In this document: one piece after another, positions 1 through 31,832 of the stretch
Layout: each line of letters opens with the position of its first letter
How positions within the stretch are numbered: the stretch's first letter is position 1
DNA from: a virus
Reading direction: 5' to 3' (one strand)
Length of the DNA: 31,832 nucleotides
IMG/VR virus record: IMGVR_UViG_3300042392_000862
Span: 1 to 31,832 of that record
Program-made: the position numbers and the translations under genes
The notes under the pieces: model-generated
What the model was told of the DNA's origin: nothing
The model's input: only the letters and a program-made list of their open reading frames with translations
Database searches by the model: none

Positions 1-53
1 GTGCCGACTCCGGGGAAAACCCACAAAAACTAAAACCAAACAAGGTAACGAGC

Positions 54-254
54 ATGAAAGGCTATGAATCAACCCCGACCGTCAAGGATGTCCACAGTCC
101 AGCCGGTCAACCTTTCCATGCTCAGAGATCCTTCGCCGACATGCCAGATTGCCCGTTCTGCCGATACGGAACGCCGGTGGAATACAGCGACAAGTGGGTC
201 TGCATTGACTGCGGAGCCAAGATGACCAAGGATCAGATTATCCAAAAACCATGA
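54..254 (+). CDS. Small zinc-ribbon protein
   Basis: A 66-residue protein with two cysteine pairs, C33-x2-C36 and C50-x2-C53, a classic treble-clef or zinc-ribbon spacing. The C-terminal half (CPFC...CIDCGAK) looks like the small zinc ribbons of phage Lar-type restriction-alleviation proteins, but the match is to the fold only and no function can be assigned. The ATG follows an A/C-rich leader with a weak 'aagg', and its stop overlaps the next start as ATGA, so it is translationally coupled to the terminase small subunit. It may be the last gene of an operon entering from the left. Confidence 0.7.
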   Translation: MKGYESTPTVKDVHSPAGQPFHAQRSFADMPDCPFCRYGTPVEYSDKWVCIDCGAKMTKDQIIQKP

Positions 255-781
255 GCGCAAAGAAAGCACCAGTAAATAAAGCCGGAAAAGACACCGAGAC
301 AGTGACAACATCTCGATTGGCTGAAATCTTTGAAATCAATCGCAAGACGATTGCTCAGTGGCGCAAAGAGGGGAAAAACGTCCCGGACAAGGTAAATGGC
401 AAAGAGCCGCTGGCGGAGTGGCGCCGATGGTTTGAGGCAAATCCCGACGCTGGGCATTTCGATGGTAAGCCGAGCAAGAGCCGGGAGGAATTGTTGGCCG
501 TCAAGGTCGCCGTCGAGATCGACTTGCTGGAGATCAAGCGTGACAGGGAACGCGGCAAACTAATTCCGCGTGCCGAAGTTGAGGAACTACTGGTTCAAAT
601 TGCCATGTCCATGCAATCATATCTTCGCCGGTATGAGCGCGAGATTCCAGCTTTGTGTTTGGGTCTTACGCTATCAAAATCGACCCCACTTGTAAAAGCT
701 CGAACGCGTGAATTGCAAGACGTTTTAGCTACCACCTCGACGGACTTCTGGAACGAACATCCTAAAAACGAAACAGCATGA
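251..781 (+). CDS. Terminase small subunit (Nu1-like)
   Basis: Predicted DNA-recognition subunit of the packaging motor, 176 residues. Residues about 20-45 (SRLAEIFEINRKTIAQWRKE) form a winged-helix/helix-turn-helix of the type found in lambda Nu1, followed by a charged helical region (about 75-110) that would contact the large subunit. The position, directly upstream of and overlapping a GpA-type large terminase by ATGA, is the standard location. Length is close to lambda Nu1 (181 aa). The exact cos or pac site it binds is not identifiable here; it could lie in or left of the first bases of the window. Confidence 0.82.
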   Translation: MSAKKAPVNKAGKDTETVTTSRLAEIFEINRKTIAQWRKEGKNVPDKVNGKEPLAEWRRWFEANPDAGHFDGKPSKSREELLAVKVAVEIDLLEIKRDRERGKLIPRAEVEELLVQIAMSMQSYLRRYEREIPALCLGLTLSKSTPLVKARTRELQDVLATTSTDFWNEHPKNETA

Positions 782-2523
782 TCGAGATTTTTGCCCGCGC
801 TATGAAAGCACCATCCGACCTTCACCCGGCGGACTGGTGCGCGGAGCATGTCTATGTTGAGAACTCTGAACGCTCAGACAAATTCGACCCGTCGCAAACT
901 CGCTGGTGGCGCAAGCCGATGGGACATTATGCAGATTATGAGACGCGGCAGATGGTTTGCTTGATGCCGACCGGCACCGGCAAAAGCACATTCTTTGAGG
1001 CGATCAACTGCTGGATCGTGTCTGAATCCCCTGGCTCGGTTCTTTACGCATCGATCACCGACCCGAACGCAGAGCTATGGGGTGAGACGCGATTTCTGAA
1101 AGCTGCCAAAAAATGCAAGCCGCTGGATCACCTATGGCCGCGCAACGCCCGCAACTCGGTGCGGCGTGATGCTATTATCTGGCCGCACATGTTCATGGTT
1201 CTCGGTGGAGCCAACCGATCAAACTTTCAAGAGGTATCGATCACGCACGGACACGGCGATGAAGCATGGGAGTGGAAGCACGGCATGGTTCGAGAATGGA
1301 ATGCTCGAAGCCATAACCGAGAAAACCGGAAATTTGTTCTCGTATCCCAAGGCGGGGAGATCGCCAGCGAGGATGGGCATGGTGTTACGAGTGAGCTACA
1401 CGCAGAGCATGACAAGTGCCGAAAATGGGAGTTTGCGTGGCAATGCTCAGAATGCAATCACGCCCAGCCATTTGCCTTTGAATCGCTAAAATATCCAGAA
1501 ACAGGAACAAATCAGGAGCGGGCCGATGCGGTCGTGATGGTCTGTGCTGGATGTCAGCATGAATTTGCGGATGACATCGCTACGCGCAGGCAGCTGCATG
1601 ATTCGTATAAGCAAGATGACGGATATCTTTTAGTCAGTGACAATGGGCAGCGCGGATACGAAGGATTTCATGCCGACAGAACGGCAGTCTGGTGGCAACC
1701 TTGGGGCGATGATGTTCTGCGAAAGTTATCCGCTGACCAGCAAGCCAAAGCCGGAGACTACACCGCGCTAAAACAATGGACGCAAAAAGACCGTGCTCAA
1801 GGCTGGACGGATAACCTCCAAGCTTCAGAGATCGTGCTGACAGCGAGTGGATATACCCGCGCCGATTTCACCGAAGGTCAGAAGATCGACGGCGAGGTTG
1901 TGCGGTTCTGCACAATTGACGCAGGTGGCGATCACTTTTGGCTACGCATCCGCGCATGGTGCCAGGGCGGGGAATCGAAAGGCTTATTTTTCGGCTACAT
2001 CAACAGCGATGCAGAATGCGAAGAGATCCGCGCTCGCTACAATGTTGAGCCGAAGCATACCTTCCTCGATGTAGGATTTGATCAAGAGCGTATGGCTGGC
2101 ATCATCGTCAAATATGGATGGCAGGGGATGAAAGGCGACGGCAACCGGAAGAGCGGCTGGGACTGGCCGATCAAAGGGGATAATACCAAGAAGGAAATCC
2201 GCCTTTATTCGAAACGCTGGGTGGCACTTTCCAAGGAAAAAAAACCAGCAACCTGCTGGCACATTGCCACCGAGCCGATGCAATACATCCTGCAAAGGCT
2301 CATGTCAGGAGAAGGAGCTGCGTGGCTAGTCGAGGACGACGCGCCGCCCAGCTACGCGAAACATCTAAATGGAGAACGGCTGGAAATAGCTAAAGACGCG
2401 AAGGGCAAAGAAATAAAGAAATGGATAAGGCACGGAGCCAACCACGGTCGTGACACTGAGGTATATCAGGTCGCTGCTGCACTTATGTTCAGAATCTTTA
2501 CCCCACCTAAATCTGATGAGTAA
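778..2523 (+). CDS. Terminase large subunit (GpA family)
   Basis: ATP-driven DNA translocase and nuclease that packages the genome into the prohead; 581 residues. The ATPase half carries a Walker A-like PTGTGKST at 64-71 and a Walker B-like HGDEAW with D161/E162. A zinc-finger insertion follows (C223, C226, C256, C259), as in many GpA proteins. The C-terminal nuclease domain shows acidic residues in TIDAGG (D381) and FLDVGF (D431). It is shorter than lambda gpA (641 aa), mainly at the C-terminal end. It is translated from an ATGA overlap with the small subunit. The family assignment is secure from motifs and context; whether ends are cohesive or headful-cut is not determined. Confidence 0.93.
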   Translation: MIEIFARAMKAPSDLHPADWCAEHVYVENSERSDKFDPSQTRWWRKPMGHYADYETRQMVCLMPTGTGKSTFFEAINCWIVSESPGSVLYASITDPNAELWGETRFLKAAKKCKPLDHLWPRNARNSVRRDAIIWPHMFMVLGGANRSNFQEVSITHGHGDEAWEWKHGMVREWNARSHNRENRKFVLVSQGGEIASEDGHGVTSELHAEHDKCRKWEFAWQCSECNHAQPFAFESLKYPETGTNQERADAVVMVCAGCQHEFADDIATRRQLHDSYKQDDGYLLVSDNGQRGYEGFHADRTAVWWQPWGDDVLRKLSADQQAKAGDYTALKQWTQKDRAQGWTDNLQASEIVLTASGYTRADFTEGQKIDGEVVRFCTIDAGGDHFWLRIRAWCQGGESKGLFFGYINSDAECEEIRARYNVEPKHTFLDVGFDQERMAGIIVKYGWQGMKGDGNRKSGWDWPIKGDNTKKEIRLYSKRWVALSKEKKPATCWHIATEPMQYILQRLMSGEGAAWLVEDDAPPSYAKHLNGERLEIAKDAKGKEIKKWIRHGANHGRDTEVYQVAAALMFRIFTPPKSDE

Positions 2524-2830
2524 AAAACGCGGAGCATATCGAAGCAGAAAGGTTGAAACGAAGAAGCGCGACGATCAGCGACGAAGGGAAAGCAGCATCT
2601 ACTATGAAGATGAGACGAAAAAATGGGTCAGTTTGAAGGGGCGAGAATTTAAAGCGGTTCCGCCCAATCGCCGGCTTTACATAAAGACCGAGGACATCGA
2701 TCCAGAAACTGAGGCAGAGCTTGGAATGGCTATTGAGGGTAAATCTGACAAATTTGACAAATACGCAGCGGCACGGATGCTTGTCGCGCAAGCTATGGTT
2801 AAAGGACTGATTAAAGAAAGCGGAGAATGA
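2516..2830 (+). CDS. Charged hypothetical protein after terminase
   Basis: A 104-residue, strongly basic then acidic protein of unknown function. The chosen start (ATG at 2516) overlaps the terminase stop by 8 bases; a longer reading from 2450 would lie deep inside the terminase gene and is unlikely. The first 25 residues are rich in K, R and E, suggesting a nucleic-acid-contacting or disordered segment. It closes the terminase operon: 13 bases later comes the first TTTGACTTTCGCCAC element. Confidence 0.68.
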   Translation: MSKKRGAYRSRKVETKKRDDQRRRESSIYYEDETKKWVSLKGREFKAVPPNRRLYIKTEDIDPETEAELGMAIEGKSDKFDKYAAARMLVAQAMVKGLIKESGE

Positions 2831-2842
2831 TATTTGCCTTTG

Positions 2843-2857
2843 TTTGACTTTCGCCAC
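2843..2857 (+). promoter_or_regulatory. Late-module element TTTGACTTTCGCCAC, copy 1
   Basis: Exact 15-base sequence, ending 20 bases before the ATG of the gpW-like gene at 2878. It begins with a TTGACT that resembles a sigma70 -35 box, but no good -10 box follows at 16-18 bases. A GGAAAA stretch lies about 10 bases before the ATG and may be a weak ribosome-binding site. This is one of four identical copies. Confidence 0.7.
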
Positions 2858-2877
2858 TTATCGGAAAATCATTTCAC

Positions 2878-3156
2878 ATGGCTTCACCGTTTCGACAGGC
2901 ACAAGGTATCTTTCGCGCAATTCGCGGGAACTCGACGCTGATTGAAGCACAAAAAGCCGCATATCAAGCAGCCGCAGTTGCACTTACATCTACAACCGGT
3001 GGCATCCAAGTTGAATCTGCTACCGTCAACGGGCAATCTTTTTCTGGAAAAGCAACTTCTACGCCAGCTGAGCGTTTTGACGTGTTGCAAATACTCATGG
3101 GCATGATTGAACGCGATTCTGCCGGAAACCGCACTACCCGCGCACGATTCTTATGA
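2878..3156 (+). CDS. Head-tail joining protein (gpW-like)
   Basis: A 92-residue protein placed between terminase and portal, exactly where lambda gpW sits. The N-terminal half is helical (EAQKAAYQAAAVALTS), followed by a short beta segment (VESATVNGQSFSGKA), then a helix (PAERFDVLQILMGMIERD) and a basic tail (TTRARFL). This helix-hairpin-helix layout is that of gpW, which seals the packaged head below the portal. Assignment rests on layout and neighbourhood, not on strong identity. It is the first gene after element copy 1, so it probably starts a transcript or translation unit. Its end overlaps the portal start by ATGA. Confidence 0.66.
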   Translation: MASPFRQAQGIFRAIRGNSTLIEAQKAAYQAAAVALTSTTGGIQVESATVNGQSFSGKATSTPAERFDVLQILMGMIERDSAGNRTTRARFL

Positions 3157-4610
3157 TACTTGACCAATTCGGAAATGCTGCAACGTCCTACGCAAACCGC
3201 AGGCCATCACGTCACGCCAATTTAGGCGGAGGAGATCGGCCGAGTGAATCGCGAAACCTCCGCGATCTGCACAAGATCGTTACAAAATACGACAGGCAAA
3301 CGCTACAATCGGCAAGTCGAACGCTGTATTTAAACTCTCCTCTTATGGTCGGAGCATCTAACCAGATCGGGATTTACGCCGTCGGCAACGCATGGCTTCC
3401 GATTTACAAAGGCAAAGACAAAGAATTCGGTGACATTGCAAAAGAATGGTTAAAAGATGAATGGTATCCGATTTGTAACATCATCGGAGATATCGCTGAC
3501 TTTACATCCGACATGTTTATTGATTCCGTCTCGATGGATCGTGACGGAGAAGTTTTTGAGTATTTTACATCATCGCCAAGCGGATATCCACAGATACAGC
3601 AAATCCCATCTCACCGCATAGAAAGCGGCGGACTGCCTGACGGCATACAGCAAGCTGGCAAATACAAAGGATTTGATTTGTATGACGGCATCGTGTATTT
3701 CCCCAATACATCAATCCCCGTCGCATACTCATTGTGCGACGTTGACGGCAAGCATAAGCAGTTCATTGACAAGAAATTTATACTTCATGTCTTTGATCGC
3801 TACTGGCCAGAGCAACGCCGAGGACTTCCGCTTTTCTGGCACTCGTTAAACAACCTTCGCGACATTATGCAGAGCGAAGAATGGGAGCGTATGAACTTGC
3901 TTTCCATGTCATCGCTTAACTACACGGTCGAAAACGAATCGGGCGGTCCAGATATGGAAGAGCCTAGTTATGAACCGGCAACCGATTGCGGACACCTTGA
4001 TATTGAATATTTACAGGGCGGTCGAATCATGTATGCAAAAGCAGGATCTGGTGAGAAGATCACGCAGCATCAAAATTTCCGCCCCGGCAATCCTTGGCAT
4101 GAGTTTTACGACATGCAGGCGCGTCAATGTCTGGTCGGTGCTTGCTTACCCGCAACACTATGGAAGCCATCTGGTCAAGGCACAGCGCAGCGCGAGGACA
4201 TCGGCAAAGCTTGCCGGTTCGTTGAAGATCGTCAATCCACGCTTGAAAAAATCGGCAAATGGAGAGTTACAAAAGCCATTGCATGGGCGATGGAAAACGG
4301 ACGCGTGCCGATGTCTGACCAATGGTATAACTGGGGCTTCACCAAGCCGCCAAAACTCACGATTGACGACGGACGCAGCCTCAAGGAGAAGATGGCACTT
4401 TACAAAGACGGACTGGTCAACGCTACCTCTATTATGGGAGAACTTTCCACAGACTTTGACGAATCAATCGACGAGCGCACAGAGGAAGCCGCAAAGCTCC
4501 TTGTCAAGATTGCCGAGAAGAACGCCAAATATGGCGTGGAGATCGACCCGCGCAGCGTGAGACTTGTTACATCAAACGAACAACCAATTCAACAACCATT
4601 AGAACCATGA
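3153..4610 (+). CDS. Portal protein (lambda gpB family)
   Basis: Dodecameric portal at the capsid vertex through which DNA enters and leaves; 485 residues. The N-terminal segment DRQTLQSASRTLYLNSPLM...IGIYAVGNAW is the family signature of lambda-type portals (arginine-rich helix, 'N-P/S' turn, then the G-N that starts the wing). The middle (SMDRDGEVFEYF...IPSHRIES, about 128-165) and the later ...ATLWKPSGQGTAQREDIGKA (about 345-365) match the clip/stem parts of that family. Length is typical (lambda gpB 533 aa). Starts at an ATGA overlap with the gpW-like gene and overlaps the protease at its end in the same way. Confidence 0.9.
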   Translation: MILDQFGNAATSYANRRPSRHANLGGGDRPSESRNLRDLHKIVTKYDRQTLQSASRTLYLNSPLMVGASNQIGIYAVGNAWLPIYKGKDKEFGDIAKEWLKDEWYPICNIIGDIADFTSDMFIDSVSMDRDGEVFEYFTSSPSGYPQIQQIPSHRIESGGLPDGIQQAGKYKGFDLYDGIVYFPNTSIPVAYSLCDVDGKHKQFIDKKFILHVFDRYWPEQRRGLPLFWHSLNNLRDIMQSEEWERMNLLSMSSLNYTVENESGGPDMEEPSYEPATDCGHLDIEYLQGGRIMYAKAGSGEKITQHQNFRPGNPWHEFYDMQARQCLVGACLPATLWKPSGQGTAQREDIGKACRFVEDRQSTLEKIGKWRVTKAIAWAMENGRVPMSDQWYNWGFTKPPKLTIDDGRSLKEKMALYKDGLVNATSIMGELSTDFDESIDERTEEAAKLLVKIAEKNAKYGVEIDPRSVRLVTSNEQPIQQPLEP

Positions 4611-5656
4611 TTACGATTGAAAACAAAGGCGGAAAAGTGAAGCTTAACGAAGCGGTCACTGGAGACAGTATCAAACGCATGATTGACGAGATCGGGCGAC
4701 TTTTCGGCGCAAAAGCATCAGCAGAAGGCGCAGATTTTGGAGATATAATGAACTCAGCGGAAAACGCAGTTGATGTTCTAGAGATTGAAATCAATTCACC
4801 AGGTGGCAGCGTGTTTGACGGATACACAATCTATCAAGAGATCAAATCACTACGTGATCGCGGCGTGATGGTCAACGCTACGGTTACCGGAATGGCTGCA
4901 TCAATGGCATCCGTCATCTGCATGGCCTGCGACAAAATCTCTATGGTCAAACACGGTAGAATGATGATCCATGACGCATCCAGCGGAGCAGTCGGCAACG
5001 CGGAATCACTTCGCAAGACAGCTGATCTTTTGGAAGCAATCAGTGATGACATAGCAGTAATTTACAGTGACCGCACTGGAATGGATAAGGAAGAAGTTCG
5101 AGAAATGATGATGCGCGAAACATGGATGAATGCACGCGAGGCACTAGCCAACGGCTTCGTAGATGACGTGCTAGGCCAGCAAGTTGACATTCGCCAAGCT
5201 TCGGCTGAATCTTCACATATGAGCTTTCTTAATCGCCTCACAAATCCATCTTCCGAAGAGTCCATCGAGCGCATCGCCGCACTTGAAGCAGACATCACCG
5301 CGCAAGCCGCCGAATTTCAATCAAAACTTGAAGCTGCTGAAATGGCACTTCAAGAAGCCGCCGAAATCACCGCCCAGAACATCGAACTTCGCATTCAGGC
5401 AGAACTAGTCCCAACCTTGCAAGCCAAGATAGCCGAGCTGGAAGCAGCAAACGCAATCAACGCTGAAAAGATTGACACTGCCGCAGCGCAAAAGTTGGCA
5501 GCAATGGGACACGGCGAGCCGCTAGATCTTGGTTCAAACTCACCAATCGAAGAAACTAAAAACCATCTTCAAATTCTCGAATCACTTAAAGGCAAAGAGC
5601 GCAGCGAATACTACGCCGCACACTCTGCTGAAATCCGTTCACAAATCTCTAAATAA
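4607..5656 (+). CDS. ClpP-like prohead protease with scaffold-like C-terminus
   Basis: Serine protease that matures the prohead, 349 residues. The first 190 residues have a ClpP fold: EINSPGGSVFDG (61-72) for the oxyanion strand, TGMAASMAS with catalytic S99, MIHDAS with H122, and ETWMNAREALANGFVDD (171-187) where the third acidic residue falls (E171 aligns with the usual aspartate). Residues about 215-290 are a long alanine/glutamate-rich coiled coil, followed by a tail ending in ERSEYYAAHSAEI. This matches lambda gpC, whose C-terminal part is the scaffold Nu3. An internal start producing a free scaffold is possible (ATG at 5219 or 5341) but unproven. Confidence 0.86.
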   Translation: MITIENKGGKVKLNEAVTGDSIKRMIDEIGRLFGAKASAEGADFGDIMNSAENAVDVLEIEINSPGGSVFDGYTIYQEIKSLRDRGVMVNATVTGMAASMASVICMACDKISMVKHGRMMIHDASSGAVGNAESLRKTADLLEAISDDIAVIYSDRTGMDKEEVREMMMRETWMNAREALANGFVDDVLGQQVDIRQASAESSHMSFLNRLTNPSSEESIERIAALEADITAQAAEFQSKLEAAEMALQEAAEITAQNIELRIQAELVPTLQAKIAELEAANAINAEKIDTAAAQKLAAMGHGEPLDLGSNSPIEETKNHLQILESLKGKERSEYYAAHSAEIRSQISK

Positions 5657-5665
5657 CTAAATCAA

Positions 5666-6559
5666 ATGGCTACCATTTCATTCAACGACACAATCTTTGC
5701 ACAAGAGGCTCTCAAAGCCTTCACCGCAAAGCTCGCCCCGCTCCGCGCATTCTCCCGCTCGCTTGACGACTCGGCAAGAGGCAAAGGTGACGCAATCGTG
5801 GTTCCTTTCATCTCCGCGATGACTGCAACGACTTTCAACGCTACTTCTGCTAACTACCAAACCGGCGGCGGTGCAGTTACGCACAACACGGTCAACCTTA
5901 ACCAGCACAACATCGTCAGCTTCGACATCACCGACCTCCAGAACGCAAACAGCTCTGGCGCACGTTTTGACGAACTCGCAATGCAAGCTGGTCGCGCACT
6001 TGGTCAAAAAGTTCTGGAAAACATCTGGAAGCTCATCACCACCACCAACTTCGGATCCGCTTCGGTGACGACTTCTGAGTCCAACTACGGTTTGGCTCAA
6101 CTTATCGCACTTCGCGCAGTTCTTGCTGGTCGCAATGTTGATGTTGATCCGGGTGTTTGCTCTTTCATCCACAACACTGTGGTTGGAGCATCGCTCCTTG
6201 GTAACACCAACGTGCTTCAAGCATACGCAATCGGTGACAACCAAGCAGCACGTCAAGGTCAACTCGGTCAGCTTGTCGGTTTCCCAACTTACGAAACCAA
6301 CATCCTTCCAACCGCTGCAACTTCTCTTGTCTGCTTCGCAGCTCATCCAGATGCAATCAGCATCGCAATGCGCTACCTTGAGCCGCAAGCCGGTTCTGAG
6401 TATCTCGCAGTCGAGCGTGCAGCCGATCCATCCGGCATCGTGATGGGTTATCGCCGCAGCTTCGACACTGCAACTGGTCAAATGTTCGGTGCTTTCGAGT
6501 GCCTTTACGGAACAGCTACTGGTCTGACTCTCGGACTTGCATTCGGCACCAAACCATAA
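5666..6559 (+). CDS. Major capsid protein
   Basis: Main shell protein, 297 residues, HK97-type fold inferred. The N-terminal helix (NDTIFAQEALKAFTAKLAPLRAF) is followed by a long beta/E-loop-like segment (GKGDAIVVPFIS...FNATSANYQ), a spine helix (RFDELAMQAGRALGQKVLENIW, about 99-120) and the P-domain region ending in LVGFPTYETNILP and SIAMRYLEPQ. Codon choice is visibly more uniform (CTT, GCA, AAC, GGT) than in neighbours, as expected for the most abundant protein. It comes directly after the protease-scaffold gene, with no separate decoration protein. A rho-independent terminator follows 30 bases after the stop. The start has no Shine-Dalgarno (aaatcaaATG). Confidence 0.87.
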   Translation: MATISFNDTIFAQEALKAFTAKLAPLRAFSRSLDDSARGKGDAIVVPFISAMTATTFNATSANYQTGGGAVTHNTVNLNQHNIVSFDITDLQNANSSGARFDELAMQAGRALGQKVLENIWKLITTTNFGSASVTTSESNYGLAQLIALRAVLAGRNVDVDPGVCSFIHNTVVGASLLGNTNVLQAYAIGDNQAARQGQLGQLVGFPTYETNILPTAATSLVCFAAHPDAISIAMRYLEPQAGSEYLAVERAADPSGIVMGYRRSFDTATGQMFGAFECLYGTATGLTLGLAFGTKP

Positions 6560-6588
6560 TCTCTGGCATAGTTTGTAGTGTTACAAAG

Positions 6589-6619
6589 CACCGTCCTGTA
6601 AAAGGGGCGGTGTTTTTTT
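6589..6619 (+). terminator. Rho-independent terminator after capsid gene
   Basis: CACCGTCC (6589-6596) pairs with GGGCGGTG (6605-6612), 8 pairs with one G-T wobble, around an 8-base loop, directly followed by seven T. This is the clearest terminator in the window and separates the head genes from the glycosylation cassette. Confidence 0.88.
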
Positions 6620-6620
6620 A

Positions 6621-6648
6621 TTGTTAAAAATTCAAGAATTAGCATATT
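6621..6648 (+). promoter_or_regulatory. Possible promoter for the glycosylation cassette
   Basis: TTGTTA (6621-6626) and CATATT (6643-6648) are separated by 16 bases, each matching 4 of 6 consensus sigma70 positions. A promoter is expected here because a terminator ends the upstream transcript. The predicted start would leave a leader of only a few bases before the ATG at 6661. It is a weak match in AT-rich sequence and could be chance. Confidence 0.35.
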
Positions 6649-6660
6649 TCATCCATACAT

Positions 6661-8841
6661 ATGAAAAAAGCTAAACTCTCGCTTTCGGTGATAACTGGGA
6701 ATTGCGAAAACTACATCGAAAGGTTTCTTGATAAATTCCAACATCATTTCGATGAAGTTGTCATCGTCAGAGCAATTGGAAACCAAGAGCCAGACCGAAC
6801 GCTTGAGATCGCGCAAAGTCGCGGCTGCCGCGTCGGTGAGTATTTCAACAAGATCGGACATTGGAACCACGTCGATGATTTCGGTGCAGCTCGCAACGTA
6901 TCAGCCAACCTCGCTACTGGCGACTGGATCATGTGGGCCGACACCGATGACATTATGACAGATGATTCGGGTGATCAGATCAGGCAGTTGATTGCTGATA
7001 TTCACGACAAAGATGTTGACGGCGTATTGATGCGCTACGTCGTGCCAGAAGATAACATCATCAACTGGAGAGAAAGGATCTGGCGCAAAGGATCGGCGAT
7101 GTGGGAACACCCAGTCCATGAATGCTTAAAATTTAATGAAGGCACCAACCACATGAGATTCGATGGAGCCGAGATCGTGCATGCCAGCGAAAAACGCAGT
7201 GCATCTCGGGACGAACGCAATTTGCGGATTCTCGAATCAATACCTGAAAATCAAAGAACCGTGTCGCAGAAATTCCATACCTTCCAAAGCTTGATTGCAT
7301 TGGATCGGAATGATGACGCGATTGAATCCGCGCTTGAGTTCGTGCAATCCGAAGGCGTTGGCAGAAATGAGCTTTATGAGGCTTATTTTCAACTTGCTAG
7401 ACTTGCAGAAGATGAGGACAGCAAAAAACAAATGCTTCTTGCTGCACTTGCAACAGATCCAAGCCGGCGCGAGGCATACGGAGAACTTGGGCTGGCATCG
7501 ACAATTTCTGATGCACAGGCCGCGCTTGGCTGGACTGAGTCAATGATGGGGCTGGAGATGCCACCAGAGCCGCCGTGGAACCTCCGCAGACCTTATTACG
7601 GTTCACTCGGCATCGGGCTGCGTGGCATGGCTCTACGCGCAAGCAACCGCCGAGAGGAAGCCGACGCAATCGAAACAAATCATTTCATTCGAAACGGCGC
7701 AAAAATATCACTTCTCCACGCGACCCGAGGACGACCAGCGCAAGCCTGGCGATCGAGAATGGAATGGCTGAGATCCGCAACCAATCCAGATTCGATTGAG
7801 CATATCTTTGCCATTGATGTTGACGATGTGGATTCATACCCACTGACTAACGCCAGATGCGTCATCAGCACTCACAACTCGGGCTGCGTCGGAGCATGGA
7901 ACGCAGCGGCCCAATCATGCAAGGGAGAGATACTGATTCAACTCAGCGACGACTGGAAACCATTCCAAGGCTGGGACGAAGCCATTCTTCGCGCCATTGG
8001 CGACACATCGAAGCCTAAAGTTTTGGCGATTTCTGACGGTTTCAGAAAAGATGACCTGCTCTGCATGGCGATCATCACCCGCGCACGTTACATCGAGCAG
8101 GGGCATTTCTTTCATCCAGAGTTCTTTTCAATGTTTTCGGATAATTGGTTTTCATACAAGGCCGCGCAGGAGGGCGTAATCATCGACGCGAGAAAGGAAA
8201 TCATTTTCGAGCATGTTCACCCTGCATTCGGAAAAGCAGAATCAGATCCGACCTACGAGCGGAGCAATGATCAGTATTACTACCTGACTGGGCAGGGCAT
8301 CTTCAATCGGCTAGTTACCAGAACTCAGGTATCGACTGATATTCACGGCTGGTTTGACTTCCGTGATGTGTATGATTACGTCGCCAAAATAATTCCAGAG
8401 GGAGGCAAGTTCGTCGAGGTCGGGGCGTGGAAAGGCAAAAGTGCGGTCTATTTCGCAGATAGGCTGGAGGACATCAAGAAAACCATTGATTTTAGCGTGG
8501 TTGATACCTTCAAAGGCGATGACGAAACTGGCAAACTCGATGTGCTGGAGGAATTCAAGAAGAACCGAGGCGACCGCAAGATCACGATCATTGAGGGAGA
8601 CAGCGCAGGATCAGCTGCACAATTCGCTGACGATGCCCTAGACGGGGTTTTCATCGATGCGGCGCATGATTACGCCAACGCAAAGCGAGACATCGAGGCA
8701 TGGCTACCGAAGGTCAAGCAAGGCGGATTTATCGGTGGACATGATGCTGATTCAGAAGGCGTATCAAAAGCACTAGAAACCCTCGGCATCAAATACAACG
8801 TGATCGGCAGATGCTGGATCAAACAACAAGAAAAACCATGA
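6661..8841 (+). CDS. Two glycosyltransferase domains + methyltransferase, one polypeptide
   Basis: A 726-residue multi-domain enzyme. Residues 1-190 are a GT-A/GT2 glycosyltransferase: SLSVITGNCENYIERFLDKF at the start, GAARNVSANLATGDWI, and the metal/sugar-binding ADTDD at 93-97. About 195-345 is helical and TPR-like (AYFQLARLAEDED...AALATDPSRREAYGELGLAS). Residues 347-555 form a second GT-A domain (ISLLHATRGRP, NSGCVGAWNAAAQSCKGEIL, QLSDDW 427-432). Residues 560-722 are a class I SAM methyltransferase of the Methyltransf_24 type (VEVGAWKGKS 585-594, VFIDAAHDY 663-671). It would transfer sugars and methylate a product, plausibly modifying capsid or tail protein. It lies between capsid and connector genes behind its own terminator, as an inserted cassette would. 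Confidence 0.83.
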   Translation: MKKAKLSLSVITGNCENYIERFLDKFQHHFDEVVIVRAIGNQEPDRTLEIAQSRGCRVGEYFNKIGHWNHVDDFGAARNVSANLATGDWIMWADTDDIMTDDSGDQIRQLIADIHDKDVDGVLMRYVVPEDNIINWRERIWRKGSAMWEHPVHECLKFNEGTNHMRFDGAEIVHASEKRSASRDERNLRILESIPENQRTVSQKFHTFQSLIALDRNDDAIESALEFVQSEGVGRNELYEAYFQLARLAEDEDSKKQMLLAALATDPSRREAYGELGLASTISDAQAALGWTESMMGLEMPPEPPWNLRRPYYGSLGIGLRGMALRASNRREEADAIETNHFIRNGAKISLLHATRGRPAQAWRSRMEWLRSATNPDSIEHIFAIDVDDVDSYPLTNARCVISTHNSGCVGAWNAAAQSCKGEILIQLSDDWKPFQGWDEAILRAIGDTSKPKVLAISDGFRKDDLLCMAIITRARYIEQGHFFHPEFFSMFSDNWFSYKAAQEGVIIDARKEIIFEHVHPAFGKAESDPTYERSNDQYYYLTGQGIFNRLVTRTQVSTDIHGWFDFRDVYDYVAKIIPEGGKFVEVGAWKGKSAVYFADRLEDIKKTIDFSVVDTFKGDDETGKLDVLEEFKKNRGDRKITIIEGDSAGSAAQFADDALDGVFIDAAHDYANAKRDIEAWLPKVKQGGFIGGHDADSEGVSKALETLGIKYNVIGRCWIKQQEKP

Positions 8842-9059
8842 GTCACAAAGGAAGCTGGAGCCGAGTTAAAGATAAAAAAGCGTGGGATGATTGCCCACTT
8901 TGGAAAAACAAAGAAAAGAAAAAACAAAATGAAACTATCAATACTGACACCGACCATCCCGAGCAGGGAAAAACAAGTCAAAGCACTAAGCGAAAAACTG
9001 GCAAAGCAGATCGGAATACAATACGGAGTGCCGATAGTGGAGCACTTAATCCTGAGTGA
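8838..9059 (+). CDS. Possible small overlapping protein
   Basis: A 73-residue frame starting at an ATGA overlap with the preceding gene. Its first 30 residues (MSHKGSWSRVKDKKAWDDCP) resemble small phage proteins that begin MSxGSxxRPxD. From residue about 31 it overlaps the next glycosyltransferase gene in another frame, and that part looks like a shadow. If real, the 5' half fills the otherwise unexplained 87 bases between the two sugar genes. Function unknown; the C-terminal half may carry no selection of its own. Confidence 0.45.
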   Translation: MSHKGSWSRVKDKKAWDDCPLWKNKEKKKQNETINTDTDHPEQGKTSQSTKRKTGKADRNTIRSADSGALNPE

Positions 9060-9501
9060 CAACCGCACCCGCAGCATTGGGGAGAAACGGCAGTCATTGG
9101 TTGATATAGCCAACTGCGAATATATTGCGTTTTGCGATGACGATGACGACGTATCCGATGATTACGTTTCTGAGATATTGAAAGCCATTGAGACAAGAGC
9201 CGATGTCATCACGTTCAATCAGAAAGCAATTTACAACGGTCTGAAAAGCGAGGTGCATTTTGGTATCAAAAACCAAGACGGCCAGTTTAACCCGGGCGGC
9301 ATCACCCTTCGCGGACCGTGGCACGTTTGCGCATGGAATCGCCAGAAGGTCAAAGGCTGCGTCTTTGGGTTCAGCAATTACGGCGAGGATCTAGTCTGGT
9401 GCCATCAAGCCAGAAAGCGGATCAAGACCGCGCATCACATCAACAAGGTCTTGCACACCTACATACACGACGCGGCAACGACCGCGGCGCCCGAGCTTTG
9501 A
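8929..9501 (+). CDS. GT2-family glycosyltransferase
   Basis: A single-domain, 190-residue GT-A glycosyltransferase. It starts with the beta strand KLSILTPTIPSREKQ, has TRSIGEKRQSLVDIANCEYI for nucleotide-sugar binding, and an acidic metal-binding run CDDDDD at 69-74. NPGGITLRGPWHV and NYGEDLVW provide the acceptor-side loop and the catalytic-base region (ED). The ATG at 8929 was chosen over one at 8887 because the protein family starts at the first strand and the leader 'aaaaacaaaATG' fits other starts here. With the 726-aa enzyme it forms a virion- or DNA-glycosylation cassette. Its stop codon TGA lies inside the second TTTGACTTTCGCCAC element. Confidence 0.84.
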   Translation: MKLSILTPTIPSREKQVKALSEKLAKQIGIQYGVPIVEHLILSDNRTRSIGEKRQSLVDIANCEYIAFCDDDDDVSDDYVSEILKAIETRADVITFNQKAIYNGLKSEVHFGIKNQDGQFNPGGITLRGPWHVCAWNRQKVKGCVFGFSNYGEDLVWCHQARKRIKTAHHINKVLHTYIHDAATTAAPEL

Positions 9502-9511
9502 CTTTCGCCAC
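9497..9511 (+). promoter_or_regulatory. Late-module element TTTGACTTTCGCCAC, copy 2
   Basis: Exact copy, 20 bases before the ATG at 9532. Its TGA is the stop codon of the upstream glycosyltransferase. An AGAAAA stretch lies roughly 10 bases before the ATG. No convincing -10 box. Confidence 0.7.
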
Positions 9512-9531
9512 AATCTAGAAAAAACTACTTC

Positions 9532-9867
9532 ATGTCTATTTTGAGCGATTTCATTGATACAGTTGCGCCTATTGCTCGAACCGTAATTGGAGCAGAAACG
9601 CTATCCATTGCCGGTGGCACAGCTATTAGTGGGACTTATTCAGAAGCCAGACATTCAAGGGATTACGAAGAAGGCGGATTCGAGCGGGACGCAATGCTGG
9701 ATTTTGTGGTTCAAACAGCTACGTTCTCCACTGCTTACACCGCAGCAGTAAGCAGCTACCTCGGCAAAGCAGCCGCAGGTCGTGGCGATACCTGGCGTGT
9801 CTCATCCATCAGCAAAGGTGCATTTTTTGTTACAGTTGGGCTGGTATCTACCAACAAATCAGCATGA
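9532..9867 (+). CDS. Head-tail connector/stopper-like protein
   Basis: A 111-residue protein, first gene of the connector-tail module. It is mostly beta (ETLSIAGGTAISGTYSEARHSRDYEEGGFERD...WRVSSISKGAFFVTVGL), which suits small barrel-like head completion proteins such as lambda gpFII or ring 'stopper' proteins. The assignment is from position (after head genes, before tail completion and terminator) and size; sequence alone is not diagnostic. Its 3' end overlaps the next gene by ATGA. Confidence 0.55.
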   Translation: MSILSDFIDTVAPIARTVIGAETLSIAGGTAISGTYSEARHSRDYEEGGFERDAMLDFVVQTATFSTAYTAAVSSYLGKAAAGRGDTWRVSSISKGAFFVTVGLVSTNKSA

Positions 9868-10631
9868 TTAAAACTGACATAGATACCAAGGGGATAGAGC
9901 GGCAAATTATGTCCATGGCTAAAGACTTTGGTGAGTCGAATGAAGCGGCGATTTGTCGATGGGGCGTTGCTACCTGCCGCAGCCTAGTGAAAGGCACGCA
10001 GGCTTGGGGAGATGGCACGGAAGCCAAAACAAAACAGGAAGAGTCTATAAAAAAAGATGCAAACAGGGCGGTTTATAGCGTATCTAAAGGCACATACGTT
10101 AATGGCGTAGCAAGTGGAAAACTGTCTGGATTAGTCATCAATGGTCAGCTTGTAACATTCAGTCCAGATCGCATCTTAAAAACTCCTGAAGAAATCAACG
10201 CATTTATCGACCGCAAACAGACGAGCAAGAGAAACCGCGTTCCTACGATGAAGCGCAACGAAAAAGGCATTACATCAAGCGCAGCAATGACAAGGGCGTT
10301 GCGTATCCGCTTCAAGAACGCAGGCAAAGCAAAAGGCGGATGGATTGGAGCTGGTTTAGCTATCGGAGCAAAGCAACGCAAAGGCTCACGCCTGACTATT
10401 GGCAAGAACATTGCTGGATACGCCCACAAGTTTAAAAGTGGAGGATCTGCCCAGTTACTACCCTCACAATGGAATCCAATTGGAAAGATAATTAATAACA
10501 TCAAATACGTTTCAACCGATTACGTGTTAAAAAAATCCGACGCAATTGATGCAATCAACACCGGCGGTCGCATGACTGTAAAATGGTATGAATCTGCAAT
10601 GGCAGCAAAGCTTAAACGAAAAACAAAATGA
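9864..10631 (+). CDS. Tail completion protein (gp10/gpZ-like), probable
   Basis: A 255-residue basic protein between the connector and tail-terminator genes, where HK97 gp10 or lambda gpZ is found. The N-terminus (MIKTDIDTKGIERQIMSMAKDFGESNEAAICRWGVAT) has the 'D..GIE..l..la' pattern of such proteins. A central lysine/arginine-rich stretch (RKQTSKRNRVPTMKRNEKG, about 113-131) may bind DNA or the head. Longer than most gp10 members (about 140 aa). ATGA overlaps at both ends. Function is inferred from gene order. Confidence 0.55.
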   Translation: MIKTDIDTKGIERQIMSMAKDFGESNEAAICRWGVATCRSLVKGTQAWGDGTEAKTKQEESIKKDANRAVYSVSKGTYVNGVASGKLSGLVINGQLVTFSPDRILKTPEEINAFIDRKQTSKRNRVPTMKRNEKGITSSAAMTRALRIRFKNAGKAKGGWIGAGLAIGAKQRKGSRLTIGKNIAGYAHKFKSGGSAQLLPSQWNPIGKIINNIKYVSTDYVLKKSDAIDAINTGGRMTVKWYESAMAAKLKRKTK

Positions 10632-11050
10632 CAACTGACAAACTACTTGACGCATGGAAACGCTGGATTCAACGAGGAACCACCCTGCCCGTGGCTATGC
10701 GCGACACTGAGGACACAAAGGCATACCCCGGGATCTACATCGAGGGAGACAGCGTGTCTCGCTTTGAATCAGGCGGCGTGCAAGATGGGAACATCTTCAA
10801 GATTGAATGGGAAACCAAGCTGGTTACAACGCCAGGCGAAGATGCACAAGAAGCCACTAGCAAGGCAGCTCATGACGTGTTGAGGAACGCACTGGCTGAA
10901 TATATTGAATCAGATCAGGCAGAAGCATGGATGGACGGGCAAATTGGAATACGTGTCTTTCAGCTACTTGTCGATTCTCCGGAAACAACCGAAGCAGATG
11001 GATACCGTGTGACGACTTGGAAGGTGACGGCTATATCCTGCGCAATTTGA
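10628..11050 (+). CDS. Tail terminator protein (gpU-like), probable
   Basis: A 140-residue protein. An N-terminal helix (TDKLLDAWKRWIQRG) precedes beta strands and a helix (EATSKAAHDVLRNALAEYIES) and ends with a strand (GYRVTTWKVTAISC), the alpha/beta layout of tail terminators that cap the tail tube. It sits directly before the tail tube gene, as lambda U precedes V. Its stop TGA (11048-11050) is inside the third TTTGACTTTCGCCAC element. No catalytic motifs expected. Confidence 0.6.
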   Translation: MTTDKLLDAWKRWIQRGTTLPVAMRDTEDTKAYPGIYIEGDSVSRFESGGVQDGNIFKIEWETKLVTTPGEDAQEATSKAAHDVLRNALAEYIESDQAEAWMDGQIGIRVFQLLVDSPETTEADGYRVTTWKVTAISCAI

Positions 11051-11060
11051 CTTTCGCCAC
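11046..11060 (+). promoter_or_regulatory. Late-module element TTTGACTTTCGCCAC, copy 3
   Basis: Exact copy, 21 bases before the ATG of the tail tube gene at 11082. It contains the stop codon of the upstream gene. A TGGAA stretch lies 9-13 bases before the start. Confidence 0.7.
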
Positions 11061-11081
11061 AGTTGGCTGGAATCTTCATCC

Positions 11082-11507
11082 ATGGCCGCACGCAACTTTT
11101 CCCTTGCCCGTTTTGGAACCGTCGATGAAACTTCGGCAACTGGAGTTTTTCTCGGTGAAATCACCTATGACTATCAATCTGACAAAGTTGATATCAAGAA
11201 CCACATCAGTTCTACTGTAGGATTCACGCTTTCCGACCCACGCACCGACATCAAACTTTCTGGAGTTGTGACGACCAAGACAGCAGGATTTACTCCAGCT
11301 ATCGCATCGGTTCTTACGCTTGCAAACAGTTCATCTGATACGCTTGGACTTAATACAAAAGGCATCTTTGGAACCGCAGTCACGAATGCTGGCGTGGTAG
11401 TCTATGCAGCGAGCTTAAAACGCGTAAACAGCGATTTTGAGACAGGTGATTGTTCCGCGATCTTCCATCCAGAAGTTGTGACAAACTCACCAGTCAGCTT
11501 AACTTAA
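11082..11507 (+). CDS. Major tail tube protein, probable
   Basis: A 141-residue, beta-rich protein with few charged residues and many S/T/V, typical of tube subunits that stack as hexameric rings. Strands are suggested by GVFLGEITYDYQSDKVDIKNH, DIKLSGVVTTK and GVVVYAASLKRVNS. Position between tail terminator and the frameshifted chaperone/tape-measure genes is where siphovirus tube genes lie. It has its own upstream copy of the 15-base element, fitting a need for high expression. Smaller than lambda gpV (246 aa), lacking the extra Ig-like domain. Confidence 0.66.
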   Translation: MAARNFSLARFGTVDETSATGVFLGEITYDYQSDKVDIKNHISSTVGFTLSDPRTDIKLSGVVTTKTAGFTPAIASVLTLANSSSDTLGLNTKGIFGTAVTNAGVVVYAASLKRVNSDFETGDCSAIFHPEVVTNSPVSLT

Positions 11508-11525
11508 AACCTTACACTATGAAAT

Positions 11526-12083
11526 ATGACAACAAACCTCTCAACCCATCGAACGGGTGACATCAACTTTTTCTCGGCGTGCATGACTATAGGCATTGCG
11601 CCGTGTTTTCCTGAGCCTTCAGAAGTAATCCAGTGTGACGATGGGCATGATTACCTTTCTTTTCGTCTGAATTCATTTTCGGAATGCGGACAATACGAAA
11701 CGAAAGAGATCAATAGAGCATGGACTCACAAAGAGGCTTTCCGCCGTGAATTTCCATCACATCCGTTCATGCTTATTATGGACTTTATCGATCACTCACG
11801 AGGAGCAAAATCAAAACCTGATTGGATCGAAAAAGCAGCATCTTTCCTCGGCATCGCACGAGACAGCATTCGCAAGGATTTAGATCGAGTTTCAGCTTTA
11901 GAGAATGAACTGCCTGAATCTCCTTTGACTTACATCTGCTGTTATATAGTCAACCGCTGGGCGGCAATCGACTGGGCGAAAAACGCTATCCCTAAAACCG
12001 TTGTCAACGCCGGACCATCAATCGTAATGCTCGACGGCAAGCTTCCTAAAAAGAAACAGCTTCAACTTCTTTCTTACCTATGA
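11526..12083 (+). CDS. Hypothetical tail-region protein (start uncertain)
   Basis: A 185-residue protein of unknown function between tail tube and chaperone genes. Notable are PFMLIMDFIDHSRGAKSKPDWIEKAASFLGIARDSIRKDL (a helix-turn-helix-like middle) and a hydrophobic C-terminal third. Two starts compete. ATG 11526 is in frame, but the better-looking start context (ccttacactATG) is at 11519 in another frame, whose 13-residue reading ends at GGG-TGA-C (11555-11561), a site where a +1 slip would join the two frames. Last bases overlap the chaperone ATG. Confidence 0.6.
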   Translation: MTTNLSTHRTGDINFFSACMTIGIAPCFPEPSEVIQCDDGHDYLSFRLNSFSECGQYETKEINRAWTHKEAFRREFPSHPFMLIMDFIDHSRGAKSKPDWIEKAASFLGIARDSIRKDLDRVSALENELPESPLTYICCYIVNRWAAIDWAKNAIPKTVVNAGPSIVMLDGKLPKKKQLQLLSYL

Positions 12084-12463
12084 AATCAGCACCCGCATAC
12101 GCAACACCGCAGACAGTATCTGGCCACAAGGTTTATCCATGCGCCTATGGTCACATCCATTGGCTAACCGAGCGCAAGAACCCATTGATGACGCAGAAAG
12201 GAAATGTCGATGATTACAGCCTAGCTGAAATCTGCTTCGCCTTTACGACTGACCCCAAGAGCCTCCAGAACGTCAAAGGAGCGCAAGCTAAGGCACGCGT
12301 GACGACTTTCCTCATGGAGTCTACAAGCAAGGTTTTAGTGGCACTCTGGACGCACGCAAGCAAAGAAATTGAGAACTACTTCGCCTCAATGACCGTGCCA
12401 AAAAAAGCCCCGGCGCAGGCAATCAAAAAGCGCAAGCCTGCGACCCGTGCGCGGAAGCGGTAA
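12080..12463 (+). CDS. Tail assembly chaperone, unshifted form (gpG-like)
   Basis: The 127-residue zero-frame product of the tail chaperone gene. It has a mixed alpha/beta N-terminal domain (TVSGHKVYPCAYGHIHWLTERKNPL) and a helical part with a basic C-terminal tail (KKRKPATRARKR). Known gpG-type proteins bind the tape measure and tube subunits during tail assembly and are not in the finished virion. The assignment depends on the frameshift signal within it and its position directly before the tape measure. Confidence 0.72.
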   Translation: MKSAPAYATPQTVSGHKVYPCAYGHIHWLTERKNPLMTQKGNVDDYSLAEICFAFTTDPKSLQNVKGAQAKARVTTFLMESTSKVLVALWTHASKEIENYFASMTVPKKAPAQAIKKRKPATRARKR

Positions 12464-12672
12464 TCATTTACACCCTCGGAAAATCCAACCTCAGCAGCGA
12501 TCAAATCCTTTATGAACTACCCGCAGCATTCGTTAACCAGCTCATGTCTTGCGCTTGGATCGAGGCGGGGCGTGAGATCGAAGGCATTGCGCAGCGAGGC
12601 AAGATTTCCGAGGACATCAACGCCAAGCTAGCGGCAATAGCGAGACGACCAAAACCGAAATTCAACTTCTAA
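12080..12672 (+). CDS. Tail assembly chaperone, -1 frameshift form (gpGT-like)
   Basis: A -1 slip at A_AAA_AAA (12400-12406) joins 109 zero-frame residues to 88 residues in the -1 frame, ending at TAA 12670-12672: about 197 aa. The extension reads as a normal protein (EAVIIYTLGKSNLSSDQILY, FVNQLMSCAWIEAGREIEGI, ISEDINAKLAAIARRPK). Without it, 209 bases between the chaperone stop and the tape measure would be an unexplained gap that is open in exactly the right frame. This reproduces the G/G-T arrangement conserved in long-tailed phages, where the T part recruits the tube protein. Confidence 0.85.
12400..12442 (+). promoter_or_regulatory. Programmed -1 ribosomal frameshift signal
   Basis: The slippery heptamer is seven A at 12400-12406, read A AAA AAA in the zero frame (Lys-Lys) and followed by G. 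Seven bases downstream, CGCAGGC (12414-12420) pairs perfectly with GCCTGCG (12436-12442) over a 15-base loop. Slippery site, 7-base spacer and stem are the three parts expected of a bacterial -1 signal. A weaker secondary site, C AAA AAG at 12424-12430, lies in the loop. Confidence 0.85.
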
Positions 12673-12677
12673 ACACC

Positions 12678-13949
12678 ATGGCCATCAGCACCACGTTCAC
12701 CCTCAAATTCGCAGGCGCAGCTGTCGAGCGCGGACTAGCTCGCGTGCAATCTGCTTTCAAGTCACTTGGCGGCGTGGCGATGAACGTTGGCAAAAGCCTA
12801 CTTTCACCGTTTGCAGCTCTGACTGCGCTACTTGGAACCGGAGCATTGGTATCTGGGTTGATGTCTTTCGTCAAAGGATCATCTTCAGCAGCTGCATCCG
12901 TAGAGGATTTAACCATTCAACTTGAAGTTTTGACAGGTAGCTTTGAAACAGCCAAAAGCCTTATCAAGCAATTCCGTGAAGAAGAAAAAAAATCCGCTTT
13001 GAATCTTGAAGATTATTCAAAGGCAGCAAAAACAATTTTGGCTTTTGGCGGATCAGTTCAAGACATCATGCCGACTCTCAGAATGCTTGGCGATGTGTCC
13101 ATGGGCAATTCTGACAGGTTTGGAAGCCTTGCACTTGCCTTTGCTCAAACTACTGCGTCGGGCAGGCTCATGGGTCAGGAGGTTTTGCAATTCGTCAACG
13201 CTGGATTTAACCCGCTTGAACAGATTTCACGCGATACCGGTCGATCAATGAAAGACTTAAAAAAAGACATGGAAGATGGAGCAATTTCCGTTGCCATGGT
13301 CAAACAAGCTTTTGCAAATGCGACAAGTATAGGAGGAAGGTTTTTCCGCGCAATCGACAAGGGGAGTTCTGGGACAAACGCCAAGATCAACCAGTTTGGA
13401 GCAGCAGTAACAGAACTCAAAGTTGCGTTCGGAACCGGATTTAATGACGGATTGAAAGTCGCATTGGATGCGGCGAACACTAAGCTGCCTCAACTCTTAT
13501 CAAAGTTCGCCGAGTTTGGAACGTTGATTGGGAAGACAATTCAGGAAGCGGTCGGTGGAGATATGACTCGGCTTGTAATGGTTGGAGAGCTAATTGGGAC
13601 AGCTATCGTTGGAGGAATGAAAATCGCCATAAAAGCAGGAGGTCGAGAACTTGCACAAGCATTCTGGCAGACGCTGGAAGACTTTAACCCCATCAGAAAA
13701 ATAGGGTCTGAAGAATGGCGAAACTCTGGCAAAATTAGCGATGCCTTCAAAGAAAACAAAGGGGATGCGGTAAGGAAAGAAATTGAATCTTTGGTGCAAA
13801 CCCTTCGCCCGATGGCCAACGCCGCTCAAAATCCAACCCAATCAAAATACTTGGGACCCGGATCAGAGCAATCAGCAAGCATGATGGATGGAAACAGTGT
13901 TGTCAAAATCCTCAATAGCATCGACAGAAAACTTTCACCACAACCTTAA
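12678..13949 (+). CDS. Tape measure protein (short)
   Basis: Sets tail length and is ejected with DNA; 423 residues. After a short N-terminus there is a hydrophobic segment (LLSPFAALTALLGTGALVSGLMSFV, about 41-65). Residues about 76-215 match the common tape-measure N-terminal domain: LEVLTGSFETAKSLIKQF, YSKAAKTILAFG, LGDVSMGNSDRFGSLALAFAQ, GRLMGQEVLQFVNAGFNPL. A hydrophobic, glycine-rich stretch (about 300-320) follows. This is short for a siphovirus (lambda gpH 853 aa); at about 0.15 nm per residue it predicts a tail near 60 nm. It follows the frameshift product after five bases. Confidence 0.87.
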   Translation: MAISTTFTLKFAGAAVERGLARVQSAFKSLGGVAMNVGKSLLSPFAALTALLGTGALVSGLMSFVKGSSSAAASVEDLTIQLEVLTGSFETAKSLIKQFREEEKKSALNLEDYSKAAKTILAFGGSVQDIMPTLRMLGDVSMGNSDRFGSLALAFAQTTASGRLMGQEVLQFVNAGFNPLEQISRDTGRSMKDLKKDMEDGAISVAMVKQAFANATSIGGRFFRAIDKGSSGTNAKINQFGAAVTELKVAFGTGFNDGLKVALDAANTKLPQLLSKFAEFGTLIGKTIQEAVGGDMTRLVMVGELIGTAIVGGMKIAIKAGGRELAQAFWQTLEDFNPIRKIGSEEWRNSGKISDAFKENKGDAVRKEIESLVQTLRPMANAAQNPTQSKYLGPGSEQSASMMDGNSVVKILNSIDRKLSPQP

Positions 13950-13952
13950 ACC

Positions 13953-14777
13953 ATGGCAATAAAACAGTTTTTAAGTTCATCAACCAAGTGGGTGCCACAA
14001 CCCGGCTTTACCGTTGTCTACACCGAGAACGGAGGTATCGAGGCGAATCAGGACGTCCTAATACGCAACTCCGATCTTTCGACCGTAAAGGTTTTCAACC
14101 GTGGCGTTACATGGGAAACTATTTTCCCTGAAGTGCCGACAATTTATCGCTTTTTATCAATGAAAACTTTTGACCCGACAGACAGGGGAGATGGCTTTTC
14201 AATTCTTAAATGCACTTTCACTGGGTATCAATTTGTCAGCCCAGAATCGAGTGGAGTTGGGAGTGAAGTTGTCCAAGCAACCAGCACGCTTACTGGACAA
14301 CTTATATCTGAACCGCTTTCGTCGCATCCTAAGTGGGAACCATTATCGCAAACAGCAAAAACCGTGCTTGGGTATCTTCTGAGCGGCGAATATGTTTGGG
14401 ATGGAGAAGTCAACAAAGTAAAAATACTACTAGAAGATGGCAGTTTAGCTGTAAACGATACGCTATCTGCTTACATTGTTGGTGATGCTATCCATTTTGC
14501 AAACATCATCGCTGAAGGTGATCAAACATGGGAAAGAGGCGGCTGGACATACAGCTACCACACCGAGTCAGAAGAAGGATTTACAGCTGCACAGCTTAAC
14601 TCGCTTGGCAAGATTATCTCTGACCCTCCTGGCGACCCTCAAAAACCCGGTGCAGGCTGGACATGGATGCTTGCCTCACCAAATCAAAGCCAATCTGGAC
14701 TAGATCGGTTCATAAAGACACTCGATTTCCGATTGATCCAAGATAACGCAAAAAACCAGTTTCTTTATAATTACTAA
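13953..14777 (+). CDS. Tail tip/distal tail protein, unassigned
   Basis: A 274-residue protein directly after the tape measure, where distal tail or hub-forming proteins are encoded. The sequence is beta-rich and aromatic (WVPQPGFTVVYTENGG, RGVTWETIFPEVPTIYRFLS, WERGGWTYSYHTESEEGF). No catalytic motif or recognisable family was seen. Its position suggests a role corresponding to lambda gpM/gpL or a Dit-like ring. It ends in a TAATG overlap with the next gene, so the two are coupled. Confidence 0.6.
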   Translation: MAIKQFLSSSTKWVPQPGFTVVYTENGGIEANQDVLIRNSDLSTVKVFNRGVTWETIFPEVPTIYRFLSMKTFDPTDRGDGFSILKCTFTGYQFVSPESSGVGSEVVQATSTLTGQLISEPLSSHPKWEPLSQTAKTVLGYLLSGEYVWDGEVNKVKILLEDGSLAVNDTLSAYIVGDAIHFANIIAEGDQTWERGGWTYSYHTESEEGFTAAQLNSLGKIISDPPGDPQKPGAGWTWMLASPNQSQSGLDRFIKTLDFRLIQDNAKNQFLYNY

Positions 14778-15319
14778 TGAAATTCAGATTACAAGGCAGC
14801 GTAACAATTCCTAAGCGGCCATCTACGGTCGGAGGGCTAATAGGCTGGGCGCGCGGAGTAAACAAGGCATTGCAAGAGTTGCGAGACAGAAAAATTGTAG
14901 GATCGCTTGCAAGGAATCGATCATCATTGCCCAAACTTACGATCAAGCAAGGAACTGACGTTGACAAATTTCAGATCGTCCCTGGCTACGTCAACACCTT
15001 AATGCCTACGCTCTCTGGCACCGCGCTAAACAACGCCACCCCGCCCGAAATTACCGTCAATTCGGATATTTGGGTCTATGCGAAAGTGGTAGGCACATTT
15101 GGCAGTCCTGATACCTATGTAGTAACGATCCACACTGAATCAACTGACACTCCTCCATCTGAGGCGGTTTCATCCACTGCATTTACGTCTTACAATATAC
15201 TGGGAATAGTCTATTTTACTGCAGGGCCGCCTAATACCTTTGTAATTTCCAATTTTCATTCCGGAGGCAATCTTGGCGTCGAGTCTTTTGGAGCGATTAA
15301 CCTCTGGTGGAAAAAATGA
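14777..15319 (+). CDS. Hypothetical tail protein
   Basis: A 180-residue protein. The basic N-terminal part (KRPSTVGGLIGWARGVNKALQELRDRKI, about 13-40) includes an amphipathic helix, and the rest is beta-rich with many T, S, V and Y. It looks structural, possibly a tip or fibre-attachment component. Not recognised as a known family. It starts on TAATG and shares four bases with the next gene (ATGA). Confidence 0.6.
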   Translation: MKFRLQGSVTIPKRPSTVGGLIGWARGVNKALQELRDRKIVGSLARNRSSLPKLTIKQGTDVDKFQIVPGYVNTLMPTLSGTALNNATPPEITVNSDIWVYAKVVGTFGSPDTYVVTIHTESTDTPPSEAVSSTAFTSYNILGIVYFTAGPPNTFVISNFHSGGNLGVESFGAINLWWKK

Positions 15320-16083
15320 GCATCAAAGTGAAAACTGTGATGATCGAATCACCAAGGGCTTTTCAGATTTTCAACGATTATTATCTATCTGGAAGCGGAG
15401 CTTTAATAGAGCATTCTCCGATCTACACGGAATTCACAGCAGAGGTAAACATCAGCGGTAGTTACACGGAAAGCTACACGGCCGGAACTATTGTCTACGA
15501 TTACAGCTACACTGGCAGCAAGACTTGGACACGAATCCCGATAGTTGGAGACAGCACAGCTGGAATGATCAAAATTGGAGACTACCCCGGTCTAATCCCC
15601 ATAAATGGGGTTTATGAAACCCCAGAAGCTTCGGTCGCTCAGATCGGGGATCGAGGATCGAGTAATTTTTTTATGGGGCTTCGCGCTGCGCTGGACAAAC
15701 CGTCAGGACCCTTTGAAGACCCAGCCCCGATGTATGTGCCCCAATATCCCGCCGCCGTATTTTCTTACAACGGCTCAATCGAAACATCAGCAATAATAGG
15801 AACGCGGACGGATAACACATTATCTCCTCCCGTTGTCACTGACATAGTTGAAGACATCGGCGCCGGCATAAGCTTTAACTTTTTAAATCCAATAACAGAT
15901 CCTCGTCAAATTGTTGATGTGATGTCAATTCAAGGAGGGAGCGTTCCAAACTTCGTAGCTGTTATCAATGAGGATCTGACCGCTTGGAGTCCGGCAAAAT
16001 GGAGGGATTTCAGAGGGTCATACTCGGCAACGGAAACGAATGTAAACGGAATTACGACTACGGTGGATTTCACTTTAGGGTAA
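15316..16083 (+). CDS. Hypothetical tail protein, beta-rich
   Basis: A 255-residue protein of unknown function in the tail tip group. The start at 15316 (ATGA overlap with the previous stop) is preferred over an ATG at 15307. It contains tyrosine/serine/threonine-rich segments (ISGSYTESYTAGTIVYDYSY) typical of surface beta structure and no enzyme motifs. It is the last gene before element copy 4 and so closes the tail-tip group. Confidence 0.6.
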   Translation: MSIKVKTVMIESPRAFQIFNDYYLSGSGALIEHSPIYTEFTAEVNISGSYTESYTAGTIVYDYSYTGSKTWTRIPIVGDSTAGMIKIGDYPGLIPINGVYETPEASVAQIGDRGSSNFFMGLRAALDKPSGPFEDPAPMYVPQYPAAVFSYNGSIETSAIIGTRTDNTLSPPVVTDIVEDIGAGISFNFLNPITDPRQIVDVMSIQGGSVPNFVAVINEDLTAWSPAKWRDFRGSYSATETNVNGITTTVDFTLG

Positions 16084-16110
16084 AATCCAAGGATAAATAG
16101 GCGACTGAAA

Positions 16111-16125
16111 TTTGACTTTCGCCAC
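16111..16125 (+). promoter_or_regulatory. Late-module element TTTGACTTTCGCCAC, copy 4
   Basis: Exact copy, 20 bases before the ATG at 16146. It is followed by GGGAAAA about 10 bases before the start. This copy lies in a real intergenic gap (16084-16145), so it is not explained by coding constraint. Confidence 0.7.
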
Positions 16126-16145
16126 TTGACGGGAAAATGTAATTC

Positions 16146-17009
16146 ATGACTCTATCCGGCACAGAAGTTCGTTTTGGTATGATTGCGACAGCCGACCCCG
16201 GCGCGGTGAATGTTTCCGGTTCTCAAACAATCGGGACAGCACTTGCATCTGTTATTTACACAAACGCCCCGACCGTCGCCTATTCGATGGCGATGATCAT
16301 TCAGCCTGCTGGCGTGCTTACACTGAACACGTCAACCGGCGCAGTTACCGGCACGGTGGCAGGAACCGCACAAGTCGAGACAGCAACGATTGTTGCAGCC
16401 GCAGGCGCAACCACGGCAGGCGATTTGAACGTAACCGTGACATCTGCACTTGTCACAGGCTCGCCTTTACTGATCACAGTTCCGCTGCTTTTGGCTGACA
16501 ACACCGCCAGTCTAGTCGCTACAAAGGTCAGAGCAGCCTTAAACGCAAACGCAGCGATCACAGCACATTACACCGTCGGCGGATCGGGCGCAACTTATTC
16601 TCTTACAACCAGCGCGATTAACCACGCTGCAAACGATACCACGCTGAACATGGCACATGCCAACGGAACGTGTGTGGGGATTACAACCGCAGCAACCTCG
16701 GCAGACACAACGCCAGGTGTCGGCACCACCCGCGCATATAAATTCAACGGCACGGCATGGAACGCGACTGATAACGAAGGAATCGCATTGCCAACAATGA
16801 CCAAACTGCATTCGATGCTGCTCCGCTCTGCATCGACCAGCGGGACAATGGCAATTGGCGAAGGAACCAACTTATTGACCATTCCTGCACCGTTCGTTCA
16901 TCTTCAAGCATCGCAAGCAGGTGCACATCCATTTACAGGTGATTCGGTTACATTTACAGCTGCAACCGCACCAGTCACTTTGATTCTGGACATCCACGCA
17001 GGAGCATAA
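16146..17009 (+). CDS. Beta-rich virion decoration or tail protein
   Basis: A 287-residue protein very rich in A, T, G, V and poor in charge, probably a structural surface protein. Residues about 78-182 form a compact module (NVTVTSALVTGSPLLITVPL, ALNANAAITAHYTVGGSGAT, NDTTLNMAHANGTCVGIT) of a kind often added to phage tail tube or tail surface proteins. The flanking N- and C-terminal parts read as one beta sandwich interrupted by this module (GVLTLNTSTGAVTGT ... GVGTTRAYKFNGTAWN). It leads the fibre group and has element copy 4 upstream. Confidence 0.62.
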   Translation: MTLSGTEVRFGMIATADPGAVNVSGSQTIGTALASVIYTNAPTVAYSMAMIIQPAGVLTLNTSTGAVTGTVAGTAQVETATIVAAAGATTAGDLNVTVTSALVTGSPLLITVPLLLADNTASLVATKVRAALNANAAITAHYTVGGSGATYSLTTSAINHAANDTTLNMAHANGTCVGITTAATSADTTPGVGTTRAYKFNGTAWNATDNEGIALPTMTKLHSMLLRSASTSGTMAIGEGTNLLTIPAPFVHLQASQAGAHPFTGDSVTFTAATAPVTLILDIHAGA

Positions 17010-17012
17010 GCC

Positions 17013-17321
17013 ATGGCAGACACCATTTATCTAAAGCGAGGGCAAAACTTAGACATCACCGCCGAGTTTATCGATGAGGACGGTGTGCCAATCGTTTTGG
17101 ATGGCACTTATACAGCAACCTCAGCCATGCTGCTGAAAGGCACTTGCGAGTCAATGCTTTTGACCTGCACGATTGTGGCTGGAAAAGTCAAAATCGTCCA
17201 AGCAACTGATGATTTAATTTCTGGCGTTTACGACATTGATATCATCGTTACAAACAACGCTGGTCGAGACATTTCAGATATCTTTCATCTAAACCTTGGG
17301 AAAACAATTACCCCATTATGA
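17013..17321 (+). CDS. Small fibre-attachment-like protein (BppU-N-like)
   Basis: A 102-residue, wholly beta protein with the pattern 'YLKRGQNLDITAEFIDEDGVPIVLDG...GVYDIDIIVTN'. This resembles the immunoglobulin-like N-terminal domain of baseplate upper/fibre adaptor proteins, but is only about one domain long. It overlaps the large fibre gene by ATGA, so it probably connects the fibre to the tail or acts as its partner. Function inferred from fold pattern and position. Confidence 0.55.
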   Translation: MADTIYLKRGQNLDITAEFIDEDGVPIVLDGTYTATSAMLLKGTCESMLLTCTIVAGKVKIVQATDDLISGVYDIDIIVTNNAGRDISDIFHLNLGKTITPL

Positions 17322-19762
17322 GTATCCAAGTAGTACAAACAGGAGAAGTTGCAGAAGTTACAGTCGTTTCATCACGCGGACCAGCCGGAGCGACTGGATC
17401 ACCCGGTCCGAACACAGTCACGACCGCCACAACATCCAACCTGACCGGGTTTATCGCTGCTAACGGCACAAACATCAGCGGAGCCACTGCAGGAACGACC
17501 GCATCGACTCCCAGCACGGTCGTCTTGAGAGACGCGACAGGCGGCACGGCATTTGACGGCATCGTCACAGCTCCACGGATCACAGGCCGCTGCGATGGGC
17601 TGGAGGTCTTTTGCAAAGCAGGACTCGCGATCAACGCTGGGCAGGTCGTCTATGTCACCGGGGCATCTGGCAACAACATCATCATCGGACTCGCACAGGC
17701 AAACGCAGAGCCGACATCCAGCAAGACAATCGGGATCAGCGAGTCAACACTCGCCAACAATGCAACTGGCTACGCCATCACCGAGGGATTGATGACTGTC
17801 AGCATCTCTGCTCCAGCTGCTGTCGAGGGCGATCCAATCTGGCTCTCACCCACAACCGCTGGCGGCATGGTCTTTGGAGTTGCAAACAAGCCATCCGCAC
17901 CGAATCACATCGTCTATCTTGGCGTGGTCACACGCAAGACCGGCAACACGGTTGTCGAGATCTACGTCAAGATCCAGAACGGCGCAGAACTTGATGAACT
18001 TTCAGATGTATTGATCAGCAGCCCAGTTGCAGGTCAGGCATTGATGCGCGGAGCTACCCTCTGGGAAAATCGCAGTCTTGTCAGTGCCGACATTTCCGAT
18101 GCTAGTATCACAGGAGGAGCAAACAAAATCCCCAAAATGGATTCAAACGGGAATCTGTCACTAGGACCGACTTACACTGGCGCCACACAGTTTGACGCAA
18201 ACGGGAATCTATTCATCCCTGACCTGCATGGATTACAATGGAAAAAGCAAGATGGAACATTGTCCTCCTATCGAATTTTCGCTTGGCAAAATCACGATGC
18301 TTATGGTGGGGAATTTATTTTTGAATCTCCTTGGCGCATGGCTTTTATCTGCGCGTCTACTGTCCAATTCGGCAACAACGCTTCTGGAAGAGATGCTCAA
18401 CATCTGCTTCTTGTATCTGGTGGATCAACCGTTTCCGATACAATGCGGAACAGTAAACCCATCGTATTCAACACTCGGGGCTATAATGGAGGATCGGAAG
18501 TTCTTAATAATATCGGGATGCAAGGTCGCCAGCTTTCTACCGATGGCTCAAATGCAGTCTTACAATTTTATACAGGTGCATCAGTTACAGGATCGAGCGG
18601 AGGATATAACGCTACGAACGGCGATCTGACAGGAACTCTTGCTGGAGAACTCGCATCCACTGGACTTTGGACGCCAGGAACAGCTCCCGTATTCACAACT
18701 TTGACAGATGGGGCTACCATTACGCAAACTTGCTCAAAATATAAGACAGTCCAAGTTGCTAAAGTGAGACTCGCTGGCAACCGCACACTTTCGATCAGCG
18801 GAGCAGAGGCTGGGATGCGCGGTATCATTTACGTCAAACAAGATCCAACAGGAAGCCGCACTCTTGCGCTACCTACAAACAGCGTTAAAACATCTGGCTT
18901 TGCATTAAGCACGACACCAGCTGCGACTGATCGACTTGTTTGGGATTATGATGGAACTTACTTTTACTGGACAATCAGCTTGGGTCTTGTGACGCCAACA
19001 GACGCAGACGTGACCGCATTTATCGCCGCTGGACGCGCTAACATCACAGACGCTGGAATCATTGACGCTCTCAATGATCTAACTATTTCCGCAAAAGCAA
19101 GCAACGTGGATGGAACTGGGACGCTTTGGAGCAAAGCTTTATTCTTGTATCCAGTCGTCGGTGGCACCTCGACAGCTCACAGCAAAGACCTGAAAAACGC
19201 CTACGACATCACCAACTCTGGAGCGTGGACAACTGGAGTCACTCACAATGCAAACGGAATTACGGGAGATGGACTGACAGGCGTCGGTGTCAGTGCATTT
19301 GCAATAAACCTAGCATCACAGAACAGCGTCGCACTCTATACTTATTGCTCGACTCAATCACCTACCTCTGGAGGATATTTCTTAGGAGCAACAGCAACAG
19401 GAAGCCGCACTTTTTTATCTTTCGTTACTGGAAATCTTCAAGCTGCCTTAAACTCCGCTGCTGATGGTGGATTAGGCATGGGTGGAGATGCGCGTAAACA
19501 TATCTTCAGTTCCAGAACTGGATCAGCAAATTACACAATGTCAGTCAATGCGACTGATTCTTTAATCACATCGACATCTGCTGCACCAAACACTTTGCCA
19601 TTGCACATCTTAGCGAGGAATGCAGCCGGATCTGCGTCTGGATTCACTAATGCAAACCTTCGTTTTGTTGCTGGCTTCTCTGGTCTGACTGCTAATGAGC
19701 GAGCAGCTTGGAGATCCATTGTTGACACATTCCAAACCTCACTCAGTCGCGCAAACCCATGA
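17318..19762 (+). CDS. Tail fibre / receptor-binding protein
   Basis: The largest structural gene after the tape measure, 814 residues. N-terminal strands are followed by a short collagen-like run GPAGATGSPGPN (21-32), common in phage fibres. About 90-230 is a fibre domain (GLEVFCKAGLAINAGQVVYVTG, ending QNGAELDELSDVLIS). A middle region includes a WQNHDAYGGEFIFES segment, and about 590-814 looks like a concanavalin/LamG-type jelly roll ending with FSGLTANERAAWRSIVDTFQ. The C-terminal domain is the likely receptor- or glycan-binding part. No chaperone or peptidase signature was seen. Overlaps at both ends by ATGA. Confidence 0.78.
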   Translation: MSIQVVQTGEVAEVTVVSSRGPAGATGSPGPNTVTTATTSNLTGFIAANGTNISGATAGTTASTPSTVVLRDATGGTAFDGIVTAPRITGRCDGLEVFCKAGLAINAGQVVYVTGASGNNIIIGLAQANAEPTSSKTIGISESTLANNATGYAITEGLMTVSISAPAAVEGDPIWLSPTTAGGMVFGVANKPSAPNHIVYLGVVTRKTGNTVVEIYVKIQNGAELDELSDVLISSPVAGQALMRGATLWENRSLVSADISDASITGGANKIPKMDSNGNLSLGPTYTGATQFDANGNLFIPDLHGLQWKKQDGTLSSYRIFAWQNHDAYGGEFIFESPWRMAFICASTVQFGNNASGRDAQHLLLVSGGSTVSDTMRNSKPIVFNTRGYNGGSEVLNNIGMQGRQLSTDGSNAVLQFYTGASVTGSSGGYNATNGDLTGTLAGELASTGLWTPGTAPVFTTLTDGATITQTCSKYKTVQVAKVRLAGNRTLSISGAEAGMRGIIYVKQDPTGSRTLALPTNSVKTSGFALSTTPAATDRLVWDYDGTYFYWTISLGLVTPTDADVTAFIAAGRANITDAGIIDALNDLTISAKASNVDGTGTLWSKALFLYPVVGGTSTAHSKDLKNAYDITNSGAWTTGVTHNANGITGDGLTGVGVSAFAINLASQNSVALYTYCSTQSPTSGGYFLGATATGSRTFLSFVTGNLQAALNSAADGGLGMGGDARKHIFSSRTGSANYTMSVNATDSLITSTSAAPNTLPLHILARNAAGSASGFTNANLRFVAGFSGLTANERAAWRSIVDTFQTSLSRANP

Positions 19763-19842
19763 TCGACCGCATCATTGAGTTCCTAACATCCTGCATCGCG
19801 GTCGGATTACTCATTTTCATCTCATACCTCCTCACACGATAA
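19759..19842 (+). CDS. Tiny single-pass membrane protein (27 aa)
   Basis: A 27-residue protein, MIDRIIEFLTSC followed by an uninterrupted hydrophobic stretch AVGLLIFISYLLTR. It starts in an ATGA overlap with the fibre gene and ends in a TAATG overlap with the holin, which argues that it is translated. Its place as first lysis gene suggests a holin partner or antiholin, but that is inference. Confidence 0.6.
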   Translation: MIDRIIEFLTSCIAVGLLIFISYLLTR

Positions 19843-20015
19843 TGCAAACAATCATCACCAACATCATGAACCGTATCAAACAAGAATCAACTTGGAGAGG
19901 GATTATCCTCATCTTCACCGCTTTCGGCGTGCAGATCGCACCGGAGCTGCAAGAGGCAATCATCACCGTCGGACTTGCTCTCGTCGGTGCAATCAATATC
20001 ATCAAGGACAAATGA
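19842..20015 (+). CDS. Holin
   Basis: A 57-residue membrane protein. A short amphipathic N-terminus (QTIITNIMNRIKQESTWRG) precedes two hydrophobic helices, IILIFTAFGVQIA (21-33) and AIITVGLALVGAINII (39-54), and a charged KDK end. The 'ESTWRGxIxxxTAFGVxxxPExQxAIxxxGLALVGAI' pattern is common in small phage holins next to endolysins. It would accumulate in the inner membrane and open holes at a set time. It is coupled to both neighbours (TAATG start, ATGA end). Confidence 0.78.
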   Translation: MQTIITNIMNRIKQESTWRGIILIFTAFGVQIAPELQEAIITVGLALVGAINIIKDK

Positions 20016-20224
20016 AACTGATCCTTGCCATCGCCGCATTCATGCTCGTCTCTTGCGCTGATCTACCGCTCCTCGGCACGATCCGCTTCCGCGATCCTGA
20101 GACCGGCGCGAAGGCTGGGATCGACTTCACGCCTGGCAGCAAGCCGTCACAATTCATCAAGGCACCGATCACGAACGCCGAGGGCGTGGTGATTGGCTAT
20201 GTCGATATTTCCTCCGGCAAATGA
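20012..20224 (+). CDS. Small lipoprotein, possible outer-membrane spanin
   Basis: A 70-residue protein with a signal peptide MKLILAIAAFMLVSC: the lipobox LVSC puts the lipidated cysteine at C15, giving a mature protein of 56 residues. It lies between holin and endolysin with ATGA overlaps on both sides. A lipoprotein of this size in a lysis cassette is a candidate outer-membrane spanin subunit (Rz1-like), though it is not especially proline-rich as Rz1 is. A Gram-negative-type envelope is implied if correct. Confidence 0.65.
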   Translation: MKLILAIAAFMLVSCADLPLLGTIRFRDPETGAKAGIDFTPGSKPSQFIKAPITNAEGVVIGYVDISSGK

Positions 20225-20787
20225 ACCGCGAAGAGATCAAAGCACTGCAAGCCAAGGTCGGCGCAACTCCAGATGGATTCTGGGGTCCGCGCTCGATTGC
20301 TGCTTGTCAGGAGTATTTGAGAAAGCTCAGACCCGCAACAACCATCTGGCCGTCGACCACGCAAGCCGCTCTAGAGGGATTCTATGGCTCCACCGGCGAT
20401 GAGTCGCAGCTGGTCAACATCGATGTCAGCAACTACGGCGTTCGATACGAAGGCAAGCCGGTGACAACGATCCGCTGCCATCACAAAGTCGCCGAGTCAC
20501 TTGAGCGGATCATCTCCAAGCTCTCAGAGATCCCACAGGGTCGTTACGCGCTCAAACAATACGCAGGCGTCTATAACAACCGCAAGATGCGCGGAGGATC
20601 ACTTCCATCACTCCACGCCCGCGGAGCCGCTATCGATCTCGACCCTTCAACCAATCGCGACCTCCAGTCATGGCCGACATCCGCAACCATGCCTATCGAG
20701 GTCATGGAGGTCTTCGCCGCCGAAGGCTGGACATGCGCCGGTTCAGCATGGGGTCGCGACGCAATGCACTTTCAAGCTACAATCTAA
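20221..20787 (+). CDS. Endolysin, M15-type peptidase with N-terminal wall-binding segment
   Basis: A 188-residue murein hydrolase. Residues 5-35 (IKALQAKVGATPDGFWGPRSIAACQEYL) are a peptidoglycan-binding repeat of the 'LQxxLGxxxDGxxGPxT' type. The catalytic domain has the M15 (VanY-like) zinc ligands: H132 and D139 in SLHARGAAIDLDP (HxxxxxxD) and H183 in GRDAMHFQ. It would cleave the stem peptide or cross-bridge of peptidoglycan. No signal peptide is present, so release depends on the holin. It overlaps the lipoprotein by ATGA. Confidence 0.88.
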   Translation: MNREEIKALQAKVGATPDGFWGPRSIAACQEYLRKLRPATTIWPSTTQAALEGFYGSTGDESQLVNIDVSNYGVRYEGKPVTTIRCHHKVAESLERIISKLSEIPQGRYALKQYAGVYNNRKMRGGSLPSLHARGAAIDLDPSTNRDLQSWPTSATMPIEVMEVFAAEGWTCAGSAWGRDAMHFQATI

Positions 20788-20789
20788 AA

Positions 20790-21041
20790 ATGGAAACTCT
20801 CGCCACAGGCATCATCGAAATCCCTATTGGGTGGATTCTCTCAGGAATCGGCGTTCTCTGCGCCACCGTCGGCACGCTCGCCACAACGTTCTATCAGTTC
20901 ATGAAGAGCCGACTAGAAGCGCAGGACAAAATCCTCGCCATGCAGGAGTCGCAGATCGACACGCTCAAGGCGGAGGTGCATCGACTTTCTCAAGGATGCG
21001 GCATGGAAACGTGCCGCTGGCATCTTGGACGCCGCCCATAA
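20790..21041 (+). CDS. Membrane-anchored coiled-coil protein, possible inner-membrane spanin
   Basis: An 83-residue protein with one hydrophobic helix (about 12-34, IPIGWILSGIGVLCATVGTLATT) followed by a coiled-coil helix (QFMKSRLEAQDKILAMQESQIDTLKAEVHRL, about 36-66) and a short C-terminus with C70 and C75. The layout is that of an Rz-type inner-membrane spanin, complementary to the lipoprotein upstream; here the two would flank the endolysin rather than overlap each other. The start at 20790 is two bases after the endolysin stop. A second holin-like role is an alternative. Confidence 0.6.
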   Translation: METLATGIIEIPIGWILSGIGVLCATVGTLATTFYQFMKSRLEAQDKILAMQESQIDTLKAEVHRLSQGCGMETCRWHLGRRP

Positions 21042-21050
21042 TCGGCAATC

Positions 21051-21094
21051 GCTGAAACTATTTTCAGCCTCAATCCTTTATAGAATAAAGGATT
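21051..21094 (+). repeat. Two perfect hairpins in tandem at the end of the late region
   Basis: GCTGAAA (21051-21057) pairs with TTTCAGC (21062-21068) over a 4-base loop. Three bases later AATCCTTTAT (21072-21081) pairs with ATAAAGGATT (21085-21094) over a 3-base loop. There is no T-run after either, so this is not a standard terminator. It could be an RNA 3'-end protector, a factor-dependent stop or a protein site at the late/early border. Confidence 0.6.
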
Positions 21095-21140
21095 CTTGAT
21101 CCATTTTCCCCACCTGCAAAAAAAAGCTTTTCTTTTCCAT

Positions 21141-21154
21141 AGGCAATGCCTAGT
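21141..21154. promoter_or_regulatory. Near-palindromic operator-like site, left copy
   Basis: TAGGCAATGCCTAG: six-base arms TAGGCA/TGCCTA around one central A. The same 14 bases recur at 31164-31177. It lies 48 bases before the ATG at 21202. A homodimeric repressor or activator is the simplest reading. Confidence 0.6.
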
Positions 21155-21201
21155 TTTCTCACATCGCCAACGCGATTTAACCAATTACAAACTAACCGAC
21201 C

Positions 21202-21471
21202 ATGACAACAGACACTCCAGTTTCCTACAAATACTCGAAAAGCACGACCCGCTTTGGCATTATCACAAAGATTGATGGACGCCGCGCTAAAGTTCAATGG
21301 CAGGCTGAGCATATCATTGGCAGCCTCGGACAATCTACGAAGCGCATGAAGCTGACCACTACTGTATCGATTGCAAGTCTTACCCGATGGGCTGAGCGTT
21401 TGAGACTGAGCGATGGCATCACGCTCAACCCAGACGGACTCGAATACCGCACTCCGAAGCAATTCGCCTGA
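21202..21471 (+). CDS. Hypothetical early protein
   Basis: An 89-residue basic protein of unknown function, first gene of the early block. The sequence RFGIITKIDGRRAKVQWQAEHIIGSLGQSTK (about 18-48) suggests a small beta-barrel of the SH3/KOW kind that could bind nucleic acid, followed by a helix (SIASLTRWAERLRLSD). The ATG follows the A/C leader 'caaactaaccgaccATG', nearly identical to the leader of the gene at 22576. Confidence 0.62.
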   Translation: MTTDTPVSYKYSKSTTRFGIITKIDGRRAKVQWQAEHIIGSLGQSTKRMKLTTTVSIASLTRWAERLRLSDGITLNPDGLEYRTPKQFA

Positions 21472-21483
21472 CTAATCTCCCAA

Positions 21484-21523
21484 CCCTCCTCGCGTTTTTC
21501 TTTGGTCGGTTGACCGAGGAGGG
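21484..21523 (+). terminator. GC-rich inverted repeat between early genes, possible attenuator
   Basis: CCCTCCTCG (21484-21492) pairs perfectly with CGAGGAGGG (21515-21523) around a 22-base loop. A GC-rich tail (cgcggggg) and three T follow instead of a clean T-run. It may be a weak terminator or mRNA-stabilising structure controlling how much transcript passes to the next gene. Confidence 0.45.
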
Positions 21524-21558
21524 CGCGGGGGTTTAACAACAATAACAACACGAACACC

Positions 21559-21765
21559 ATGAACAATACCGACCTAGACATCATCCGTGGCACAGACAAG
21601 TTTCTGCGCCTCCACATCGACGAGCTCTCGACGCTCACCCTCAATGAAACGAAGTCACTCAACTACCGCCGCGATCCATCAATGTCAGCGGTCGTCATCT
21701 CAGCCGCATTGATCGGCTTTGCAATCGGAGTCATCGCGGCACACTTCCTTGGACTCCTTCCATAA
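21559..21765 (+). CDS. Small membrane-anchored early protein
   Basis: A 68-residue protein with an acidic/polar N-terminal half (NNTDLDIIRGTDKFLRLHIDEL) and a hydrophobic C-terminal helix (AVVISAALIGFAIGVIAAHFLGLL, about 44-67). Tail-anchored topology is likely. Function unknown; early membrane proteins of this size often act in superinfection exclusion or host takeover, but nothing specific is seen. The start follows 'aacacgaacaccATG'. Confidence 0.6.
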   Translation: MNNTDLDIIRGTDKFLRLHIDELSTLTLNETKSLNYRRDPSMSAVVISAALIGFAIGVIAAHFLGLLP

Positions 21766-21805
21766 CTCTCCCGAAAATAACAACATAACCAAACAAGTAA
21801 AACAA

Positions 21806-22492
21806 ATGAAACTAAGCGAAAAAAAGAATAGCAACTTCACTCCACACCCTGAAAGCGAAGGCACGATCAAGGCCGTGCTGGTGGACGTCACGGAGCTGAA
21901 AAAACGCATGACTCAATACGGCGAGAAAGAAGAGTTCAGGCTCGTCTTCGAGACTGAGGTCATGGACGAAGAAAACGACCGCCGCTTCTGCATCTGGTCG
22001 CGTGGCTACACGCCGAGCCTCAACGAGAAGGCAGCACTCCGCAAAGACCTGAAGAAGTTGATGGGTCGCGACCTGACCAGCTTGGAGCTGGATGAGTTTG
22101 ACCTCGAAGGTATGATTGGCCACGGCGTCAAACTGATCATCCAGCATGAGACGAAGGATGACCGCACTTACGCGAACATCAGCTTCATGTCGCCCGACCG
22201 TGACAAGACAACCCTCAAGCCGTCCGGCAAGTATACCCGGATTCGTGACCGCGAGGTAACCGCAGATGAACGTGAAACTGAGGATAAATCCGAAGAGTCA
22301 GGATGGGAGACAGTAATGGTTCACATCGGGAAATACAAAGGAAAACTCCTCGGCGAAGTCGACGAGGCAGGCGTGGCAACCCTGATCGAGAAATGGCTAC
22401 CGAAGGCGCTCGCAGACAAGAAGCCAGAGGACAAGGCACTCGCTGCAGCGCTCACTGAACTCTCCGCTCTTCTTGGTGGCGACGACTATTAG
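21806..22492 (+). CDS. ssDNA-binding-like replication/recombination protein with DUF3820-like C-terminus
   Basis: A 228-residue protein starting at ATG 21806 ('gtaaaacaaATG'), not the earlier in-frame ATG at 21719, which lies inside the previous gene. Residues 15-135 resemble phage accessory proteins annotated as ssDNA-binding: EGTIKAVLVDVTELKKRMTQYG, EFRLVFETE, RGYTPSLNEKAALRKDLKKLMGRDL, FDLEGMIGHGVKLIIQHE, YANISFMSPDR. A charged linker (about 145-168) leads to VHIGKYKGKLLGEVDEAGVATLIEKWL (172-198), the 'fGKykGk.l.ev' motif of DUF3820/ExoX C-terminal domains. It probably supports replication or recombination. Confidence 0.66.
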   Translation: MKLSEKKNSNFTPHPESEGTIKAVLVDVTELKKRMTQYGEKEEFRLVFETEVMDEENDRRFCIWSRGYTPSLNEKAALRKDLKKLMGRDLTSLELDEFDLEGMIGHGVKLIIQHETKDDRTYANISFMSPDRDKTTLKPSGKYTRIRDREVTADERETEDKSEESGWETVMVHIGKYKGKLLGEVDEAGVATLIEKWLPKALADKKPEDKALAAALTELSALLGGDDY

Positions 22493-22518
22493 CACCTAAT
22501 AGTTCCCAACATAGACAC

Positions 22519-22546
22519 GCCTCATCCTGCGCAAGCGGGGTGGGGC
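22519..22546 (+). terminator. Stem-loop after the ssDNA-binding-like gene
   Basis: GCCTCATCC (22519-22527) can pair with GGGTGGGGC (22538-22546), nine pairs including two G-T wobbles, followed by only three T. A weak intrinsic terminator or attenuator is the likely meaning. Confidence 0.5.
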
Positions 22547-22575
22547 TTTCTGGGCGAAACTACAAACAACCGACC

Positions 22576-22812
22576 ATGATCACAATCCCTGAATCTTACA
22601 TGCTTTTGCGCTGCGGAAAATGCGGACACGAAGCCGACTATTTCGACTTCCGCACTGTTCCAATTACCGGATCGCTTCCGACCGACACCTATCAATGCCC
22701 ATCGTGCCGCAAGGCATGGAAAATGGAGAAGTTTGAGGAAGGAACTTGGGTAAACTCTGAATTGTGGATACCACCCGGTCGTCGTGCTGTTACAATCCCA
22801 ACCATCCTATAA
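22576..22812 (+). CDS. Small zinc-ribbon protein
   Basis: A 78-residue protein with CGKC (17-20 from the start at 22576, approximate) and CPSC near residue 45, the two knuckles of a zinc ribbon. The ATG at 22576 is chosen because of the leader 'caaacaaccgaccATG', matching the gene at 21202. Small ribbons of this sort in early phage regions are often transcription- or nuclease-related, but no specific role can be given. Confidence 0.64.
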   Translation: MITIPESYMLLRCGKCGHEADYFDFRTVPITGSLPTDTYQCPSCRKAWKMEKFEEGTWVNSELWIPPGRRAVTIPTIL

Positions 22813-22814
22813 TT

Positions 22815-23294
22815 ATGACAATCGCCGAAATTATCGCAGCCAAGAAAGCAGCAGCCGCCTCCGCAATCACCGCAGGCAAGGCGGCTCCACCACGCCAACC
22901 AACTGTTGACGACCTCGAAGTCGAGGCAGCCATCAACCGCATCGATCCGCCGGGAAAGCGCAGAGCGGGGCTGGTCATCAGCTCCAATACTCCATTGCCG
23001 AAAGCAGAGATCGCGGAGAAGGCAGCGCACAAGGAGAACCGCAGCCTCTCACAGACGAAGGGCGAGGCAATCCCGATGGTGCCGATCAACGCAGATCTAG
23101 AACAGACAACCTGGCACCAAGCACTAAACGCATTCGAGACAGAGCTTTGCTTGATGCGCGATCCTGTGGATTTGGAAGTGGCTTGGCTGGCAGTCCGACC
23201 ATACCGCGTTGGAATGCCGCCTATCCTCCTGCACCGGCTCCCGTGGATACTATGGGATCAACCGCACACGCCGACCGACCAAGAGCCGTTCTGA
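22815..23294 (+). CDS. Hypothetical early protein (donor A of the duplication)
   Basis: A 159-residue protein of unknown function. The N-terminal 100 residues are alanine/lysine-rich and low in complexity (TIAEIIAAKKAAAASAI), with a disordered look. The C-terminal 59 residues are a different, compact, tryptophan- and proline-rich segment (FETELCLMRDPVDLEVAWLAVRPYR ... WILWDQPHTPTDQEPF). That segment begins where the 548-bp duplication begins (base 23118). It therefore occurs again, fused to another N-terminus, in the gene at 23477. Confidence 0.62.
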   Translation: MTIAEIIAAKKAAAASAITAGKAAPPRQPTVDDLEVEAAINRIDPPGKRRAGLVISSNTPLPKAEIAEKAAHKENRSLSQTKGEAIPMVPINADLEQTTWHQALNAFETELCLMRDPVDLEVAWLAVRPYRVGMPPILLHRLPWILWDQPHTPTDQEPF

Positions 23295-23663
23295 GCATCC
23301 GCGAAGCTCTTGCCGAACGCGCACACAAAGCGAGAGCGCGAGTCTGCCCACCGAACCACTGCCCAACATGTTTCCATCAACACTACCGCGCTCTTCTGAT
23401 TGACTGCTGCGTCTGCACAGGCCACATCGACCTCTCACCTCCTCGACCATTCTCCAAACAATAAAAAAATAACACTATGACAAACGAAATAACCGAAATC
23501 ATGCCGCTCATCCTCGCTGGGGATGGCTATCAACTAACCATCTCACCAGAGGCCGAGGCTCGCAAGGCAGCGATGCTCGCCAAGTCTGAATCAGTCACAA
23601 CCGTCACTAGCAATGACGACAGCGCCGCCGCTCAAAGGCACACCCGATCACTTGCAGCAATGC
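23118..23663 (+). repeat. Tandem duplication, unit 1
   Basis: These 546 bases are identical, as read, to 23666-24211; the repeat period is 548, with two extra bases (AG, 23664-23665) at the junction. It contains the end of gene A, the cysteine-rich gene and the first 62 codons of gene C. Confidence 0.93.
23252..23464 (+). CDS. Small cysteine-rich protein, copy 1
   Basis: A 70-residue protein overlapping the previous gene by 43 bases in another frame. Cysteine/histidine-rich CPPNHCPTCFHQHYRALLIDCCVCTGH gives C-x4-C-x2-C and CCVC knuckles, likely zinc-binding. Other in-frame starts exist upstream (23147), but 23252 gives the shortest overlap with the preceding gene. Function unknown. A second identical copy exists at 23800-24012 owing to the duplication. 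Confidence 0.5.
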   Translation: MGSTAHADRPRAVLSIREALAERAHKARARVCPPNHCPTCFHQHYRALLIDCCVCTGHIDLSPPRPFSKQ

Positions 23664-23842
23664 AGCAAGCACTAAACGCATTCGAGACAGAGCTTTGCTT
23701 GATGCGCGATCCTGTGGATTTGGAAGTGGCTTGGCTGGCAGTCCGACCATACCGCGTTGGAATGCCGCCTATCCTCCTGCACCGGCTCCCGTGGATACTA
23801 TGGGATCAACCGCACACGCCGACCGACCAAGAGCCGTTCTGA
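23477..23842 (+). CDS. Chimeric gene made by the tandem duplication
   Basis: A 121-residue fusion. Its first 62 residues (MTNEITEIMPLILAGDGYQL ... TRSLAAM) are identical to the N-terminus of the gene at 24025. A glutamine codon crosses the junction, and the last 58 residues (from QALNAFETELC) are identical to the C-terminus of the gene at 22815. The two extra junction bases keep the frame open. It has the same leader and ATG as gene C ('aaataacactATG'), so it should be translated. Whether the product is stable or functional is unknown. Confidence 0.6.
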   Translation: MTNEITEIMPLILAGDGYQLTISPEAEARKAAMLAKSESVTTVTSNDDSAAAQRHTRSLAAMQQALNAFETELCLMRDPVDLEVAWLAVRPYRVGMPPILLHRLPWILWDQPHTPTDQEPF

Positions 23843-24211
23843 GCATCCGCGAAGCTCTTGCCGAACGCGCACACAAAGCGAGAGCGCGAGTCTGCCCACC
23901 GAACCACTGCCCAACATGTTTCCATCAACACTACCGCGCTCTTCTGATTGACTGCTGCGTCTGCACAGGCCACATCGACCTCTCACCTCCTCGACCATTC
24001 TCCAAACAATAAAAAAATAACACTATGACAAACGAAATAACCGAAATCATGCCGCTCATCCTCGCTGGGGATGGCTATCAACTAACCATCTCACCAGAGG
24101 CCGAGGCTCGCAAGGCAGCGATGCTCGCCAAGTCTGAATCAGTCACAACCGTCACTAGCAATGACGACAGCGCCGCCGCTCAAAGGCACACCCGATCACT
24201 TGCAGCAATGC
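23666..24211 (+). repeat. Tandem duplication, unit 2
   Basis: Second unit of the 548-base direct tandem repeat. No transposase, target duplication or inverted ends are present, so slippage or unequal recombination is more likely than an insertion sequence. A mis-assembly is a possible alternative. Confidence 0.93.
23800..24012 (+). CDS. Small cysteine-rich protein, copy 2
   Basis: Identical in sequence to the 70-residue cysteine-rich protein at 23252-23464, produced by the tandem duplication. It overlaps the end of the chimeric gene by 43 bases as copy 1 overlaps gene A. Nothing separates the two copies in sequence, so the duplication is recent or kept identical by recombination. Confidence 0.5.
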   Translation: MGSTAHADRPRAVLSIREALAERAHKARARVCPPNHCPTCFHQHYRALLIDCCVCTGHIDLSPPRPFSKQ

Positions 24212-24738
24212 GCATCGAGGTCGAGAAGAGCCGCAAGCTCGTCAAGGAGCCAGTCAACCGCATCGGCAAGATGATCGACGCAGCAGCCGCCGAGTTCATG
24301 ATCGAGATCAATGCCGAGGAGGGACGCATCAAGCAGCTCATCAATAACCATGCCGAGGAGGTCATGCGGATCAAAGCCGAGAAAGAGCGTATCGAGCGCG
24401 AAGCATTCGAGGCAGCACGAGCTGCCCGGGAAGCAGCAGAGGAAGGCGGGATCGCTGCAGTTCTTGCTGCCAAGAAAGCCACCGCCGAGAAGCTCGAAGC
24501 ATCAGCCGATCTCGCCGCAACAAAGCTCGCCGATGGCATCCGCTTTGCATGGGACTTCGAGGTCATCGACATCAATCAACTTCAATCGCTCCGCAACGAC
24601 CTCGTGACCGTCGAGCCGAAGCGAGCCGCTATTCTCGCGACGCTCAAAAACATGGAGGAACATGGCTATGCAGTCGAGGCACTCGCCGAGACTCTTGGCA
24701 TCCGCGCATTCAAGAAACCAATCGTCAGCAGCCGCTAA
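24025..24738 (+). CDS. Coiled-coil phage protein (donor C of the duplication)
   Basis: A 237-residue, alanine/glutamate-rich protein dominated by a long coiled coil (about 60-165: KSRKLVKEPVNRIGKMIDAA ... EEVMRIKAEKERIEREAFEA). The C-terminal part (GIRFAWDFEVIDINQLQSL...VEPKRAAILATLK...GIRAFKKP) is a pattern found in many phage proteins located near recombination and replication genes. Its function is not established. The first 62 codons lie within the duplication and also form the front of the chimeric gene. Confidence 0.74.
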   Translation: MTNEITEIMPLILAGDGYQLTISPEAEARKAAMLAKSESVTTVTSNDDSAAAQRHTRSLAAMRIEVEKSRKLVKEPVNRIGKMIDAAAAEFMIEINAEEGRIKQLINNHAEEVMRIKAEKERIEREAFEAARAAREAAEEGGIAAVLAAKKATAEKLEASADLAATKLADGIRFAWDFEVIDINQLQSLRNDLVTVEPKRAAILATLKNMEEHGYAVEALAETLGIRAFKKPIVSSR

Positions 24739-24749
24739 AATACAACATT

Positions 24750-25010
24750 ATGACACTTACAGACACAGAAGAGATGATCAACATGCCGACTTCGGAAGAG
24801 GATCAGAAATACAAAAAAATCGGCGACGATTTGCAATCAGACGCTATTGCATTGCTGGCAACCGTGCGCCACCTCATGACAGGTCGTGAGATCGACGCTT
24901 GCGAGGCCGCAGCAGACATCGACAACACCGACGGAGTGAACGCGTATGTAATGGCAAGCCTGCGCACTCAGTTCTACGCACAAATCTGCAACTACAAGGA
25001 CAAACTATGA
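24750..25010 (+). CDS. Hypothetical early protein
   Basis: An 86-residue acidic, helical protein of unknown function, starting at ATG 24750 ('aatacaacattATG'). The longer upstream reading lies within the preceding gene in another frame. It overlaps the nuclease gene by ATGA at its end, suggesting that the two are coupled. Confidence 0.6.
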   Translation: MTLTDTEEMINMPTSEEDQKYKKIGDDLQSDAIALLATVRHLMTGREIDACEAAADIDNTDGVNAYVMASLRTQFYAQICNYKDKL

Positions 25011-25282
25011 GAGAATCCACAATCGAGAAGGCTGTCTGCGCCTATGCGAAGCTCAAGGGATGCTTGGTCATCAAGCTAGCCGGGCAGAACCAGCGCGGCC
25101 AGCCGGACCGATTGTTCATCCGCGCCGGTCGGTGTTTGTTCGTCGAGTTCAAAGCTCCGGGCAAGCATCCGACCGCGCTCCAGTTGAGATGGTTGTCCAA
25201 CCTCAACGATCACGGAATGGCGGTCGCATGGTGCGACGACATTGATCGCGGCAAGGATCAAATCAACATCATCTTCTCATAA
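25007..25282 (+). CDS. VRR-NUC domain nuclease
   Basis: A 91-residue stand-alone PD-(D/E)xK nuclease of the VRR-NUC family. The catalytic set is visible: an N-terminal glutamate (E7), D34 in RGQPDRLFI, E47 and K49 in FVEFKAPGK, and Q59 in TALQLRWL. Such phage nucleases act on branched or structured DNA (Holliday-junction-like) and usually sit beside SNF2-type helicases, as here. ATG at 25007 is in the ATGA overlap with the previous gene. Confidence 0.88.
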   Translation: MRESTIEKAVCAYAKLKGCLVIKLAGQNQRGQPDRLFIRAGRCLFVEFKAPGKHPTALQLRWLSNLNDHGMAVAWCDDIDRGKDQINIIFS

Positions 25283-25302
25283 ATACTAACAAACTAAAAA
25301 AT

Positions 25303-27513
25303 ATGAAAAAACAAAAAAATAAGGATTATGATTCCTTTATTAAAAACAAAATCAGAAAAGCTCAAGAATACGGTTTTGAAGCATCAAAAATCACTGCTCC
25401 TTTGTTTGATTGGCAAAAGCAAGTTGTTGAATGGGCAATTAAAAAAGGTCGAGCTGCTTTATTTGAGGAATGCGGATTAGGCAAAACATTCCAACAACTT
25501 GAATGGGCGCATCAAGTTTCAATCTACACTGAAAAGCCAGTATTAGTTTTAACGCCGCTGGCAGTTGCAAAGCAAACTGAATCAGAGGCTTTGAAGTTTG
25601 GATATCATGCCAAAGTTGTTTCAGATCAATCTGAAATTACTGAACAGGGAATCTATATCACAAACTATGATAAGTTGGATCATTTTGATTCGGTGGACTT
25701 CGGCGGAGTGGTATTAGATGAATCCAGCATTCTTAAAAACTTTACAGGCAAAACACGCAGACGGCTGACAGATCGCTTTTCAGATACTCGCTTTCGTCTT
25801 TGCTGCACGGCTACTCCATCGCCAAACGACTATACAGAGTTTGGTCAACACGCTGATTTCCTTGGCGTATGTTCACCCATGCAAATGCTCGCAACTTACT
25901 TTGTAAATGATACCTTTAACACTGGCGACTGGAGACTAAAGAAGCATGCTGAAACTACGTTCTGGGAGTGGGTATCTAGCTGGGCCGCTTGTATTTCCAA
26001 ACCGTCTGATATTGGATATCCAGATGAAGGATATGATCTGCCTAAGTTGAATCTTGAAACAATCATCGTCAATGTTGATGAAATCGAAGGAGCTAGTGAA
26101 GGAGAGATGTTCCGCATCTCCACTTTATCTGCAACCACGATGCACAAAGAACTGCGCATGACCGCTCAACAGCGCGTTGATGAGGTTGCGAATCTAGTCA
26201 ATAACTCGGATGAATCTTGGATCGTTTGGTGCAATACTAATCTTGAAAGCGATATGTTGAAAAAGGCGATTTCAGACGGGATTGAAGTCAAGGGAAGTGA
26301 TACCGCTAAATACAAAGAAAACGCCGCCAATGGGTTTGTATCCGGTGAACATCGAGTGCTTATCTCGAAGAGCGGCATCTTTGGGTATGGTATGAACTGG
26401 CAGCATTGCCGAAACGTAGCGTTTGTTGGTTTGTCATACTCATTTGAGGACTTCTATCAGGCTTTGCGCCGCTCGTATCGGTTCGGACAAAAGCGAGAAG
26501 TGAACGCTTACATCGTCCACGCCACAACCGAGGGCGCGATTATGAAAACCATCAAGCGCAAGATAGCACAACACGAAGAAATGCAGTCACAAATGAAGAT
26601 TGCGGCAGAATGCTTTAGAGAATCTACAAACAGAAAAAACATTATGAAAACAGATATTAATAAACAAGAAGGAGACGGATGGACAGTATATCACGGCGAT
26701 TGCGTCAGAGTAGCAAAAGAGATCGAAGACCATACAATTGACTTTTCAGTATTTTCGCCGCCGTTCGCTGATCTTTTCACGTATTCAAATGACCCTCAAG
26801 ACATGGGCAATTGTGACGGGCTGGAAGATTTCACAGCACACTTTGAAATCCTGATTGAAGAGATGAAACGCATCATGGTTCCGGGTCGCGAGGTTGCGGT
26901 TCATTGCGTGGACTTACTCGCCACTAAATGGAAGCACGGCGCGATTCAGTTCCAAGATTTCAGCGGTGAGATTATCCGCGCATTTTGGCGGCACGGGTTT
27001 CTTTTCCATAGCCGTATCTGCATTTGGAAATCACCCGTTACCGAGATGCAACGCACCAAGGCACACGGATTACTTCATGCAACATTAAAAAAGGATTCAT
27101 CTGATTCACGGGTTGGATGCGCTGACTATCTACTGGTTTTCAAAGCACCCGGCAAGAATCCAAAGCCAATCGTCAAAAACGCCGAGGACTATCCCGTGTC
27201 ATGGTGGCAAGAGGTAGCTAGCCCTGTCTGGATGACAGTCGATCAAGGCAATGTTTTAAACAAGAACGGCGCGAAAGATCACAAGGACGAAAAGCATATT
27301 TGCCCTTTGCAGTTGGATGTAATCGAACGCGCTGTAACCCTTTGGAGTAATCCCGGAGATCTGGTTTATTCACCTTTCACCGGCATAGGCAGCGAGGGTT
27401 ACAAGTCAATTCAGCTTGGCCGCAAGTTCATCGGTAGTGAACTGAAAGAATCATACTTCAATCAGGCTTGCCAGAATCTAACCAACGCAAACTCACAGCT
27501 CAGTTTGTTTTAA
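25303..27513 (+). CDS. SNF2-type helicase fused to DNA methyltransferase
   Basis: A 736-residue fusion. Residues 1-440 are a superfamily 2 helicase of the phage SNF2 type: Walker A ECGLGKT (56-62), LDES (138-141), TATPSPNDYTE (169-179), and QALRRSYRFGQKREV (motif VI, near 390). From M448 comes an amino-methyltransferase with SPPF (485-488, motif IV) before YSPFTGIG (689-696, motif I), the beta-class order; SPPF suggests N4-cytosine or N6-adenine methylation. The joint (ATG at 26644) has an 'aaaaaacattATG' leader like a real gene start here. The gene is clearly more AT-rich than both neighbours, suggesting separate acquisition. It may remodel and methylate phage DNA to evade restriction. Confidence 0.85.
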   Translation: MKKQKNKDYDSFIKNKIRKAQEYGFEASKITAPLFDWQKQVVEWAIKKGRAALFEECGLGKTFQQLEWAHQVSIYTEKPVLVLTPLAVAKQTESEALKFGYHAKVVSDQSEITEQGIYITNYDKLDHFDSVDFGGVVLDESSILKNFTGKTRRRLTDRFSDTRFRLCCTATPSPNDYTEFGQHADFLGVCSPMQMLATYFVNDTFNTGDWRLKKHAETTFWEWVSSWAACISKPSDIGYPDEGYDLPKLNLETIIVNVDEIEGASEGEMFRISTLSATTMHKELRMTAQQRVDEVANLVNNSDESWIVWCNTNLESDMLKKAISDGIEVKGSDTAKYKENAANGFVSGEHRVLISKSGIFGYGMNWQHCRNVAFVGLSYSFEDFYQALRRSYRFGQKREVNAYIVHATTEGAIMKTIKRKIAQHEEMQSQMKIAAECFRESTNRKNIMKTDINKQEGDGWTVYHGDCVRVAKEIEDHTIDFSVFSPPFADLFTYSNDPQDMGNCDGLEDFTAHFEILIEEMKRIMVPGREVAVHCVDLLATKWKHGAIQFQDFSGEIIRAFWRHGFLFHSRICIWKSPVTEMQRTKAHGLLHATLKKDSSDSRVGCADYLLVFKAPGKNPKPIVKNAEDYPVSWWQEVASPVWMTVDQGNVLNKNGAKDHKDEKHICPLQLDVIERAVTLWSNPGDLVYSPFTGIGSEGYKSIQLGRKFIGSELKESYFNQACQNLTNANSQLSLF

Positions 27514-27517
27514 TTAT

Positions 27518-28873
27518 ATGACCCAAACCTTCCAGCCGTTCGCCTACCAGCTCCCGATGATCGACCACCTGCTCGACAACGACAGGGCATCGCTCTTCGT
27601 CAGCCCGGGGAAAGGCAAGACGGTCGTCACGCTCACCGCGATCGACGCTCTGGCGACCCTCGGGCAGTTCCGAGGGGCGCTCATCGTCGCACCGCTCCGC
27701 GTCTGCTCGATCACATGGCCAGCGCAGGTCGAGCGATGGGCGCATACCCAATGGATGAGAGTCGCCAACCTGCGAACCGCCGCAGGGCTGAAAGCATGGC
27801 ATGAGCAAGCCGCTGACATCTACCTCATCAACTCCGAGTTGCTACCGAGCCGCCTGCCGAAGATGTTTCCGAAGAGCAAGACCTTCGAGATCCCGGTGGA
27901 CACGCTGGTCATCGACGAACTCAGCCTCGCTAAGAACCCATCCTCCAAACGCTTCAAGGCTCTCCACCGGCACCTAGGCGCGATCACCCGCCGCTGGGGT
28001 CTGACAGGAACACCAATCCCCAACAACTACCTCGACCTGTTCATGCAGGTGAAGATGCTCGATGATGGCAGCCGCCTCGGTCGCACGTTCACCAGCTACC
28101 GCGACGCGTATTTCTACCCGGCTGATTATATGGGTTACACCTACAAGCTCATCACAGGATCAAAGGAGGCGATTGACAGCAAACTTGCTGACCTCGCACT
28201 AGTCATGATCGGCGATCCGTCCGACCTGCCAGCCTCTAGCGTGATCGATGTCGCAGCGGTCATGCCTGCCGAAGCTCGCAAGCAATACAAAACACTCGAA
28301 AAGGAAATGCTGGCCGAGATCGAGGATGGAGAAATCACCGCACCATCCGCCGGCGTGCTGGTCAACAAACTACTCCAGCTCACCTCTGGCGCGGTCTACG
28401 ATGCAGAGCGAAACATCCTCCCAGTTCACACCGCCAAGATCTCCGCACTCAAAGCGATCATCGCCAGGCACAAAGGCGAGCCAGTTCTTGTTCTCTGCGC
28501 GTTCAAGCATGAGTCTGCCCGAGTTATCGCTGCAATCAAAGGCGCGAGGATGTTCGACGAACGAGATCTCGACGACTGGAAGGCAGGAAAAATCCCAGTC
28601 TGGGTCGCCGATGCCCGATCACTCAGCCACGGCATCGATGGCCTGCAAGTATCATGCCGGATCGCGGTCTGGGTCAGCCTCACCTACTCCCACGAAACAT
28701 ACGTCCAAACGAACGCACGACTCATCAGGACTGGACAAACCGCTGAGACTTTGATCTATCGGATCATCTGCTCTGGGACGGTGGATGACGCTGTGGCAGA
28801 GGCACTCCGAGACAAATCGGACACGCAGAGCGGAATGCTCTTGGCGGTCCGCGCTCTCCAGCGCATGAATTGA
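27518..28873 (+). CDS. SNF2-like DEAD/DEAH-box helicase
   Basis: A 451-residue superfamily 2 helicase. Walker A is PGKGKTVV (30-37), motif II IDELS (132-136), motif III GLTGTPIPNN (161-170), and motif VI QTNARLIRTGQT (near 400). It has the compact phage layout with no extra domains. It starts four bases after the methyltransferase fusion, in frame with a much more GC-rich codon use. Likely acts with the VRR-NUC nuclease or in replication-fork remodelling. It is a second helicase of the same broad family as the preceding gene, but the two are not close duplicates. Confidence 0.86.
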   Translation: MTQTFQPFAYQLPMIDHLLDNDRASLFVSPGKGKTVVTLTAIDALATLGQFRGALIVAPLRVCSITWPAQVERWAHTQWMRVANLRTAAGLKAWHEQAADIYLINSELLPSRLPKMFPKSKTFEIPVDTLVIDELSLAKNPSSKRFKALHRHLGAITRRWGLTGTPIPNNYLDLFMQVKMLDDGSRLGRTFTSYRDAYFYPADYMGYTYKLITGSKEAIDSKLADLALVMIGDPSDLPASSVIDVAAVMPAEARKQYKTLEKEMLAEIEDGEITAPSAGVLVNKLLQLTSGAVYDAERNILPVHTAKISALKAIIARHKGEPVLVLCAFKHESARVIAAIKGARMFDERDLDDWKAGKIPVWVADARSLSHGIDGLQVSCRIAVWVSLTYSHETYVQTNARLIRTGQTAETLIYRIICSGTVDDAVAEALRDKSDTQSGMLLAVRALQRMN

Positions 28874-28894
28874 CTAATCTCTAAACCAAACACT

Positions 28895-31153
28895 ATGACC
28901 ATGACACAAAACAAACCGACCACGATCGACTACTACTCCTCCGCCACCTCGACAAGCGCGATGGCAACCACAACCCTCGAAGATCTGATCGAGGCAATCC
29001 GATCCGATGAGTTTGCCGCTAAGATCACCAAGCTTCGCAGCACGCTCGCAGCCGGTGATGACGACGGCTACGCAGTCGCCAAGAAAGACCTGCAAGCGGT
29101 CAGTATCTCCGGCACTTGCGAAGGGCGCCGAGCCAAAGCGATTGAGGAGGGGCGATTCATTCACTCCGGCTACTTGCAACTCGACTTCGACGCCGCTGAC
29201 AATGTCGGATGGACGGTCGAGGAAATCGTCGAGATTCTCCAAGCCGAGCCGCGCATCGTCGCCGCGTTCGTCTCACCTTCCGGTGCAGGAGTCAAAGGCA
29301 TCGCACGCATCCCAGTCTGCACGTCCAAAGACGAACACGTCGCCGCGTTCGTCGCAGCTCGCAATCACTTTCGCGCTCACAACCTTACCATGGACGAGGC
29401 CTGCAAAGATCCGGTGCGCCTCATGTTTGTCTCGCACGACCCGAGCGCATGGATCGACCTGAGCCGCACCGCAATGTTCGAACCTGACAAAAGTTCGGAC
29501 ACGAAAACCGCAAAGAAGCCCCCAATCGACCGAACAGCGGGTTTTGATGCGGACAAAAAAACGGACAAGAAGTCATCCATCAAACTCAAGACCGGCAAGA
29601 CCGCATTCCCATCGCCACCTCGCGAGGGAATCCACACTTGGCTCATGGAAGCCGCTTGGTGGTGCCGGTTCTCCGAGCTGAGTGAGTCAGATGCAGTCGC
29701 ACGGCTCCAAGCCTACGACGGACAGCTCCGCCGCGCGTATCAACCCACCGAGGTCATCGACGCGGTCCGCACGGTCTACTCATCCGAGATGCCAGAATCA
29801 GGCGCTGACTGGCGCGACGCCGCGACGGTGGCCGCAGCCAGACGCGCACCATCGACCGCCCAGTCATTCGATCCTGAGGATGTTTTCTATGATGGTCCGG
29901 CAAACAAGTATCTAGTCCGCGTCGGCAAGTCGTTCATGACTTACTCCAAGCTCAGTCCAGTCATCACCGGCGTCTCACGCCACCTCAGCGACGATCACGA
30001 CGACGCCAAGGAGTTGATGCAGGCAGTCCGCGAGGCGGTCAAGAACCGCGAGCTTGACGGTGGGGTGCAATGGCACGGCAGCATCGCAGGACATGGTCAG
30101 GGATTATCTAAGGACACGAACGACCTGCCGATCCTGATCACCTCCGAGGCGAAACTTCCTTGGCCACAGCAAGGCGAGGCTCCAACGATCACCGAGATCA
30201 TTGCCGGAGCGTTCGCTGACCCGATGGCCACGACCGTCTTCATGTCATGGCTCGCCGGACGATTCAAAGCCGTCCGCGCTCATTGCCACATCCCATCCCC
30301 GATGCTCGTCCTTGCTGGCGAGATCAACTCAGGCAAATCGCTCCTTGCTTGGATCGTTGCACAGTCTCTCGGAGGACGCACCGCCAACCCCTACGCAGCA
30401 TGGGCAGGCGGGATGCTCTGGAACGACGACCTTGTCGGCTCCGAACTTCTCCTCGTCGACGACTGCATCGGCTCAACCGACATCCGCAGTCGCCGAGCGT
30501 TCGGCGCATCATTCAAGGAGTCGGTCTATCCTCACTCGGTGCAGCTACGCAAGCGCAACCATTCCTCCATATCAGTCCGCCCAGTCTGGTGCGTAATGGT
30601 CTGCTGCAATGACACGCCGGAGAGCCTCCAGATCATCCCGCCGCTCGACGCTGACCTCGCCGACAAGATCGCGCTCTTGCACGTCATCGGCGTCAAGCTG
30701 CCGGTCGACACCTCGACGCCCGACGGCAAGACCGAACTGCAAAACATGATCCGCCGCGAACTCCCTGCCTTCGCTCAGCAGTTGATCGACTGGGAGACAC
30801 CCGAGGAACTCCGCGACAGCCGCTCCGGCGTCATCGCATGGCGCGATCCTGAACTCAGCGAGTCAGTTGACGCACACAGTCCATCGAAGCGACTCGAAGC
30901 ACTCCTCGAAGCCGCGTTCGCTGACTACGGAATCTGGCACGACCTCCCACGCGACATGACCGCATCCGAGATTGAGGCGCGACTTGTCGAACTCAACAGC
31001 CCGGTGCGCGATCAAGCTCGCCAGCTTTGCCAAACGTGGCACGGCGCCTGCGGATCGGCACTGGCCAAACTCGCACGCAGCAACAGCCAATACGTATCAC
31101 TCAGCGACCGCCCACCAGTAGGCAAGGCTCTCAGATATTACATCACGAGATGA
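28895..31153 (+). CDS. Primase-helicase, BT4734-like N-terminus with AAA+/SF3-like C-terminus
   Basis: A 752-residue replication protein. The N-terminal part (about 25-190: GTCEGRRAKAIEEGRFIHSGYLQLDFDAADN, FVSPSGAGVKGIARI, MDEACKDPVRLMFVSHDP) matches the BT4734/VirE-N-type primase region; the D-x-D in LDFD would be the metal site. The middle (about 330-430) is of unknown fold. The C-terminal ATPase has Walker A GEINSGKS (475-482) and Walker B LLLVDD (518-523), followed by sensor-like CCNDTPES. Together these make a replicative primase-helicase loaded at the origin. ATG 28895 and 28901 are alternative starts. Confidence 0.75.
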   Translation: MTMTQNKPTTIDYYSSATSTSAMATTTLEDLIEAIRSDEFAAKITKLRSTLAAGDDDGYAVAKKDLQAVSISGTCEGRRAKAIEEGRFIHSGYLQLDFDAADNVGWTVEEIVEILQAEPRIVAAFVSPSGAGVKGIARIPVCTSKDEHVAAFVAARNHFRAHNLTMDEACKDPVRLMFVSHDPSAWIDLSRTAMFEPDKSSDTKTAKKPPIDRTAGFDADKKTDKKSSIKLKTGKTAFPSPPREGIHTWLMEAAWWCRFSELSESDAVARLQAYDGQLRRAYQPTEVIDAVRTVYSSEMPESGADWRDAATVAAARRAPSTAQSFDPEDVFYDGPANKYLVRVGKSFMTYSKLSPVITGVSRHLSDDHDDAKELMQAVREAVKNRELDGGVQWHGSIAGHGQGLSKDTNDLPILITSEAKLPWPQQGEAPTITEIIAGAFADPMATTVFMSWLAGRFKAVRAHCHIPSPMLVLAGEINSGKSLLAWIVAQSLGGRTANPYAAWAGGMLWNDDLVGSELLLVDDCIGSTDIRSRRAFGASFKESVYPHSVQLRKRNHSSISVRPVWCVMVCCNDTPESLQIIPPLDADLADKIALLHVIGVKLPVDTSTPDGKTELQNMIRRELPAFAQQLIDWETPEELRDSRSGVIAWRDPELSESVDAHSPSKRLEALLEAAFADYGIWHDLPRDMTASEIEARLVELNSPVRDQARQLCQTWHGACGSALAKLARSNSQYVSLSDRPPVGKALRYYITR

Positions 31154-31154
31154 C

Positions 31155-31182
31155 TTGACAATCTAGGCAATGCCTAGATAAT
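31155..31182 (+). promoter_or_regulatory. Near-consensus sigma70-type promoter with embedded operator
   Basis: TTGACA at 31155-31160 and GATAAT at 31177-31182 are separated by 16 bases, matching 6/6 and 5/6 consensus positions. Between them lies the inverted repeat TCTAGGCAATGCCTAGA (31162-31178), eight-base arms around one A. A protein bound there would block RNA polymerase, so this is the best candidate for a repressor-controlled promoter in the window. It drives the gene at 31204. Confidence 0.75.
31162..31178. promoter_or_regulatory. Operator-like inverted repeat, right copy
   Basis: TCTAGGCAATGCCTAGA, perfect eight-base arms around a central A. It shares TAGGCAATGCCTAG with 21141-21154. 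Arm length and spacing suit a homodimeric HTH regulator. Confidence 0.72.
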
Positions 31183-31183
31183 A

Positions 31184-31208
31184 ACAACCAACCCGAACGA
31201 ACTATGAA
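31184..31208 (+). repeat. 25-base translation-start leader, copy 1
   Basis: Identical to 31549-31573, ending with the start codon and next codon (CGAACGAACTATGAA). It is A/C-rich with no Shine-Dalgarno, and here leads the gene at 31204. Confidence 0.8.
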
Positions 31209-31572
31209 ACCAGAAGAACAAAGAATAGCGATTGCGGAGGCTTGTGGGTGGCTCGTCAATGATGACGGAGTTACTGGCATATCACCAATCAACGTAGAGC
31301 AAGGATTAACTAATCCTAAGATTTGCTCTTGGAAGTTACCCGACTACCTCAACGACCTCAACGCGATGCATGAAGCGGAGAAGTTGCTTTATGGAAACCC
31401 GAATCTTCCAAAGAAATATACGCAACAAATCAAGAACGCAATCCGCCGAGAAGCTGGAGTAACGAAAGCACAAATGGATTTTGATGTGTGTATCACAGCC
31501 ACAGCAGCCCAACGCGCCGAAGCATTCCTCCGCACGATTAACAAATGGACAACCAACCCGAACGAACTATGA
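31204..31572 (+). CDS. Phage protein of the ABA-sandwich/DUF2591-like type
   Basis: A 122-residue protein. LPDYLNDLNAMHEAEKLL near the middle and ITATAAQRAEAFLRTINKW at the end are typical of small phage proteins called ABA-sandwich or DUF2591-like, whose function is unknown; they often occur beside early regulatory genes. It follows the operator-containing promoter. Its last residues (TTNPNEL) are encoded by the second copy of the 25-base leader, and its stop overlaps the next start as ATGA. Confidence 0.72.
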   Translation: MKPEEQRIAIAEACGWLVNDDGVTGISPINVEQGLTNPKICSWKLPDYLNDLNAMHEAEKLLYGNPNLPKKYTQQIKNAIRREAGVTKAQMDFDVCITATAAQRAEAFLRTINKWTTNPNEL

Positions 31573-31573
31573 A
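31549..31573 (+). repeat. 25-base translation-start leader, copy 2
   Basis: Identical to 31184-31208. Here it lies at the 3' end of the previous gene and leads the next ATG at 31569, so it serves as coding sequence and initiation region at once. Confidence 0.8.
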
Positions 31574-31832
31574 CACATACGAAATAAACGCTAGAAACGA
31601 AGTGATACCATATACAAGTGGAAGAAAATGCACTGACACAAGGGCATGGAGGGACGCTACGGAACTTGAATTGCAACAACAGGATCAAATCCAAAACCTA
31701 GAACGCGAACTAACCGCCGTCACCGAGCAGCGGGACAGGCTGGCGGAGGCGCTGCGGAAAATAAAGCCAAATTGCGCAATTAGAGGGAGCGTTGGTGACT
31801 ACAGGCAAGGGCAACTTGACATCATGGACATC
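31569..31832 (+). CDS. Coiled-coil hypothetical protein, cut by window end
   Basis: Open from ATG 31569 to the window end, 88 codons without stop. The middle (ELQQQDQIQNLERELTAVTEQ then RDRLAEALRKI) is a strong coiled coil, common in short phage early proteins of unknown function. ATGA overlap with the preceding gene and the repeated 25-base leader support translation. The C-terminus is missing. Confidence 0.65.
   Translation, partial: MNTYEINARNEVIPYTSGRKCTDTRAWRDATELELQQQDQIQNLERELTAVTEQRDRLAEALRKIKPNCAIRGSVGDYRQGQLDIMDI

Follow-up and report, generated by a model that had tools for sequence, protein, structure and literature searches.

Two-box promoter-like sites at a fixed distance from late gene starts in a probable phage of Verrucomicrobia

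Gene content and the five sites of the window

The window, i.e., the whole stretch of DNA analysed here, is 31,832 bases long and makes up an entire IMG/VR virus record. Family matches identified the small and large terminase subunits, a portal, a head protease, a major head protein and a tape measure protein. Among the isolated phages in the phage collection, the window portal matched only that of Verrucomicrobia phage P8625, with 25% identity. On the basis of this distant match, the virus is probably a phage of Verrucomicrobia. ATGA-type overlaps between neighbouring genes were found at 3153/3156, 4607/4610, 9864/9867 and 10628/10631.

The 15-mer TTTGACTTTCGCCAC had four exact copies on the + strand of the window (sites 1, 3, 4 and 5 in Table 1) and none on the - strand. 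With uniform bases, the chance expectation of four-copy 15-mers is about 3e-11. As described in the original prediction, the four copies were followed by an ATG at 20, 20, 21 and 20 nt, respectively, and the stop codon of the upstream gene was within the element at sites 3 and 4 and outside it at sites 1 and 5. The genes behind the four copies had been named gpW-like joiner, connector, tail tube and surface or fibre gene. Their placement around the portal, protease, major head protein and tape measure genes held up; the names found no support, the products of genes 2878, 9532, 11082 and 16146 having no PHROG match and the first three no Pfam match either.

A weight matrix made from the sites of relatives recognized exactly five sites in the window, with scores of 41.6, 33.1, 32.8, 31.7 and 23.4. 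The top score in 20 simulated control windows was 17.7. The fifth and lowest-scoring site, located inside the protease gene (site 2), had three mismatches to the 15-mer and had previously been overlooked. When the window was scanned with a standard promoter consensus, site 1 was the only one of the five to be reported.

Table 1 Predicted late promoter sites and associated features in the window.
Feature	Position	Strand	Elements	Conservation or basis
Predicted late promoter site 1	2843..2880	+	-35 TTGACT 2844-2849; spacer TTCGCC conserved; -10-like AATCAT 2867-2872; ATG 2878 (gene before portal)	22/22 upstream regions, offset 34
Predicted late promoter site 2, inside protease gene	5183..5221	+	-35 TTGACA 5184-5189; -10-like GAATCT 5207-5212; internal in-frame ATG 5219	codon identity 1.0 at both boxes
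Predicted late promoter site 3	9497..9534	+	-35 TTGACT 9498-9503; -10-like AAAACT 9521-9526; ATG 9532; upstream gene's TGA in element	17/17 upstream regions, offsets 34/35
Predicted late promoter site 4	11046..11084	+	-35 TTGACT 11047-11052; -10-like GAATCT 11070-11075; ATG 11082; upstream gene's TGA in element	15/17 upstream regions, offset 35
Predicted late promoter site 5	16111..16148	+	-35 TTGACT 16112-16117; -10-like AAATGT 16135-16140; ATG 16146	14/15 upstream regions, offset 34
Predicted nested gene	5219..5656	+	C-terminal, putatively scaffold-like part of protease ORF	in-frame start after site 2 kept in relatives
Terminator-like hairpin and T run	6585..6616	+	13 pairs	consensus match only

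The terminator-like hairpin would end a head block transcribed from site 1. Just past it, still inside the head/tail block, two genes had glycosyltransferase family matches, and one a methyltransferase family match (6661-9501).

A further, near-canonical promoter of the form TTGACA-N16-GATAAT was found at 31155-31182, before gene 31204. Its spacer contained a 13-bp dyad, TAGGCAATGCCTA (31164-31176), which recurred at 21140-21152 and was found in several relatives as TAGGC-N3-GCCTA. Its sequence suggests an early promoter that carries a repressor operator. The window also contained 546 bases duplicated perfectly in tandem, with a period of 548 (23118-24211), one copy of which yields a shortened version (23477-23842) of gene 24025-24738. 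It is either a recent event or an assembly artefact.

Conservation of the two boxes and the site within the protease gene

We collected 48 related viral contigs by portal search and added more distant ones by profile searches. No encoded prophage relatives were found in the genome-collection scans. For the close relatives (group A), we took homologues sharing at least 65% protein identity and counted their distinct upstream regions. In these IMG/VR phages, the element was kept before the homologues of genes 2878, 9532, 11082 and 16146 (counts in Table 1), and it was absent upstream of the 18 other genes in the same comparison. In the counted regions the distance from TTGAC to the ATG was always 34 or 35. 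The close homologues of the four genes retained the element, with diverged sequence around it. Shine-Dalgarno-like motifs were nearly absent, being found in 0/22, 0/17, 0/17 and 2/15 of the regions, respectively. When the viral collection was scanned for exact 15-mers close to an ATG, that ATG stood at 20 or 21 nt for 52 of the 54 sites on related contigs, versus 1 of the 14 sites on unrelated contigs. Across the contigs compared, the predicted late-site layout is common to dozens of related viruses.

An alignment of 32 non-redundant sites on TTGAC showed no conservation upstream, with at most 0.34 bits in each column. Positions -1 to +10 were near-invariant (TTTGACTTTCGC), followed by a weaker C/A/C at +11 to +13. 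The original prediction had likened TTGACT to a -35 box, and this likeness is right, TTGAC being invariant and the sixth base T or A. It had also reported that the copies share no -10 box. Once the relatives were aligned, a second box became visible, exactly 17 nt after TTGAC[T/A]; the GGAAA-like stretch, earlier regarded as a signal near the start codon, is the variable, G/A-rich end of this spacer.

Counted from the start of TTGAC, an A at +24 and a T at +28 were each present in 38/38 sites, including those of the protease gene. They are positions 2 and 6 of the hexamer that follows the 17-nt spacer and correspond to -11A and -7T of sigma-70 promoters. The spacer measured 17 nt in every group A site, within the sigma-70 range of 16-18 nt. 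At position 1 of the hexamer there were 24 A, 12 G, 2 C and no T, so that the strict TANNNT form did not occur in group A and the -10 box has to be considered weak. The base at this position commonly varies in weak or activated promoters, so that the lack of T is compatible with the sigma-70 class. The ATG followed 5-6 nt beyond the second box, the hexamer beginning 11 or 12 nt before it. As read from the alignment, the full form of the site is T-TTGAC[T/A]-TTCGCC-N11-[A/G]ANNNT-N5-6-ATG.

The A and the T of the second box held their register with TTGAC irrespective of whether the ATG was at 34 or 35 (38/38). When the shifted class was aligned on the ATG instead, the T dropped to 10/15. The second box is therefore in register with the first one and not with the start codon, indicating that the two boxes belong together as a unit, as expected of boxes bound by a sigma factor, and that the ATG is placed beside this unit. 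Folding gave no signal of RNA structure at the sites, and no Rfam family was found there.

Site 2 had the same two-box layout within the protease ORF (4607-5656), before an in-frame ATG whose product would begin with MSFLNRL. This internal layout was present in the group A relatives listed and, in its group B form, in phages with 47-49% protease identity. In group C it was not found by the pattern used. Synonymous codon identity was 1.0 in the two boxes (codons 193-196 and 202-203); the intervening codons 199-200 had values of 0.65 and 0.53, the gene mean being 0.64. Some further stretches of the protease gene were likewise well conserved in codon use. Amino-acid changes from V to F and from I to F occurred at the internal site, and TTGAC[A/T]TTCGC was kept in both cases. 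The apparent codon freezing at both boxes is not readily explained by protein constraint alone.

Site 2 would drive a nested, putative scaffold gene, i.e., the C-terminal part of the protease alone. A similar arrangement is that of the lambda C protease and Nu3, where the scaffold is nested in-frame in the protease gene. Both have an in-frame internal start that would give only the C-terminal part; here, however, the internal start carries its own promoter-like site.

Corresponding sites in distant groups and in phage P8625

In the distant relatives, including P8625, a TTGAC or TTGC box was found 34-36 nt before the ATG of the corresponding genes, and the second halves of the sites were group-specific. 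Group B1 had TTGACWTTGCC and then CCAYT-like second boxes; group B2 had TTGACATTGCGGG and then CGCAYT; group C had TTGACA or TTGCAN and then GTTAGG. Some of the groups other than A lacked the T at hexamer position 6 or had the A one base earlier. The sites in these groups were chosen by their layout, and their consensus is less independent than that of group A.

P8625 had TTGACA or TTGCMA together with GTATCM-N7-GGATAC-like repeats. The distance from its -35-like box to the start codon was 36 at gp08, gp15, gp22 and gp23. At gp13, the annotated TTG start (9620) was the -35-like box itself, and an ATG was located 36 nt downstream (9656; record L099, 9620-9656). The true start of gp13 is probably this ATG. 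Neither promoters nor leaderless mRNA came up when the genome paper on P8625 was searched by words (PMC4642752).

A dimeric operator common to all groups was considered and not retained. Inverted repeats were recognized by eye in P8625 and group C, and group A had only a weak TTNNCC-N7-GGNNAA.

Interpretation of the sites and comparison with known systems

The original prediction had left several options for the element: a promoter, an RNA-processing site, or a site for a translation factor or late activator. The ATG lies 5-6 nt past the -10-like box, where transcription should start, and a leaderless late promoter is therefore the best reading. Leaderless transcripts are implied by the fixed distance between box and ATG, a point that the original prediction had passed over. 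We consider it likely that the 15-mer comprises the -35 half of a sigma-70-type late promoter, together with additional conserved bases of its spacer, and that this promoter produces leaderless mRNAs, probably with the assistance of a phage factor.

A sigma-70-family factor in the RNA polymerase would contact TTGAC as well as A and T in the second box. Transcription would be expected to start ~7 nt downstream of -7T, which places it at the A of the ATG, give or take about one base. Translation of the leading gene in each late block would then begin at a 5'-terminal AUG, and that of the later genes, many of them with ATGA overlaps, would proceed by coupling. The five sites would drive the portal/head block, the nested scaffold, the blocks from 9532 and from 11082, and the block from 16146. 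We infer that a phage factor probably assists these five promoters and confines them to late infection. Such a factor is likely because the -10 box is imperfect, the TTCGC in the spacer is near-invariant, and the early-type promoter at 31155-31182 is near-canonical and distinct from the late sites.

Three candidates for a late regulator were inspected and not retained: a zinc-ribbon ORF at window 3-254, recognized by eye ahead of the small terminase subunit, a small protein with a Bac_DnaA_C-like HTH match (L033, 2030-2455) and another with an HTH_23-like match (L012, 5603-5806). The latter two were upstream of terminase genes and under the Pfam cut-off, and none of the three was shown to be common to all groups.

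The same sites could instead be promoters read by an alternative or phage-remodelled sigma factor or RNA polymerase, and not by the host housekeeping sigma factor with or without a helper, in which case the code of that factor would consist of the long invariant stretch TTTGACTTTCGC together with the second boxes specific to each group. A run of twelve near-invariant bases is longer than a usual -35 box, the second boxes vary between phage groups at conserved gene positions, and the nearly canonical early-type promoter is unlike the late sites. This reading, the main rival, is nevertheless less likely, given that TTGAC, the 17-nt spacer and -11A/-7T are features of housekeeping sigma-70 promoters. 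A phage sigma factor was searched for in 11 partial records by region 4 alone, giving no Sigma70_r4 match above the cut-off and three weak ones below it.

It is improbable that transcription starts further upstream and the element is a translation-initiation signal on the mRNA, acting, e.g., by pairing with 16S rRNA or through a phage protein. Its distance to the start codon is fixed, also at the nested start, and CTTTCGCCAC might presumably pair with a conserved 16S rRNA stretch, GUGGCGAAGG. The register of the second box, however, follows the first box and not the ATG, no RNA structure signal or Rfam family accompanies the sites, and the putative pairing stretch is lost in groups B, C and P8625, whereas TTGAC is kept. 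An RNA-processing site separating the late messages would suit the location at block boundaries and the two overlaps with upstream stop codons, but is very improbable, as cleavage at site 2 would break up the message of the protease gene itself, the two-box spacing with -11A/-7T would stay unexplained, and the sites gave no signal of RNA structure.

Leaderless sigma-70-type promoters, the preferred reading, are of a kind already known, and the form in the window is a variant of them. Leaderless genes in Actinobacteria and Deinococcus-Thermus have a -10-type TANNNT hexamer at about 12 bp from the start codon, on its upstream side (PMC3160421, PMC12340547). The sites described here share with them a -10-type hexamer 11-12 nt before the start codon, the lack of a Shine-Dalgarno sequence and a predicted transcript start that coincides with the start codon. 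They differ by a strong, extended and invariant -35 box, by AANNNT or GANNNT in place of TANNNT, and by their association with phage late blocks. Some Verrucomicrobia are described as scarce in Shine-Dalgarno sequences (PMC10783764).

Compared with sigma-70 housekeeping promoters (TTGACA-N17-TATAAT), the late sites have in common TTGAC[T/A], the spacing of exactly 17 nt, and A2 and T6 of the hexamer. In contrast, the first base of their -10 box is never T, and their spacer carries a near-invariant TTCGC, which ordinary sigma-70 promoters do not need. Activator-dependent late promoters are found in other phages, such as those relying on Ogr in P2, C in Mu and the late factors of T4. As in those systems, several near-identical sites head the late blocks and the core promoter is imperfect. 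Here, however, the conserved bases belong to the core promoter itself rather than to the region upstream, and the activator is putative.

More tentatively, a widespread lineage of Verrucomicrobia phages may use leaderless late promoters in which the -35 box is fixed and the second half is rewritten per group together with a putative phage regulator. This would give the lineage its own late switch and a translation entry independent of Shine-Dalgarno sequences, including a separate promoter for the nested scaffold.

Little seems to be known about the transcription and translation signals of Verrucomicrobia phages, and the literature searched yielded no papers on mapped transcript starts in Verrucomicrobia. 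For five late genes, the signal predicts transcript starts to within one or two bases. It would correct gene starts, as for gp13 of P8625 and the nested scaffold, and it can serve as a marker of late blocks in uncultivated phages. Since the second half varies between groups while the gene positions stay the same, co-variation offers a way to the cognate regulator.
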